Below are positions 1-64,000 of a DNA stretch of 64,000 nucleotides, one piece after another. The translations under genes were made by a program, and so were the position numbers. A model generated the notes under the pieces. It did no database searches. It was not told the origin of the DNA and was given only the letters and a program-made list of their open reading frames with translations. Numbering within the stretch: position 1 is the stretch's first letter; each line of letters begins with the position of its first letter. The DNA comes from Candidatus Nitrosoglobus terrae (GTDB lineage Bacteria > Pseudomonadota > Gammaproteobacteria > Nitrosococcales > Nitrosococcaceae): positions 1,923,091 to 1,987,090 of the forward strand of contig NZ_AP014836.1 in assembly GCF_002356115.1 (NCBI RefSeq), given 5' to 3'.

Positions 1-184
1 CAGGGATTGCCGACTCTGGCGGGGGCGTGAACGTAGGTCGTTCCGGAAATTTTAATGCAGTATGAGTGATCACCGCAACACCCACCACGCTGCGTCCCAT
101 ATCCAGCGAGGTGCTTTTGTTTGAAGACTGGGAACACACGGTAAGCGCCAGCACCCCCAAAAGCAATATTAGCAATTTACCCAT
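1..184 (-). CDS. Secreted or lipoprotein-like small protein, 3' end outside window
   Basis: An open frame of 61 codons starts at ATG 184 and runs off the left edge without a stop. The product starts with Met-Gly-Lys, then a strongly hydrophobic run of about 13 residues, then LTVCSQSS. This looks like an export signal; the cysteine after LTV resembles a lipobox, but the Val just before the Cys is atypical. An AAGG motif lies four bases before the ATG. It is 44 bases downstream of the HisA-like gene on the same strand, so probably co-transcribed with it. Beyond the signal the visible part is Ser/Thr- and Pro-rich. I recognise no family. Confidence 0.5.
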   Translation of the reverse strand, partial: MGKLLILLLGVLALTVCSQSSNKSTSLDMGRSVVGVAVITHTALKFPERPTFTPPPESAIP

Positions 185-228
185 AGCCTTATTGCCAATA
201 ACGGGTGGTGGCTTCCACCTCCTCAGCT

Positions 229-960
229 TTACTGGCTATAGGTGGAAAATTCTGCGCACTGAATTAAATCCTCAGCGCTTAAATTGCCATTATATAAAGC
301 GCTGGCTAATAACACTCCATCGGCACCCCACCGGACTAATTGTTGTAAATCTTTGAGGCAAACAACCCCCCCCGCTGCAAATAACCCTCCTTGCTGTAGC
401 CGTTTTTGCTTGATCTCATTCAACAGTGCCCAATCCGGCCCTTTCTGGGTTCCTATTTGTCCTAAGCTCATGACAATCACGGTCTCTGGCCATAATTCCG
501 GCTGGGCACTCAACTCCGCAGAACCAAGGAAATGGCCATCGCGGTAATCTAACGATAGAACTAATTGATCGGCCATGGGTAAACGCCGCAATTTTTGCCA
601 AGTGTCTATATCAGGTAGACTTTCCGTCCCCACTACCGGATAGGCTACCCCCAACGCAAATAATTGCAGGATAGCCTCACAGCTTACCGCCCCCCCATCT
701 ACCCATAATTTCAGCTTAGGATAATTTTGTACAATGGCGGCTATCACCGAGCGATGATGACCACGCCCCATAATTCCATCTAAATCAGCTAGATATAAAT
801 GGGAAAACGGATACCATTCCAACAATCCAGCTATAACCTCTAAAGGGGATGAATGAGCAGAAAAAGGAGAAATCAACGGTAAATAATGTTCCCGCCGCCC
901 TCCTTTTGCATGGACAACTAAATTATTCATTAAGTCAAGCACAGGTAGGAGTTTCATCAA
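229..960 (-). CDS. HisA/HisF-like TIM-barrel protein, cofactor-cluster type
   Basis: A 243-residue TIM-barrel protein resembling HisA, the phosphoribosylformimino-AICAR-phosphate isomerase. The two HisA-type catalytic aspartates appear kept (Asp9 in LPVLDL, Asp138 in LSLDYRDG). A C-terminal phosphate-binding-like segment (AAGGVVCLKDL near 195-205, then GADGVLLASALYNG) is also present. The usual GGIR segment is DGGAVS at 88-93, so the substrate is probably not the histidine intermediate, and there is no his operon here. Related HisA-like proteins accompany tetrahydromethanopterin and methanofuran genes in methylotrophs, where their reaction is not established to my knowledge. The neighbours at 3152-7285 fit that setting. 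Start chosen at the first of two Met codons. Confidence 0.7.
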   Translation of the reverse strand: MMKLLPVLDLMNNLVVHAKGGRREHYLPLISPFSAHSSPLEVIAGLLEWYPFSHLYLADLDGIMGRGHHRSVIAAIVQNYPKLKLWVDGGAVSCEAILQLFALGVAYPVVGTESLPDIDTWQKLRRLPMADQLVLSLDYRDGHFLGSAELSAQPELWPETVIVMSLGQIGTQKGPDWALLNEIKQKRLQQGGLFAAGGVVCLKDLQQLVRWGADGVLLASALYNGNLSAEDLIQCAEFSTYSQ

Positions 961-1006
961 ATCCTCGCGCCCTCGCTAAAACTGAAGAAAAAGCCCACTA
1001 AATAAA

Positions 1007-1459
1007 TTAATCCGGATAAAATTCACCCGCTAGCACCTGACTCCAAGTCCATCCAGTATCCGCAAAAGCGGCGGGAAAAGTATCTTCATCCCTATCTGTT
1101 TCTCGTGCGGCTACCGTTACAGCGCTTGGGTAAACTTCCCGGATCGTCTCTTCAACTTTTGGCTTTAAGCTTGGGCTTTTGGTTAAACGCCGAGCAATAT
1201 GCTGGCGCTGTTCTTTAATCGTTAATTGCCAACTTCAGGTTCTGCGATTGGGTTGGTATTTCCATTTAAGTAAGTGCATCAGCAATACAATTAACCGATT
1301 CTCAACCTCATTTCTATCGCTGGAGGCCATTTCCTCTAACTCCCCAATCAGGGCTTCCACGTTCACCTCCTCAAACCGACCTTGTCGTAGCTTTTCAACC
1401 GTCTCCTGAGTCCAACCATAATAGTCTTGCTGTGGAGTTATCATGTTAAGCGCTCCCAT
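1007..1459 (-). pseudogene. DUF29 family protein interrupted by one in-frame TGA
   Basis: Reading from 1459 (or the internal Met at 1444, better matched to the family start MITPQQDYYGWT) gives a DUF29-type protein. It runs to ...KWKYQPNRRT and hits TGA at 1235-1237. The same frame then continues SWQLTIKEQRQHIARRL and ends at TAA 1007-1009 after ...AGEFYPD, about 150 codons in all. Family members usually have a residue, often Arg, where the stop lies, so one CGA-to-TGA change explains it. DUF29 proteins are small, of unknown function and often multicopy. No frameshift is needed. Real nonsense mutation and sequencing error cannot be told apart here. Confidence 0.75.
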
Positions 1460-1486
1460 AAATCACTTTAACCATAATACCCCTGA

Positions 1487-3052
1487 CTATTTCAGCAAGG
1501 ACGAAGGCATAAAGTTAATCTTAAGGATCTGCATAATGCGTTCACGGCTGTTTAATGACCCACGGGTAATCGTTCGTATCACCTCATAATAGGCCCTCAG
1601 TTTTGGATCTTGAATTCGGTTATCGTTAAATTTAATACTTTCCAGATAGCCCGCCGGCAGCTCTCGGTGAAAATGCCCAATCCGCCAATTTGGGTCGTAT
1701 TTTGCTGGCAGCCTTGCGAGTAAGGGATCGGCTAAGGCGCAGGTATCGATGTAATGGGTACCTGGGCCATCGTGGACAGAGAAAAACCCGAGGAAACCAC
1801 ATCTAACTTTAACTTTCGCCGAAAATTGTAGCGTGCAAGATTCTCTGCCAAGGGAGCGGCATATCATTTCGGCTTGATAGCGATCATCCCCTATGGTCCA
1901 TTCTGGGCGAGCAAACGTAGACTTTGGCGCCGCTAGGAGACCATACCCTTGAGAATAAAACCCTCGTTCATCCGCTATCCCATCGTTGTAAATCTTTACA
2001 TGGGAATAATCAAAGCCGCTGAAAATATTGGGCTGGAGGGAAAATATTCCAAAAGCTAGAAGCGCTACCGTCATATAAGCGGTATATTCTTTATCTAGTC
2101 GATTCAATAACGCCTTGGCAATCATCACGGAGGCCACGAAAAAAGGTACCGTAAAAAATCGGCCCTCCATGAAATCCCCCCCCACGCTAATAATATAAAC
2201 GATATACAAGCCTATCCCAGCCGCTAAAGCTTTGTGAATGGCTGAACCGCGAGCACCCAAGAGTAACCCCAAAGCTATCCAAAATAGGGTTAAGGGATCT
2301 CGATCTAGACTATGCAGGATATATCTAAATCCTTGAACAAATAGCTCGCTCTGGGGTATCCCCGTACCCAGCTTAGCATAGGCGGTATTGGGGAACATAA
2401 ATCCATAGTAATACAGGGAGAAACCCGTCCAAGCAATGATCGGGATAACAGCAATCAGTAAGGATTTCATCAGCCGTTTTTTATCCTTAAGATTCTGTAT
2501 CAATACGAGCATCGCAAGGGGAAGAATCACCAAAATTAAATCAGCCCGATTGAGATAAAGTAAGGAGCAACACAGAAAGAATAACGTCAGGTTTTTTTCA
2601 GGTGCTTCCTCAAGTCTGATAGCCAGTAATATAATCGTAATACTGAGTAGATGAGATAACGGATTTTCTAAACCAGAAGTTGAAAAATCAATAAAGGCTT
2701 TTGACAAGGTTAACGCAAGTAACATTAAGATTGCAGCGGGTATATTTTTAGTAAATTTTCCCAGTAATAATCCCACGGAGGCTATTGAGGCTAAGAGGGA
2801 GAGCACGAATGTGGAGACATAAACATTTTTAAAGATTAATGTACCAAGACTGAGCAGCAAAAACCAAAGCGGATGGGTATAGGCTTGAACCCGTTCATCT
2901 ACATTAAACGTTGGCCCAAATCCATGGGTAAAATTGAGGACAGTTCTAAGTGTGATGGCCGCATCATCAGAAATCCAAGCCGTTTTAACTAAAATGACCA
3001 AAAAATAAAAATAACAGCCGAATCGAATAAATGTCTGTAAGGATAGATTCAT
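1487..3052 (-). CDS. Polytopic membrane protein, GT-C glycosyltransferase-like
   Basis: A 521-residue protein with about ten hydrophobic segments over the first 350 residues and a soluble C-terminal domain of about 150 residues. Near residue 28 it has SDDAAITLRTVLN, followed by NVDERVQAYTHPLWF. This acidic pair in the first extracytoplasmic loop and the later aromatic motif are typical of GT-C enzymes that use lipid-linked sugars. The C-terminus has ADPLLARLP and GHFHRELPAGYLES. These resemble a motif pair in AftB/GT89-like proteins, so a role in sugar transfer to an envelope glycan or protein is plausible. Acceptor and donor cannot be deduced. It is divergent from the mfnD homologue. A 9-codon ORF with a strong ribosome site precedes it (3056-3085). 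Confidence 0.65.
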   Translation of the reverse strand: MNLSLQTFIRFGCYFYFLVILVKTAWISDDAAITLRTVLNFTHGFGPTFNVDERVQAYTHPLWFLLLSLGTLIFKNVYVSTFVLSLLASIASVGLLLGKFTKNIPAAILMLLALTLSKAFIDFSTSGLENPLSHLLSITIILLAIRLEEAPEKNLTLFFLCCSLLYLNRADLILVILPLAMLVLIQNLKDKKRLMKSLLIAVIPIIAWTGFSLYYYGFMFPNTAYAKLGTGIPQSELFVQGFRYILHSLDRDPLTLFWIALGLLLGARGSAIHKALAAGIGLYIVYIISVGGDFMEGRFFTVPFFVASVMIAKALLNRLDKEYTAYMTVALLAFGIFSLQPNIFSGFDYSHVKIYNDGIADERGFYSQGYGLLAAPKSTFARPEWTIGDDRYQAEMICRSLGRESCTLQFSAKVKVRCGFLGFFSVHDGPGTHYIDTCALADPLLARLPAKYDPNWRIGHFHRELPAGYLESIKFNDNRIQDPKLRAYYEVIRTITRGSLNSRERIMQILKINFMPSSLLK

Positions 3053-3055
3053 TGC

Positions 3056-3109
3056 TTAGATCTCATTGATAATTTCTTTGTGCATTACTTTCCTCCCTCA
3101 TCAGGGAGG
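3056..3109 (-). promoter_or_regulatory. Leader mini-ORF and Shine-Dalgarno-sequestering hairpin
   Basis: On the minus strand a perfect 7-bp stem (CCTCCCT at 3109-3103, AGGGAGG at 3098-3092, loop GATG) has the strong ribosome-binding sequence GGGAGG in its 3' arm. Six bases later an ATG (3085) opens a 9-codon ORF, MHKEIINEI, ending in TAA at 3056-3058. The membrane-protein ATG (3052) follows after three bases. The layout suggests translational coupling, with the hairpin hiding the ribosome site. That function is inference. The strong site has no other good start codon to serve. Confidence 0.35.
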
Positions 3110-3151
3110 CTAAATCTTCAAGGAAAGTGTATTCTACGTCAATCCTAAACT

Positions 3152-4183
3152 ATGAAAATCCTCGTGTATGAGCATATAACCAGCGGAGCCTTATGCACAG
3201 CGCCCTTACCTACCTCACTGGTCAGGGAAGGCAACGCCATGCTGGAAGCTTTGCTCACCGATCTAGCAGAAAACTCAAGCGTACAAACTGTTATTCTTCG
3301 GGATTATCGCCTAAAGCTACCGGCTCATATCCGCCACTATTACTATATCCATAATCTTGATGAATTCCACTGCCGCTGGCACGACTGTTTAGAGGGTGTG
3401 GATGCGGTCTTACCCATTGCTCCAGAAACTGAGGGTCTCTTAACCAAGATTCAGGAATCGGTACTTAAAGCGGATAAACGCTTACTCGGCTGCCATCCGG
3501 AAGCAACGGCTATCGCCACTAGTAAAAGCCAAACGGCTCACTGTCTAGCGGTAGCAGGATTAATGACTCTCCCCACCACTTGGCTTCAGGATTGGCAACC
3601 CGATAACGCCATAGCTGATCCTCTGATCTGTAAGCCCGATGATGGCGTTGGTAGTACTGATGTTTTATATTTCGATAACAGTACTACTTTAAACAGATGG
3701 AAACAGGGAAAACCGCCAGAAATTTTAGCCAACCGGATTGTTCAACCTTATCTTCAAGGAATAGCTGCTAGCCTTTGTCTGCTCTGCGATAAGGGTGAGG
3801 CGCTTTTACTCTGCATCAATCAGCAGCATATCCAAATGAAAGCGGGAGCCTTGTATCTAAGGGGGATTACCGTCAATACCATGGCAATCTCAAAAATCTT
3901 TCAGGAAATCGCGGATCGGATTGCCCATGCCTTACCCAAGCTATGGGGTTTCGTGGGGGTTGATCTTATCCTTGGCCCACAGCCTATCGTAGTAGAGATT
4001 AACCCGCGCTTGACCACCAGCTATCTCGGGTTACGGAAAACGTATGGGATCAACCCTACTCGCTGGCTATTGACCCTCCTAGATCAAGGGATAAAGGCAG
4101 TAGAGCTACCTCCTAATTTAGGCTATAAAATGACGCTTATCACGGAAAAACAAAGGGTTATTTGTGCCACTGACCGTTATTAG
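3152..4183 (+). CDS. mfnD: ATP-grasp ligase, MfnD-like (tyramine/tyrosine-glutamate ligase)
   Basis: A 343-residue ATP-grasp enzyme. It starts MKILVYEHITSGA, has the nucleotide-binding strand LICKPDDGVGSTDV near 160, and the metal-binding segment VVEINPRLTTSYLGL near 280-295, where Glu and Asn bind magnesium. MfnD joins L-glutamate to tyramine in methanogen methanofuran synthesis; bacterial methylofuran is reported to use tyrosine in place of tyramine. The assignment rests on these motifs and on the downstream mfnF and mfnE homologues. It overlaps mfnF by 20 bases, so the genes are translationally linked. No clear ribosome-binding site precedes the ATG. Another carboxylate-amine ligase function is possible. 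Confidence 0.75.
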   Translation: MKILVYEHITSGALCTAPLPTSLVREGNAMLEALLTDLAENSSVQTVILRDYRLKLPAHIRHYYYIHNLDEFHCRWHDCLEGVDAVLPIAPETEGLLTKIQESVLKADKRLLGCHPEATAIATSKSQTAHCLAVAGLMTLPTTWLQDWQPDNAIADPLICKPDDGVGSTDVLYFDNSTTLNRWKQGKPPEILANRIVQPYLQGIAASLCLLCDKGEALLLCINQQHIQMKAGALYLRGITVNTMAISKIFQEIADRIAHALPKLWGFVGVDLILGPQPIVVEINPRLTTSYLGLRKTYGINPTRWLLTLLDQGIKAVELPPNLGYKMTLITEKQRVICATDRY

Positions 4184-5219
4184 CGGCTGGGATATAGGGG
4201 GCGCTCATCTTAAAGGGGCTTTGACCAATGCTCAAGGCCAAATTATACGCTGTACTCAAGTATGCTGCCCTTTATGGCAAGGGTTGGATCATTTACTGCA
4301 GGCTTTTGAACATATGAAAATCCAACTAGGAGGAATCGGTGACCTAGTAGCCATCACTATGACAGGAGAGCTTGCTGATATTTTTAAGGATCGCCATCAA
4401 GGCGTTCAGCTTATTTTAGAATGTGTTGAGCAGTTTTTTAGCCCGATGCCCGTGTATGTATTTGCGGGCACTCAAGGATTTATTCCATTAGGGCACGCCT
4501 CAAAATATATAAAATCAATTGCCTCTGCCAATTATCTTGCTACTAGCCAGTTGGCTGCTCGCCATTGGGATCAAGGACTGATCATAGATATTGGTAGCAC
4601 TACCAGCGATCTCATTCCCTGTAAAGCGGGTAAGCCACACCCTCAAGGAAAAAATGACCATACTCGCCTGATAAGTGGTGAACTCGTATATAGTGGTGTC
4701 ATCCGAACACCGCTGATGGCTATAGTACAGCAGGCTCCTATAGAGGGGCGCTGGGTGCGACTAGCGGCTGAGCATTTTGCCACTACCGCTGATATCTATC
4801 ATTTGTTAGGATGGCTCCCAAAGGGTGTTGATCTTTATCCCAGCGCAGATCATCAAGGTAAAAGCCCAGAAGACTGCGCCCGGCGGCTGGCGCGAATGAT
4901 AGGCGCTGATAGCCAACAAGAATCATTCTCTTCGTGGAGAAAACTAGCCTTCTATTTTGCTGAACAACAATGCCAGCAGCTAACTCAAGCTATTTTTCAA
5001 GTACTTTCACGGATAAACCTTAAGCCTGAAGCCCCCATTATTGGCGCTGGCATAGGGCGGTTTTTAGCTATTGAATGCGCTCGAAGGGTTCATAGACCTT
5101 ATGTAGATTTCGCTGAAATATTAAAAATGAGCCCCCATATCCCTATCAATGCGGATCACGCCCCTGCTGCTGCTATAACACAACTTGCTTGGGAACAATT
5201 GCAAAATACCCATTGTTAA
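4164..5219 (+). CDS. mfnF: MfnF-like H4MPT-linked C1 transfer pathway protein (hydantoinase/ASKHA fold)
   Basis: A 351-residue ASKHA-fold protein beginning at GTG 4164 inside the mfnD end. Phosphate-loop-like segments are GWDIGGAHLKGAL near 8 and IIDIGSTTSDLIP near 140. A GAGIGRFLA segment lies near 295. This family was long annotated as hydantoinase-like in tetrahydromethanopterin gene clusters. In methanogens MfnF condenses the aminomethyl-furan diphosphate with gamma-glutamyl-tyramine to form the ether core of methanofuran. Lying between mfnD and mfnE homologues strongly supports that role. It is four bases from the pabB start, so a single operon is likely. Confidence 0.8.
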   Translation: MPLTVISGWDIGGAHLKGALTNAQGQIIRCTQVCCPLWQGLDHLLQAFEHMKIQLGGIGDLVAITMTGELADIFKDRHQGVQLILECVEQFFSPMPVYVFAGTQGFIPLGHASKYIKSIASANYLATSQLAARHWDQGLIIDIGSTTSDLIPCKAGKPHPQGKNDHTRLISGELVYSGVIRTPLMAIVQQAPIEGRWVRLAAEHFATTADIYHLLGWLPKGVDLYPSADHQGKSPEDCARRLARMIGADSQQESFSSWRKLAFYFAEQQCQQLTQAIFQVLSRINLKPEAPIIGAGIGRFLAIECARRVHRPYVDFAEILKMSPHIPINADHAPAAAITQLAWEQLQNTHC

Positions 5220-5223
5220 TTTT

Positions 5224-6657
5224 ATGCAAACCCACCCCTTATATGCAGAATTGCCTTATTCCGAGGACTCAGTACCGTTATTTGAAGCGGTACGACTAGA
5301 TCCTTGGCCGATTTTTTTAGATAGCGGCTGGCCTACCAACTCACTAGGGCGTTTTGATATCATTGCCGCTGATCCCTTTGTAACCCTTAAAACAACAGAG
5401 CTAGAGACAACCATTTGTAAGCGTGGCCATACTTTCTCAAGCATTGATAACCCCTTTACCCTGTTACGATCTGAGCTGTATCGCTATCGAAACCAAAAAA
5501 CGCCTTTCTCCACCCATGAGCTTCCCATGATAGGGGGCGCTATGGGCTATTTCAGCTATGACTTGGTTCGATACTTTGAAAAGCTCCCGACCCTTGCCTT
5601 AGATAGGGAAAATATGCCTGAAATGGCCATTGGGATTTATGATTGGGTCATTATTGTTGATCATCACCAGCAGCGCTGCTTTCTTGTAGGTCAGGGTTAT
5701 GACGCTAAAACTAGAGAACGATGGGAAGCGCTTAAACATCATTTACGCCAAGTTCGCTGCTCACCGCCTCAAACTCCATTTCACCTCAGCAGCCAAATTA
5801 TATCTAACCTAGATAGGCAAGATTACCATCAGGCATTTACTCATATTCAATGTTATATTCGGGAAGGGGATTGTTACCAAGTTAATCTCTCCCAGCGATT
5901 TGAAGCCTTTGCCCAAGGAGATCCATGGGCGCTCTACCGTCGCTTACGCCTAGTCAATGGGGCGCCTTTTAGCGCCTACTTTACCATTCCAGAAGGCACT
6001 ATACTCAGCACTTCTCCTGAGCGCTTCCTGCAGGTGGATGCTACCGGCACCGTTGAAACTCGTCCTATCAAGGGAACTCGTCCTCGAAGTGCTAACTCAT
6101 TAGCCGATCAGCAGCTTGCACTAGAACTTCAGCACAGCCCTAAAGATCGGGCAGAAAATGTGATGATTGTCGATCTGCTACGTAATGATCTAGGTCGGGT
6201 ATGTACCCCAGGTACCATTCACGTTCCTAGTCTTTGTACGATTGAATCCTTTGCCACCGTCCACCATTTGGTAAGCACCATACGAGGTCAACTTGCACCC
6301 AAGCAAGATTCCCTTGCGCTATTGCAGGCCTGTTTTCCAGGAGGATCAGTGACGGGGGTTCCCAAGATTCGGGCAATGGAAATCATTGAAGAATTAGAGC
6401 CTCATCGTCGTGGGATTTACTGTGGTAGTCTCGGTTACCTTGATTTTGAGGGCAAGATGGATACCAATATCGCTATCCGCACCCTAGTGCATAATCAAGG
6501 CTGTTTGCGCTTCTGGGCCGGAGGGGGCATTGTGGCCGACTCAATGGAGGAAGACGAATACCAAGAGACGTTAACAAAGGCAGCCGCTATCTTATCTACT
6601 TTAACTGAGTACACCCGATTAACTCATCATCCTACAAGATTTTCTTGCCTTGGCTAG
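5224..6657 (+). CDS. pabB: Aminodeoxychorismate synthase component I (PabB)
   Basis: A 477-residue chorismate-utilising enzyme; start at ATG 5224 (MQTHPLYAELPY), just after mfnF. Family motifs are SPERFL, PIKGTRPRS, LLRNDLGRVC, GSVTGVPKIRAMEI and GGGIVADS. The Lys in PIKGT (about 284) is the residue that distinguishes PabB from anthranilate synthase TrpE, which has Ala there. It makes 4-amino-4-deoxychorismate from chorismate with amidotransferase-derived ammonia, leading to p-aminobenzoate for folate. p-Aminobenzoate is also the substrate of beta-RFA-P synthase in methanopterin synthesis. That may explain its place between mfnF and mfnE, though this link is inference. Confidence 0.88.
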   Translation: MQTHPLYAELPYSEDSVPLFEAVRLDPWPIFLDSGWPTNSLGRFDIIAADPFVTLKTTELETTICKRGHTFSSIDNPFTLLRSELYRYRNQKTPFSTHELPMIGGAMGYFSYDLVRYFEKLPTLALDRENMPEMAIGIYDWVIIVDHHQQRCFLVGQGYDAKTRERWEALKHHLRQVRCSPPQTPFHLSSQIISNLDRQDYHQAFTHIQCYIREGDCYQVNLSQRFEAFAQGDPWALYRRLRLVNGAPFSAYFTIPEGTILSTSPERFLQVDATGTVETRPIKGTRPRSANSLADQQLALELQHSPKDRAENVMIVDLLRNDLGRVCTPGTIHVPSLCTIESFATVHHLVSTIRGQLAPKQDSLALLQACFPGGSVTGVPKIRAMEIIEELEPHRRGIYCGSLGYLDFEGKMDTNIAIRTLVHNQGCLRFWAGGGIVADSMEEDEYQETLTKAAAILSTLTEYTRLTHHPTRFSCLG

Positions 6658-7285
6658 CTTTACAGAACATAGCGCTCCATGGGTGATTAAACTGGGGGGT
6701 AGCCTCTACTACAGTCATACCCTTTCCCAATGGCTACAGCAGCTTAGTGCAATTGGAGCCGGAAAATTTGTTATCGTCCCAGGCGGAGGCCCATTTGCTG
6801 ATCAGGTACGGGCTGCTCAAAAACGCTGGAAAATCACCAATATTCATGCCCATGCCATGGCATTACTGGCCATGGGGCAATTTGGCTATCTACTCCAGAG
6901 CTTAGCACCTAAGCTGTGTGTTGCTAACAGCTGTAGCCATATTCACCAAGCTTTACATCAAGGGCAGGTACCCATTTGGCTGCCGACCACTGAGGTATTA
7001 AATCACCCTGAGATCCCAGCCACTTGGGAGGTCACTTCTGACAGCCTAGCCCTTTGGCTGAGCGGTCAATTAAAAGCCAGTCGATTAATTTTGGTGAAAA
7101 GCGCACACATCCCTGACTCATCATCCATAAGCGCTCAGACCCTTGCCCAGCAAGGAATTGTGGATACGGCTTTCCCCAATTTTCTTCGCACAATTACTAT
7201 TCCCTGTTATTACGCCCATACAGAGGATTATCTACACGCCACCGAAAATGGAATCAGTCACATAGGAACCTGTATCCTTGTATAA
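6650..7285 (+). CDS. mfnE: MfnE-like amino-acid-kinase family protein (aminomethylfuran phosphate kinase)
   Basis: A 211-residue amino-acid-kinase fold protein. The phosphate-binding motif VIKLGGSLYYS lies near 12-22, VIVPGGGPFADQVR near 42-55, and VTSDSLALWLSGQLKASRL in the C-terminal half. MfnE converts 5-(aminomethyl)furan-3-ylmethyl phosphate to the diphosphate that MfnF uses. The start is TTG at 6650, which overlaps the last eight bases of pabB; the next in-frame Met is too late to keep the kinase motif. It ends the four-gene block. Family identity is good, and the exact substrate is inferred from the neighbours. Confidence 0.78.
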   Translation: MASFTEHSAPWVIKLGGSLYYSHTLSQWLQQLSAIGAGKFVIVPGGGPFADQVRAAQKRWKITNIHAHAMALLAMGQFGYLLQSLAPKLCVANSCSHIHQALHQGQVPIWLPTTEVLNHPEIPATWEVTSDSLALWLSGQLKASRLILVKSAHIPDSSSISAQTLAQQGIVDTAFPNFLRTITIPCYYAHTEDYLHATENGISHIGTCILV

Positions 7286-7408
7286 ATCTCTAAAAATTTA
7301 CAGGCATATAACCAATCCCTATAATCTACCCTTTTAATTATCCAGATTAAATATAATACCCGCTTCAAAATTAACAGTTATTCAGTATTTAACTTATCTT
7401 AATGCCCC

Positions 7409-9583
7409 ATGCGAAAAAGTAATATTATTGCCCTGACGTTATTCACCCTCGCCCTTGTTAATATCGCCCTTCAGTACTTGGCAGGGGAGGCTATCGGTAA
7501 GTGTGCCCCAGGAATCCCCATTTTCACTTGCCCGTTACTGAATGCAGATGTGCTGTATATCCCCACCCTGTTTTCTGATCTGCTGGCCAAACAAGGCCAC
7601 TTTCAGGATTGGTTTCTGACCCCAGCCCCCTATTTCTTCCCCGATTACCTTATGTTTCTGTTGGCCTATCTGCTAGGCTCAGGGCCTTATATTCAAATTC
7701 TGATTTTTGCCCTCCTGCAAGTCAGTTTAACCTTTGGGGCTATTTGGCTGCTGGCAAAGCAGGTCCTCGATAACGCTCATGCACTACTCACTGCTGCTGC
7801 CGTATCGATCCTATTGGTTTGGCTGGCCTTAACCGCTTCTCAGCCCTTTGTGCTGTTTTTAGTGATTGGGTTTCACTATGGTACTTTTTTGATTTCTATT
7901 ATTTTTATGGCGTTATGGTTGCAGATCAAAGACTCAAGAGAGAATCAAAGCCAACGCCTAGTTTATGTATTGCTTGCGCTGCTGGCCTTTCTGATTGCTG
8001 TATCCGATCGACTCTTTATTGCTCAAACTCTTGCCCCACTAATAGCTATTAGTTTGCTGATTCCCCTTATCAAGCAAAACTTCACCTTAAAAACCGAATG
8101 GTTAGCCCCAGCCATGGCTTTAACCTTGATTGGTTTAATAGTCCTGCAATTGGCGGTCAGTCTTCCTTATTATTTTTCTATGGAATTGGGGTTTATTATC
8201 ATTGCCGTGCTGGCCACTTTAATGAGCCAAGATTTACTTTTAAAGCTAAAAAACCACGTTATTCACCCAAGCCCTACCCTAAAATCTCACCTGCCTTTAA
8301 TGTTAGTCATCGCCTCTACTCTCATCGGGGTGGTGGTGTTTAAGCTGACAATTACGATTCCTCATTATGGCGTAGTGCCTGAATTTAAAGGTATATCTAT
8401 CAACCTAGATAGATTTTATACGGCATTTCAGAGCGCTGTTACCGACCATCCTCTCTTTAGTGGGTTATTGGTATGCTATCTAGCTGTTGTTCTACGTACT
8501 TTTTACCGCCTCAAAACTAACCCCCGTGCCCTTGACTATAAACTATCTTGGCTCATCCTCTTTTCTGTCCTCTCTATGACACTGGTCTTACTTGCTTTTT
8601 TATCAGTTTCTAGGCCTGTAAATACCATCCGGTACTTAATTCCGTTTTTCTTCTGGCCCATTATCATTACTTGCTTCTATTTAAGCCATTATCTCACGAC
8701 TAGATTTATCCCCACTGCCATCACGGCCTGTCTCCTGCCGATACTGGCCTTAAGCGGACAGTCCTATCAATTAATTCAAGAAAATGGCCTCAATACTCGT
8801 TACTATCCCAACGATATTGCCTGTCTCGATGAGACCTTGGAAAAAGCCCAGCTTAATCATGGCCTCGCTCAATATTGGGATGCCAAGTATCTCCAGAATT
8901 TTAGTCGCTTGGATCTCACCCTTGCTCAGTACGACAAAGATAACGCGCCCCTTAAAAAGGATTACTATTGGATCACCTCAAAGAAATATTTCAGAGAAAA
9001 CTACGATTTTGCCATTATGAATGAGCGAGCCTCCCCTGAGCCTATTATTAGGATTAATGGCAGTCCCCAGCGGGTTAAAAGCTGCGGATTTAGAAAACTC
9101 TATATCTACGGTAAAGATAGGTTACAGGTTAACAATACCTTTAATCCAGGCGATTCTTATACTTGGAAAGCCTGTGATTTGCCTACAGAAATCGGTCAGA
9201 AATCAGATCAATGTGCTATGGAGAAAAAAGATACAGCACAAGCGGGGTTTGTGACTCATGGCCCGTATAAAAAATTACCCGCCGGTCAATATCATTTTGA
9301 AATTACTTACATGAGCCCAGCAGATACATTAGCGACCGTGGGCGCTTGGGGCGTGGTGGTTGACCCCAGCCAGAATCTTAAAGTCTTAAAATCTCAGCCG
9401 CTCTTAGGTACTCACTGGGCAATAGGAAAGGCTCGCGGGGATTTTTTCTTAGCCTCAGCTCAAGATATGAAGGAGGTGGAGATCCGTACTTGGGCTAAAA
9501 AAAACCAGAATCTAAAGGTGCTCTCTCTTCAAATTACCCGAGATACTCGATTCTGGCATCAAAACTCAATTTGGAATAATTAA
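7409..9583 (+). CDS. Large polytopic membrane protein of unknown family
   Basis: A 724-residue protein with an N-terminal membrane anchor. There are about a dozen hydrophobic segments through residue 450, then a soluble C-terminal region of roughly 270 residues with several Cys (for example IACLDE, KSCGFRK, WKACDLP, DQCAMEK). The late part (GQYHFEITYMSP, VGAWGVVVD) looks like a beta-sandwich, as in carbohydrate-binding modules. The overall plan resembles GT-C glycosyltransferases, but I see no diagnostic DD or DE loop motif and do not assign a function. It lies 123 bases after the mfnE homologue on the same strand, so co-transcription is possible but not shown. Confidence 0.6.
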   Translation: MRKSNIIALTLFTLALVNIALQYLAGEAIGKCAPGIPIFTCPLLNADVLYIPTLFSDLLAKQGHFQDWFLTPAPYFFPDYLMFLLAYLLGSGPYIQILIFALLQVSLTFGAIWLLAKQVLDNAHALLTAAAVSILLVWLALTASQPFVLFLVIGFHYGTFLISIIFMALWLQIKDSRENQSQRLVYVLLALLAFLIAVSDRLFIAQTLAPLIAISLLIPLIKQNFTLKTEWLAPAMALTLIGLIVLQLAVSLPYYFSMELGFIIIAVLATLMSQDLLLKLKNHVIHPSPTLKSHLPLMLVIASTLIGVVVFKLTITIPHYGVVPEFKGISINLDRFYTAFQSAVTDHPLFSGLLVCYLAVVLRTFYRLKTNPRALDYKLSWLILFSVLSMTLVLLAFLSVSRPVNTIRYLIPFFFWPIIITCFYLSHYLTTRFIPTAITACLLPILALSGQSYQLIQENGLNTRYYPNDIACLDETLEKAQLNHGLAQYWDAKYLQNFSRLDLTLAQYDKDNAPLKKDYYWITSKKYFRENYDFAIMNERASPEPIIRINGSPQRVKSCGFRKLYIYGKDRLQVNNTFNPGDSYTWKACDLPTEIGQKSDQCAMEKKDTAQAGFVTHGPYKKLPAGQYHFEITYMSPADTLATVGAWGVVVDPSQNLKVLKSQPLLGTHWAIGKARGDFFLASAQDMKEVEIRTWAKKNQNLKVLSLQITRDTRFWHQNSIWNN

Positions 9584-9633
9584 GGCGTGAAAATTTCTTA
9601 TTTAATGCCATACTAAAAATTCAGCTAAGTAGT

Positions 9634-10710
9634 TTAACGGGCGTTTTTTATAGTAGCTTCTAAAATATGAGGAGCAAAATCATTAGAGACTACCGCATGG
9701 CCTAACTCTTTGAGTAATACTAGGCGTAGCTGACCATCTATAACCTTTTTATCTACTGCCATCAGTTCTAAAAAACGAGCCGCGTCAATTGCTTGGGGCG
9801 CTCGTGTGGGAAGCCTTGCTTGCTCCAAGAGTCTAATCACACGGTTGACCTCAGTGGTGGATAGCCAGCCTAATCGCTGAGAGAGATCGGCTGCCATGGC
9901 CATACCCACTGCAACTGCTTCCCCATGAAGCCAAGTTCCATAACCCATTCCCGTTTCAATAGCATGACCGAAAGTATGCCCCAAATTAAGCGTAGCCCGA
10001 ATCCCAGACTCTCGCTCATCCGCAGCCACGATCTCCGCTTTATTATGGCAAGAACGTTCAATCACATACCTTAAGGCACTACTCTCCCGTGCCAACAACT
10101 GATCCATATGCTGCTCTAGCCAAGTAAGCAGCTCAAGATCTCGAATCAGGCCATATTTTATGATCTCAGCAATTCCAGCCCATAGTTGCCGATCATCTAG
10201 GGTATTCAAGGTATCGGTATCGGCCAGAACGCAACGGGGCTGATAAAATGCGCCAATCATATTCTTCCCTAAAGGATGATTAACCCCCGTTTTTCCACCC
10301 ACTGAGGAATCTACCTGTGCCAGTAACGTGGTAGGAATTTGAATGAAAGCCACTCCTCGTTGGTAACAGGCAGCGGCAAATCCTGCCATATCACCTATCA
10401 CCCCTCCGCCTAATGCAATGAGGGTACAACGGCGAGAGAAAGTAGCTGTCAGTAGGGCATCAAAAACCTGAGTTAATATCTCTAAAGTTTTATACTGTTC
10501 ACCATCAGGCAGGATAACTTCAGCACACCGATAGCCTTTTAGTCCTTTTAAGAGCTGATCCAGATATAAAGGTGCAATCGTTTCGTTAGTCACAATGGCA
10601 ACCTCTGATCCTGTAATATGAGCTGCCAGCAAATGACTCTGGGCTAGTAAACCACAGCCAATGTAAATGGGATAGCTTCGCTCCTGAAGATCAATTGCTA
10701 CGGTAATCAT
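9634..10710 (-). CDS. aroB: 3-dehydroquinate synthase
   Basis: A 358-residue AroB, second enzyme of the shikimate pathway, converting DAHP to 3-dehydroquinate with NAD and zinc. NAD site: [14 protein letters not shown], followed by [20 protein letters not shown]. Zinc ligands lie in [11 protein letters not shown] and [11 protein letters not shown] plus an upstream Glu in [10 protein letters not shown]. Length and motifs are complete. It follows aroK by 58 bases, the usual order downstream of pilQ in gammaproteobacteria. Its 3' end is convergent with the membrane protein gene at 9583. Confidence 0.97.
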
Positions 10711-10768
10711 ACAATCATGATACTTAAGCTTTTAAAGTCCCTAATCCCTTCACCTATATAGCATACCT

Positions 10769-11329
10769 TCATTTTTTTAACCCATTGCAAGACATTTTTT
10801 TCTGATAAGCGCCTTTTTTACATAGTTTAAGCTGCTGTAGTACCTCATTTACTACCACTCTAATTGGCCGCTCCCCGGTCTTAATCATAATATCCGCTAC
10901 TTCTCGATATAGGGGATCCCGCGCTTTGAGTAAGCTTTTTAAATATTCCAATGGATTTTTCGTCTGTAATAAAGGACGATTATGATCATGCATTGTCCGG
11001 CGATGTAGCTGCTCTGCTGATGCATACAAATAAACGACTATGCCGCGTTGTGTTAAATATTGTCGATTTTCAGCAGCCAGTACTGCGCCTCCCCCCGTAG
11101 CCAATATAATACTATTTAGCTGAGTCAATTCGGCAATCATCCCACGTTCACGCTGACGAAAACCCACCTCGCCTTCAACCTCAAAAATAACTGGAATACT
11201 GACTCCCGTACGGTACACTATTTCTCGATCGCTATCATAAAATTTACGCCCCAGTAACCTTGCTAAATACCGACCAACCGTTGTCTTACCTACCCCCATA
11301 GGGCCAATCAGAAAAACATTTTCTATCAC
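10769..11329 (-). CDS. aroK: Shikimate kinase
   Basis: A 186-residue P-loop kinase that phosphorylates shikimate at the 3-OH. Walker A is LIGPMGVGKTTVGR near residue 7-20, the shikimate-binding Asp-Ser-Asp is in FYDSDREIV, and ATGGGAVLAAENR follows. The lid region is HRRTMHDHNRPLL. The C-terminus (KKGAYQKKMSCNGLKK) is a little longer and more basic than usual. It sits between pilQ and aroB on the same strand, the typical pil-aroK-aroB arrangement. Confidence 0.95.
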   Translation of the reverse strand: MIENVFLIGPMGVGKTTVGRYLARLLGRKFYDSDREIVYRTGVSIPVIFEVEGEVGFRQRERGMIAELTQLNSIILATGGGAVLAAENRQYLTQRGIVVYLYASAEQLHRRTMHDHNRPLLQTKNPLEYLKSLLKARDPLYREVADIMIKTGERPIRVVVNEVLQQLKLCKKGAYQKKMSCNGLKK

Positions 11330-11426
11330 GTTAAATTCATCAGCCGCTATGAGATTTTATATAAATCATTAAGCATAAAAAACTGATAATATCAGGAAAG
11401 CTAAATCGCATAATTAATTAAATACA

Positions 11427-13583
11427 CTATGTTTCCTCTTTTACAATTTTAGGTGTGACAAAGATAAGCAGCTCGCTTTTATTATTTTCCTCTGTCCTAC
11501 TTCGGAATAAAGCCCCTACGTAAGGTAATTTACCCAAAAAAGGAACCATACTTCTATTCTGATTTTGCTCTTGCTCATAGATTCCTCCTAACACTACGGT
11601 TTGACCATTATCTACCAACACTCGGGTAGAGAGTTGGCGAGTATTGATACTTGGCACCCCATTAAAAACAGTACCTACAGTATCTTGGTTCACCATTAAA
11701 TCCATGATAACTCGGTTATCCGGAGTAATCTGAGGAACTACCTTTAAACTGAGCACTGCTTTCTTAAAGGACACAGAAGTTGCACCGCTGGAAGCTGCTT
11801 GCTGATATGGGATCTCAGTACCTTGTTCAATTAACGCTTCTTTATTATTAGAGGTAATCACCCGTGGATTAGAGATCACTTTACCTCGACCCTCCGCCTG
11901 AAGCGCCGAAAGTTCCAATTCTAATAAAGTACCATAAGGCAATTTAGTAAAAGCAATAGCAGCTCGTGCAGCATCCGCCTGAGTAACGGGAAGATTAACA
12001 TTTAACTGATTTTTTAACGGATCCTGAGTACTCTGAGTACCATTAATAATCTGATTCGTTGCCTCTAAGGATCCCGAGCTAATGGGCTGACTACCCGTCT
12101 CAGTGACGCCAAATCGAACGCCAAGTTCTTTACTAAACGTAGTGGTAGCGATCACAATCCGTGATTCAATCAGTACTTGGTGTACTGGCACATCAAGCTG
12201 GACAATCAATTTACGAATCTCAGCGATTTTATCCGGAGTATCCATGATTAATAAGGTATTTGTACGATCATCTATTGTTAGCTTACCCCGCGGTGATAAA
12301 AAAGAGTTATTACTCCCTCCTCCACTGCCTTGAAATCCGCCTCCCCCTAAATACCCTCCTCCTCCCTGAGATCCTCCCCCTCCCCATGAACTTTGAAGCC
12401 CTTGACCACTATTTGCGGTATTTTCAGATTCAAAATTACCCCCTCCTTGAATAATATTGGCAAGGGCACTGGCTTTCGCAAAATTTAGCTGAATAAATTC
12501 AGAGCGTAGCGGTGCCAACTCCTCCATTTGTTTTTTTGCCTTTAGCTCCTGTTCTTCTCGGGCTGCGATTTCCTCGCTGGGAGCTATTAAAAGGATATTA
12601 TCCGTACGGCGCATAGCCAGTCCTTTCGTTTTTAGAATAATATCCAAAGCTTGATCCCAAGGCACTCTTTTGAGGCGTAAGGTAATATTTCCTTGCACTG
12701 AGTCAGTTGTGACTAGATTAAATTCAGAAAAATCTGCCAATAACTGTAAGACCGATCTAACCTCAATATTCTGAAAATTTAGAGAAAGCTCTTTACCCGT
12801 ATAGCCCGGCTTATTTTCGTTGACTAACCCCTTATTTTGCGTAATCTGCGGTTTAAGCTCGACCACCAAGGTGTTCTCTGATTGATAAGAGAGATATTTA
12901 TACTCAGCACTGGTAGGAATAATCACAATACGGGTATTCTGACCTTCAGCAGCTGCATCTATAAATTTGATCGGGGTTGCAAAATCCAATACATCAAGGC
13001 GTCGCTCAAGATCCCGAGGCAAGGTAGTGTTATTAAAATCAACGATAATCTGACTATTTTCCTCTCGAATATCTACGGGTATCTGGGTATCTGAGAGGGA
13101 AATAACCACTTGGCCTTCGCCATTTTCTCCCCGCCGAAAATCAATATTTTTAAGCAAATGCCGCTTTGCATTGGCTACCGTACCTGATTTAGAGAAGCCA
13201 TTGATAGTGACGTAAATGGTATTTTTTTTGATTTGGGTTTTAAACGGCACGCTGCGTACTAGATTAACGACGATCCGCACTCGATCTGCTGCTTGAGCCA
13301 TAGTAAGACTATGGGCTACTCCTAACCCAATGAGCTGAGATTTACTCATTGCCCCAATTTTTATTCCCGGAAAATCCAGCACAATACGCGCGGGTTCATC
13401 AATAGTGAAAGATTTAGGATTAGGCATAGCCCCTGAGAATTCTAACCGAATTTGAACCCGATCCCCTGATAACAATGAATATTTAATATCTTGTAATTCA
13501 GTAATCGCTAGGACGGTACGAGGCAAAAGCACAAATAGCAGGCTTACTATCAGCGGTGAAAAATACAAAAATATCCTACCCAT
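11427..13583 (-). CDS. pilQ: Type IV pilus secretin PilQ
   Basis: A 718-residue outer-membrane secretin through which the type IV pilus passes. It has a signal peptide (hydrophobic run then VLAITEL) and AMIN-type beta domains in the first 250 residues. An N0/STN-like domain (SLNFQNIEVRSVLQLLADFS) and an N1 domain follow. Next is a glycine/serine-rich linker near 395-430, then the secretin core with VLIESRIVIA and the C-terminal FLGKLPYVGALFRS and LLIFVTPKIV. It is last of pilMNOPQ. The Gly-rich linker is low complexity at DNA level (12330-12400) but in frame. Confidence 0.96.
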   Translation of the reverse strand: MGRIFLYFSPLIVSLLFVLLPRTVLAITELQDIKYSLLSGDRVQIRLEFSGAMPNPKSFTIDEPARIVLDFPGIKIGAMSKSQLIGLGVAHSLTMAQAADRVRIVVNLVRSVPFKTQIKKNTIYVTINGFSKSGTVANAKRHLLKNIDFRRGENGEGQVVISLSDTQIPVDIREENSQIIVDFNNTTLPRDLERRLDVLDFATPIKFIDAAAEGQNTRIVIIPTSAEYKYLSYQSENTLVVELKPQITQNKGLVNENKPGYTGKELSLNFQNIEVRSVLQLLADFSEFNLVTTDSVQGNITLRLKRVPWDQALDIILKTKGLAMRRTDNILLIAPSEEIAAREEQELKAKKQMEELAPLRSEFIQLNFAKASALANIIQGGGNFESENTANSGQGLQSSWGGGGSQGGGGYLGGGGFQGSGGGSNNSFLSPRGKLTIDDRTNTLLIMDTPDKIAEIRKLIVQLDVPVHQVLIESRIVIATTTFSKELGVRFGVTETGSQPISSGSLEATNQIINGTQSTQDPLKNQLNVNLPVTQADAARAAIAFTKLPYGTLLELELSALQAEGRGKVISNPRVITSNNKEALIEQGTEIPYQQAASSGATSVSFKKAVLSLKVVPQITPDNRVIMDLMVNQDTVGTVFNGVPSINTRQLSTRVLVDNGQTVVLGGIYEQEQNQNRSMVPFLGKLPYVGALFRSRTEENNKSELLIFVTPKIVKEET

Positions 13584-13609
13584 AAAATGACTTAAACCTC
13601 TCCTTAAAC

Positions 13610-14158
13610 CTACTCAGTCAGCATCAACGTGGCTTGATGTTCTGACCAACCTCCTTTCTCATCAGCAATAAGCTCAGTCAACTCAATCAGCTCCTCATGA
13701 ATAGCCGTCACCTTGCCATAGTTTTTGCCCATATAGTTACCTTCTTTAATGCGGTATAACATTCCATCAGGAGCCCGCATAATGGCCCAGATCTCCTCTT
13801 TGTTCTCCAACACCCCTACCATCTTAAGTGAGTCAAGTGTGTATTCTTCTAGAGGTTCTTTATGTCGTTTAATATCAGGGGTAACAGTACTCTGATCAGG
13901 ATTAGTGGAGACCATTGACTGCCCGTCGGGCGTAAAAGGATCACGAAACTCAGATGCCTGATAGGTAAAAGTCTCGTAAGGTTTAGAGATTGGGAGGGGT
14001 TTAATAGGCTTTTGAGGACGAGATTTTATTTGCTGTATATATTTTTCTAAATCTGCAAAGGGCTTATCACCACACCCCGATAGTATTACGGGTAAAATGC
14101 CTAGCAAACCTATAACTCTTATTGAAGGATTCCTTTTAGACTCACGCTTATCACTCAT
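13610..14158 (-). CDS. pilP: Type IV pilus assembly lipoprotein PilP
   Basis: A 182-residue inner-membrane lipoprotein; the signal ends in the lipobox LSGCGD. The protein then has a proline-rich flexible region and the PilP beta-domain (FRDPFTPDG, LEEYTLDSLKMVGVL, GMLYRIKEGNYMGKNYGKV). It links the PilN/PilO inner-membrane ring to the PilQ secretin. Its start overlaps the pilO stop by four bases, and pilQ follows 26 bases downstream. Confidence 0.95.
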   Translation of the reverse strand: MSDKRESKRNPSIRVIGLLGILPVILSGCGDKPFADLEKYIQQIKSRPQKPIKPLPISKPYETFTYQASEFRDPFTPDGQSMVSTNPDQSTVTPDIKRHKEPLEEYTLDSLKMVGVLENKEEIWAIMRAPDGMLYRIKEGNYMGKNYGKVTAIHEELIELTELIADEKGGWSEHQATLMLTE

Positions 14159-14760
14159 TTCTTATTATTTCGTTTTTGACTTCCTCGGCTGGCTGGACTC
14201 TCCCCCTGATCAAAATAGCGATAAGTTCTGGCCGTAATCTCCATCACTAATTTTTCCCCTTCTTTATGCTGGATAGTAAAATCATGCAAAGTTACAATGC
14301 GAGGAAGGCGCGCCACCTCGCTTATGAATATGCCAAATTGATGGTAGCTCCCCATAACACGAATCTGAATAGGCAGCTCGGCATAGAACTCTGCTGGAAC
14401 CTCAGCCCTTGGTTTAAAAAGATCAAATCCCAGTCCAGTGGAAATTCCGACTTCAGAAATATCGGTCAATAAGTTAGCAACCTCAGTTTTACTGGGTAAT
14501 TGACGCAATATAGACCCAAAAGAGAGTTTCACCTCCTCCATTTGCTGCTCATAGACCCCTAAATTTGCTGCTTTCTCCTGCTTAGATTCAAAAATAGCTT
14601 TTAATTCAGGTTCCTTATTTCTAAGCATTTGAAGCTGTGATAACAAATCTTGGGTAAAAAACCAATAACCTCCACCTGTCACTACGGTGCAAAGCAATAT
14701 TACTGAAACTGCCTTAACCGTAACCGGCCAATCACTTATCTCATTAAAATCAAGCTCCAT
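14155..14760 (-). CDS. pilO: Type IV pilus inner-membrane protein PilO
   Basis: A 201-residue bitopic membrane protein. A short cytoplasmic stretch (MELDFNEISDWP) precedes a single transmembrane segment at about 15-33 and a periplasmic coiled coil. A ferredoxin-like domain ends the protein (DLFKPRAEVPAEFYAELPI, VMGSYHQFGIFISEVA). It forms a heterodimer with PilN in the alignment complex of the type IV pilus. Between pilN and pilP in the expected order. Confidence 0.95.
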   Translation of the reverse strand: MELDFNEISDWPVTVKAVSVILLCTVVTGGGYWFFTQDLLSQLQMLRNKEPELKAIFESKQEKAANLGVYEQQMEEVKLSFGSILRQLPSKTEVANLLTDISEVGISTGLGFDLFKPRAEVPAEFYAELPIQIRVMGSYHQFGIFISEVARLPRIVTLHDFTIQHKEGEKLVMEITARTYRYFDQGESPASRGSQKRNNKK

Positions 14761-14789
14761 AAGAATCCAACATTTAATTTAAGATATAT

Positions 14790-15356
14790 TTACTCATCTT
14801 TATCCTCTTTTGCTAGAGCTTCATTTTCATTCACAAGTAGGGTAAATTTACGGGCAACTCCTTGGTTTTTTGCTATTTTTTCAATAATTTCTAATTTAGG
14901 ACTCTGGAACACCACAGAATCCTCCAGATTACGCATAAAAGTAGAGATTTGCGTCTCTGATTCAGCAACGCCATGAAGGGTATTGATATGATTTTGACGT
15001 TTTATACTCTCCAAATAAACCCCGCTTGGAACTGTCCGCACTAGCTCATCAAAAATATGAACAATCTGAGGGCGGCTAGCCTGAAGTTTTTGAATAATGT
15101 CCATACGCATAAGCAGTTTATCTTTTTCTTTTTCCAGATCTTTAATCTTATTTATCTGTTTATCTAAGATAGTGATCTGTTCTTGTAGATATTGATTGCG
15201 TCGTTTTTGATTTTCCATCAGGGCACTAATATGCGAATTGATCAATAAAAGGACACCAACCATTAATAGGGTACTTAGGGCTAAGGCAGCATAAAAAATT
15301 TTCTCCCGCCGCTTGCGCTGTAACTCACGCCAAGGCAATAAATTAATGCGAGTCAT
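14790..15356 (-). CDS. pilN: Type IV pilus inner-membrane protein PilN
   Basis: A 188-residue protein with the short N-terminal motif MTRINLLPWRELQRKRRE that binds cytoplasmic PilM. One transmembrane helix (about 22-44), a periplasmic coiled coil and a compact domain follow. The INLLPWR motif is diagnostic. The start overlaps the pilM stop (TAATG), showing translational coupling. Confidence 0.96.
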   Translation of the reverse strand: MTRINLLPWRELQRKRREKIFYAALALSTLLMVGVLLLINSHISALMENQKRRNQYLQEQITILDKQINKIKDLEKEKDKLLMRMDIIQKLQASRPQIVHIFDELVRTVPSGVYLESIKRQNHINTLHGVAESETQISTFMRNLEDSVVFQSPKLEIIEKIAKNQGVARKFTLLVNENEALAKEDKDE

Positions 15357-16477
15357 TAATCCAAACCTCTAAGCGCTAGCCCGCAAGCAACCACCAATGC
15401 AGGTGCGTCATTACGTAGCAAGTTAGCGTCTATCCCTGAAGCCAAGGCCATACCCATAAAAGGATTAGCAATTACAGTACTAATCTCTACTACGCTCTCA
15501 ACTAGCTTGTCTATGCCTTGAATAGAAGCACATCCGCCTGTCAATACAATATGATCAATATTATGGTAATGGGTTGAAGAAAAAAAGAATTGAAGCTCCC
15601 GCTTAATATGCTGCGCAACCGCCTGCTTAAAGGGCTCTAAAATATCGGGGATATAATTCTCTGGTAACCCTCCATAACGCTTTGCTAAATGAGCTTTTTC
15701 ATAAGATAAGTCATAATGTCGTTGTATCTCCTCAGTGAGTCGATTACCTCCAAACAGTTGTTCCCGGGTGTAAATCACTTTGTGATCATGTAACACATGA
15801 ATGGTTGTTAATACTGCCCCCATATCAGCAACCACAATAGTTTTTTCTTCACCCTGCGACATCATCAAAGCTCTTTCTATCCCATAGACATCTATATCCA
15901 CAACTGTTGGGGTTAAACCTGCTAACACTAACGCAGCTACCCGAGCATCAATGTATTCTTTACGACAAGCTACTAGCAACACCTCCATTGCTTCAGGATC
16001 TTTTGCTGAAGGACCCAGTACTTCAAAATCTAAGTTCACCTCATCCAAGGGGTAAGGGATATATTGCTCCGCCTCTAGTTCAACCTGTACCTCCAGCTCA
16101 CGACCCGAAAGATTTGCTAGTACAGAAATAACCTTAGTAATCGCTGCCGAACTGGGAATCGCCGTAGCTACTTTTTTGGTTTGTATGCCTGAGCGCTTAA
16201 TTATCTTTTTAAGCACTTGACTCAAATCCTCTATAGCTTCAATTTTATTATCAACCACAATACTAGGAGGCAGAGATTCAATCGTATAATGCTTAAGCCA
16301 AGTACGATCTCCCACTTGAGAAAGCTCAAGTAGCTTGACAGCGGATGTACTTATATCAATCCCTAGTAAAGGAAAAAATTTCCGAGAAGGTGATCTCAGT
16401 GATTTTCGCCAGAGATGAAGAAAAGGACGCGGACGAATCAGCGCGCTAAACATATTCGACATAAAAATATTTTTCAT
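15356..16477 (-). CDS. pilM: Type IV pilus actin-like protein PilM
   Basis: A cytoplasmic actin-fold ATPase-like protein of the type IV pilus platform. Motifs: PLLGIDISTSAVKLLELS, VVADMGAVLTTIHVL and HIVLTGGCASIQGID. The open frame extends upstream to a TTG at 16549. I chose the ATG at 16477 because the earlier codon is a TTG with no ribosome site, but ATG 16453 (MFSALIRPRP) is also possible and fits the usual length better. First gene of pilMNOPQ and divergent from the PBP1A gene, so the short gap must hold both promoters. Confidence 0.93.
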   Translation of the reverse strand: MKNIFMSNMFSALIRPRPFLHLWRKSLRSPSRKFFPLLGIDISTSAVKLLELSQVGDRTWLKHYTIESLPPSIVVDNKIEAIEDLSQVLKKIIKRSGIQTKKVATAIPSSAAITKVISVLANLSGRELEVQVELEAEQYIPYPLDEVNLDFEVLGPSAKDPEAMEVLLVACRKEYIDARVAALVLAGLTPTVVDIDVYGIERALMMSQGEEKTIVVADMGAVLTTIHVLHDHKVIYTREQLFGGNRLTEEIQRHYDLSYEKAHLAKRYGGLPENYIPDILEPFKQAVAQHIKRELQFFFSSTHYHNIDHIVLTGGCASIQGIDKLVESVVEISTVIANPFMGMALASGIDANLLRNDAPALVVACGLALRGLD

Positions 16478-16583
16478 GCTAAGTTCAGATGACAAACTAA
16501 AATCATAGCTTAAATGAGATATCCTCTTTATACTTTCTCTATCTATCAATCAATAGAAATTATCTAGCTACCCATTAGCTCTC

Positions 16584-19022
16584 ATGCCCTATTTACTTAG
16601 TTTCTTTCGCTGGATATTCATCTTATTATCTGCCGTCTCAGCGCTTGGTATTGTGACCGCCATAGGGATATATCTTTATCTTGCCCCCCAGTTACCCTCT
16701 ACTGATGTGCTTAAAAATATTCAGCTTCAAGTACCTCTTCGTATCTATTCTCAAGAGAAAAAACTTATTGCTGAATACGGGGAAAAGCGCCGTATCCCCT
16801 TAACTTTCAATCAATTTCCAGATCTCATGGTCAAAGCTATACTAGCTGCAGAAGATAATCGATTTTACGAGCACCCAGGCGTTGACTATCAAGGCATCCT
16901 ACGAGCCATCCTATATTTGATTAAAACGGGTAAAAAGGCTCAAGGTGGTAGCACTATCACTATGCAGGTTGCGCGAAATTTCTTCTTAAGCAACGAAAAA
17001 ACCTACCTACGTAAACTCAGTGAAATCCTCCTAGCCCTTCAGATTGAACAGAAGCTGAATAAACAAGAAATCCTTGAACTCTACTTAAATAAGATCTATC
17101 TGGGGAACCGAACCTATGGAGCTGCAGCGGCTGCCCAAGTATATTACGGCACTACCTTGGATAAACTTGAGCTATCACAGCTGGCTATGATTGCGGGTCT
17201 ACCCAAAGCTCCTTCTCGTTATAATCCAATAGCAAGCCCGGAGCGTGCCTTGTTACGAAGAAATTATGTACTCCGGCGCATGTATGAGGATGAATACATT
17301 GATGATAATGACTATCAGCAGGCGATAGCAGCGCCCCTTACCGCAAAATTTCATGAGCTACCCATTGAGGTAAACGCCCTTTTTGTGGCAGAAATGGTAC
17401 GAGGACAATTACTTGAAAAATATGGGCCTGATATTTATACAGCAGGGTATAATATCTATACGACTATTCAGGCTAAGCACCAAGAGGCTGCTAATAACGC
17501 TTTACGCTCTGCGCTGCTGACTTACGATCAACGGCACGGATTTCGTGGCCCAGAACGCCATATCAAGCTACCTCAGAAGGCTAATGAATCTTTTTATCAC
17601 CAAATTTTATCTCAATTTCAGCCTATTAACGATTTAATTCCAGCTATTGTACTTACCACTCACCAGCTCACCGCCCAAGTTTATACGGAAATTAAGGGTG
17701 AAATTACTCTTTCTTGGAATGGTTTATCATGGGTTCAACCCTACCTCGAAATAAATAACTTAGGAAAAAAACCAGAGAAAGCAGCGGACATTCTAAAACC
17801 AGGGGACATTATCCGCTTAGAATCCTTACCGAATGAACAGTGGCAATTAGCACAATTACCCCAAGTAGAAGGAGCCATAGTATCCCTTTCTCCCTATGAT
17901 GGGGCGATTACCGCACTTAGTGGCGGCTTTGATTTTCATCAGAGTAACTTTAACCGAGTAACGCAATCCAAGCGCCAGCCTGGCTCCAGCTTTAAACCAT
18001 TTCTCTACTCTGCTGCTTTAAATAAAGGCTATACCGCTGCAAGTGTTATTAATGATGCACCTATCATAATGAATGAACCTGGGCTAAACAAAGTTTGGCG
18101 ACCCGAAAACTATAGCGGGCATTTTCTTGGCCCTACTCGACTAAGGGTAGCGTTAAGCCACTCCACGAATTTGGTATCTATCCGCCTATTACGTGATATA
18201 GGTATTAATTATGCTATCGATTATATTCAGCGTTTTGGGTTCAAGCGCGAACAATTACCTCAAAGCTTATCCTTGGCGCTCGGTAGTGGTAGCGCTTCTC
18301 CCTTAGAGATGGCTCGTGGCTTTGCTGTCTTTGCTAATCAGGGATATCTGATTAATCCCTATCTTATTGAGTATATTGAAGATAGTAATGGAGAGATTAT
18401 TTTTCGATCCTCCCCAGCTCAAACCTGCCAGCGCTGCGAAAACCCGGATATAACCCAAGAACACACTGATAATCTATGGCAGATCGAAGCTAGAGATAAT
18501 ACTCAATCCATTCAGTCTATATCTGCCCCTAGAGTTATTACAGCCCAAAATGCTTATCTTATTAACAGCATGCTCCAAGACGTTATTCACAGTGGTACAG
18601 GGCGGCGCGCTAGAGTTCTTGGACGAGATGATCTGGGAGGTAAAACTGGAACGACTAATGAGCAGCATGATACATGGTTTGCTGGTTTTAGCCCAAAGAT
18701 AGTCGCCGTGTGCTGGGTAGGCTTTGATCAGCCTAGATCGCTAGGAAATGCCGAAACTGGCGCAAAAATAGCTCTCCCAATGTGGGTAAAATATATGGGT
18801 GATATACTTAACGGTGTGCCCAAAAAGCGTTTTACGCAGCCCCCGGGGATGGTAACAGTGCGTATTGATCCAAAAACTGGATTACTTGCAGATCCTAATA
18901 CACAGAATGCCATCTTTGAGATCTTTCGTGCTGAAGACATACCTACTGAGTACGCAAACTCAAATCACCCAAAAAGTGATAATACAAAAACAAGTGCTTC
19001 AATAATTGAGCAATTATTTTAA
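16584..19022 (+). CDS. mrcA: Bifunctional penicillin-binding protein 1A
   Basis: An 812-residue class A penicillin-binding protein making peptidoglycan. It has an N-terminal membrane anchor (about 8-33) and a GT51 glycosyltransferase domain with catalytic Glu90 in AAEDNRFYEHPG. An inserted OB-like domain lies near 310-430. The transpeptidase has SSFK (Ser468 and Lys471), STN at 527-529 and KTGT at 687-690. All catalytic motifs are present, so the enzyme should be active. Its position divergent from pilM is conserved in gammaproteobacteria. Confidence 0.96.
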   Translation: MPYLLSFFRWIFILLSAVSALGIVTAIGIYLYLAPQLPSTDVLKNIQLQVPLRIYSQEKKLIAEYGEKRRIPLTFNQFPDLMVKAILAAEDNRFYEHPGVDYQGILRAILYLIKTGKKAQGGSTITMQVARNFFLSNEKTYLRKLSEILLALQIEQKLNKQEILELYLNKIYLGNRTYGAAAAAQVYYGTTLDKLELSQLAMIAGLPKAPSRYNPIASPERALLRRNYVLRRMYEDEYIDDNDYQQAIAAPLTAKFHELPIEVNALFVAEMVRGQLLEKYGPDIYTAGYNIYTTIQAKHQEAANNALRSALLTYDQRHGFRGPERHIKLPQKANESFYHQILSQFQPINDLIPAIVLTTHQLTAQVYTEIKGEITLSWNGLSWVQPYLEINNLGKKPEKAADILKPGDIIRLESLPNEQWQLAQLPQVEGAIVSLSPYDGAITALSGGFDFHQSNFNRVTQSKRQPGSSFKPFLYSAALNKGYTAASVINDAPIIMNEPGLNKVWRPENYSGHFLGPTRLRVALSHSTNLVSIRLLRDIGINYAIDYIQRFGFKREQLPQSLSLALGSGSASPLEMARGFAVFANQGYLINPYLIEYIEDSNGEIIFRSSPAQTCQRCENPDITQEHTDNLWQIEARDNTQSIQSISAPRVITAQNAYLINSMLQDVIHSGTGRRARVLGRDDLGGKTGTTNEQHDTWFAGFSPKIVAVCWVGFDQPRSLGNAETGAKIALPMWVKYMGDILNGVPKKRFTQPPGMVTVRIDPKTGLLADPNTQNAIFEIFRAEDIPTEYANSNHPKSDNTKTSASIIEQLF

Positions 19023-19043
19023 GTGAGCCTAATAAGATAATTT

Positions 19044-19661
19044 ATGCTTAAAAAAAATCGTCAAATGCGAGAATATATTGCTAAAGAAGCGGCTCGGCTT
19101 ATGATCGAGCATGGAATCAAAAGCTATTATCAAGCTAAATGTAAGGCTGCAGCTACCCTAGGAATAACAAATACGCATACTCAGTTACCCACTAATCAAG
19201 AAATAGAGCAAGCTATTATCACCCACTTGCGCCTATTTAAATCAGAATCCTTGCCTACAGCTTTAGAAAAGCTATACCAAACAGCGCTGAAAGCAATGCA
19301 CCTCTTTTATCGCTTTAATCCTTACTTAGTAGGTTCTATATTAAACGGGCTAGCCTTTGAACATTCTGGGCTCAATCTTCATTTATTCGCTGATACAGAG
19401 GAGGAAATCGCCTTGTTCCTAACAGAGATAGGTATTCCCTTCCAGTTAAAATCACAGCAATTATCCTTTTCTTCTAAAAAAATTCAAACACTTCCAGTTT
19501 TTTGCTTTATAGCTGGAGACACACCTGTAGAACTTACTGTATTTCCAACCGCAAGCGATCGTTATACCCCTCTTAGCCCAGTTGATGGGAAACCCATGCA
19601 ACGCGCAGGGCACAAAGAAGTTCAGACCTTACTAGAGGCAGTACCGTCGCTCACAAGTTAA
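19044..19661 (+). CDS. Nucleotidyltransferase-like protein of unknown function
   Basis: A 205-residue protein. An N-terminal helical part (REYIAKEAARLMIEHGIKSY) precedes a fold resembling the polymerase-beta nucleotidyltransferases: LVGSILNGLAFEHSGLNLHLFAD near 105-127 parallels the Gly-Ser...Asp-x-Asp signature. The usual metal-binding Asp pair is Asn and His here (LNLHLF), so catalytic activity is doubtful. It is 21 bases downstream of the PBP1A gene and likely in the same transcript. Similar hypothetical proteins occur in other gammaproteobacteria. Function not assigned. Confidence 0.6.
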   Translation: MLKKNRQMREYIAKEAARLMIEHGIKSYYQAKCKAAATLGITNTHTQLPTNQEIEQAIITHLRLFKSESLPTALEKLYQTALKAMHLFYRFNPYLVGSILNGLAFEHSGLNLHLFADTEEEIALFLTEIGIPFQLKSQQLSFSSKKIQTLPVFCFIAGDTPVELTVFPTASDRYTPLSPVDGKPMQRAGHKEVQTLLEAVPSLTS

Positions 19662-19844
19662 TAATCTTAACTAGATTGTATAGATTAATTGCCTATTTTT
19701 TAGCTTGACTAATGCTTAAGCAGAAAAATAGTAATAATGAAGAGATAGCGGTTGATCATTTTTATAAATGATGTCTAACTCACAAGGATAATAAACACCA
19801 ATTTTCCAATAAACTTAAAATCAATCCTTTATATATACGAATCT

Positions 19845-20048
19845 TTAAGATTTTTTATACCTTTGGTGGAATTTATCCACACGCCCTGCTGTATCTAATA
19901 GCTTTTGTTTACCCGTATAAAATGGGTGGCAAGCGGAGCAAACTTCTATCTGAAGATTCTTATCCTTTGTAGATCGGGTAACAAATGTATTGCCACAGCT
20001 ACAGGTAACTGTAATTTCATTATATTTTGGATGAATATCCTGTTTCAT
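19845..20048 (-). CDS. rpmE: 50S ribosomal protein L31, zinc-type
   Basis: A 67-residue L31 with the family start [19 protein letters not shown] and conserved HPFYTGKQK. Cysteines at 16, 18, 37 and 40 form the zinc-binding (C+) version. It stands alone, convergent with the nucleotidyltransferase-like gene and with about 150 bases to the trkH end. I see no convincing Zur site upstream. Confidence 0.97.
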
Positions 20049-20194
20049 ATATATACTCTTAGGGTAAAATTTTTATAATTTCCATTATTAAATAATAATG
20101 GCCTTACTAAGCGAACTGCCAGCAATGGGCTAAATGTTTATAAATTTTCCTAAATATTGTAACAGTAGAGGGTAACAATTTTTCCCTATGGCCA

Positions 20195-21649
20195 TTAATC
20201 ATACCAAAAAGAAGGGAGCATAAGAACTAGAAAAGGAAAAATCTCTAATCGACCTAGCAGCATTGCAACACACAAAACCCACTTAGATAGAGTATTAATA
20301 TCCTCAAAATTCGCAGCTACCTGCCCTAATCCTGCTCCTAGGTTATTTAAACACCCAGTCACAGCAGAGAAAGAGGTCATCATATCTAGCCCAGTGGCTA
20401 GCAGGAGCAAATATATCACAATAAAACAAGTCACGTAGATAACAATAAAACCGCTCGCCCCTTCTATGATCTGATCGGAGACGCTTTTATCTCCAATCTT
20501 CAGTGGTATAATAGCGCCTGGGTGAATTAAACGCTTAATTTCTCTTACCCCCTGCTTATACAGCAACAAAACTCGAATGACCTTCATACCTCCGCCCACA
20601 GAACCTCCACAGGCACCAATATACGTAACCATAAATAATAAAATAGGTAAAAAACCCGGCAATTGAGGATAGTCACTTAAAGTAAATCCAGTAGTGGTGC
20701 CAAAAGAAATCGCATAAAAAATACCATGCCGTAAAGCCAATAGGGGTTCAGTGAGATACCGCGTTATCCAAAGATAACCAGATGCCAGTATCGCCACTGT
20801 CACAAGTATCCCTAAATAAACCTTAAATTCCTCATCTCTCCAGTAATGCTGTACTGACAAGCGCCGCCAAGCGAAAAAGTGAAGGGAGAAGTTAACCCCT
20901 GCCAAAAACATGAAAAATGCCGCAAGTATTTCAATCAGCCCACTATTAAGGTAACCTATGCCCGCATCGTGGGTAGAAAAGCCACCAATAGCAACCGTTG
21001 AAAAACTATGACCCACTGCATCAAAAAGAGTCATTCCTGCCGCCCAGTAAGCCATAGTACAAGCTACCGTTAAACTTAAGTAAATTAACCACAAAGCCTT
21101 TGCTGTTTCCGCAATGCGGGGCGTTAGCTTATTGGTCTTCATCGGCCCAGGGATTTCCGTTTGGTAAAGCTGCATACCACCAATACCTAGCAAAGGTAAA
21201 AGTGCTACCCCCAAAACTACGATACCCATTCCCCCTAACCATTCTAACTCTTGGCGATAGAACAGTATTGATTTAGGCAAATTATCAAGGCTAGTAATCA
21301 CTGTAGCCCCAGTAGTAGATAAACCAGAGACTGACTCAAACACAGCATCAGTAAAGGATAAATCAAGTTCTGTGGTTAGAAAGAAAGGCAGAGATCCGGA
21401 TAAACTCAACACTACCCAAAACATAACGGCAACCACAAAACCATCTCGTCGCCGTAATTCTCGATTCTCATGATGACGTCTAAGTAACCAACATAGTAAA
21501 CCAAGACCTAGAATTAAGCTAAAGGCTCCTAAAAATTCTCTTTCTATACCATCATGGTAAAACCACGATACCATCACCGGAGGCAGCATAGCAGTACTAA
21601 ATAAAATTAGCAGTAAGCCTAAAATTTGCTGAATGACACTAAACTGCAT
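20195..21649 (-). CDS. trkH: Trk-type potassium uptake protein TrkH
   Basis: A 484-residue integral membrane potassium-translocating subunit with four pore-loop repeats. The selectivity segments are SGLSTTGATV, TVAIGGFSTHDAG, SFGTTTGFTL and VTGCLNNLGAG; the Gly at each filter position is kept. TrkH works with the cytoplasmic NAD-binding TrkA, which is not in the window. The start overlaps the lnt stop by one base (TAATG). It is the last gene of the miaB-to-trkH run on this strand. Confidence 0.95.
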   Translation of the reverse strand: MQFSVIQQILGLLLILFSTAMLPPVMVSWFYHDGIEREFLGAFSLILGLGLLCWLLRRHHENRELRRRDGFVVAVMFWVVLSLSGSLPFFLTTELDLSFTDAVFESVSGLSTTGATVITSLDNLPKSILFYRQELEWLGGMGIVVLGVALLPLLGIGGMQLYQTEIPGPMKTNKLTPRIAETAKALWLIYLSLTVACTMAYWAAGMTLFDAVGHSFSTVAIGGFSTHDAGIGYLNSGLIEILAAFFMFLAGVNFSLHFFAWRRLSVQHYWRDEEFKVYLGILVTVAILASGYLWITRYLTEPLLALRHGIFYAISFGTTTGFTLSDYPQLPGFLPILLFMVTYIGACGGSVGGGMKVIRVLLLYKQGVREIKRLIHPGAIIPLKIGDKSVSDQIIEGASGFIVIYVTCFIVIYLLLLATGLDMMTSFSAVTGCLNNLGAGLGQVAANFEDINTLSKWVLCVAMLLGRLEIFPFLVLMLPSFWYD

Positions 21650-23226
21650 TAAGCTGGTTTTTTCTCCTTCCTATAGCGTTGGTAGTATCCTCCAATCACA
21701 AACATACATAAACATGCCCCTATTACAGGCCTATTCCCCCAAAATACATAAGGGGTAGTCCCTGATCGAAGCTGAACATTACCCGTTAACGTAGCAGCTT
21801 TAAACTGGGGGGTTATTGCTTGCAAAATGCCTTTAGCATTAATAATAGCTGAAATTCCATTGGTAGTAGCTCGCACTAGATCTCGCCCCGTCTCTAGGGC
21901 ACGCATGCGGGAAATCTGTAAATGCTGATGAGGCGCTAAAGAATCTCCATACCAAGCGTTGTTAGTAATATTCACTAATAATACTGCCTCAGGCAGCGCA
22001 GAAATAATCTCCTCTCCAAAAGCATCTTCATAGCAAATAGAAGTAGCTATTGGATAGCCTACAACTTGTAGTAAAGGTTGATTCTTAGGTCCTGGCGTAA
22101 ATGGAGGAATGGGTAAACCTAAAGTATTAATTATTCCCTGAAGATATTTATTAAGAGGAACATATTCACCAAACGGAACTAAATGCTGTTTATAGTAGAA
22201 AGCTTCCCGAGAACCCAAGCTTAAAACAGCATTATAATATTTTTCTGTTTCTCCATCAAAAACAGGTAAGCCAACCAACAGCTCTGTTTTATGACTCCGG
22301 GCTTCATCAGCAAGAAAAGCTAGATAGCTATCCGCTACTTGATGGTAAAATGCTGATACGGCACCTTCTGGCCAGACAATAAGATTGCTGTCCCAATGCT
22401 GAGCAGTTAACTGCCAGTACTGTTCCAAAGTAGATTTTACTTGCTCTGCTTGCCATTTTACCGCCTGAGGATTATTTCCTTGAATTAAGCTTACTTGCAG
22501 TGTTTTATTTAATGCTATCGTCCAAGGAATATAGAAGCAAAACAGCCCTAACCCCCATAGAGCCCCTAACCCGCCAAAAGCTATAAATCGTATACGCCCC
22601 GGCCAATACCTAGCTACTAATATCAGCCCTGAGCTAAAAACTGTGGCTAGAGAAACACCGTAAACTCCAAAAATTGGAGCCAGCCCATGTAAAGGGCTTT
22701 CAATTTGGCTATAACCAAGATTTAACCATGGGAAACCAGTGAGAATCCAGCCTCGAAGCCGCTCCAAAAGCACCCAAAGTGCAGGCCAACCTAAAAGGTA
22801 TTTACCTTTACTCTCGTGAGCAAACCAGAATGTCACTATTCCTGCCAGCAGAGCGGGAAATAAGCTTAAGACTGCTGCAAGTAGCCCAGTCAATGATAGG
22901 GCTAAAAACGCACTGGCTCGCCCCCAGTCATGAATAGCAATATAAATCCAAGAAATACCAAAACCAAACCATCCTAATCCAAACAGCCAGCCACGCCAAA
23001 AAGCGCGCCGAGCGGATATGTTACGGCAAGTAGCAAATAATAAGGCTGGACTAATAATAGCAAGAATATAAAAATTATAAGGCGCAAAAGCAAACGGACC
23101 GAAAAGACCCCCTATTAATGCTAAAATATCTCCGCTCCATAATTTTTCAGCATAGCAGGAAAAAGGCTTCCCTTGCACCATCACTTCCTTTCCGTTAGGA
23201 GCGTTTCGCTCAGTTACCCAGCTCAC
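21649..23226 (-). CDS. lnt: Apolipoprotein N-acyltransferase
   Basis: A 525-residue inner-membrane enzyme adding the third acyl chain to the N-terminal Cys of lipoproteins. Several N-terminal transmembrane segments precede a periplasmic nitrilase-fold domain. The catalytic triad is visible: Glu287 (WPEGA), Lys346 (YKQHLVPFGE) and Cys398 (SICYEDAFG). A final transmembrane segment lies near 500. About 20 residues before the first hydrophobic region may mean the true start is slightly downstream. The corC neighbour is conserved. Confidence 0.95.
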   Translation of the reverse strand: MSWVTERNAPNGKEVMVQGKPFSCYAEKLWSGDILALIGGLFGPFAFAPYNFYILAIISPALLFATCRNISARRAFWRGWLFGLGWFGFGISWIYIAIHDWGRASAFLALSLTGLLAAVLSLFPALLAGIVTFWFAHESKGKYLLGWPALWVLLERLRGWILTGFPWLNLGYSQIESPLHGLAPIFGVYGVSLATVFSSGLILVARYWPGRIRFIAFGGLGALWGLGLFCFYIPWTIALNKTLQVSLIQGNNPQAVKWQAEQVKSTLEQYWQLTAQHWDSNLIVWPEGAVSAFYHQVADSYLAFLADEARSHKTELLVGLPVFDGETEKYYNAVLSLGSREAFYYKQHLVPFGEYVPLNKYLQGIINTLGLPIPPFTPGPKNQPLLQVVGYPIATSICYEDAFGEEIISALPEAVLLVNITNNAWYGDSLAPHQHLQISRMRALETGRDLVRATTNGISAIINAKGILQAITPQFKAATLTGNVQLRSGTTPYVFWGNRPVIGACLCMFVIGGYYQRYRKEKKPA

Positions 23227-23308
23227 AACAATATCTTTTGCGCGTCCAAGTAAAATACCCCTACTTTAATAAAGCAAATTCTCATTAACGTAGCGATCCA
23301 TTACCCTA

Positions 23309-24193
23309 TTAACTGCTTTTCTCTGGTATTAAGCTCTGCACTTTATCGACATTTGATAATAAATGTAATCCTAATAAATGGATTCTCCGACTATCTGCCT
23401 GCAGGACTTTAAATTCAAAATTACCGATAGTAATCATCTCCCCTCTCCTAGGTACCCGCCCAAACTCATTCAATACTAAACCCCCAATAGTATCGAGTTC
23501 TTCATCACTAAAATCAGTGTTAAAATACTCATTAAAATCCTCAATAGGAGTAAGCGCTTTAACTGTGTAATCCCCATCCTCACAATGGGAAATTAAGGTG
23601 TCCTCAACCATATCATGCTCATCTCCAATCTCACCTACAATCTGTTCTAAAATATCTTTAATAGTCACCAAACCCGCTGTCCCTCCATATTCGTCCACTA
23701 CGATAGCCATATGATTATGGCTATCGCGGAATTCTTTCAGTAAAGTATTAAGACGCTTACTTTCAGGAATAAATGAGGCAGGTCGCATGATCTCTCTAAT
23801 AATAAAAGATAGCGATTCTCGTTGCTGGCAATAAAATAGCATATCTTTGACTAGCAAGATTCCAACCACGTCATCACGGCTTTCGCCAATCACTGGAAGG
23901 CGTGAATGAGCAGATTTTGTGACTACACTAAGCACTTCCCCTAGAGACATATCTTGCTCTACAACCACCATTTGTGAGCGTGGCACCATAATATCACCTG
24001 CCTGCATCTCTCCCACTACTAAAGCGCCCTTTATGATACTCAACGCGCATGGATCAAGGAGGCAACGTTCCGAGGCGCTGTGTAAAATTTCAACAAGTTG
24101 TTCTCGATCACGGGGCTCACCCAGCAATACCTGCCCTAAGCGTTCTCGCCAAGAACGGGATACTGAGCTGCTACTAGGTCGATCTTCGTTCAT
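23309..24193 (-). CDS. corC: CorC/YbeX family CBS-domain protein
   Basis: A 294-residue cytoplasmic protein with paired CBS domains (about 70-185: IMVPRSQMVVVEQD, HSRLPVIGESRDDVVGILLVKD, MAIVVDEYGGTAGLVTIKDI). A C-terminal CorC_HlyC transporter-associated domain follows (DELDTIGGLVLNEFGRVPRRG). It is linked to magnesium/cobalt efflux and binds adenine nucleotides in relatives. Part of the conserved ybeZ-ybeY-corC-lnt cluster; its start overlaps the ybeY end by four bases. Confidence 0.93.
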   Translation of the reverse strand: MNEDRPSSSSVSRSWRERLGQVLLGEPRDREQLVEILHSASERCLLDPCALSIIKGALVVGEMQAGDIMVPRSQMVVVEQDMSLGEVLSVVTKSAHSRLPVIGESRDDVVGILLVKDMLFYCQQRESLSFIIREIMRPASFIPESKRLNTLLKEFRDSHNHMAIVVDEYGGTAGLVTIKDILEQIVGEIGDEHDMVEDTLISHCEDGDYTVKALTPIEDFNEYFNTDFSDEELDTIGGLVLNEFGRVPRRGEMITIGNFEFKVLQADSRRIHLLGLHLLSNVDKVQSLIPEKSS

Positions 24194-24648
24194 AAATCCT
24201 CATATATACTCTCATAAGGATGCGGGTAACCTAATGACTTAAGAATAGCGATTTCTAAAGATTCCATGTGCTCTGCCTCAGTTTCCTGCTGATGATCAAA
24301 GCCCAGTAAATGAAGTACTCCATGAATCACCAGATGCGCCCAATGCGCTTTTTCATCCTTACCTTGCTCTAAAGCTTCACGCATCACCACAGGGGCACAA
24401 ATGACTATATCGCCCAAAAATGAAATTTTACAAGGTATAAGATTCTCATATGGAAAAGAGAGTATATTAGTTGCGCCCTCTTTATAACGGTACTGCTGAT
24501 TAAGGGCTATCATTTCATCTTCGCCAACAATACGGATGAGAACTTCAGCATTCTTTAAATAATTAGAAAGTGCCGCCCTCACCCAACGCTGAAAATCTAT
24601 CTTAAGAGGAATTTCTTCTCCAGCTATAGCATGCTGAATATGAACCAC
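24190..24648 (-). CDS. ybeY: Endoribonuclease YbeY (16S rRNA 3' maturation)
   Basis: A 152-residue YbeY. The zinc-binding signature HGVLHLLGFDH supplies His109, His113 and His119. The conserved segment GATNILSFPYE precedes it, and LGDIVICAPVV follows. YbeY takes part in 16S rRNA maturation and ribosome quality control. It is five bases from the upstream ybeZ gene, and the two proteins act together in relatives. Confidence 0.96.
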   Translation of the reverse strand: MVHIQHAIAGEEIPLKIDFQRWVRAALSNYLKNAEVLIRIVGEDEMIALNQQYRYKEGATNILSFPYENLIPCKISFLGDIVICAPVVMREALEQGKDEKAHWAHLVIHGVLHLLGFDHQQETEAEHMESLEIAILKSLGYPHPYESIYEDL

Positions 24649-24653
24649 AACGC

Positions 24654-25640
24654 TTATAATTTCCTCCTATCATCGGAACCAAAGCGCTCATAAGCTTGTA
24701 CTACTCGTTGTACTAGTGGATGACGCACTACATCGCAAGATTCAAAGAAGGTAAAACTAATCCCTTGGATATCCTTTAGCACTTCAATAGCATGGCGTAA
24801 ACCTGAATATTGACCTTTCGGTAAATCAACCTGAGTGATATCCCCTGTTATCACAGCAGTTGATCCATACCCTAAGCGAGTAAGAAACATTTTCATCTGC
24901 TCTGGAGTGGTATTTTGAGCTTCATCTAAAATAATAAAAGATTCATTTAAAGTCCGGCCACGCATATAAGCTAATGGCGCTACCTCAATAACGTGGCGCT
25001 CCATAAGCTTAGTAACCCGCTCAAAACCCAACATTTCATAGAGTGAATCATAGAGAGGCCGAAGATAAGGATCAATTTTTTGAACTAAGTCCCCTGGTAA
25101 AAACCCCAGACGCTCACCCGCCTCTACCGCAGGTCGTATTAAAAGCAGTCGCCGTACCCGATCTTTCTCTAAAGCCTCGACAGCACAAGCCACAGCCAGA
25201 TAGGTTTTACCTGTACCTGCTGGGCCAATACCAAAACTAATATCATGAGTAAAAATATGACGTAAATAGCAAATTTGGCGCAGACCACGGCCTTTAATCA
25301 TGCCCTTACGCGTCCGGATAAGAACCTCTTTTTGATCCCCTACAGTGGTGGTATATTCTGAACGATCCGCCGCCTGTAAAAGAAGGTGAACATGCGCTAG
25401 AGTTATATTATTTTCATCATAAAGACACCTTATTACCTTAGTAGCTGTCTGTACTGAGTGATGACTCCCAATTATGCGGAAACAATTTCCTCTATTGCTA
25501 ATAGATACAGCTAAATTTTTTTCTATTTGGCGCAAATGCTCATCCGATTGACCACAAAGATTGGCTAGCCGTTGGTTATCGAAAGGCTCTAAGGCAAATT
25601 CATTACTTTCAGAATAATCAGAAGGAGATCGTCTATTCAA
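24654..25640 (-). CDS. ybeZ: PhoH-like ATPase YbeZ
   Basis: A 328-residue PhoH-family P-loop ATPase. An N-terminal KH-like region (ISNRGNCFRIIG) precedes Walker A GPAGTGKTYLAVACA and Walker B FIILDEAQNTTPEQMKMF. TAVITGDITQVDLP follows. Its RNA partner work with YbeY is family knowledge. It is a stand-alone start 154 bases from miaB, so transcription may continue from miaB. Confidence 0.94.
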   Translation of the reverse strand: MNRRSPSDYSESNEFALEPFDNQRLANLCGQSDEHLRQIEKNLAVSISNRGNCFRIIGSHHSVQTATKVIRCLYDENNITLAHVHLLLQAADRSEYTTTVGDQKEVLIRTRKGMIKGRGLRQICYLRHIFTHDISFGIGPAGTGKTYLAVACAVEALEKDRVRRLLLIRPAVEAGERLGFLPGDLVQKIDPYLRPLYDSLYEMLGFERVTKLMERHVIEVAPLAYMRGRTLNESFIILDEAQNTTPEQMKMFLTRLGYGSTAVITGDITQVDLPKGQYSGLRHAIEVLKDIQGISFTFFESCDVVRHPLVQRVVQAYERFGSDDRRKL

Positions 25641-25794
25641 GATACATCAATAATAATGTAACTAGCTTAAATATTAAATCAAAATTATGAATCTCTTGCC
25701 CTACTACGGAGTGGGAAGCAAAGTACGGATAAATACTCAAATACTAAGGAAGTAGAAGATAGGAAAAGACAATACCAATCGCAGCAAATCTTGC

Positions 25795-27153
25795 TTAATT
25801 TCCACCCATTACCAGCGTTTCATTATTAACTAATACACCTCGTAAAGAGTTAGGTAATGCCTCTGTGATTCTAATATTGACAAATCTACCGATTAAATTC
25901 TGGCTAGCAGAAAAATTTACTACCCGATTATTGCTAGTACGCCCAGCTAATACCGATGAATCTTTTTTTGATGGGCGCTCAACCAATACCTGTTGTATGG
26001 TACCTACCATTCCTTGGCTGATAGAAGCTTCTAAAGCACGAAGGCGATCCTGTAAAATGGCTAATCGCTCTTTTTTTACTTCTATGGGTATTCGATCTAG
26101 AAGGCTTGCAGCTGGAGTTCCCGGTCTTGGGCTATAAATAAAGCTAAATGAATGATCAAATCCTATTTCATCAACTAGATCTAGCGTGGCCTGAAAATCA
26201 GCTTCAGTCTCTCCAGGTAAGCCTACAATAAAATCACTAGAAATACTAATATTAGGCCGTACTTGACATAATTTACGAAGTTTTGCTTTATACTCTAATA
26301 CCGTATGGCCTCGCTTCATCAGACTCAGCATCCGATCCGATCCACTCTGTACAGGTAAATGCAGGTGGCTAACTAGCTCTGGTACTTCAGCGAAAGCCTG
26401 AATCAGGCTATCAGAAAACTCTACTGGATGAGAGGTAGTAAAACGGATACGACCAATACCTTCAATAGCCGCAACATAATTAATCAATAGCGCAAGATCG
26501 GCAAGATTGCCATCGCTCATTGATCCTCGGTAAGCATTGACATTTTGGCCAAGAAGAGTAACTTCCCGTACACCTTGTTCTGCTAACCCGACGATTTCGG
26601 CAATAACATCATCTAGGGGTCGATTTATTTCCTCACCACGAGTATAAGGTACTACACAAAAGGAGCAATATTTACTGCACCCTTCCATAATAGAGACAAA
26701 GGCTGTTGGGCCTTCAGCGCGAGGTTCGGGTAATCGGTCAAATTTTTCAATTTCAGGAAAGGAAATATCGACTACTGGTTGCTGATTTGCTCTTACTTGC
26801 GCTAGCATCTCAGGTAACCGGTGTATAGTTTGTGGCCCGAAGATAAGGTCTACATAAGGCGCTCGAGTACGAATAGCTTCTCCTTCTTGGCTAGCAACAC
26901 AGCCTCCTACCCCTATCACTAACTCAGGACGGGCTTGTTTCCATAGCCGCCATTGACCTAGCTGAGAAAAAACTTTTTCTTGCGCTTTTTCTCGAACAGA
27001 ACAGGTATTGAGTAACAAAACCTCTGCTTGTTCAGGATCAGAAACCAGCTTTAACCCATGGGATTCCCGCAGAACATCCGCCATCCTAGCAGAATCGTAC
27101 TCATTCATCTGGCAACCATGAGTTTTAATATAAAGTGTATTGGCCATAAACAC
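25795..27153 (-). CDS. miaB: tRNA-2-methylthio-N6-isopentenyladenosine synthase MiaB
   Basis: A 452-residue radical-SAM methylthiotransferase modifying A37 of tRNAs. The N-terminal UPF0004 domain supplies three cluster Cys (14, 51, 85). The radical-SAM motif is CSKYCSFC with Cys159, 163 and 166. A C-terminal TRAM domain lies near 375-440. The start could be at Met1 or Met3 ([15 protein letters not shown]); the latter matches the family best. Head of the ybeZ-ybeY-corC-lnt series. Confidence 0.97.
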
Positions 27154-27361
27154 GATTGCAGCAAATTTCTTCTATTACTGTTTCATAAGAACTTTAATAA
27201 CATAGGTGCTAAAACTTAAAACTCCAACCTACTCCAGTGCCTAACAGGTTCAATTAAAAAAATAATCTAATATAAAAACAGTGAACTAGGACACAAATTC
27301 ATAGTCACTTTTCGTATAAGCTTATATAAAAATTCATATTAAGTATAGTGATTCAATTTTT

Positions 27362-28036
27362 GTGGCAATTACTGATTGGCCTACACTGGAAAGACCTCGA
27401 GAAAAATTACTTCAGAGAGGCCCAGGAGCATTATCTGATGCTGAGCTTTTAGCCATTTTTCTTCGTACTGGAGTTACTGGAAAAACCGCTGTTGACTTAG
27501 CGCGGGAACTTCTAGAAACCTTCGGGGGGTTACGTGCCTTATTAGAAGCTAGCCAAAGTGAATTTTGCCGTATTCCTGGCTTAGGATTAGCTAAATATAC
27601 ACAACTACAAGCCTGCTTGGAGATAGGTCGCCGACATTTAGAAGCCACCCTTAAACGAGGAGATGCACTCACCGATCCACTCACCACTAGACGATATTTA
27701 ATGGCGCGCTTACGCGCTTACCCTTTTGAAGTGTTCTCTTGTCTCTTTCTTGACAATCGACACCGAGTGCTTGCTTTTGAGGAATTATTTCAAGGCACCA
27801 TTAACAGTGCTAGTGTTCATCCCCGGGAGGTAGTTAAGCGTGCTCTAGCTCATAATGCCGCCGCCGTTATCTTAGCCCATAATCACCCCTCCGGGGTAGC
27901 AGAGCCTAGCCAAGCTGATAAAGCGATTACTCAACGACTCAAAGAGGCTTTAGATCTAGTGGATATTCGGGTTTTAGATCACGTTATTATTGGAGATGAA
28001 GAAACGCTCTCTTTTGCTGAACTAGGATTTATTTAA
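27362..28036 (+). CDS. radC: RadC family JAB-domain protein
   Basis: A 224-residue RadC homologue, starting at GTG 27362 ([17 protein letters not shown]), a classic family N-terminus. A helix-hairpin-helix part ([16 protein letters not shown]) precedes the JAB/MPN metal-binding segment [15 protein letters not shown]. The biochemical role is unsettled; older DNA-repair annotations are doubtful. Its 3' end overlaps the convergent folA 3' end by 15 bases. No clear ribosome site precedes the GTG. Confidence 0.94.
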
Positions 28037-28528
28037 ATTTAAGGATCGCTCCAAACGACTAAAACTATAGGGATAAAGGTTGTTAGCATCAGGGCTATGG
28101 TATTCTTGCCAAACTTCAATCCAAGCATCATAAGGATCGAGATCTGGAAACCAAGCATCTCCATTAAAAGATTCATACACCTGAGTCAAGTAAATACGCT
28201 GAGCTTTAGGCAGTGTTTGCCGATAAAGAGAAGCGCCCCCAATGATCATCATTTCTTCAGCTTCTTTAGCTACCTCTAACCCGCTTTCCAATGTATGTAC
28301 TACTGTACATCCCGATGCCTGATAGTGAGGATTGCGAGTAATCACAATATTATCTCGTCCTGGTAAAACACGCCCAATGGATTCATGAGTACAACGCCCC
28401 ATTAAAATAGGCTTTCCCATCGTAAGACGACGAAAGTTTTTCAGATCTGCGGGTAGATGCCAAGGCAGCTGATTATTACAACCTATAAGCTGGTTTTTAT
28501 CTACAGCAGCAATTAGCGAGATAATCAC
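28022..28528 (-). CDS. folA: Dihydrofolate reductase
   Basis: A 168-residue FolA reducing dihydrofolate with NADPH. Motifs: [41 protein letters not shown], and [23 protein letters not shown]. The active-site acid in the LPADLK segment is Asp, as in E. coli. It follows thyA by nine bases, forming the usual thyA-folA unit that regenerates folate consumed by thymidylate synthesis. Confidence 0.97.
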
Positions 28529-28537
28529 ATTTACAGT

Positions 28538-29332
28538 TTACACTGAAACTGCTGCTTTAATTACAGAATGAGGGGTATATCCTATAACTTCTAAGTCTTC
28601 ATAAGCATAATCAAATAGAGAAGACGGTTTACGTTTAATGTGAAGCTGCGGTAATGGGCGAGGTTTTCTAAGCAGCTGTAGCCGTGCTAGCTCTAAGTGA
28701 TTTCGATAAAGATGAACATCTCCTCCCGTCCAAATAAACTCCCCCACGCCTAAATCACATTGCTGAGCGACTAGATGAGTTAAAAGGCTATAGGAGGCAA
28801 TATTAAAAGGAACACCCAAGAAAACATCGGCACTACGCTGATAGAGCTGACAGGATAAATTACCTTTGGCCACATAAAATTGAAATAAAACATGGCAAGG
28901 CGGCAACGCCATTTTATCGATCACTGCAGGGTTATAAGCCACTACGATATGGCGGCGACTATTAGGATTAGATTGTATTTGTTTAACCACCTCTGAGATC
29001 TGATCTAGAGACTTTCCATTGGGTAATGGCCAAGAGCGCCACTGATAACCATAAATGGGACCCAAATCCCCATGCTCATTAGCCCATTCATCCCAAATAG
29101 TCACCCCATGATCATGAAGATATTGGATATGAGTATCGCCTCTTAAAAACCATAACAATTCCACAAAAATAGAACGGATATGAAGTTTTTTAGTCGTGAT
29201 TAAAGGGAACCCTTGCTGTAAATCAAATCGCATCTGGTAGCCAAAAATGGATACTGTTCCAGTACCAGTTCGATCTTCCCGCTCAGTTCCAATATCAAGT
29301 ATCTTTTGCATCAAATCAAGATACTGTTTCAT
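28538..29332 (-). CDS. thyA: Thymidylate synthase
   Basis: A 264-residue ThyA, the same length as the E. coli enzyme. It methylates dUMP with methylene-tetrahydrofolate. Catalytic Cys146 is in [12 protein letters not shown]. The dUMP-binding region [14 protein letters not shown] and the C-terminal APHS-like [13 protein letters not shown] are present. With lgt upstream and folA downstream it forms a common gammaproteobacterial cluster. Confidence 0.98.
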
Positions 29333-29380
29333 TGTTTATCTACTCACTGGTTACTCAGATAACCCCTTTATAGCTTCCTA

Positions 29381-30166
29381 TTAACGTTTCCAATAAGCCC
29401 ACCCTAAAAAACCTATACCCGCTATAATCATAGGTAAGCTTAAGATTTGACCCATAGTAACCCAGCCTAAAGTAAGATAGCCCAGTTGAGGATCAGGTAC
29501 ACGTACAAACTCTATAGCAAAACGAAACAAGCCATAACAGATAAGAAATAAACCTGATACCGCCATAGGGGGTCGATTTCGATTAGAAAAAAACCATAAA
29601 ATAAGGAAAAAAACCACTCCTTCTAAAGCAAACTCATAGAGCTGTGAAGGATGTCGAGGAATATCACCCGCTCTAGGGTCATGAAATATCATTCCCCAAG
29701 GTAGATCCGTTGCCTTACCCCACAGTTCACCATTGATAAAATTACCCATTCGACCTGCCCCTAATCCAACAGGGATAAGTGGGGCAATAAAATCAGTGAC
29801 TTGAAAAAAACTTCTACCCGTTTTACGGGCATAGATTCCCATTGCTATTAATACGCCTAGTAATCCTCCATGAAAGGACATTCCTCCTTGCCAAACTTTA
29901 AAAATACTACCAGGATTAGTGATGAGATAATCAAAACCATAAAAAAACACATAACCTAACCGGCCCCCTAATACCACTCCCAAGGCGCAATAAAATAGAA
30001 GATCATCAATTTGTTCTGGTTTCCAGCCTGACAATGGACGCTGAGCTCGAATCCGTCCCAGCCACCAGCCCCCAATAAAGCCAATGAGATACATTACGCC
30101 ATACCAGTGAATTTTAATTGGGCCTAGGGAAAGTGCAACCGGGTCAATATTTGGGTAATTAATCAT
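29381..30166 (-). CDS. lgt: Prolipoprotein diacylglyceryl transferase
   Basis: An Lgt of about 261 residues transferring diacylglycerol from phosphatidylglycerol to lipobox Cys. Seven hydrophobic segments. The family signature is [18 protein letters not shown], with HGGLLG before it and RHPSQLYEF after. The longer frame opens at TTG 30178; I chose ATG 30166 ([15 protein letters not shown]), which matches typical starts. lgt-thyA adjacency is conserved. Confidence 0.96.
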
Positions 30167-30247
30167 GTGGGCACTCAACTAAATTAAAAATCGATCATTA
30201 GTAGTCACCTTATTATAAGAAATTTATTTATTTTTTTCTTAAGATAC

Positions 30248-30280
30248 AAAGGGCAGCTGAAATACGATCAGCTACCCTTT
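30248..30280 (-). terminator. Hairpin terminator after the secreted-protein/TonB-receptor unit
   Basis: A near-perfect stem of 12 pairs (AAAGGG, one mismatch, AGCTGA against TCAGCT, mismatch, CCCTTT) with a 7-base loop. It lies 58 bases past the stop of the gene at 30338. The following T-run is short, so strength is uncertain. Confidence 0.5.
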
Positions 30281-30337
30281 ATCTAGAGAATCAATAGTTT
30301 AAGCTAATAACGCTTTTAATTATTAATATTTAAATAG

Positions 30338-31030
30338 CTACTGCTTACTCACTTCTCTTGGGAAAGGTTTAATTGCGGTTTTACAGGCCTCGTTTTCTAG
30401 CCGTTGATAGGTAATCCAGCCAAGCTCGCGAGAGACAATCTGATGAGAAGATGATCTTTTAGCATTATGTTCACTTTGAATCCAGCCATTGGGGGTAACC
30501 AAGATGGTATTATTTCGATCTAAATGATCATAGTCAGTTCGATTAAAACCAAAAGGAGCCCCATTATCCCGAAATGGTTTCTCGGCCTGACCGGCATGAC
30601 ACTGCCATTGATTCATCTCCCAAGGAGCGCTGCATTGATAGCGCAACTTGCGGTCTTTATTACCATAGGCCGTACTCCATACTTTTTGCGTCCAAGTCTC
30701 TTTATCAGGATTATACTGCCACTCTTCATGAAAATGAGTATTAGGCTCTTGCTTATCATTAAAGGTCACATGCTGTAGGATAAAAGTATCTTCCTCTCCA
30801 TGCTTGAAACTTATCCATTCTCTGCTAGGTTTATCAACAATCCCTTCTTGATGTTTTTTAGAAAAAAGATCATGCACCCCATCTTCTGCAAAACGATAAG
30901 TAACATCGAAACATCCTGACAAATTCTCCACATTCTCTATCCCCTTAGGCAAAGGATCTGCCAAAGCAATATTTACCCCATTCCCAAATATAATTATAAA
31001 CCCCCATCTTAATAAATAACGATAATTCAT
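30338..31030 (-). CDS. Secreted protein, DUF6607-like, downstream of a TonB receptor
   Basis: A 230-residue protein with a signal peptide (hydrophobic start, cleavage near NIALADPLPK). Its mature part has many Trp and Tyr: NLSGCFDVTYRFAEDG, WISFKHGEEDTFILQHV, HFHEEWQYNPDKETWTQKVW. This pattern resembles DUF6607 proteins, a beta-rich family of unknown function; I hold that family call loosely. It lies 115 bases after the TonB receptor on the same strand, with a terminator behind, so the two probably form one unit with a shared iron-related role. Confidence 0.55.
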   Translation of the reverse strand: MNYRYLLRWGFIIIFGNGVNIALADPLPKGIENVENLSGCFDVTYRFAEDGVHDLFSKKHQEGIVDKPSREWISFKHGEEDTFILQHVTFNDKQEPNTHFHEEWQYNPDKETWTQKVWSTAYGNKDRKLRYQCSAPWEMNQWQCHAGQAEKPFRDNGAPFGFNRTDYDHLDRNNTILVTPNGWIQSEHNAKRSSSHQIVSRELGWITYQRLENEACKTAIKPFPREVSKQ

Positions 31031-31145
31031 TATATTCTGCTCCTAGATATCACTAAATAATTCTGCTACTGCCCATCAGGTAGCACTAGCAGCATCAAGT
31101 TTGTCATTGGCGTAACAGTTATTTTTACGTCATTGCATCCTCCAA

Positions 31146-33554
31146 TTAAAAATTAATATGTATCGCTGCACTAAAGTTACGCCCTGGCATACTGAGGCGA
31201 TCAGCTGGGAGACCCCCAGTGCCCGCATCGTTAAGACCATTACCAGCAACTAAATTGCCCAGCACACCGCCATTTAAGTTACCCCAATCCCAATATTTAC
31301 GGTCGGTCATATTATTAACCCCAAAATATAAGGTAACGTTTTCAATAGGCTGATAATGAGCAAAAAAATCTAATAAACCATACCCATCGGGAATGAAAGC
31401 AGGCACACTCAACTTAGGGTGACGGCGTACTAAGGTGCCTATTAATTGGGCACCCCAAGTTCTCTTATCATAAGCTAAGCCAAGCGACATCTTGGCTGGA
31501 TCAATAGTGTTAAGAGGAGAATAAAAATTATTACCCGGTTCCATCAGATATCCTCTTGATATCGCACCGGCACCACGAAACGACCAGCCCTGCAAAGCCT
31601 TACTGAAAGCATCCAGCTGTAATTGGCCGCTGATCTCTATCCCTTCGATATTGGCATGTGGAGCGTTGACAGATTGGAAAAACACATTGGTAGCCGCCCC
31701 TTGTGCAATCTGATATGCCCATGAAGGTACCTGATCAGGCGCTAATGCAAAGCCTGACCAAATAAAATTGTGGTAAGTATTATAATAGGCAGCAACATTA
31801 AACCAGCCCGCTTCTCCTTGCCCACGGAAGCCTATCTCAGCGTTGTCGCTGGTTTCAGACTTTAGATTCTCATTAGGTAGAGAAGCAATATTCAAGCCCG
31901 GAACGGGTTGCTCATTCCAAGAACCAGAAAGCTCACTATAAAGCGGTGGCCGAAACCCCTGAGCGTAATTACCATAAAAACTCAATTCATCGGTAAAGTG
32001 CCACAGCAGGCCAAACTTAGGTGAAATATTATTATCTATAAAATCTCGCTGTACAAAACCGTTATTATAACGCAGATATAAAGCATCTTTCTCTGGCAAA
32101 TACTCATAGCGCTGGGCCCGTACTGCAGGCGTGAGGGTTAATCGTCCCCCCAGTAAATCAATTTTATCTTCCCAAAATACGGCATAGCGATGAGTATTAC
32201 TTTCTGGGATCAGGTGCAGTGGATAAGGGGTGGGCGTAAAAGGTGGACTCATGCCAGTTGCACCAGTAATCTTATCCCTACCATAACCATTGACAAGAGA
32301 TCGATCATTAGCTCCTGATCCCTCAGCACCGTAAGTCATGGTCTGCTGTACTGAGCCATCACCCCCAAAATGCTTAACCCCAATCCATTTACCCCCTGCT
32401 ATCCATTCTGCAAGCGGCATATTGTCGTAGAAACGAAATACTTTATTAGTATCAGTTTGAGTATTGGTGTAAGAACTGGCCTGTCGCCAATACAAGCGCC
32501 AAGTAAAAGTATCCGCAAATAAAGAATTCAGGTGGGGAAAATTCTGGCCGATACTGGCCTGCAATTGAGTGCTGCTATCCTGAGAATAGTAGAAATTTGG
32601 CGTAAAATCTGTATGGGCAACGGGTATTAAATTGGATAAACCATTCGTACGGGTAAACTGGCGGAAGACATTCACTGTAATGCGATCTGTACGACCGCTA
32701 TCAGCAATATGCACATACTTACTGAGTAGACCATCGACATTATAGCCTAAAGGATCGGGCTTAGTACGCTCTGCACCAATACCGCCAACAGTGCCCATAT
32801 TGCTGGTTTGGTGGCCGAAACGGTAATTAAGATTAAGCATAAAGCCATTATGTTCATTACCCACAGCAAACGTGCCGGTACTATTGTAACTACCATCTAC
32901 GCTTTGGTACTGCTCTTTCAGAAAGGTATAAATAGATTTACCGGAATCTAGATAATCAGCTGGATCTTTAGTATTCAGGATCACAGACCCCGCTAAAGCA
33001 TCCGATCGATATAAAGCAGAGATGGGCCCTCGAATAATTTCAACATTCTTCATAGTTTCAAGATCAATAAAATTTCGACCAGAACGAAAGCTACCTCCAG
33101 CCACATCTGCCCCAAATGAATTGATCATGGGCACTCCATCAATTTCCATATAAGTACGGTTACCCGATAAACCTCGAACATTAAAACTATCTAAGCCAAA
33201 TCGACCGGTAGTACCAATTGCCGACACCCCTGGCTCGTAGCGAACTAGCTCCCTAACATTATTGACCAACTGATGATCCATTTGCTCCCGATCGATGATC
33301 GAGGCAGTACCAGGACGATCAAGCTCAAGCTCACCTTGTACTCTAGCAGGGCGATGGCTGTTACCACTTACTTGAATAGTAGGCAGATCTGTCGCTTCAG
33401 CACTTGATTTTCTGGAAGATTTTGCTGGCGCCTCTACAGCGAGGGCGGCCCCTCCCCAAAGTGGCACTATAAACATGGCGCAAGCTGCAACCGCAAAAGA
33501 CCTTGAGCTAAAGGTCATTGAAAAATCTACTACTTTCCTTAAGCCCATATCCAT
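31146..33554 (-). CDS. TonB-dependent outer-membrane receptor, haem/haemoglobin/transferrin type
   Basis: An 802-residue outer-membrane receptor. A signal peptide is followed by the TonB-box-like region LPTIQVSGN. The plug domain has LVRYEPGVSAIGTTG, FNVRGLSGNRTYMEIDGVP and VEIIRGPISALYRSDALAGSV. A beta-barrel closes with a terminal Phe (FSAAIHINF). The plug spelling is that of the haem/haemoglobin/transferrin/lactoferrin receptor group, but the ligand cannot be read from sequence. A Fur-like site overlaps the predicted promoter upstream. MDMGLRK precedes the signal, so the true start could be the Met at residue 3 or 13. Confidence 0.88.
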   Translation of the reverse strand: MDMGLRKVVDFSMTFSSRSFAVAACAMFIVPLWGGAALAVEAPAKSSRKSSAEATDLPTIQVSGNSHRPARVQGELELDRPGTASIIDREQMDHQLVNNVRELVRYEPGVSAIGTTGRFGLDSFNVRGLSGNRTYMEIDGVPMINSFGADVAGGSFRSGRNFIDLETMKNVEIIRGPISALYRSDALAGSVILNTKDPADYLDSGKSIYTFLKEQYQSVDGSYNSTGTFAVGNEHNGFMLNLNYRFGHQTSNMGTVGGIGAERTKPDPLGYNVDGLLSKYVHIADSGRTDRITVNVFRQFTRTNGLSNLIPVAHTDFTPNFYYSQDSSTQLQASIGQNFPHLNSLFADTFTWRLYWRQASSYTNTQTDTNKVFRFYDNMPLAEWIAGGKWIGVKHFGGDGSVQQTMTYGAEGSGANDRSLVNGYGRDKITGATGMSPPFTPTPYPLHLIPESNTHRYAVFWEDKIDLLGGRLTLTPAVRAQRYEYLPEKDALYLRYNNGFVQRDFIDNNISPKFGLLWHFTDELSFYGNYAQGFRPPLYSELSGSWNEQPVPGLNIASLPNENLKSETSDNAEIGFRGQGEAGWFNVAAYYNTYHNFIWSGFALAPDQVPSWAYQIAQGAATNVFFQSVNAPHANIEGIEISGQLQLDAFSKALQGWSFRGAGAISRGYLMEPGNNFYSPLNTIDPAKMSLGLAYDKRTWGAQLIGTLVRRHPKLSVPAFIPDGYGLLDFFAHYQPIENVTLYFGVNNMTDRKYWDWGNLNGGVLGNLVAGNGLNDAGTGGLPADRLSMPGRNFSAAIHINF

Positions 33555-33589
33555 ATTTATTTAATACTAAATCTTATTTTATTATTAAA

Positions 33590-33622
33590 CTAAATGATAA
33601 TTATTTATTTTAATAAATGCAA
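33590..33622 (-). promoter_or_regulatory. Putative Fur-controlled promoter of the TonB receptor
   Basis: On the minus strand TTGCAT (33622-33617) and TATCAT (33599-33594) are separated by 17 bases and read as -35 and -10. A Fur-like operator at 33590-33608 covers the -10. Its central 13 bases, AATGATAATTATT on the plus strand, match the consensus core AATGATAATCATT at 12 positions; the outer six bases do not match. It lies about 40 bases upstream of the receptor start, suiting iron-dependent repression. AT-rich surroundings raise the chance-match risk. Confidence 0.5.
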
Positions 33623-33804
33623 TTAATTATCGTTTAATAAATACTATGAAACTGATAACGACCTAGCAGCTTTAGAGCAGATGGGTAGATCCAATTAAAA
33701 TAACTTAGCTAAAAGCTACTTTACCTAGGGAAGATGCCTTAAAATCCTCAAACGATTAAATAGGATCTAAGATCTATCCTCTATTTAGAAAGGCTAAGAA
33801 AATA

Positions 33805-34566
33805 ATGGTCACTAAAGCAGATTTCCTCAAATATGCTGCCGATCAGGCTATAGATGAAGCTCATCGACAAAACCTAGAACCTGCAGCAATAAAAATACTA
33901 ATCGCTGAGGCTCAAACAATCATTGAAGATATTTTTCTCTCCATACACTGGGCGACTCAACAAGAAGATGCCACGTATTCTAAAGAAGCGCTATCTGCTT
34001 GGAATCATCGATCTTTAGATGAAAGAGAAGCTGATTGGCGCTATCTAAGTTTTACTCAAGATTTAGAACATGCTGTTGAGCGTTATTTGCAAACCCCATG
34101 GCTTCATTGCTCCATATTAGACTGGCTAATCATTGACATCTTAATTTATAAAGACTACCTGACCATGCTGGATACTATTCGTGGCCGCACCATGCCTTTA
34201 AGTCGTTATCAATCTAAAAAATCAGGCAAAACTACCTTTAGAGTGCTAGCTGAATTATGGAGAACCGGTTTATTCATATTAAAAATTGCTGCTTGGTTTA
34301 CCATATTTGCTGCCGTTTCCCCCGTCTCGCCTGCGGGGCCGTTGCTTTGGATAGCTCTAACTATCGGCTGGCTAGGGAGAAAATGGGTTATTTGGAAAAA
34401 AAATAACGCCATTTTAAAGAGGATGTTTGCTATTTACACCATTTTTAATCCAGCTCACCAAGATTGGCGTAAGCTATGGGAGGAATTAAAGCAAAGCCAA
34501 AAATTAGGCGCTCTATGGGATAACCTAGTTTACCAACTGGTCGAAAAGAAAATGAAATCGGTATAA
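33805..34566 (+). CDS. Hypothetical membrane protein upstream of rlmJ
   Basis: A 253-residue protein not recognised. The first 160 residues are soluble and helix-rich with many acidic and aromatic residues (IFLSIHWATQQED, WLHCSILDWLIIDILIYKDY). Two adjacent hydrophobic segments lie near 165-200 (LFILKIAAWFTIFAAVSP and PLLWIALTIGWLG), then a basic tail. That suggests an inner-membrane hairpin with cytoplasmic domains. It lies eight bases before rlmJ, so the two are likely co-transcribed. Confidence 0.6.
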   Translation: MVTKADFLKYAADQAIDEAHRQNLEPAAIKILIAEAQTIIEDIFLSIHWATQQEDATYSKEALSAWNHRSLDEREADWRYLSFTQDLEHAVERYLQTPWLHCSILDWLIIDILIYKDYLTMLDTIRGRTMPLSRYQSKKSGKTTFRVLAELWRTGLFILKIAAWFTIFAAVSPVSPAGPLLWIALTIGWLGRKWVIWKKNNAILKRMFAIYTIFNPAHQDWRKLWEELKQSQKLGALWDNLVYQLVEKKMKSV

Positions 34567-34574
34567 CACTCTAA

Positions 34575-35423
34575 ATGTTCAGTTATCGCCATGCCTTTCA
34601 CGCCGGCAATCATGCCGATGTTCTTAAACATATTATCCTAATACATTTGCTACGCTACCTCTCTCAAAAGGACAAACCCCTTTGGTATATCGATACCCAT
34701 GCGGGGGCAGCGCTTTATAGACTAGATGAGGGGTACGCTATTAAAAATAAAGAATATGAAAATGGCATTAGCCGGTTATGGACCGATACAAATATAGCCA
34801 ACGCTCTCCTAATAGACTATCTAGATCAGGTACGAATACACAATTCAAATAATCGCTTATATTGCTACCCAGGTTCCTCTCAGATCGCGACACAAATACT
34901 TCGAGAACAAGATCGACTGCGGGTATTTGAACTGCACTCCACTGAGGGGAAACAACTAGAACAGTATTTTTATTCTGCTAGCCCTCGGGTAATTGCGCAA
35001 GCTAGCGATGGTTTTAACAGCTTACGATCCTTGCTACCTCCTACCTCCAAACGCGGATTAGTGTTAATTGATCCCTCTTATGAGGATAAACGTGATTATC
35101 AACGGGTATTAACAGCACTACAAGAAGGATTAAAGCGCTTTAAAACTGGGGTCTATGTTATTTGGTATCCACAATTACAAAATCGAGAATCCTATAGATT
35201 TCCTAGCAAACTTAAGCAGCTACCAAACTCAAGCTGGCTACATGTAACCCTCACGGTAAAATCACCTGAAGCCAGTGGTTTTGGGCTATATGGTAGCGGT
35301 ATTTTTATTCTAAATCCTTCTTGGAAGCTACCTGAAGCATTGGGTTTAATCATGCCGTATCTAGTTAAAATCTTAAAGCAAGATAACAATGCAGATTTCA
35401 CCTTAGAGTGGAATCTGAAATAA
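34575..35423 (+). CDS. rlmJ: 23S rRNA A2030 N6-methyltransferase RlmJ
   Basis: A 282-residue SAM-dependent methyltransferase. It starts MFSYRHAFHAGNHADVLKH, the signature N-terminus, followed by YIDTHAGAALYRL for SAM binding. The catalytic motif is DPSY (LVLIDPSYEDKRDY), as in N6-adenine methyltransferases. The C-terminal GSGIFILNPSW is also typical. Length is usual for RlmJ (formerly YhiR). Confidence 0.95.
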   Translation: MFSYRHAFHAGNHADVLKHIILIHLLRYLSQKDKPLWYIDTHAGAALYRLDEGYAIKNKEYENGISRLWTDTNIANALLIDYLDQVRIHNSNNRLYCYPGSSQIATQILREQDRLRVFELHSTEGKQLEQYFYSASPRVIAQASDGFNSLRSLLPPTSKRGLVLIDPSYEDKRDYQRVLTALQEGLKRFKTGVYVIWYPQLQNRESYRFPSKLKQLPNSSWLHVTLTVKSPEASGFGLYGSGIFILNPSWKLPEALGLIMPYLVKILKQDNNADFTLEWNLK

Positions 35424-35501
35424 CAATTTATTAATCAATTTCTAGGTTAGGTAACAAGGGTAGGTATCTTTATCATTTTATAACTAAGAGAGAAAATTAC
35501 T

Positions 35502-35861
35502 ATGAAAACTATCAGCTATTTAATCTTACTTGGGGGAGTCTTATCCCTAGTTTCGATAACTGCTTCGGGTGCAAATTTATCTTCTTCTCAAAACACTTAC
35601 CCAGCTCTAAAAATGGGGATAAACAAAGATAAAGAAATGCGTAGTGATGAAAGATTTAAAAAAATGGACAAAAATAGGGATGGAAGAATCAGTAAGCAAG
35701 AACTTAGAAGCAAAGGAGGCAATAAATTTAAGCGCTTAGACACTAATAAAGACGGTTATGTCAGCAAAGAAGAATTTGAAGCCAATGGTAAAAAACATCA
35801 AAGAAGACAAAATAAAAGGCACTCTAAAAAGGAAGGAAGTCAATTTCAAGGACAATATTAA
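35502..35861 (+). CDS. Secreted EF-hand protein 1
   Basis: A 119-residue protein with a signal peptide (cleavage near TASGA) and two canonical EF-hand loops: DKNRDGRISKQE at 56-67 and DTNKDGYVSKEE at 80-91. Both have Asp at 1 and 3 or equivalents, Gly at 6 and Glu at 12, so both should bind calcium in the periplasm or outside. A very basic tail (KKHQRRQNKRHSKK) could bind polyanions or membranes. AGAGAG lies upstream of the ATG. First of three related genes in a row. Confidence 0.85.
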   Translation: MKTISYLILLGGVLSLVSITASGANLSSSQNTYPALKMGINKDKEMRSDERFKKMDKNRDGRISKQELRSKGGNKFKRLDTNKDGYVSKEEFEANGKKHQRRQNKRHSKKEGSQFQGQY

Positions 35862-36115
35862 TTAAGCCTACTCTACGTTCACCCGGTATTTATTCCTAAA
35901 ACTGTATTGATCAGATAAAACCATTAGTTGAAATCACCCCTATAGAGTGGCTTAAAACAAGCAATTTTTATAATCTAAGCTATTTTTAGCCTATCATACT
36001 TTTCTGAATATACTCTTAATATCAGTCACTTATTGATATTTTTAAATAAATGGCACGGAATTAGCTAGTAATTAATTAAGCTAGTTTAAAATTATGAATA
36101 GAGAAAGGAGAATTT

Positions 36116-36454
36116 ATGAAAATTATTAAAATGATGGGTTGTTCAATACTTTTCAGTGGGGCTTTATCGCTAGCTTCAGCGCCTGTTTTCGCTGAAAACC
36201 AATCTTCCCTACAAAAAACAAATATAACCAAAAAGCAAGAAATGCACGATAAAAGCTGGTTTCAAGAAATGGATAAAAATGGGGATGGAAAAATCAGCAA
36301 GCAAGAGTTTGAGCAAGCGGCAGATAGTAGATTTGCAAGCATGGATACTAATAAAGACACTCATGTGAGCATACAAGAATTTGTAGCTTCTGCTAAGACA
36401 TGGAAAAAGGAGCATGCAGGGAATTATTCACGGCACGGAAATCACAGCTTGTAG
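36116..36454 (+). CDS. Secreted EF-hand protein 2
   Basis: A 112-residue protein with a signal peptide (ending SAPVFAEN) and two EF-hand loops. DKNGDGKISKQE at 53-64 is canonical. DTNKDTHVSIQE at 77-88 has lost the Gly at position 6, so the second site is probably weaker. An AAGGAG ribosome site lies just before the ATG. It shares layout and spelling with the neighbours at 35502 and 36708, which points to local duplication. Confidence 0.83.
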   Translation: MKIIKMMGCSILFSGALSLASAPVFAENQSSLQKTNITKKQEMHDKSWFQEMDKNGDGKISKQEFEQAADSRFASMDTNKDTHVSIQEFVASAKTWKKEHAGNYSRHGNHSL

Positions 36455-36527
36455 AAGGCATTAATCATAATAAGCAGGCATTATAATAAAAAAACTTATA
36501 TAGTTAGTAAGGAAGTTTTAATGTATG

Positions 36528-36572
36528 CCCTGTCTAAGTTGTCTAGTTTGGGGTTAGGCAGGGTTTTTCTTT
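36528..36572 (+). terminator. Rho-independent terminator after EF-hand gene 2
   Basis: An imperfect stem CCCTGTCTAA against TTAGGCAGGG with a loop of about 16 bases is followed directly by TTTTTCTTT. It lies about 75 bases past the stop of the second EF-hand gene and separates it from the third. Confidence 0.7.
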
Positions 36573-36707
36573 AAGTGTATTTGTCAGGCTCGTTCTTGGC
36601 CTAATTTCCACAGCACCAAATTCCATTCTCTTGCTCTTGATGATAAATGCTTTTATCATTTAGGTGTGTTTACTTACAGTTTTCCAATAATAGCTAGTAA
36701 AGAGATA

Positions 36708-37073
36708 ATGTATATACAAGCCACGAATCGATTTAAAGCCCTACGGGCTTTCCTCCTAGGAGGATTTCTATCACTAGTTTTAGCTCCTGCTTTTGGCACT
36801 GGAGCTATGCCCTTTCCTGTACACCCTAACTATTGGGGAAAATTAGGGGAGGAATATAAAGAGATAGATAGGAATAAAGATGACCAGATCAGCAAAAGAG
36901 AATTTGAGGAGGCAGCAGATGTAGAGTTTGACGAGCTAGATGCTAACCACGATGGTTATATTAGCGAGGAAGAATTTAGTCACTTTGAGTGCCTAGACAC
37001 TAACCACGATGGCTATATCAGCACAGAGGAATTCAAAGCCAACAGTGGTCGCCCCTGTCGCCGTTTCAGATAA
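36708..37073 (+). CDS. Secreted EF-hand protein 3 (three EF-hands)
   Basis: A 121-residue protein; the frame opens at GTG 36666, but ATG 36708 (MYIQATNRFKAL) gives a proper signal peptide and has AGAG upstream. Three EF-hand loops: DRNKDDQISKRE at 54-65 (Asp instead of Gly at position 6), DANHDGYISEEE at 78-89 and DTNHDGYISTEE at 97-108. The last two are almost identical, suggesting an internal duplication. Probably a calcium-binding envelope protein; role unknown. Confidence 0.83.
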   Translation: MYIQATNRFKALRAFLLGGFLSLVLAPAFGTGAMPFPVHPNYWGKLGEEYKEIDRNKDDQISKREFEEAADVEFDELDANHDGYISEEEFSHFECLDTNHDGYISTEEFKANSGRPCRRFR

Positions 37074-37090
37074 TATCTATCTATATTCCA

Positions 37091-37136
37091 CGGGTAGGTT
37101 AAGGTTTTTATTTGCCCTTAGCCCTTAATCTACCCG
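37091..37136. terminator. Inverted repeat between convergent EF-hand 3 and DoxX genes
   Basis: Outer arms CGGGTAG and CTACCCG pair perfectly, with inner TTAAGG and CCTTAA also complementary. It lies between two convergent genes and could terminate both. It lacks a good T-run on either strand, so this is a hairpin of probable but unproven terminator role. Confidence 0.45.
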
Positions 37137-37176
37137 CAGAGGCTTACTTCAATATTCCAATAGTATTTAGCTAATT

Positions 37177-37572
37177 TTAGCGTTTAATTCTTATTGATTT
37201 TCTTTTAGCATCTATACTTAGGTTGCCACCACCATAAGCTGCTAGTAGTAATAGCCCCCCAGCTATAGCCAAATTCTTCATAAACATGATACTTTGAATT
37301 TGATCAGTAAAATTAGCATGAAAAAGCATAGCAGCTAATAGGGAAAAAACAGCCAGTACTAAGGCTACCCACCGAGTAAAAAAACCCGCTATTAACGCTA
37401 ATCCTCCACCAAGCTCAAGAAAAATCACGAGAGGTAGCAACGTTCCTGGGATACCTACTGATGCCATATAAGCCTGAGTACCCGCATATCCAACACCTAA
37501 TTTAGAGATTCCAGCCATAATAAAAACTGGTGCTAACAAAAGACGGCTAACAAGGTTAAGTACTTGATCCAT
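37177..37572 (-). CDS. DoxX family membrane protein
   Basis: A four-helix membrane protein of about 131 residues from ATG 37572 (MDQVLNLVSRLLLAPVFIMAG), preceded by AAGGAA. The longer frame begins at 37608 but the ribosome site favours the internal Met. Family motifs: LLLAPVFIMAGISKLG, LELGGGLALIAGFFTRW, FMKNLAIAGGLLLLAAYGGG. DoxX-like proteins are linked to redox or quinone-related processes; the substrate is unknown. It stands alone. Confidence 0.88.
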   Translation of the reverse strand: MDQVLNLVSRLLLAPVFIMAGISKLGVGYAGTQAYMASVGIPGTLLPLVIFLELGGGLALIAGFFTRWVALVLAVFSLLAAMLFHANFTDQIQSIMFMKNLAIAGGLLLLAAYGGGNLSIDAKRKSIRIKR

Positions 37573-37856
37573 AAAATTTCCTTTAGATATGAAAAGATGA
37601 GTTAACAAATCTTATATTAGTTTATGATTTTCAAGATAGAAAGCTGTTTCAGCTTAGATCCAATATCTGAATTAAGCCATTTCCCAAAGCGGTATTGGCT
37701 TGAATAAACTGTCAATATAGCTCCATCCTTATTAGGGAAGCGCCTCATTACTATCCTTACGCTTGAGTTAATAAGCTCAAGCCTCACCGCCCACATGAAG
37801 GAGCAGCATAGGCTGCTAGCAATTATTAAACACCTAGTAACCTTTAAAAACAGAAA

Positions 37857-37875
37857 GGCCCCGATAAACGGGGCC
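37857..37875 (-). terminator. Terminator of the groES-groEL operon
   Basis: A GC-rich stem, GGCCCCG paired with CGGGGCC around a 5-base loop, lies about 27 bases past the groEL stop. On the minus strand it is followed by TTTCTGTTTTT, a T-rich tract. A convincing intrinsic terminator. Confidence 0.88.
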
Positions 37876-37901
37876 TCTAATTAATAGCTTAAGCTCAGAG
37901 G

Positions 37902-39572
<1,671 letters not shown>

Positions 39573-39618
39573 CTATTGATGAATTAATTTTATTTAAAAC
39601 TATACTATGATCGGTGTT

Positions 39619-39912
39619 TTAACCCTGAAATACTGCCATGATGTCATCTTCACGCATCACCAGTAATTCCTCGCCATCAACCTTAACCTCAGTGCCGGAA
39701 TATTTGCCAAAGAGCACTTTATCCCCAGCCTTAAGATCAAGGGCGCGAACTTGTCCGTTCTCTAGGATCTTTCCATTACCAACTGCAACAACTTCACCCC
39801 GGATAGGTTTTTCAGCTGCTGTATCTGGAATCACGATGCCGCCAGCAGAGGTTTTCTCCTCTCCCATACGACGAACGATAACCCGATCATGAAGTGGGCG
39901 AATCTTCATCAA
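39619..39912 (-). CDS. groES: Co-chaperonin GroES
   Basis: A 97-residue 10-kDa lid protein. It begins [15 protein letters not shown], with the mobile loop [15 protein letters not shown] and the closing motif [14 protein letters not shown]. First gene of the groESL operon. The ATG is preceded by GAGGAGAG. Confidence 0.99.
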
Positions 39913-40015
39913 CTTCTCTCCTCGTTATTTTGAGATTTAAATACTTAAATTAAAAAACAATCATATTTGTTATGGGGCTAATATTTTCAGTTTTCAAGGA
40001 TAATATTAAAAATAA

Positions 40016-40042
40016 TCAGCACTCCAACGTAACGAGTGCTAA
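40016..40042 (-). promoter_or_regulatory. CIRCE operator (HrcA site) upstream of groES
   Basis: A 27-base inverted repeat: plus-strand TCAGCACTC at 40016-40024, 9-base spacer CAACGTAAC, then GAGTGCTAA at 40034-40042. It matches the CIRCE consensus TTAGCACTC-N9-GAGTGCTAA at 17 of 18 arm positions. It directly follows the -10 of the predicted promoter, so bound HrcA would block initiation. hrcA itself is not in the window. Confidence 0.93.
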
Positions 40043-40069
40043 TAATAACAGTATAAATATACAAGTCAA
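40042..40069 (-). promoter_or_regulatory. Sigma-70-type promoter of groESL
   Basis: On the minus strand TTGACT (40069-40064) and TATTAT (40047-40042) are 16 bases apart, each one mismatch from consensus. The CIRCE repeat begins at the edge of the -10 and would cover the transcription start. I did not see a clear sigma-32 promoter. Confidence 0.65.
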
Positions 40070-40143
40070 CTAGCAATCTAGAAGATCTTAAAGTGTAAAA
40101 AAAATAAACAGGAAATTAAGAGATTTAGATCAAAGATAAACGA

Positions 40144-40611
40144 CTACTCGTCTTCCCGTTTAGCTTGACTCTCAATAATACGAGATTGCTGCTGCTGGTA
40201 ATCCGAGCTATTTACCTCATGACGATAATATATTGCCCCCCTAAGCTGGTTACTCAATAGGCCATGTTCTATCACCCATAGGGCTAAAAGACGACGTAGG
40301 CTAGGGATTAATACTAAAAAAGCCAAAATATCAGTAAGAAACCCCGGGATCATCAGTAATATACCGCAAACAAACAATATCACACCCTCTAACATCTCTA
40401 GCGCAGGGACTTCACCACGAGCCATCGCTGCCTGAAGGCTGCTAAGAGTAGAAAATCCTTGCTGGCGTACCAAAATACCCCCTATTACCGCCGTAGAAAT
40501 GCATAAAAATAGAGTCAAGCCTGCACCAATAATGCTACCTACAAGAATCAGTAGGTAGATTTCAATGAGCGGAAACACCAAGAAAAGAAAAAAAGGCAAA
40601 CGAATCATCAT
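40144..40611 (-). CDS. fxsA: FxsA family membrane protein
   Basis: A 155-residue FxsA-type inner-membrane protein. FxsA suppresses phage T7 exclusion by the F plasmid in E. coli; its normal role is unknown. It has an N-terminal hydrophobic part (FFLFLVFPLIEIYLLILVG, IGAGLTLFLCISTAVIGG) and the typical GILLMIPGFLTDILAFLVLIP stretch, then a charged tail. Lying upstream of groES is common in gammaproteobacteria. Confidence 0.93.
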   Translation of the reverse strand: MMIRLPFFLFLVFPLIEIYLLILVGSIIGAGLTLFLCISTAVIGGILVRQQGFSTLSSLQAAMARGEVPALEMLEGVILFVCGILLMIPGFLTDILAFLVLIPSLRRLLALWVIEHGLLSNQLRGAIYYRHEVNSSDYQQQQSRIIESQAKREDE

Positions 40612-40733
40612 TTACTAATAGCTATTAATCAATTATTTCAGTATACGCAATCTAATTTGCAATGTCTCCTTGACTTATAATGTCTTAATGGTTTTAATAG
40701 CGGCTTAATTGTATTAATATAGCTTATCTATCC

Positions 40734-40809
40734 GGCCAGGTAGCTCAGTCGGTAGAGCAAGGGACTGAAAATCCCTGTGTCGACAGTTCGATTCTGTCCC
40801 TGGCCACCA
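40734..40809 (+). tRNA. tRNA-Phe (GAA)
   Basis: A 76-base cloverleaf: acceptor GGCCAGG paired with CCTGGCC, D-arm GCTC..GAGC, anticodon stem AGGGA/TCCCT with loop CTGAAAA (anticodon GAA). The T-arm is GACAG TTCGATT CTGTC, and CCA is encoded. Confidence 0.97.
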
Positions 40810-41187
40810 ATGAAGCGCCCTCCAGCTATTATTAGCAATAAAAATTTTTTTTGAGTAAACCTTGCTAAAAACAGATCCCTCCTATTGCTAAGCCTAGCCT
40901 ACTTATTAATTAGAATAAAGATCTTATCAAATACTTATTCCTAGTTTTAATCTATCTGTTCTAAGCTACTGTTTTTAAGCAGATATGTAAACCTGTTAAA
41001 GGATATAAGCTTAGCTAAGAATTTTCATTTTTAATTTAATGGCTTATACGAAGATAAATAAAAATATAAAGCTTTTACCCAAAAATTGAGCTATAAAGTA
41101 TATGCGCTTCAAGTATTATTGAATGGAAAGGTCAATCACTTATTACTAGAAGCTAGTAAAGTTTACAAATACAAGAGAGATTTAAAA
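40810..41187. other. AT-rich intergenic region after tRNA-Phe
   Basis: No gene, tRNA or clear repeat is visible in these 378 bases. A short hairpin (GCTA...TAGC at about 40821-40832) followed by a run of A and then T may end the tRNA transcript, but it is weak. The right end should hold the promoter of the secreted protein at 41188. Confidence 0.4.
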
Positions 41188-41496
41188 ATGAGTCACGCAA
41201 AAACCTTAGCCTTCATCACCCTAATTTTAGCTGCCCCCATAGTCAATGCTCAGCAAGCATGGGGAGACAATGGATACAATCCATGGAATGATAATGTGCC
41301 TAATAACTTTGGAGGTTACAATAATTATAATTCTCCTTATGGCAATCAATACTCACCAAATAATCTACAAAATAACCAGATGATGCAGCAACAGCAAATG
41401 ATGCAGCAACAACCCTATGATAATGATCTAGAAGGTGGTAATAATTATTTAGGAGACATTGATAACAATCAACAGTTGATGTTTGGTAATCCATAA
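41188..41496 (+). CDS. Small secreted Asn/Gln/Tyr-rich protein
   Basis: A 102-residue protein from ATG 41188 (MSHAKTLAFITLILAAPIVNA), a clear signal peptide with AGAGAG upstream; the longer frame from 41086 adds an unlikely extension. The mature part is low-complexity and rich in Asn, Gln, Tyr, Gly and Pro (GYNPWNDNVP, YNNYNSPYGNQYS, MMQQQQMMQQQP). Such composition occurs in sulfur globule proteins, adhesive or matrix proteins and prion-like proteins; I cannot choose. The Met-Gln stretch is a near tandem repeat at 41380-41412. It lies between two tRNA genes in accessory-looking DNA. Confidence 0.6.
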   Translation: MSHAKTLAFITLILAAPIVNAQQAWGDNGYNPWNDNVPNNFGGYNNYNSPYGNQYSPNNLQNNQMMQQQQMMQQQPYDNDLEGGNNYLGDIDNNQQLMFGNP

Positions 41497-41514
41497 TAAT
41501 TTAGGTAGACCGGC

Positions 41515-41724
41515 TTACAATTTACAATAAGGATCACCTAATAGTAGGGCTAGATCTTTAATTACATTCTCTGGAAAGCCTGCGGTTTGCCTGTTGCTTT
41601 TTATTGCATTATTAGCAGTCTCGGCTAGGTATTTCAATGAATACGCATCTCTAACAAACCCCTCATTTAGTACTTGTTCTATCTGTACTCCAACCTGTTT
41701 GCTCAAAGCTAGCAGAGAATCTCT
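41515..41724 (-). other. Short uncertain open frame in decayed region
   Basis: An open stretch after a TGA at 41725-41727 runs to a stop at 41515. The product is ...LALSKQVGVQIEQVLNEGF..., then DAYSLKYLAETANNAIKSN..., ending GDPYCKL. The only start near is TTG 41706. The upstream frame has a helix-rich piece (SRMRAELAEEIL) that could be joined by a frameshift. It could be a small gene or the tail of a broken one. I recognise no family, and the neighbouring integrase remnant suggests decay. Confidence 0.3.
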
Positions 41725-41792
41725 TCAGCTAACTCCGCCCTCATCCTGCTCTGCTGAAGAGATAGCACCCCTAGAAATACATAGCGTATACT

Positions 41793-42049
41793 TAAAAACG
41801 TTGGCACTTCTAACTCAGCAATAGAATAGATCCCAAGGTAAGGAAATACGTCTGTAGTCGGCCTACTAGTTTGGTAACTCACTATCCATGATTATTTAGC
41901 TAGCCATTCACGGGCTACCACTTAAAGCTATCGACAACCCGCATGCGGACAGCTTTTTCTGCTTTACGCCGTATTGATGGATCAACTTCATTGGTAAGTA
42001 GTTAACGGGCAACCTCTCGTTTTACACGAGCATTAGCTAAGGGTTTTCC
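41793..42049 (-). pseudogene. Decayed P4-type tyrosine integrase fragment beside tRNA-Met
   Basis: Minus-strand translation gives GKPLANARVKREVAR, a TAA stop, then LLTNEVDPSIRRKAEKAVRM and VVDSFK. After a frame change it reads VVAREWLAK, another TAA, and further on DVFPYLGIYSIAELEVPTFL. This is the order of the end of the DUF4102 arm-binding domain and the core-binding domain of P4-like integrases, which read much like SLADAR.KRDEARKLL...DP...RKA and VAREW.AK. The catalytic domain is missing. At least three lesions make it non-functional. It sits about 80 bases past the 3' end of tRNA-Met on the same strand, a usual site for such integrases. Confidence 0.75.
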
Positions 42050-42068
42050 TTAAATACTAACGGGCACT

Positions 42069-42111
42069 AAAAAAGCCAGCTCCCCTATCATTCTTACTAG
42101 GGTTTCTGGCT
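42069..42111 (-). terminator. Terminator behind tRNA-Met
   Basis: On the minus strand AGCCAG and CTGGCT form the outer stem and CCCT/AGGG the inner stem, followed by TTTTTT. It starts 17 bases after the tRNA 3' end. Confidence 0.75.
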
Positions 42112-42127
42112 CGTATGGATGGATATC

Positions 42128-42204
42128 TGGTGGCTATGGGTGGACTCGAACCACCGACCTCAGCATTATGAGTGCCGCGCTCTAACCAGCTGAGCTACAT
42201 AGCC
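42128..42204 (-). tRNA. tRNA-Met (CAT), elongator type likely
   Basis: A 77-base cloverleaf: acceptor GGCTATG with CATAGCC, D-arm GCTC..GAGC, anticodon loop CTCATAA (anticodon CAT), T-arm with TTCGAGT, and encoded CCA. The paired first acceptor base argues against an initiator tRNA. A CAT anticodon could also be lysidine-modified Ile2, but the tRNA gene next to ychF in Pseudomonas is Met. Confidence 0.93.
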
Positions 42205-42302
42205 GTAAAAGATAGGAAACAAATTAAAGAAAATTAATTATACAGTAAAAATTAAAACCAGAAAAATATCCGTAATTATTACTCCCTAGTATTTGTTAAC
42301 TA

Positions 42303-43910
42303 TTACGGTAATAGGGGCAACCCCAGCGCCTTAAGGAATACGTTGTGCTGCTCGGTAGCCATCTTAATTTTCTTATCCAACAAGACCAGCTTCCCATATT
42401 CGTCCTCAACATCAATTTCCACCTCAGTTTCCGCAGTGCTCACATAGCGCGAGATATTTAGGTTGAAATCGTTCTTCTCAATGTCCTCCATAGCCACCCG
42501 CCGTGAGTAGCGCGCTTCTTCCTTGCGATATTGATAGGTATCAATAATCTTGTCAATGTGCTCAGGCAACAACTGATTTTGCCGTTTGCCCTTCTCAAAG
42601 TGTTCAGCCGCATTGATAAACAGCACATCATCTGGCTTCTTGCATTTTTTCAACACCAAAATACACACGGGAATGCCTGTAGAAAAAAACAAGTTAGCCG
42701 GCAGGCCAATCACAGTGTCAATATAGCCATCGTTAAGTAGCTTGGTACGGATGCGCGCCTCAGCACCGCCACGGAACAGCACCCCGTGGGGCAAGATAAT
42801 AGCCATCACGCCATCGGGCTTTAAAAAATAAAACCCATGCAATAAAAAAGCAAAATCGGCGGCAGATTTAGGCGCTAAGCCGTAGTTTTTAAAACGGGCA
42901 TCCTCACCCAATACTTCAGTGGGTTCCCAGCGATAGCTAAATGGTGGATTAGCCACCACGGCATCGAATTTTGGTATTTTGGTTGGGTTACTTTCCTTCA
43001 GCCACGCCCACTCATTAACTAATGTATCGCCATGGAAGATCTCAAACTCCGAATCCATTACTCCATGCAGCAACATATTCATGCGCGCCAAGTTATAGGT
43101 AGTGATATTCTTCTCTTGCCCGATGATCTTGCCGATACCGCGCGATCCCATGCGATGACGTACATTTAACAGCAACGAACCCGAGCCGCAGGCAAAATCT
43201 AGTACACTGTCTAGATGCTTGCGCTGGCCAGTTTCTGGCGCTTGGCTATCCAGCGTGACAATCGCCGATAAAATACTGGAAATAGGTTGTGGCGTGTAAA
43301 ATTCGCCTGCTTTTTTGCCACTACCTGCCGCAAATTGGCCAATCAGATACTCGTAAGCATCCCCCAAGGTATCGCTATCGGTGGAAAAATCGGCCAACCC
43401 CTTGGCAATCTCACTGATGATCTTACACAGCTGCGCATTACGCTCGGCATAAGTCTTGCCTAGCTTTTCGGAATTTAAATTAATCTCAGAAAACAGGCCA
43501 CGAAACGCGCTAGCAAAAGACTCATTTTCAATATAACTCAAGCCTTTTTGCAGCGTATCAAGTAATTCGCCATTCTGCGAACGCGCTAGCTCAGTAATAC
43601 TGCTCCATAGATATTCCGCCCGAATCACATAATGTACCTTACGGCGCATTTGTTGCTCAAACTCAGCCATATCATCTGGGTTCTGTGCAGACCACACCGC
43701 CAGCGGCGCGCGGCGATCCCCTGCATCCAGCTCGGGATAATCCGACCCTAATTCCCTTTTTGCCGCCGCCTCGTAGTTATCCGACAAATAGCGCAAAAAC
43801 AAAAACGCCAGCATATAATCACGGAAATCATCCGCGTTCATCGCTCCGCGTAGCTGATCAGCTATCGCCCACAAGGTTTTACCTAGTTTTTGTTTTTCAG
43901 ATTCGGTCAC
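42303..43910 (-). CDS. hsdM: Type I restriction-modification DNA methyltransferase HsdM
   Basis: A 535-residue N6-adenine methyltransferase subunit. An N-terminal helical HsdM_N domain (about 6-140) precedes SAM motif I DFACGSGSLLL at 238-248 and catalytic NPPF at 321-324. GEFYTPQPIS at 203 is the usual lead-in. The start is GTG 43910 with AGAGA upstream. With HsdS it methylates the recognition site; with HsdR the complex cleaves unmodified DNA. It is cut off from hsdS by a toxin-antitoxin pair. Base composition is visibly richer in G+C than the flanks. Confidence 0.95.
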   Translation of the reverse strand: MTESEKQKLGKTLWAIADQLRGAMNADDFRDYMLAFLFLRYLSDNYEAAAKRELGSDYPELDAGDRRAPLAVWSAQNPDDMAEFEQQMRRKVHYVIRAEYLWSSITELARSQNGELLDTLQKGLSYIENESFASAFRGLFSEINLNSEKLGKTYAERNAQLCKIISEIAKGLADFSTDSDTLGDAYEYLIGQFAAGSGKKAGEFYTPQPISSILSAIVTLDSQAPETGQRKHLDSVLDFACGSGSLLLNVRHRMGSRGIGKIIGQEKNITTYNLARMNMLLHGVMDSEFEIFHGDTLVNEWAWLKESNPTKIPKFDAVVANPPFSYRWEPTEVLGEDARFKNYGLAPKSAADFAFLLHGFYFLKPDGVMAIILPHGVLFRGGAEARIRTKLLNDGYIDTVIGLPANLFFSTGIPVCILVLKKCKKPDDVLFINAAEHFEKGKRQNQLLPEHIDKIIDTYQYRKEEARYSRRVAMEDIEKNDFNLNISRYVSTAETEVEIDVEDEYGKLVLLDKKIKMATEQHNVFLKALGLPLLP

Positions 43911-43928
43911 AATATTTCTCTCTTATTC

Positions 43929-44192
43929 TCATTCGTAGTGACTCCACAGCCGTAGAATTTTGACTACAGGCCCATCTTCCAACACCTGATAAACCAAGCG
44001 GTGCTGAATATTAATTCGACGGGAACAGATGCCCGCCAAGTCGCCAACCAGTTTCTCAAACGAAGGCGGTTTTTTATAGGGATCTTCTAAGATTAATGCT
44101 AGCAGCTCCTGAGCCTTTGCGCGCAAGCCCCTTGCAATCAGCTTTTTTGCATCTTTCTGAGCCTGCTTACTATAAACTAGCCGCCATATCAC
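43929..44192 (-). CDS. yoeB: Txe/YoeB family toxin (endoribonuclease)
   Basis: An RelE-fold toxin of about 87 residues that cleaves mRNA at the ribosome in family members. It has the family features SKQAQKDAKKL, GICSRRINIQHRLVYQV and the C-terminal LWSHYE, where His and Tyr are active-site residues. A TTG at 44195 gives one more residue; I chose GTG 44192, which overlaps the antitoxin stop by four bases (GTGA). Encoded between the antitoxin gene and hsdM. Confidence 0.88.
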   Translation of the reverse strand: MIWRLVYSKQAQKDAKKLIARGLRAKAQELLALILEDPYKKPPSFEKLVGDLAGICSRRINIQHRLVYQVLEDGPVVKILRLWSHYE

Positions 44193-44431
44193 CAACCGAG
44201 ATCCTCATCGCATTCATCAATTGGGGTAGCCATACCCTCACGAATCGACTCTCCCATACCCGGCACAGAAAGCAGGAACAAAGTTTCTTGGATGGCAGCC
44301 CAATCTTCTTCAGATACCAAAACAGCCTTGTTTCGCTTGCCCATAATCACGATGGGCTGATGAGACTCAGCGGCTTCATCAATCAACCGATATAGATTGC
44401 TACGAGCCTCAGTTACCGTAATTCCGTTCAT
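44189..44431 (-). CDS. yefM: YefM/Phd family antitoxin
   Basis: An 80-residue antitoxin starting at ATG 44431 (MNGITVTEARSNLYRLIDE); a GAGG lies six bases before it, whereas the ATG at 44443 has no such site. The N-terminal DNA-binding Phd/YefM fold includes QPIVIMGKRNKAVLVSEEDW. The acidic C-terminus (DECDEDLGW) should bind and block the toxin. These proteins normally repress their own operon. It overlaps the toxin gene. Confidence 0.9.
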   Translation of the reverse strand: MNGITVTEARSNLYRLIDEAAESHQPIVIMGKRNKAVLVSEEDWAAIQETLFLLSVPGMGESIREGMATPIDECDEDLGW

Positions 44432-44532
44432 GTCATACCTCATATTTATTCAATTGATAAGTAATTGTACTTTTAAGGTGATTTTCCCAGCACCATTTGG
44501 CCTAGCGATGATGATAATTCGTTTACTCACAC

Positions 44533-45819
44533 TCACGTGCTCATCTCATCCATGACGGGAAACAACTGCTGCATCAAGCCTTTTTTATGGCGTTTAAGGG
44601 TGTCGATTTTTTGGCGTTGGGCGGTGATGAGATCATCCAGAGAAGAGAGGCAGGCGGCAATGCGTTGTTGTTCTGGTAACGAAGGGTAGGCAATAAACAA
44701 AGCCCTAATTATTTCTGCATTAAGATTAAGTACCCCGCTACCCGCAGCATTATTTAAGAAATAGGACTGACTTGATGGAGAGAAAATTAAATAATAAAGA
44801 TACTCTTTGCTTACAGATTCATGTAACTCTGTAATGGCAATCCATCCATCGTGAATACATGACTTAATTTTCATTAAATAAGGTCGCCCAAAACTCATTG
44901 AATTCGAGAGTATTAAATCGCCAAGGTTCACCTCTCTCGTCTTGCTTAGCGCTTCGGGTCGAACTCTCTCTTCTGTTCTGATGACATATTTTTCCTCTTT
45001 ATCTACATCGCCAATCTTTAGCCAATTTAACCCATTAGCCTCTATGGTAAGAAAGCTGCTGATTGGGCGTGGGGAACCACCGCGTACAACGGTAGAAAGA
45101 TCACCAAGATTATTCAATTCCCACTCCCCCGCCTCCTGAAATTCTGGAAAGCGTAGGCGGGGCACAGTTTCCCCTTCACGAGGGAACAGTTGTTGCATTA
45201 AGCCTTTTTTGTGGGCTTTGAGAACCTTTAGTTTTTGGGTTTCTGCCGTGATCAGTTCGTCGAGAGAGGACAGGCAGGCGGCAATGCGTTGTTGTTCTTT
45301 CAATTTCGGAACGGCAACATCGATTTTAGCTAAATCTGAAGAACTAATAGCCGGATAATTCGAGCCAGTGCATTTTTCTAGAACTCGACCGACGAAATCG
45401 TTTGTATGGATCAGCTGATATAAGAACCGCTCAGATTCAAAAGCTCTTAATTGTGCATAGCCAGTTGAGGCAACATAGTCATTTTCATCGAAGGAAAAGA
45501 AAAAATTATTTTTCTGATAAGGACGAACAATCTGATAAATAACATCCCCTATTTTCAAGAGTCGCTGCGCTCTGCTAGGTGCCTCTTCTCGCTTTATTAT
45601 TTTTCTTATTTTCAGCTCTCCAGCTTCTACTGATTCTAAATCTATATATACAAATGTTTCAGGAAGTACTGAACTTGAAGGGTTTACTGTGCAAACACTA
45701 TCCAACGGTTTTATTTCCCACTCTCCCACCTCCCGAAATTCTGGAAACCTTAGCCGTGGCACCAGCGCCCGCTTTTTGTGGTTCTGCTCATCCATGGCGT
45801 TCGTGTCTTTATGGCTCAT
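44533..45819 (-). CDS. hsdS: Type I restriction-modification specificity subunit HsdS
   Basis: A 428-residue DNA-recognition subunit with two target-recognition domains, each closed by a conserved helical region. The half-repeats begin PRLRFPEF.E.GEWE (near 21 and 220) and end EQQRIAACLSSLD.LITA, HKKGLMQQLFP. This two-fold layout is that of full HsdS, so the site should be bipartite. The start overlaps the hsdR stop by 11 bases. The repeats are also DNA repeats (44557-44675 and 45182-45298). Confidence 0.95.
   Translation of the reverse strand: MSHKDTNAMDEQNHKKRALVPRLRFPEFREVGEWEIKPLDSVCTVNPSSSVLPETFVYIDLESVEAGELKIRKIIKREEAPSRAQRLLKIGDVIYQIVRPYQKNNFFFSFDENDYVASTGYAQLRAFESERFLYQLIHTNDFVGRVLEKCTGSNYPAISSSDLAKIDVAVPKLKEQQRIAACLSSLDELITAETQKLKVLKAHKKGLMQQLFPREGETVPRLRFPEFQEAGEWELNNLGDLSTVVRGGSPRPISSFLTIEANGLNWLKIGDVDKEEKYVIRTEERVRPEALSKTREVNLGDLILSNSMSFGRPYLMKIKSCIHDGWIAITELHESVSKEYLYYLIFSPSSQSYFLNNAAGSGVLNLNAEIIRALFIAYPSLPEQQRIAACLSSLDDLITAQRQKIDTLKRHKKGLMQQLFPVMDEMST
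44557..44675. repeat. Direct repeat copy 1 within hsdS (conserved region 2)
   Basis: About 120 bases encoding the helical spacer and HKKGLMQQLFP. It is similar to 45182-45298 in the same gene, with blocks of exact match such as the stretch CAGGCGGCAATGCG. Confidence 0.75.
45182..45298. repeat. Direct repeat copy 2 within hsdS (conserved region 1)
   Basis: Partner of 44557-44675. The two copies flank the second recognition domain and could support domain exchange with another hsdS by recombination. Exchange itself is not seen here. Confidence 0.75.
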
Positions 45820-48778
45820 AGGCGCTCAAGCCTGAGATCTCCCGCCCTTGAGCCAATTTGCGCAGCAATGGCATTAGATCTTCCATCAGCGCCAGTTCTT
45901 TTTGCGCGCGCGCTTTCCAGCCGAGATTTAGCGGGGTCATTAGTTCCCTGAGCGCCTCACCGTCGAAAATATAGCGACGTAGGATCTCATTTACAAAAGC
46001 TTGCAGCGCTTCAGAGGCTAGATCGTGCTTGCCAGCAATAGCGTTGAGTTCGCGGGTTTTTTTCTCCGCTTTGAAATGGTCATACCCAGTGCGGATTTGC
46101 TTTTCATCCAGTGCCCGCCCTAGGGGCAGGCCACGAATGTAGTCGGCGATATCTTCCCGTTCGTCAATGAACTTAGCATCGGATTGGATCAAGCCAATGA
46201 GCTGCTCGCGGTTCATCGTCATTTTATCCGGTGGTTGCTGAGTCATGCGGGCAATCAGCGCCATGATGTAGTCATAATCAATTAGCGCTGAAGCAAAAAG
46301 CACAAACTCGAAATCCAGATCCTGTACTTCAGGCGAGGGCTGATCGCGGCTCTGCTGTTCCTTAAGCCGTTTGGCTGTTTCCAGATACGCGCTTCTGAAG
46401 CCTTGTAACTGCTCAGGCGGTGCGATCTGATCAATTTGCATTTTTTGCTCTTCATTTAGATCCGTGTATTGATCTAGCTGAGTTTTGAGGCGCTGCACTT
46501 CTTTGAATAGGTTGATGAACTGGCTGCGGGCGGCATCGCCCTTGAGGTTAGCTACTTCTTCGGGCTTAGATTCTAAGTCTTGGGATTGCATGAAGTTGGT
46601 CAGCTGTTGGGTGGCTGCTTGTAAGTTGTCAATGACTTTGGGGGCTGGGTCTACTAGCCAGATTTCCCGCGGGTTGTCGGTTTTTTCGCCGGAGAACAGG
46701 GCAATGGCTTCTTCTACCAGTGTTTGCTGCTGGCGGAAATCCAGAATATTACCGTAGGGTTTACTATCGTTCAGTACCCGGTTGGTACGGGAAAACGCCT
46801 GAATCAGGCCATGGTACTTGAGGTTTTTATCCACATACAAGGTATTCAGGTACTTGGAATCAAAACCAGTGAGCAGCATATCCACCACAATAGTGATATC
46901 AATCTTCTGGGCGTGAGGTAGATCGGCATTGGGGTACTGCTGATCCTTGATGCGTTTTTGTACGTCTTGATAGTAAAGGTCAAACTCACCAATGCGGTGA
47001 TTAGTGCCAAAGTGAGCATTGTAATCGGCGATAATACGGATGAGGGCGACTTTTTTGCCTTCTGGATCTTGCTGATTGTCTGCTTTTTCTTGGGGTAGAT
47101 CTTCTTGAATCTGTTGTACGTCCTTGTTACCTTCAGCAGGCGGCGAGAATACGCAGGCAATGTTTAACGGCCGGAAAGTGTCATTTTTGGCCTGTTGTTG
47201 TGCTTGCAGGGTTTTGAAGGTTTCAAAATACTCAATGGCATCATTGATGCTAGCGGTCGCCAGTAAAGCGTTGAATTTGCGCTCGCTAGTGGCTGCATCG
47301 TGCTTAGTGAGAATGATTTCGATGACCTTGACCTTGGCTAGGGCTTCACCAGACTTGGGCAAATTCTTGCCTTCAGGCTTGAAATAGTCCACATGGAAGC
47401 GCAAAACGTTGCGATCTTCAATGGCGTGGGTGATGGTGTACTGGTGCAAGCAGCGCTGGAACAGGTCATTGGTGGTGCGGTAACTGGCTTGCTGACCCTC
47501 AATTTGTTGAACGCTGGCGTTTTGCGCAAAGATGGGCGTGCCAGTGAAACCGAATAGCTGAGCCTTGGGAAAAAACGCTTTGATAGCCTTATGATTCTCG
47601 CCGAATTGCGAACGGTGGCATTCATCAAAAATGAACACCATGCGTTGGTTGCGCAGAGGTTCTAGGCGTTCCTTGTAGTTGCGCTTCTTACTGGTGTCAT
47701 CTAACGCCAGCCCCAGCTTTTGAATAGTGGTGACAATCACTTTATCGGCGTAGTTATCGGAGAGCAGGCGGCGCACCAGTATTTCAGTGTGGGTATTCTC
47801 TTCGACACAGCCTTCCTGAAAGCGATTGAATTCCTCCCGGGTTTGGCGATCGAGGTCTTTGCGATCCACTACAAATAGACACTTATCGATGTCTGGATTG
47901 TCCTTGAGCAGGGTAGACGCCTTAAACGAGGTGAGTGTTTTACCGCTGCCAGTGGTGTGCCAGATGTAGCCATTACCACAGTTTTGATGGATGCAATCCA
48001 CGATAGCCTTGGCCGCATAGATTTGGTACGGTCGCATCATCAACAGCCTCTGCTCACTGGCCACCAACACCATGTAGCGGCTGATCACTTCACCCAGAAT
48101 ACATTTAGCAAGGCATTTTTCGGCAAAGCTATCTAGCTGCGTGATTTTTTTGTTATCCTCGCCGGCGAACTGGTAAACCGGTAGGAAGCGCTCATCTGTA
48201 TTAAAACTAAAGTGGCAAGCGTTGTTGTTAGCGAAATACCAAGTATCTGCGCGGTTGCTGACAATGAAGAGCTGGATGAAGCACAACAGCGTCTTGCTGT
48301 AACCATTGCCGGGGTCATTTTTGTAATCAACAATCTGCTGCATGGCTCGGCGCGGACTAACGGCCAGCGCTTTAAGCTCAATCTGCACCACGGGCACGCC
48401 GTTAATCAACAGCATTACGTCGTAACGGCGGTGGCTACTATCGGTGTTAATACGTAGCTGGTTAATAACTTCAAAGTGGTTTTTGCACCAATCTTTGATG
48501 TTGACCAGCGTGTAGTTCAGTGGGGTGCCATCATCCCGCTCAAAGCTATTGGTATTGCGTAATGTTTGCGCGGCGGTATAAACATTAGGAATGATAATGC
48601 TATCAAGTAAGCGCTGGAATTCGCTGCTGGTCAGGGTAACGCGGTTGAGGGCTTCAAATTTTTCGCGAAAATTCTTCTCTAGCGCAGTGCGGTCGTGGAT
48701 ATCTGGGCGGTGGGTATATTTAAGATCCCTGAGTTTGGCGATCAAATCCCGTTCGATCTGATTTTCTGTAATAGTCAT
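45809..48778 (-). CDS. hsdR: Type I restriction endonuclease HsdR
   Basis: A 989-residue translocase and nuclease subunit. The PD-(D/E)xK nuclease has Asp120, Glu134 and Lys136, with the same spacing as EcoR124I. The helicase motor has Walker A TTGSGKT (275-281), DECH in FIFDECHRSQFG, GFTGTPIF and motif VI-like GLIQAFSRTNRV. A C-terminal HsdM/S-binding region follows. All key residues are present, so it looks functional. It begins the hsdR-hsdS-yefM-yoeB-hsdM run, with 40 bases to ychF. Confidence 0.96.
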   Translation of the reverse strand: MTITENQIERDLIAKLRDLKYTHRPDIHDRTALEKNFREKFEALNRVTLTSSEFQRLLDSIIIPNVYTAAQTLRNTNSFERDDGTPLNYTLVNIKDWCKNHFEVINQLRINTDSSHRRYDVMLLINGVPVVQIELKALAVSPRRAMQQIVDYKNDPGNGYSKTLLCFIQLFIVSNRADTWYFANNNACHFSFNTDERFLPVYQFAGEDNKKITQLDSFAEKCLAKCILGEVISRYMVLVASEQRLLMMRPYQIYAAKAIVDCIHQNCGNGYIWHTTGSGKTLTSFKASTLLKDNPDIDKCLFVVDRKDLDRQTREEFNRFQEGCVEENTHTEILVRRLLSDNYADKVIVTTIQKLGLALDDTSKKRNYKERLEPLRNQRMVFIFDECHRSQFGENHKAIKAFFPKAQLFGFTGTPIFAQNASVQQIEGQQASYRTTNDLFQRCLHQYTITHAIEDRNVLRFHVDYFKPEGKNLPKSGEALAKVKVIEIILTKHDAATSERKFNALLATASINDAIEYFETFKTLQAQQQAKNDTFRPLNIACVFSPPAEGNKDVQQIQEDLPQEKADNQQDPEGKKVALIRIIADYNAHFGTNHRIGEFDLYYQDVQKRIKDQQYPNADLPHAQKIDITIVVDMLLTGFDSKYLNTLYVDKNLKYHGLIQAFSRTNRVLNDSKPYGNILDFRQQQTLVEEAIALFSGEKTDNPREIWLVDPAPKVIDNLQAATQQLTNFMQSQDLESKPEEVANLKGDAARSQFINLFKEVQRLKTQLDQYTDLNEEQKMQIDQIAPPEQLQGFRSAYLETAKRLKEQQSRDQPSPEVQDLDFEFVLFASALIDYDYIMALIARMTQQPPDKMTMNREQLIGLIQSDAKFIDEREDIADYIRGLPLGRALDEKQIRTGYDHFKAEKKTRELNAIAGKHDLASEALQAFVNEILRRYIFDGEALRELMTPLNLGWKARAQKELALMEDLMPLLRKLAQGREISGLSAYEP

Positions 48779-48818
48779 TACGTGAGGGCAAAAACAATAA
48801 AAATCCTATAGCCTTGCC

Positions 48819-49907
48819 TTAGACATTAAACCGAAAATGCACTACATCCCCATCCTGCACAAGGTAATCTTTGCCTTCAAGCCGCCATTTACCCGCCTCT
48901 TTAGCGCCTTGTTCCCCTTTACAGGCCATAAAATCTTCATAGGAAATCACTGCTGCACGAATAAAGCCTTTTTCAAAATCCGTATGGATAACCCCGGCAG
49001 CTTGGGGGGCCGTTGCTCCAATAGATACTGTCCAAGCACGCGCCTCTTTCGGGCCAGCAGTAAAAAAAGTCTGTAACCCAAGCAATTTATAGCCGGCACG
49101 GATAACTCGATTTAAACCAGGTTCTTCAATGCCAAGCTCGGCTAAAAACTCCGCTTTTTCTACTGCTTCTAGCATGGAAAGCTCTGCTTCAATAGCAGCA
49201 CAGACGGGAACCACTTCAGCACCCTCCTGTAAAGCAATCCCTTGAACCTCACTTAGCCAAGGGTTATCTTCAAAACCCCCTTCAGCCACATTAGCAATAT
49301 AAAGCGCCGGTTTAGCGGTGAGTAGATGTAATGGTTGCAAACTCTTTAATGCTTCTTTATCAAGATCTAAAGTACGAATTGCTTTACCCGTACTTAAGTA
49401 CTCCCGTACTTTTTCCAACAGATTTTTAAAGGTAAGGGCTTCTTTATCTGCTTTTGCTGCTTTAGTCGTGCGGGATAGGGCTTTTTCTATGGTTTCCAGA
49501 TCGGCAAGGGCAAGCTCGATATTAATGACCTCTATATCCCCTAAAGGGTCAACTTTCCCTGCTACATGGATGATGTTCGGATCTTCAAAACAGCGAACCA
49601 CTTGGGCAATCGCATCAGTTTCCCGAATATGAGCTAAAAACTGATTACCTAAGCCTTCTCCTTGAGAGGCTCCTGCTACTAAGCCCGCAATATCCACAAA
49701 GGTCATCGTAGTGGGAATGACCTGTTGAGGGTTCACAATAGTGGCAATTTTATCAAGCCTTGGATCAGGCATGGGCACGACCCCAACATTGGGATCAATG
49801 GTACAAAAAGGGTAGTTTTGGGCTTCGATTCCCGCTTGAGTCAGAGCATTGAATAAGGTGGATTTACCTACATTAGGCAAACCCACAATCCCACACTTAA
49901 ATCCCAT
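48819..49907 (-). CDS. ychF: Redox-regulated ATPase YchF
   Basis: A 362-residue Obg-family P-loop protein that prefers ATP. G1 is [15 protein letters not shown], followed by [14 protein letters not shown] and [21 protein letters not shown]-terminal TGS domain ends with [16 protein letters not shown]. It binds ribosomes in relatives. The pth-ychF pair is conserved, and in Pseudomonas a tRNA-Met follows; here an R-M locus is inserted between. Confidence 0.97.
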
Positions 49908-49920
49908 AGATAATGATCTC

Positions 49921-50502
49921 CTAAACCGCGCTGTGCAGTCGATGCATGGCCTTTTCTACTTCTCCGGCGAGTACTTCAGGTAAAATTTTAATTCCGGCGG
50001 TGATAGCCACTTCAATCGCTAGCTGATCGGCTACTGAAGGGCGGCTTAACACATAACCCACCACATCCTGCCCATTTCCGGGATGGCCGATGCCTAAGCG
50101 TAAGCGCAAAAAATGTTTCAAGCCAAGACGGTTAATAATATCCCGCAAACCATTATGCCCTCCATGACCCCCCTCACGCTTAAGCCGAGCTACCCCAGAA
50201 GGTAAATCCAGATCATCATGAATAATACACAACTGCTGAGGAGGTATTTGATAGTAACTTAAAAGAGCAAGCACTGCCTGACCACTGTGATTCATAAAGG
50301 TTGTTGGCTTGAGTAGTAAAATATCATGCCCGCACCAACTCATACGGGCATAATCGCCAAAAAACTTTGCCTCTGGTTTAAAACGAGCGCCTAACTCTCT
50401 TGCTAAATTCTCTACCCACCAAAAACCGACATTATGACGGCTCTGCGCGTATTGTGAGCCTGGATTACCTAAACCAACTAGAAGCCAAATAGGGGTAGAC
50501 AC
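49921..50502 (-). CDS. pth: Peptidyl-tRNA hydrolase
   Basis: A 193-residue Pth, recycling peptidyl-tRNA dropped from ribosomes. [19 protein letters not shown] holds the catalytic His and Asn. [16 protein letters not shown] and [10 protein letters not shown] supply other site residues. [12 protein letters not shown] is present. It is between rplY (11 bases) and ychF (13 bases), a standard operon. Confidence 0.97.
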
Positions 50503-50513
50503 TTAAAAATAGG

Positions 50514-51131
50514 TTATCCAGCAGCCTCAGATTCATCCCCTTGAGCACTCTTAGGCTTATGAATAGCCACAACGGGTTGATTATGATCCTCGCCGAGTTT
50601 GAGCACCGGAATCTCAACGCCTGCTGGAAGTTTTAAATCAGATAAGTGTAGGGTTTCACCTATCTTCACGTTAGTTAGATCTACCTCAATATACTCAGGT
50701 AAATCTTTTGCAAAGCAGCTAACTTCAACATCATTTAATAAATGGGCAACGATACCTCCCTCCTGTTTTATGGCGAGAGCTACATCATGACCGATAAAAT
50801 GTAACGGCACCTTGATAGAGAGTTTCTGTACTGCGCTAACCCGCTGTAAATCTAAGTGAACTATTTTGTTAGGATTAATTGGCGATCGTTGCAGCGCCTT
50901 AAGTACAACTTTCTCATTTTTACCATTCACATGGATAGTTAAGATATGAGAATAAAAAGCCTCATGGCTTAAATGGCGAAATAGCAGATTATGATCAAAT
51001 ACCAGTGAAACAGCCTCTTCTCCAGCGCCATATAAAATAGCAGGTACTTTGCCAGCGCGACGTAGGCGGCGGCTCGCACCTTTACCCCGATCGCCGCGAA
51101 GATCAGCATGTAATTCAAATAGATTTTCCAT
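50514..51131 (-). CDS. rplY: 50S ribosomal protein L25/general stress protein Ctc
   Basis: A 205-residue protein of the long Ctc/TL5 type that binds 5S rRNA. The L25 domain has ADLRGDRGKGASRRLRRAGKV and PAILYGAGEEAVSL; a C-terminal beta domain follows (VEVDLTNVKIGETLHLSDL). AGGAGG lies upstream of the ATG. Sits between prs and pth. Confidence 0.96.
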   Translation of the reverse strand: MENLFELHADLRGDRGKGASRRLRRAGKVPAILYGAGEEAVSLVFDHNLLFRHLSHEAFYSHILTIHVNGKNEKVVLKALQRSPINPNKIVHLDLQRVSAVQKLSIKVPLHFIGHDVALAIKQEGGIVAHLLNDVEVSCFAKDLPEYIEVDLTNVKIGETLHLSDLKLPAGVEIPVLKLGEDHNQPVVAIHKPKSAQGDESEAAG

Positions 51132-51222
51132 CTCTTTTATCCTCCTGTGAGTAAGCTAAAAATATCGCCCGTTATGACCTTACCTTTGCGACCAAAGCAG
51201 GTAGGGCAACAATAGAAGTGTT

Positions 51223-52233
51223 TTATTCTACAAATAAGGAGCTTACCGACTCCCCAACACTAATTCGGTAAACGGTTTCCGCCAGAATTTCAGCAATGCT
51301 TAATTGTCGAATTTTATTGCAGGCTTGGGCTTCTTCTCGTAGTGGAATGGTATCAGTAACTACCAGTTCATCCAGCATAGATTTATCAATATTTTCTACA
51401 GCTGATCCAGAAAGAACCGGATGGGTACAATACGCTATTACTTTGGCAGCCCCATTTTGTTTAAGCGCGCGAGCAGCTGCGCACAAAGTACCGGCAGTAT
51501 CTACCAGATCATCCACCAGCAGACAAGTACGCCCCTTAACATCACCAATAATATGCATTACCTTCGCCTGATTAGGATAAGGTCGGCGCTTGTCGATAAT
51601 AGCTAAATCTACCTCCATTTGCTTGGCAAAAGCTCGAGCCCTGACTACTCCCCCCACATCGGGAGAAACAACAATTAGATTAGGATATTCATGCTTCCAA
51701 ATATCACCAAGAAGCACCGGCGAGGCATAAATATTATCTACGGGTAGATCAAAAAATCCTTGAATCTGATCGGCATGGAGATCCACGGTTAACACTCGAT
51801 CAGCACCCACAACAGTAATCATATTGGCCACTACTTTAGCGCTGATAGGGACACGGGCTGATCTAGGTCGGCGATCCTGGCGGGAATATCCAAAATAGGG
51901 AATTACCGTCGTGATTCTAGCCGCTGATGAACGTCGAACGGCATCTACCAAGATGAGGAGCTCCATTAAACTATCATTAGTAGGGGCGCAGGTAGGCTGA
52001 ACAATAAAAACATCTTTACCCCGTACATGCTCCATCAGCTCTACCATAATTTCTCCATCGCTGAAGCGACTCACTAGAGCTTTAGCTAAAGGAACGCTTA
52101 AATAAGCTGCAATATCTTTGGCAAGCTGAGGATTGGCATTACCGCTAAGGATAATCAGGCGAGAAGAAGATTCAGATAATCTATCGGAATCCCCTAAAGA
52201 ATAAGTACAAAATTTCCTTATCCGTGTAACCAC
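51223..52233 (-). CDS. prs: Ribose-phosphate pyrophosphokinase
   Basis: A 336-residue PRPP synthetase making PRPP from ribose 5-phosphate and ATP. Motifs: [39 protein letters not shown], and the PRPP site [14 protein letters not shown]. The GTG at 52233 is the only start I find before the fold and has GAGAG upstream. It adds about 20 residues to the family N-terminus. PRPP also feeds methanopterin synthesis. It lies just after tRNA-Gln. Confidence 0.96.
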
Positions 52234-52281
52234 TATTACTCTCAGAAAAGAGAAAGAGATACTAACCTATTACGAAAGAAA

Positions 52282-52356
52282 TGGCTGGGGTGCCAGGATT
52301 CGAACCTGGGAATGCGGGGATCAAAACCCCGTGCCTTACCACTTGGCGACACCCCA
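52282..52356 (-). tRNA. tRNA-Gln (TTG)
   Basis: A 75-base cloverleaf: acceptor TGGGGTG with CACCCCA, anticodon stem CGGGG/CCCCG with loop TTTTGAT (anticodon TTG), T-arm with TTCGAAT, and encoded CCA. Its place between ispE and prs is conserved in gammaproteobacteria. Confidence 0.97.
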
Positions 52357-52380
52357 ATAACTCATCACTATAATGTTTTG

Positions 52381-53223
52381 CTAAAAATTTACTTCCTTAA
52401 GGTAAGGTAATAATGGGGATCTATTACAGCCTTTAGCAACAACACCCTGTAAATTAGAGGGTATTTGACCTAATACCTCTAAGGCTTGCTGTCTCTCATT
52501 AAATGCTGCAAATATACTACTGCCTGTACCCGTCATTCTAGCTGGAGAAAATTGCGATAACCAATCAATAGCCTCACTAATGATTGGGTATCGGCGGAAA
52601 ACTACCGGCTCAAGCATATTTCCTCCTTCACCTTCAAGGAAATTGCTTATTTTTATAGGCTTACGATCTCTTGTCAACTCAGGTGCCATAAATATTTCGC
52701 CAGTAGCTACTTGGATAGGCGGAGTAATCACTAAATACCACGGTTCTGTTAGCTCAAGCGGTTGTAACTGCTCACCCACACCTTCTGCCCAAGCCGCTTG
52801 GCCATAAATAAATACTGGCACATCAGCGCCTAGTTCCAATCCCAACTGAGCTAATTGTACTATAGATAACTTTACTGCCCATAAATAATTTAAAGCCATT
52901 AAGGTGGTCGCTGCATCAGAGCTTCCACCCCCAAGCCCCCCTCCCAACGGGAGACGTTTATAAACACGAATCTCTACCCCTTGCTTGCAATCAGTTTTCT
53001 GTTGCAAAAGCTTTGCAGCTCGATATATTAAATCTTTTTCTATCAACACGCCAGATAGCGGAGATAGGTGTACGATACGACCATCTGGACGAGGTATAAA
53101 TTCTAACCAATCGCAATAATTAATAAACTGAAAGGCTGTTTGAAGCAAATGATAACCATCCTTACGTCGACCCACAACATGAAGAAATAAGTTTAATTTA
53201 GCAGGGGCGGGCCAAGCGAACAT
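52381..53223 (-). CDS. ispE: 4-diphosphocytidyl-2-C-methyl-D-erythritol kinase
   Basis: A 280-residue GHMP kinase of the MEP isoprenoid pathway. Starts with AKLNLFLHVVGRRKDGYH; the phosphate loop is LPLGGGLGGGSSDAATTL near 95-112, and the third motif is ARMTGTGSSIFAAF. Downstream of lolB by 12 bases. Confidence 0.97.
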   Translation of the reverse strand: MFAWPAPAKLNLFLHVVGRRKDGYHLLQTAFQFINYCDWLEFIPRPDGRIVHLSPLSGVLIEKDLIYRAAKLLQQKTDCKQGVEIRVYKRLPLGGGLGGGSSDAATTLMALNYLWAVKLSIVQLAQLGLELGADVPVFIYGQAAWAEGVGEQLQPLELTEPWYLVITPPIQVATGEIFMAPELTRDRKPIKISNFLEGEGGNMLEPVVFRRYPIISEAIDWLSQFSPARMTGTGSSIFAAFNERQQALEVLGQIPSNLQGVVAKGCNRSPLLPYLKEVNF

Positions 53224-53235
53224 AAAATAGCTATG

Positions 53236-53859
53236 TTAATTTGATTTCCATCGATCAATGACGAGCCGCATCCTAACTTTTGGATTATCTAGAAAAACTT
53301 TACCTGGAAGATAATTGTCATGAATTAATTTATAATTTAAGTAACGAATTACCCACCCCCCTTGAGATAAGCGTTGCAAACGTCCCCAAGGATCTAAAAC
53401 TTGCTCCGTAATAGGTAACTCTGGTGTTGGTAATCCTAACAACCAATAGCGTAAACCCGTTACAGGGAGCGACCACCCTAGGCGAATCTCAAGCAGCTCT
53501 TCAGCCGAAGTAGCCGTTACTGGCTCCTCCCTAGGTAGCCGCATAGTCACTAATTCAGGAGCACCTTTTAGCTCTATAGTACCCTGTCCAAAAGGGAAGA
53601 ACCAAAAAATATCAAACTTATCCTCCTTTTGCTCCCAATGTACACTGCCTGTCCACGAATCTTGAGCAACATTAACCGCTAAACGCCCTTTTAACTCCCA
53701 GTTCTTGATTCTTTGCAAAGCAAGCTGACGCTCTTGCCATGCTAGCTTAGGATCTGAGGGCGGCTTAGGGGAGGGACGACCAAACTGGATACAACCAGCA
53801 ACCAATATAGTAATAAACGTGACTATAATTATTGAAAGCGGTTTTCTATATCTTTTCAT
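53236..53859 (-). CDS. lolB: Outer-membrane lipoprotein receptor LolB
   Basis: A 207-residue lipoprotein that inserts lipoproteins into the outer membrane after transfer from LolA. The lipobox is LVAGC. The mature part has IKNWELKGRLAVN, DSWTGSVHWEQKEDKF and the LolB-type WSLPVTGLRYWLLG. It overlaps the upstream TPR gene by four bases, the conserved TPR-lolB-ispE order. Confidence 0.95.
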   Translation of the reverse strand: MKRYRKPLSIIIVTFITILVAGCIQFGRPSPKPPSDPKLAWQERQLALQRIKNWELKGRLAVNVAQDSWTGSVHWEQKEDKFDIFWFFPFGQGTIELKGAPELVTMRLPREEPVTATSAEELLEIRLGWSLPVTGLRYWLLGLPTPELPITEQVLDPWGRLQRLSQGGWVIRYLNYKLIHDNYLPGKVFLDNPKVRMRLVIDRWKSN

Positions 53860-55607
53860 TTTTGAAAACGCTGCATAACTTCTAAGAGCACCTTATTATC
53901 TTTATTTTCTTTAAGAGAACGCTGCCATACTTTTCGAGCACCTGATTTATCGCCCTTTTGCCATAACGCTTCTCCTAAATGCGCTGCAATTTCAGGATCT
54001 TTATGAATTTTCATTGCTTTAAGCAGGTATTCCTCTGCTTGATCATAATTCCCTAAGCGATACTGCAGCCAACCCATACTATCTAAAATAAAAGCATTAT
54101 CAGGCTGTAATTTCATTGCTCTTGAAATATAGTCAAACGCCTCATCAAACCGATTAGTTCGCTCTGCTAAAATATAGCCCAGCGCATTAAGTGCTTCTAC
54201 ATTATTAGGGCTTATTTTGATGATTCGATGTAAATCTTGCTCGGCAACATCTACTCGTCCTAGCTTTTCAGCCACTATAGCGCGAGCATAGAGCAAATTA
54301 ATATCATTTATCCTATCTTTTAGAATTTGATCATAATAAGCCATCGCCTCTTTATAATTACCTGCATCAGCTAGCATTTCTCCTTCTACGAGCTGAAAAC
54401 GTACTGCTTGATCAGGAAAGCGCTCGCTAAGCGCCTGCAGATGTCGCCGCGCCTCTTGCATACGATTTAGCTGAGCTAGCAACACAGCTTGTTGGATCTG
54501 AGAGTCAACTGCTAATGAACCTTTAGTAATTGATGAGTACCAACTAATCGCTGCCTGAGGATGGCCCTGCAGCTCCGCTAAACGCCCTAGATAAAACCGA
54601 GCTTGATCCGCATTCTTATCTAGTTTAAGTAAACGCTGAAAATAATCTTCTGCTTCCTTATATTTCAATTGATCTGCAGCCAAAACCCCTTGAGTCATCA
54701 AAACATCTAGGTTTTCAGGATGTTTCTGCTCTAATTGTTTAAATAAAGATCGGGCTTTAGATATATGCTCAGTCTCTATCAGCATTTGCCCATAAGCTAA
54801 ACGTAAAGGAAAGGTTGCCTTTCCCTTATTTATCGCTGCTTTTAATGAAGCAAGAGCGGCCTCTTTTTTCCCCTGTTGCTGAAGTATACGGCTTCGCAAA
54901 ATAATTGGCTTATCTAACTCTGGGTACTGTGAGATAATCTGATTGACTGTTTGCAAAGCAACATCTGATTGATTTAAATGTGAGGCAAGAAAGGCATACC
55001 CATAGAGTGCATCTGGATCCTTAGCTTGAAAAGCTTTAAGGTTACCCATTAATACCAGCGCCATCCCCGGATTAGTACTTCTAGCCAGTAACCCAGCTAC
55101 CTTTAAAAAGACTTGATCTTTTGGTTCTGGGCTATGCACCACTAATTGCTCTAGGTAACTTTCAGCCTCCTCATATCTTTGCTGCCCTAAAAGCATAGAA
55201 ATTAAAACTTGTTGCGCATCCTCATTATCTGGATTAGTTTCCACCCATAATTGAGAGGATCGGGTAGCGTAATTTATATCTCGAGCAAAAAGAGCAATAC
55301 GGGTTGATCGTTCAGCAAGTCGCGGATCTCGAGTTCTCTCTGCTGCTGATAGATAACTTCTCATAGCATAACCAACCTGTCCTCTCTGACCTGCAACCTC
55401 AGCAGAGAGTAATTGGTAAAGTAGATCGGGGGTTAGCTCAACAGAGGGGTATTTTATCTCAGATACTACCGTTTTTTCTGGCTGTACTATAGAGGTGTTT
55501 TCTTCCGTTTTTACAGTAGCCCCTAAGCGGGTTCTTGATGTAGCGCAGCTTGCTAATAGTAAGAGCAATACCAGCCCAGCAGCTAATTGAAAAGGGGCCT
55601 GCTTCAT
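53856..55607 (-). CDS. TPR-repeat lipoprotein upstream of lolB
   Basis: A 583-residue protein with a lipoprotein signal (LLLLLLASCATS) and about a dozen tetratricopeptide repeats. Clear examples are NVEALNALGYILAERTNRFD and NAFILDSMGWLQYRLGNYDQ near 490-540. Equivalent TPR proteins occupy this position between hemA and lolB in Pseudomonas and relatives; the role is not well defined. Divergent from hemA across 254 bases. Confidence 0.88.
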   Translation of the reverse strand: MKQAPFQLAAGLVLLLLLASCATSRTRLGATVKTEENTSIVQPEKTVVSEIKYPSVELTPDLLYQLLSAEVAGQRGQVGYAMRSYLSAAERTRDPRLAERSTRIALFARDINYATRSSQLWVETNPDNEDAQQVLISMLLGQQRYEEAESYLEQLVVHSPEPKDQVFLKVAGLLARSTNPGMALVLMGNLKAFQAKDPDALYGYAFLASHLNQSDVALQTVNQIISQYPELDKPIILRSRILQQQGKKEAALASLKAAINKGKATFPLRLAYGQMLIETEHISKARSLFKQLEQKHPENLDVLMTQGVLAADQLKYKEAEDYFQRLLKLDKNADQARFYLGRLAELQGHPQAAISWYSSITKGSLAVDSQIQQAVLLAQLNRMQEARRHLQALSERFPDQAVRFQLVEGEMLADAGNYKEAMAYYDQILKDRINDINLLYARAIVAEKLGRVDVAEQDLHRIIKISPNNVEALNALGYILAERTNRFDEAFDYISRAMKLQPDNAFILDSMGWLQYRLGNYDQAEEYLLKAMKIHKDPEIAAHLGEALWQKGDKSGARKVWQRSLKENKDNKVLLEVMQRFQK

Positions 55608-55861
55608 CTATAATCTCCATTACTTCTAAAAACCATCCTTTAACAGGGGCAAATAATACGCTTTTTTTGGTAGTATACAGGATTAATCTATATAATATTT
55701 TTATATGTTTAAGCTTAAAGTTCTTATTTTAAGATATTATTAGATTAACTTAGAGATAAATCCCTAAAAACACATTTATCCACATCGATAGTTAAATCTT
55801 AAACGACAAAACTTATTCTTAGAATTAGCGTATTAGTTTAAAATAGTTTTTCTTTTTCTCT

Positions 55862-57124
55862 ATGCAATTGCTTGCCCTTGGTGTTAACCATAAAACTGCA
55901 TCGGTAGCTGTCCGAGAACAGATCACGTTTACACCAGAAAATCTACCTTCGGCGCTAGCAGAGTTAGTGCACCATAGTGACGCTAAAGAGGCTGCTATTC
56001 TCTCTACCTGCAATCGAACGGAACTCTACTGTGGCTGTATGCCCGGGCGGGAAGAAATCATTATTGAATGGTTACGCCAATATCATCATATAGAGCCAAA
56101 AACTCTAAAATCTTGTCTTTATACTCATCCTGATCAGCTTGCGGTACGCCATTTGCTACGGGTAGCCAGTGGCTTGGATTCCATGATCCTTGGAGAACCA
56201 CAGATTTTAGGCCAGATCAAAACAGCTTATCATTATGCTTTGGAAGCCGGAACTGTTGGTCGGATATTAGGCCGTTTATTCCAGCATACCTTTTATGTAG
56301 CTAAACAGATTCGCACTGATACTGCTATTGGTACTAGCCCGGTATCAATAGCCTTTGCTGCAGTCAGCCTAGCTAAACAAATTTTTGGTAACCTAGAGGC
56401 TACAACTGCTTTCCTCATTGGTGCTGGTGAAACTATCGAGCTAGCTGCACGTCATCTATTTACCAATGGTATAGGGCGTATTATTGTCGCTAACCGAAGC
56501 CTTGAAAAAGCCCATCAGTTAGCTAGCCAATTTAATGGCTATGCTATTCCTCTTGCAGAGATGCCCAAACATTTACCAGAGGCGGATATTGTCATCTCCT
56601 CCACCGCAAGCCAGCTACCCATCTTAGGTAAAGGTGCCGTTGAGCGAGCCTTACGAATCCGCAAACGTCGCCCTATATTTATGGTAGATATCGCTGTCCC
56701 TAGGGATATTGAGCCTGAAGTGGGAGAGTTACAAGATATCTATCTCTATAATGTGGATGATTTACAGGAGGTAGTTCAAGAAAGTCTTCAGTCTCGCCAA
56801 GAAGCCGCTAAACAAGCTGAGGAAATTATTGATGCTCAGGTAGAAAATTTTATGGAATGGATTCGCGCTCAGAATGCTATACCTATTATCTGTGCCGTTC
56901 GGGATCAAGCTAACCAGCTATGCAAAGATGCATTGGAGAAAGCCCGCCGCCGTATGGCTAGTGGAGATGATCCTAATGAAATCTTAGCCATATTGGCGCA
57001 TAATTTAACCAATAAATTATTACATATCCCCAGTAGACAACTACGTACCCTGAGTGCTACTGGAGATAAAACCGCTTTAGAAGCAGCGCTTAAAATCTTT
57101 GATATTAACCATTTTAAAGTTTAA
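55862..57124 (+). CDS. hemA: Glutamyl-tRNA reductase
   Basis: A 420-residue HemA reducing glutamyl-tRNA to glutamate-1-semialdehyde, the first step of C5 haem synthesis. Catalytic Cys50 is in ILSTCNRTELY. LDSMILGEPQILGQIK and the NADPH-site FLIGAGETIELAARH follow. A C-terminal dimerisation helix ends the protein. The upstream AT-rich gap holds its promoter. prfA follows after 12 bases, the standard pairing. Confidence 0.97.
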   Translation: MQLLALGVNHKTASVAVREQITFTPENLPSALAELVHHSDAKEAAILSTCNRTELYCGCMPGREEIIIEWLRQYHHIEPKTLKSCLYTHPDQLAVRHLLRVASGLDSMILGEPQILGQIKTAYHYALEAGTVGRILGRLFQHTFYVAKQIRTDTAIGTSPVSIAFAAVSLAKQIFGNLEATTAFLIGAGETIELAARHLFTNGIGRIIVANRSLEKAHQLASQFNGYAIPLAEMPKHLPEADIVISSTASQLPILGKGAVERALRIRKRRPIFMVDIAVPRDIEPEVGELQDIYLYNVDDLQEVVQESLQSRQEAAKQAEEIIDAQVENFMEWIRAQNAIPIICAVRDQANQLCKDALEKARRRMASGDDPNEILAILAHNLTNKLLHIPSRQLRTLSATGDKTALEAALKIFDINHFKV

Positions 57125-57136
57125 AAAGATCTGTCC

Positions 57137-58219
57137 ATGAAGGACTCTATCCAAAATAAGCTAAAAAGCCTAGCTGAAAGACAGCAAGAATTAGCTGCCC
57201 TGCTAGCTGATCCAGAAATCGCTAACGAACAGAAGCGATTTCGTGAGCTCTCCAAAGAATATGCCCAGATTGATCCTGTTATTAATTGCTTTCAGAATTT
57301 TGAAAAGACTCAAAATGCGCTCAATGAAGCTGGAGCGATTCTTAAAGATCAGGATCCGGAGCTTAGAGCTTTAGCCCAAGAGGAAATTAACGCAGCAGAG
57401 AAAAGACTCGAGCAACTTGATCGGGAGTTGCAGACGCTCCTATTACCCTCAGATCCTAATGATGAGCGTAACATTTTTTTAGAGATTCGAGCAGGAACTG
57501 GTGGAGATGAAGCCGCATTGTTTGTAAATAATCTGTTGCGTATGTACCTGCGCTATGCTGAACAACGAAAATGGGGAACAGAAATCATAAGCAATAGCCC
57601 CGGAGAGTATGGCGGCTATAAAGAAATTATCGTAAGAATTATCGGTGAAGGCGCCTACTCGCGGCTAAAATTTGAATCCGGAGGCCATCGCGTACAACGG
57701 GTTCCACAAACAGAATCTCAAGGACGAATCCATACTTCAGCTTGCACTATTGCCATTATGCCGGAAGCTGAAGAAGTCGATGATATTAACGTGAATCCTT
57801 CAGATTTACGTGTCGATACTTTTCGCGCTTCTGGTGCCGGTGGACAACATGTCAACAAAACTGACTCAGCTATCCGAATCACCCATATTCCTACTGGCAT
57901 TGTAGTAGAGTGCCAAGATGAGCGCTCTCAGCATAAGAATCGCGCTCGAGCAATGGCTTTATTAAGAGCTAAGATAAAAGCAAAAGAAGAAGAAAAACTC
58001 ATAGCCCAAGAAACTGCAACCCGCCGCAGCCTCATTGGCAGCGGCGATCGATCAGAACGAATTCGTACTTATAATTTTCCCCAAGGACGGGTAACAGATC
58101 ATAGGATTAATTTAACGCTTTATAAGCTGGATGAAATCCTAGAAGGCCACCTTGACGGGATTATTAACCCATTAATTGCTGAATATCAAGCTGATCAATT
58201 AGCTGCATTAAGTAATTAG
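57137..58219 (+). CDS. prfA: Peptide chain release factor 1
   Basis: A 360-residue RF1. The catalytic GGQ motif is at 235-237 in [15 protein letters not shown]. The stop-codon-recognition loop PQTESQG at 190 has the PxT form expected for RF1, which reads UAA and UAG. Unlike relatives with prmC immediately downstream, minC follows here after 132 bases. Confidence 0.97.
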
Positions 58220-58283
58220 GAGATAAAAACACCAAAACTTTGTTTTTTATTCTTGCCTTTCTATGGTTATCTCTGTATAAAAA

Positions 58284-58312
58284 GCCAGTCTTTTAATTTA
58301 ATTTCTACTGGC
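58284..58312 (+). terminator. Weak hairpin between prfA and minC
   Basis: Arms GCCAGT and ACTGGC enclose a 17-base T-rich loop. There is no strong T-run behind, so terminator status is uncertain. Confidence 0.3.
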
Positions 58313-58351
58313 CTTCAATCTTAAAGTAGCTCTCAGGCGAAATACCGCTCT

Positions 58352-59095
58352 ATGCCACCCCTAGCTTTTAATTCAAAGCGCGCTTTTGAGCTAAAAGGTG
58401 AGCTTTTTACACTAAGCGTACTTCAATTACAAGATACAGACATAGAACATATAACGCACGAGCTTATTGCCAAAATTAGAACTGCGCCCGGATTCTTTTC
58501 TAGTACGCCTATTATCATAGATCTTAAAAATTTAAATAATAGGGAGAGCTTAATCGACTTTAACGCGCTTAAGGCTGTGCTTATTGAACATGGTTTAGTG
58601 CCTGTAGGCGTACGTAATGCTCGATCTAAAAATCAGATTGCCGCTGCTCAAGCAGGACTAGCGTTACTTAGAAGTGAGCCTATCGAGGATACCTTCTCTG
58701 AAAAACAGAATAACGCTAAACATCAACCCTTTCAGATCAATATTGATCATACTGATCCATACTCCCCTCACAAGAGTATAATAATTACGCGCCCGGTACG
58801 CTCAGGACAGCAAATTTATGCCCAAAACTGTGATCTTATACTACTAGCGCAGGCCAGCCCAGGTTCAGAATTATTAGCAGATGGAAGCATCCATATTTAT
58901 GGCCCTTTGCGAGGGCGCGCGCTAGCAGGTATTCATGGAGATAGAAAAGTGCGAATCTTTTGCCAAAGCTTAGAAGCAGAATTAATAGCTATTGCTGGGA
59001 ATTATAAAGTAATAAACGATATAGAACCCACGCTAAAGAGCCGTCCTGTTCAGATCTATCTACAGGGAGATCATTTAATGGTTTCAGCACTATAA
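58352..59095 (+). CDS. minC: Septum site-determining protein MinC
   Basis: A 247-residue inhibitor of FtsZ ring assembly. The N-terminal FtsZ-binding domain spans about 1-105; the C-terminal beta-helix that binds MinD has PVRSGQQIYAQNCDLILLA, DGSIHIYGPLRGRALAG and SLEAELIAIAGNY. First of minCDE, 36 bases before minD. Confidence 0.95.
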   Translation: MPPLAFNSKRAFELKGELFTLSVLQLQDTDIEHITHELIAKIRTAPGFFSSTPIIIDLKNLNNRESLIDFNALKAVLIEHGLVPVGVRNARSKNQIAAAQAGLALLRSEPIEDTFSEKQNNAKHQPFQINIDHTDPYSPHKSIIITRPVRSGQQIYAQNCDLILLAQASPGSELLADGSIHIYGPLRGRALAGIHGDRKVRIFCQSLEAELIAIAGNYKVINDIEPTLKSRPVQIYLQGDHLMVSAL

Positions 59096-59131
59096 TCTAC
59101 AATACAGATCCACAGGTTAGGGAGATCAACA

Positions 59132-59935
59132 GTGACTAAGATAATCGTCGTCACATCCGGAAAAGGTGGTGTAGGTAAGACCACCACAAGTGCCGCATTT
59201 TCCATGGGGCTGGCCATGCAAGGCTATAAGACTGCAGTTATTGATTTTGATGTGGGGTTACGTAATCTTGATCTTATTATGGGATGTGAAAGACGCGTAG
59301 TCTACGATTTTATCAATGTTATTAATCACGAGGCACAGCTTAGTCAAGCATTGATTAGGGACAAACGCATTGAAGATCTTCATATACTCCCTGCCTCTCA
59401 AACCCGCAATAAAGAATCTCTTACCCGAGAGGGAGTAGCGGAGGTTTTAGCTGAGCTACAGAGCTTAGGTTTTGAATATATCATCTGCGACTCACCGGCG
59501 GGTATCGAGCATGGCGCATTTATAGCGCTCTATTTTGCAGATGAAGCACTTGTAGTAACCAATCCAGAAATTTCTTCAGTACGAGACTCTGATCGAATTC
59601 TTGGTATTATTCAAAGCCAATCTCAACGAGCTGAGCGGGGATCAGAGCCGATGAAAGAACACCTAATTATCAGTCGCTATAATCCTGAACTGGTCGATCG
59701 CGGCGATATGTTAAGTGTTGATGATATACTTGATATTCTCGCAATCCCCATGCTAGGCGTTATTCCTGAATCTAAAGCAGTTTTACAAGCCTCTAATGCA
59801 GGAATACCCGTAATTATGGACGAGACTACCGATGCCGGACAGGCTTACTGGGATATAGTATGCCGATTTTTAGGTGAAGATATTCCACATCGTTTTATCA
59901 AACGTAAGCCCTTATTCAAACGAATTTTCGGATAA
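59132..59935 (+). CDS. minD: Septum site-determining ATPase MinD
   Basis: A 267-residue deviant Walker ATPase. It starts at GTG 59132 with GGGAG upstream. The P-loop is VTSGKGGVGKTTTSA with the signature Lys before the Gly pair; FDVGLRNLDLIMGCERRVV and CDSPAGIEHGA follow. The C-terminal amphipathic helix FIKRKPLFKRIFG binds membrane. Works with MinC and MinE to place the septum. Confidence 0.98.
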   Translation: MTKIIVVTSGKGGVGKTTTSAAFSMGLAMQGYKTAVIDFDVGLRNLDLIMGCERRVVYDFINVINHEAQLSQALIRDKRIEDLHILPASQTRNKESLTREGVAEVLAELQSLGFEYIICDSPAGIEHGAFIALYFADEALVVTNPEISSVRDSDRILGIIQSQSQRAERGSEPMKEHLIISRYNPELVDRGDMLSVDDILDILAIPMLGVIPESKAVLQASNAGIPVIMDETTDAGQAYWDIVCRFLGEDIPHRFIKRKPLFKRIFG

Positions 59936-59940
59936 ATAAA

Positions 59941-60234
59941 ATGAGTTGGATTAACTATTTTCGAATAGCACGGAGCAATTCAGCACGCACTGCTAAAGAA
60001 CGATTACAAATTGTTATTGCCCATGAGCGGATAGATCGAGATAGCCCTTCTTATCTTCCTAGGTTAAAGCGAGATATCCTTGAAGTCATCCGGCGATATA
60101 TAGCGGTTGATGAAGATCAGGTCAAAATTCAAATGGAGCAAGATGGAGATATGGATATACTTGCCCTGAATATCCAGCTACCTGATGTTGATTATTTTTC
60201 AGAACACTACACCCAACAAGCTTCTGAGCAATGA
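59941..60234 (+). CDS. minE: Cell division topological specificity factor MinE
   Basis: A 97-residue MinE. It has the MinD-binding region TAKERLQIVIAHERID and the topological domain LKRDILEVIRRYIAVDE. Five bases from minD; last gene of minCDE, convergent with hemY. Confidence 0.97.
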   Translation: MSWINYFRIARSNSARTAKERLQIVIAHERIDRDSPSYLPRLKRDILEVIRRYIAVDEDQVKIQMEQDGDMDILALNIQLPDVDYFSEHYTQQASEQ

Positions 60235-60350
60235 TATATTTAGCTTCCAGCATCTGCGTTGTATAAATTCTTTCTATAGATGGATTCTTTTTTATATGCC
60301 CTCAGCCCCTCTTTAAATTTAATCATACATAAAATTTTTACTAAAATTAA

Positions 60351-61637
60351 TTAAACAGTAGGCCCTATTATCTGTGATGGAGATTTTACTGTAGAGAGAG
60401 AGGTTTTTTGAGCAACTACATTGGGTAAAATAAGTTTAGCTGATTCTCTAATAGCACCACCAGTGCTCATCGATAGCCCTTTGTTATAACATTTAAGGGC
60501 TGCGTCTAAATCCCCCATTTTTTCAAAAACTTCACCCAGATCATGATAAGTCTCAGGTCTTGGAGCATAAGTAATGCTAGTCTCTAAATACTGCCGTGCT
60601 TTTCCCCATAAGCTGTTATGTTTAGCTATTCGTCCAAGGGTGAGCAGTAGCCACGGATTATTTCCATATTCAGAGACCCAAGCCTCCGCCCATGCTAACT
60701 GGGTTGTTTGATCATCTGATTGAATAATACCATAAAGATAAATTAGCTCATCACTCCAATTCTTGTTCAAGGCCTCTTGGAGAATCGGTTCCACTAAACC
60801 TTGATCGCCTCGGTCAAGTAGTGCATAAACATAAGCAGCTACAATTTGTGGGTGTTTTTGCAGATTGACGGGGATTGATTTCCACTCCTCTGCTAAATAT
60901 ACGCCGCTTCCACTACGTACTGCTTCCTGTAAGAGTTCAACATGCGCCATTACTTCTAATGACTGGGATTCTTCCTGATCTACTAAATGTCTCTTACGTA
61001 ACTCAGGCAGTAATCTAAGTAGCTGTCCCCAATCTTGCTGCTGCAAATAAAGAGATTTAAGCAGTTTAAGCGGCTGAGGATGTCTTGGATCTATTGCTCT
61101 TAAATGATTAAGCGTAGCTAGTGCCTGATCAAACTGATCGCTATTGATTTGCAGTTCTGCCTGAGCAAGCTCAATGGCAAAATTAGCAATAGGCGCAGTT
61201 TCCCGAGCTAAGCTTAGATAACGATCCCGCCGTTCATAAGCTCCTTGATTTTGGGCAGCACGAGCAGCAGTAATATAATTAAATATTGGGGCACTACTAT
61301 AAGTAATATCCTTAACTAAGGTATGCTCCGCTCGCTTCCAATTCCCTTCTTCTAGATCAATTAAACCTTCAATCAATAATTTATCTGCACGAGTAGCCCG
61401 CCACCGCTGCCGCAGTTCTCCTAGCCGCTGAGGCACATGCCATGTCTGAGCAATTAAACGTAAGAGAAAATATCCGCCAGTAAACACTAATCCTAACATG
61501 ATTGCGGCTAAAACTAGGGTCATCTCCATCATCCATTGGCCATATCCCACAATAATATAGCCGGGATCATCACGAGCGATCAGACCTAAACTCACGCCCA
61601 AGATTAGAGCCATCAAGGCAAAAATGACTGTTTTCAC
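60351..61637 (-). CDS. hemY: HemY-like membrane TPR protein
   Basis: A 428-residue inner-membrane protein. Two N-terminal transmembrane segments (about 3-22 and 40-63) carry the HemY_N motif YGQWMMEMTLVLA. TPR helices follow (WGKARQYLETSITYAPRPET, GDLDAALKCYNKGLSM). Despite its name it is not a proven haem enzyme; its place beside hemX in the hem cluster is conserved. It overlaps hemX by four bases. Confidence 0.92.
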   Translation of the reverse strand: MKTVIFALMALILGVSLGLIARDDPGYIIVGYGQWMMEMTLVLAAIMLGLVFTGGYFLLRLIAQTWHVPQRLGELRQRWRATRADKLLIEGLIDLEEGNWKRAEHTLVKDITYSSAPIFNYITAARAAQNQGAYERRDRYLSLARETAPIANFAIELAQAELQINSDQFDQALATLNHLRAIDPRHPQPLKLLKSLYLQQQDWGQLLRLLPELRKRHLVDQEESQSLEVMAHVELLQEAVRSGSGVYLAEEWKSIPVNLQKHPQIVAAYVYALLDRGDQGLVEPILQEALNKNWSDELIYLYGIIQSDDQTTQLAWAEAWVSEYGNNPWLLLTLGRIAKHNSLWGKARQYLETSITYAPRPETYHDLGEVFEKMGDLDAALKCYNKGLSMSTGGAIRESAKLILPNVVAQKTSLSTVKSPSQIIGPTV

Positions 61638-63019
61638 GCCTCGCCTCCTTTGTGATCTATAGTAGGCTGTATTCCAGTCTGACTCCGTAAATCATTGAGT
61701 ATTTTTAAGGATTGAGAGATATCGGGTAATGGAGGTTTTATCACTATCTTTTCTAGCTTCGTGAGGGTATTTCCCATAGCCTCAGATTCAGCTCCTTGGA
61801 AGTAATCCTGTAACCAATTTTTAGCTTGCCTAAGACTCTGTCGAAAACCACCCTCGTTTTTCTGTAGCAAGCTCAGCCGAGCTATCTCCAATTCAAATCG
61901 TAAATTTTGATAGAGAAAGTACCGCTCCTTTGGCAACAATATTAGCGCTCCTCCTTCCTTTTTATCTCGCTGCTTTACCACCACTAAATGCTGAAGATCA
62001 CTCCAAATAGTGTATAAAAACTCCTTAGCTTTCCCAGCATAATCATTACTATCTGATTTTGCAGTCCGATCCTTATCAGTCGTTGATTTAGGTGCTGATT
62101 GATCTAGAATTATTTCTTTAAGCTTTAGCTCTTTCACCCGCCCGATAAGGCTATTGAGAGATAAAACCATACCATCTATATCAGGGATAGGGATTGCTTT
62201 TAAGGCATTAATCTCCTCCGTTAGCGTAGCTCGTACTGAAATTAAAGCCGGATCTGATGCATGATGAATAATTTGATCAGCCATTTGTAAAGCAGTTATA
62301 GCCGTTTTTACATCCTCCTCCAAATGCAATCGTTCGTTTGCAATACGAAGAAGGTAGGCAGCTTCAGCGATATCCCAATCTTCCGATTTCGAAGTTTTTC
62401 CTGGCTCCTTGCGAATAGCACGTAAATTAGATTCTAAGGCGGCTACTTCCTCCCGAATTATTTTAAGGCTGGCGCTAGTTTTAGTAGATTCATCTTTTAG
62501 ATGGGTAACCTCTTGCTGAATTAAATCTTCCTTTTTCGATAAATGCGCTTCTACTTCAGTGGTTATACGTTGTTTTATTTGCTTATTAACCTGATCAAGT
62601 AATTCCTTGGATAAAGCTTCTCTCGCTCCTTGCTCTTTTTGAGCGAAAGATTGCGCATAGTAAGCCCCACCAGCAGCTACTAAAATTAAAGCAATAGCTA
62701 ATATTAAAATTGCAAACCATAGGAAAAATTTACCTCGACCTGAAGGCATTCCTCCAAGTGCCGGTTGCTTCGTATATCTAACACGTGGAGCCTTTGGAAA
62801 AGAAATATCTTCCTCCATAGAATTATTATCCCCTGCTGACTCTGTTTTTGGTATTTCTGACTCTGATTTCGAGGCTGGTAAGTCGCTTTCCTCTACTATA
62901 GGCGCATCAGTTTTATTAAATGTTAGCTTTGCCAATGATATGGCTTTATTTTTCCCTTCATTTCGATATGCCGTTTTTGTATCTTGAGGCTCTAGAGAAT
63001 TTTCTTCTTTATCGCTCAT
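61634..63019 (-). CDS. hemX: HemX-like membrane protein
   Basis: A 461-residue protein: charged cytoplasmic N-terminus of about 95 residues, one transmembrane segment (FFLWFAILILAIALILVAA), then a periplasmic coiled coil and helical domain (AEAAYLLRIANERLHLEEDV). This matches the HemX family, formerly called uroporphyrinogen-III methyltransferase without enzymatic support. Between hemD and hemY with four-base overlaps both sides. Confidence 0.92.
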   Translation of the reverse strand: MSDKEENSLEPQDTKTAYRNEGKNKAISLAKLTFNKTDAPIVEESDLPASKSESEIPKTESAGDNNSMEEDISFPKAPRVRYTKQPALGGMPSGRGKFFLWFAILILAIALILVAAGGAYYAQSFAQKEQGAREALSKELLDQVNKQIKQRITTEVEAHLSKKEDLIQQEVTHLKDESTKTSASLKIIREEVAALESNLRAIRKEPGKTSKSEDWDIAEAAYLLRIANERLHLEEDVKTAITALQMADQIIHHASDPALISVRATLTEEINALKAIPIPDIDGMVLSLNSLIGRVKELKLKEIILDQSAPKSTTDKDRTAKSDSNDYAGKAKEFLYTIWSDLQHLVVVKQRDKKEGGALILLPKERYFLYQNLRFELEIARLSLLQKNEGGFRQSLRQAKNWLQDYFQGAESEAMGNTLTKLEKIVIKPPLPDISQSLKILNDLRSQTGIQPTIDHKGGEA

Positions 63020-63813
63020 AGTCTATCCTCATGTTTAATCATAGCTTCTACAAGAGCAGTATCAGTGGGTTCTTGTGCCATCCAAACTTGAGTAAATCCA
63101 AGCTCTTTTGCTCGCTGCACTTGTCGAGTACCAATAACTACCAGAGGAGTCACATAAAGCTTCTCTAGTAAAGAATCATCAAGGAGACAGCAAAGATTCT
63201 CTAAAATAGTTTTACTCGTAGTCACAGCTATATCTACAGGACTATCGAGTAGATTTTGATGAAAATCAGCTACCGCTGCTGGAGAAGGCAGGCAGCGACG
63301 GTACACCTCTGCATATCTAACTTGAGCACCTCGCTGAATCAATGTTTCTGCCAAAAGTTCTCGTCCTCCATTACCGCGGAAAATAACAACTTGTTCTCCC
63401 TCCATATGCTGCCATTTCTCCATCGCTAGCAATGCCTCACTATCATAGCCAGAAGTAGGGCAAAGATGAGGATATAGCCTAAAAGCTGCTAAAGCTTGGG
63501 CTGTACCTTGCCCTATCACCGCAATGTTTAAATTCTTAGGCAGATCCCTTTGAGAAAATATGCGCTGCAACCCTTGTTCAACCGCATTAATACTTACAAA
63601 TATAGCCCAATGAAAACCATCTAAGCGGCGAATAATTTCATCTACTGTAGAAAAATCCTCAGGATCAGAGATCTCTATTGTTGGAAAACGTAAAGCTTGC
63701 CCTCCCTCAGCCTCAATGAGCTGACATAGCTTTTTAGCCTGCTTCTCTGGTCGAGTCACTAATACCCGTAAGCCACAAAGCCGCCTTCCAAGTAGAATCT
63801 CTTTTTTAGTCAC
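63016..63813 (-). CDS. hemD: Uroporphyrinogen-III synthase
   Basis: A 265-residue HemD, closing hydroxymethylbilane to uroporphyrinogen III. Two-lobed fold with LCGLRVLVTRPEKQAKKL, WAIFVSINAVEQGL and VAVTTSKTILENL. The start is GTG 63813, inside the hemC stop region (overlap of eight bases). A short N-terminal extension precedes the family start at LRVLVTRP. Confidence 0.93.
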   Translation of the reverse strand: MTKKEILLGRRLCGLRVLVTRPEKQAKKLCQLIEAEGGQALRFPTIEISDPEDFSTVDEIIRRLDGFHWAIFVSINAVEQGLQRIFSQRDLPKNLNIAVIGQGTAQALAAFRLYPHLCPTSGYDSEALLAMEKWQHMEGEQVVIFRGNGGRELLAETLIQRGAQVRYAEVYRRCLPSPAAVADFHQNLLDSPVDIAVTTSKTILENLCCLLDDSLLEKLYVTPLVVIGTRQVQRAKELGFTQVWMAQEPTDTALVEAMIKHEDRL

Positions 63814-64000
63814 TATAGACCTCTGCCAAGATTTTATCCGCCCCTCGTTGTAGCAAATCCTCAGCCAAGGATATACCTAAATTTCTTGCTTCTTCAAATG
63901 TTCCCCACACTTCTCCTCGGATAACTTTACTCCCATTCGGCTGCCCTACTAAGGCTCGTAGCCGTAATTGCTTGCCGTCAATTTCAGCATAACCCGCGAT
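63806..64000 (-). CDS. hemC: Porphobilinogen deaminase HemC, C-terminal part
   Basis: The last 64 codons of a frame entering from the right edge and ending in TAA 63806-63808. The product begins IAGYAEIDGKQLRLRALVG and ends GADKILAEVYSD. This fits the small C-terminal domain of HemC, and its position upstream of hemD confirms it. The catalytic and cofactor parts are outside the window. Confidence 0.92.
   Translation of the reverse strand: MAGYAEIDGKQLRLRALVGQPNGSKVIRGEVWGTFEEARNLGISLAEDLLQRGADKILAEVYSD

Follow-up and report, generated by a model that had tools for sequence, protein, structure and literature searches.

A conserved methylofuran and pabB gene run

Near the start of a 64,000-nucleotide stretch of the Candidatus Nitrosoglobus terrae genome (contig NZ_AP014836.1; hereafter the window), we identified a run of four closely packed genes encoding homologues of the methylofuran (MYFR) biosynthesis proteins MfnD, MfnF and MfnE, with PabB lying between the latter two (Table 1). 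The start of pabB is most likely the ATG at 5224 rather than the listed 5185, and taking it leaves a 4-base gap after mfnF. The mfnD and mfnF genes overlap by 20 bases, mfnF opening with GTG; pabB and mfnE overlap by 8 bases if the TTG at 6650 is taken for mfnE, whose start is uncertain. A scan for promoters and terminators returned matches no commoner than in shuffled sequences.

Table 1. Features of the methylofuran island that lie in the window (positions are those of the window).
Feature	Position	Strand	ORF as listed	Assignment
hisA', HisA/HisF-related gene of the same island	229..960	-		PF00977, 85 bits; TIGR00734 hisAF_rel, 100.9 bits (cut-off 179.85)
mfnD homologue (orf1)	3152..4183	+	3152-4183	ATP-grasp; predicted tyramine/tyrosine-glutamate ligase
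mfnF homologue (orf9)	4164..5219	+	4164-5219	predicted joining of furan diphosphate and glutamyl-tyramine/tyrosine
pabB	5224..6657	+	5185-6657	aminodeoxychorismate synthase component I
mfnE homologue (orf21)	6650..7285	+	6650-7285	amino-acid-kinase fold; predicted aminomethylfuran phosphate kinase

The initial annotation had recognised these four homologues as one tight run, and both gene positions and profile searches bear it out. The mfnF product scored above the TIGR03123 cut-off (376 against 244.1 bits), as did the pabB product for TIGR00553 (384.9 against 328.4 bits), the latter also carrying a PIKGT motif. The best NCBIfam match of the mfnD product was MfnD (NF040722), alongside matches to PF02655 (97.8 bits) and PF18301, and that of the mfnE product was MfnE (NF040622), alongside PF00696 AA_kinase (46.6 bits). 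Since the archaeal NCBIfam equivalog cut-offs were missed for MfnD (84.7 of 400 bits), MfnF (NF040623; 137.6 of 520) and MfnE (85.1 of 300), we treat the Mfn trio as homologues and not as certified equivalogs. An initial scan of the genome contigs with the MfnF profile alone gave no match. The mfnD product shares just 26% identity, over 189 aligned columns, with MyfA, the second ATP-grasp protein.

Comparison with 58 relatives (59 genomes in total, including a family of six, G000-G005, of which the Nitrosoglobus genome is G000) showed the gene order to be conserved. TIGR03123, representing mfnF, was detected in 55 of the 59 genomes, and in the best-scoring 30 of these 55 the order mfnD-mfnF-pabB was present on one strand at every locus (30/30), so that the run is more than a chance arrangement. 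In all seven other genomes examined over 20 kb, mfnE followed pabB. The methylotroph-like genomes G019 and G034 possess the island mch-myfB-orf17-fae-hisA'(-)-mfnD-mfnF-pabB-mfnE, and a hisA'-like gene is found in these two and in all six family genomes. The four-gene run is an ordinary, conserved methylofuran-plus-PabB operon, and is already known: passages of earlier studies equate Orf22, Orf21 and Orf9 with MfnB, MfnE and MfnF, and OrfY and Orf5 with MyfA and MyfB (PMC8141765), give orf1 as an alias of mfnD (PMC5020050), and, in Methylosinus, list pabB among genes commonly associated with tetrahydromethanopterin (H4MPT) biosynthesis (PMC3615186).

A methylofuran/Fhc gene set without methanopterin genes

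The Nitrosoglobus genome (2,018,309 bases, 99.98% complete) also contains mfnB (C1:5536-6186; PF04476, 190.9 bits, above cut-off), supplying the MfnB step that had lain outside the view of the initial annotation. This gene adjoins a contiguous fhcCDAB cluster, in which FhcA, FhcB and FhcD scored above their family cut-offs and FhcC was assigned only by its position and its homology to the copies in the other family genomes. Upstream of the window, at 3 kb or less from its start, lie myfA (L011:15306-16304) and myfB (L011:16312-17217), named on the basis of family (ATP-grasp_3; RimK/MptN) and island position, whose products are 55-58% and 68-70% identical to the copies in G001, G003, G004 and G005.

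Whole-genome profile searches, with profiles that matched methanogen controls, found no mch, fae or mptG, and tblastn searches of the island and fhc region found no mtdB, mtdC or orf17. The initial annotation had suggested looking for mfnB, fhc, mch, fae and mptG elsewhere in the genome, and had taken an absence of mch, fae and fhc to refute its reading; mfnB and fhcABCD are present, whereas mch, fae and mptG are absent. Its proposal that PabB feeds methanopterin does not hold in this genome. Because mptG represents the ribofuranosyl-aminobenzene phosphate synthase step, its absence leaves p-aminobenzoate without a known route into methanopterin. PabB here most plausibly supplies folate, given that it is the sole PabB found in the genome and that folA and thyA are encoded within the window (28022-29332). 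The other family member is TrpE (L004; 580 bits to trpE_most), which carries PIAGT at the position of what we take to be the PabB-type motif PIKGT. The pabB gene may be an ancestral passenger, embedded when the island still served H4MPT as well, and would have been retained because nothing else supplies p-aminobenzoate for folate.

With mch, fae and mptG all missing, the suggested joint control of two C1 cofactors is likewise ruled out for this genome. Such a reading would fit the ancestor together with G003 and G004, both of which retain mtdB, mptG, mtdC, mch and fae in the same island, and the methylotroph-like G019 and G034 also keep mch and fae there. A full formaldehyde oxidation pathway employing both H4MPT and methylofuran under joint control is nevertheless highly improbable for the Nitrosoglobus genome, which lacks mch, fae and mptG and in which the locus preserves no relics of such genes.

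Two probable losses of H4MPT genes within one family

Across the 59 genomes, mch was detected in 50, and mptG and fae each in 52. Within the family, mfnF and fhcD are present in all six genomes, and mch, fae and mptG in only two, the same pair in each case (G003 and G004). In the sister family, G057 (68% complete) is the sole genome with mfnF but no mch match, and G009 lacks mfnF, mch, mptG, fae and fhcD.

The island of G003 reads pntB-mtdB-mptG-mtdC-myfA-mch-myfB-orf17-fae-hisA'(-)-mfnD-mfnF-pabB-mfnE, with mtdB and mtdC (both Mpt_N proteins) named provisionally. In G000, G001, G002 and G005 it is pntB-myfA-myfB-hisA'(-)-mfnD-mfnF-pabB-mfnE, interrupted in G000 and G005 by inserts specific to each lineage. 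Searching the islands and fhc regions of these four genomes by tblastn with six G003 proteins (MtdB, MptG, MtdC, Mch, Orf17 and Fae) revealed no relics, the only matches being at chance level (E 0.14 or worse). The G+C content of G002 is 0.36 over 40 kb.

Phylogenetic reconstruction from nine housekeeping proteins, with G019 and G034 as outgroup, yielded the topology ((G000,G002)99,((G001,G005)100,(G003,G004)100)98), and 12 proteins of the retained module gave an identical topology. AU tests rejected trees that unite the four H4MPT-less genomes in one clade for both the housekeeping (p 0.023) and module proteins (p 0.007). Given this tree, these tests and the ancestral-looking gene order in the sister family, the simplest account would be two separate losses of H4MPT genes with the same survivors each time. 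We also considered one loss followed by regain in G003 and G004 and thought it unlikely, as regain would need exact re-insertion of mch between myfA and myfB, and of orf17-fae between myfB and the hisA'-like gene. The placement of orf17-fae before the hisA'-like gene was also observed in G019 and G034. What appears to be new here is the retention of a methylofuran/Fhc module without H4MPT in three genera, following two inferred losses.

Sequence constraint on the retained module

Slow decay is a serious rival to a functional, folate-linked explanation of this pattern. Under decay, C1 oxidation would have stopped, the H4MPT genes would have been lost first, and the MYFR and Fhc genes would be due to follow. 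A passage of PMC5020050 reads the conserved clusters of N. watsonii and N. oceani, which lack key genes, in this way, as a relatively recent loss of function. Conversely, the 12 module genes have open reading frames in every one of the six family genomes, two of which are just 1.8-2.0 Mb, and the same set has been kept after both of the inferred losses. We presume that G001 and G005 correspond to N. oceani and N. watsonii.

Pairwise dN/dS (NG86) of the 12 module genes ranged from 0.072 to 0.348 in the H4MPT-less pair G001-G005, and from 0.054 to 0.296 in the H4MPT-positive pair G003-G004; G000 and G002 are too diverged from each other for dS in most module genes. Control genes in G001-G005 gave values of 0.034-0.137, apart from a divergent protein at 0.218; a 62-residue pntA fragment was left out. 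FhcD showed the lowest value of the 12 genes in G001-G005, and its constraint equals that in the H4MPT users (0.072 versus 0.070), which counts against decay. Values for the other three subunits in the H4MPT-less pair, on the other hand, were 1.7- to 3.8-fold those in the H4MPT-positive pair (FhcA 0.136/0.072, FhcB 0.207/0.054, FhcC 0.163/0.098), as decay would predict.

Fhc branch lengths, estimated on a fixed topology, are not consistently above those of housekeeping proteins. The Nitrosoglobus branch is shorter (0.155 versus 0.206), contrary to decay, and that of G002 is similar (0.472 versus 0.446), whereas Fhc evolved faster at the tips leading to G001 (0.060 versus 0.033) and G005 (0.061 versus 0.041).

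At the residue level, none of the 56 sequences compared departs from the FhcA HxH motif or varies at the other candidate metal-ligand His/Lys columns. Relative to 82 FhcD reference sequences (the 80 named loci, assumed to be H4MPT users, with G003 and G004), differences at columns with 97% or higher conservation numbered 3 in G003 and 5 in G004, compared with 17 in G001, 20 in G005, 20 in G000 and 49 in G002. For the other subunits, 50 of the 80 named loci were used for FhcA, 52 for FhcB and 74 for FhcC, the remainder having no match of sufficient length. The excess of FhcD changes, together with non-standard start codons for fhcD in G001 and G005 and for myfA in G000 and G002, would also be expected under decay. 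The FhcD changes and the raised dN/dS of FhcA, FhcB and FhcC might mean either that function has changed or that constraint has partly relaxed. On balance, the methylofuran/Fhc set appears intact and mostly under purifying selection, and we consider its slow decay possible but unlikely.

Two further candidate signals were rejected. Parallel changes in the two H4MPT-less lineages exceeded expectation for both FhcA (12 versus 3.0) and FhcD (15 versus 6.0), but sites differ in mutability, and several of the FhcA changes match states (HSH, GGN, LGNDD) present in the H4MPT-using Methylorubrum extorquens FhcA and so give no pointer to a new substrate. Nor was there enrichment for lost Lys/Arg residues indicative of altered polyglutamate binding, with 20 of 58 such conserved columns changed against 150 of 610 (p 0.11).

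Potential role of Fhc with a carrier other than H4MPT

Methylofuran and H4MPT are usually regarded as working together in a single pathway, and the retained methylofuran system raises the testable question of its present partner. According to part of a study of M. extorquens, MYFR acts as a prosthetic arm of Fhc, carrying the formyl group between two active sites for release as formate (PMC8141765). Building on this arrangement, we propose that the H4MPT half of an order-wide island (mtdB, mptG, mtdC, mch, orf17 and fae) was lost and that the MYFR half (mfnB, mfnD, mfnF, mfnE, myfA and myfB) was kept along with fhcABCD. 10-Formyl-tetrahydrofolate, or some other donor that is not H4MPT-based, would then pass formyl groups to FhcD, MYFR would serve as a bound swinging arm bringing them to FhcA, and FhcA would hydrolyse them to formate. 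The net result would be a formyl-folate hydrolase and a route for formaldehyde detoxification in a bacterium presumed to oxidise ammonia.

Judged from gene content and constraint, we hold with about as much confidence as doubt that the MYFR operon was kept after H4MPT loss, with Fhc and MYFR working with formyl-folate or another non-H4MPT donor; MYFR production, the identity of the formyl donor and the role in the cell are each predicted. The broader proposition, that in a family of presumed ammonia oxidisers the methylofuran-Fhc system was uncoupled from H4MPT twice and now works with tetrahydrofolate or another carrier, is put forward tentatively.

Formyl-tetrahydrofolate would most plausibly be the alternative carrier. 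No PurU was identified in G000 or G002, each of which has two PF00551 matches that are PurN- and Fmt-like in size and context, so a further formyl-folate hydrolase there would not duplicate an existing activity. For the Nitrosoglobus genome only, the absence of PurU is suggestive of a folate role. In G001 and G005 a true PurU scored 354-358 bits against a cut-off of 286; complementarity between PurU and Fhc is therefore not general. A third PF00551 match in G004 is not PurU.

Alternatively, Fhc and methylofuran could operate on a non-folate formyl donor, such as a formylated amine or a spontaneous formaldehyde adduct, with FhcD mainly a structural or MYFR-docking subunit. The retained FhcA active-site histidines would be compatible with such a role, as would the many places where FhcD departs from residues conserved among presumed H4MPT users. 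We regard this alternative as improbable, in that FhcD has the strongest constraint of the module by dN/dS, suggesting that its own catalysis matters.

Passages of PMC8141765 describe orf17 as indispensable for MYFR in M. extorquens. Its loss from the Nitrosoglobus island counts against the explanation that MYFR is retained; its departure together with the H4MPT genes also hints that Orf17 belongs to the H4MPT half.

Titles and abstract openings of the papers found on Nitrosococcus and tetrahydromethanopterin, on formylmethanofuran and ammonia oxidisers, and on methanofuran and formyltetrahydrofolate contain no description of an H4MPT-free Fhc, and a search of the same kind combining Fhc with tetrahydrofolate returned no paper. 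Term searches of PMC8115276 and PMC13170337, on an acidophilic relative, found no mention of methanopterin or methanofuran. If correct, the proposed role would mean that a methanogen-type formyl enzyme is used independently of H4MPT. Genomes with methylofuran/Fhc genes but no recognised H4MPT genes offer a natural test of which formyl carriers Fhc accepts, and caution that methanofuran-type genes alone are no proof of methanopterin metabolism.

Comparison with known systems

The genes described here are shared with the archaeal-like H4MPT/methylofuran islands of methylotrophic proteobacteria, namely orf1/mfnD, orf9/mfnF, orf21/mfnE, orf22/mfnB, orfY/myfA, orf5/myfB, pabB and fhcABCD (gene names follow passages of PMC8141765 and PMC5020050, and the pabB association one of PMC3615186), and the mfnD-mfnF-pabB-mfnE order is that of methylotroph-like genomes of Nitrosococcales. 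Unlike in methylotroph islands, mtdB, mptG, mtdC, mch, orf17 and fae are gone from the island, and mch, fae and mptG from the entire genome. FhcA and FhcD are clear homologues of their counterparts in M. extorquens Fhc (PDB 6s6y), with candidate metal-ligand histidines kept, but here the complex persists with no recognised supply of formyl-H4MPT. As in the partial clusters of N. oceani and N. watsonii, to the extent that these are described in passages of PMC5020050, key pathway genes have been lost and a conserved cluster remains. Beyond that description, the present findings add two further genera and point to a specific loss of the H4MPT half, probably on two occasions, with the MYFR/Fhc half remaining under constraint.

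Start codons of myfA and fhcD

Because a conserved N-terminal stretch of MyfA, a predicted methylofuran polyglutamate ligase of the island, extends upstream of the first ATG/GTG/TTG in both Ca. Nitrosoglobus terrae and the family genome G002, as indicated by tblastn and translation, the myfA start seems to be non-standard in both genomes. The conserved FhcD N-terminus is present in G001 and G005, family genomes likewise without mch, fae and mptG; no ATG/GTG/TTG lies ahead of it in either genome, and CTG occupies the initiator position of fhcD in both.

Coordinates of features in the window and at island and fhc loci
Feature	Genome	Location	Strand
Large membrane-type protein, one side of operon	Ca. 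N. terrae	window 1487-3052	-
Large membrane-type protein, other side of operon	Ca. N. terrae	window 7409-9583	+
Three successive small EF-hand proteins, signal-like N-termini	Ca. N. terrae	window 35502-37073	+
Type I restriction-modification system (HsdM, HsdS, HsdR)	Ca. N. terrae	window 42303-48778	-
SoxA/TsdA-like cytochrome c protein, orf17-fae gap	Ca. N. terrae	L011:17328-18275	-
Three unnamed ORFs, orf17-fae gap	G005	L078:13594-15793	-
myfA 5' region	Ca. N. terrae	L011:15171-15306	
myfA 5' region	G002	L073:13365-13584	
fhcD N-terminal region	G001	L081:10125-10173	
fhcD N-terminal region	G005	L085:10637-10685	

Genomic surroundings and gene loss

Neither of the large proteins flanking the mfnD-mfnF-pabB-mfnE operon has a Pfam match, no relatedness between them was detectable, and counterparts of both are absent at the corresponding places in G001, G003, G004 and G005. 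An arabinofuranosyltransferase model gave a weak, sub-cut-off match to the minus-strand protein. At the island, the gap left by orf17-fae is filled differently in Ca. N. terrae and G005.

A small sister-family genome, G009 (1.1 Mb, completeness rating 100%), has none of mch, mfnF, mptG, fae or fhcD. This genome represents a full loss, in contrast to the partial loss in Ca. N. terrae.
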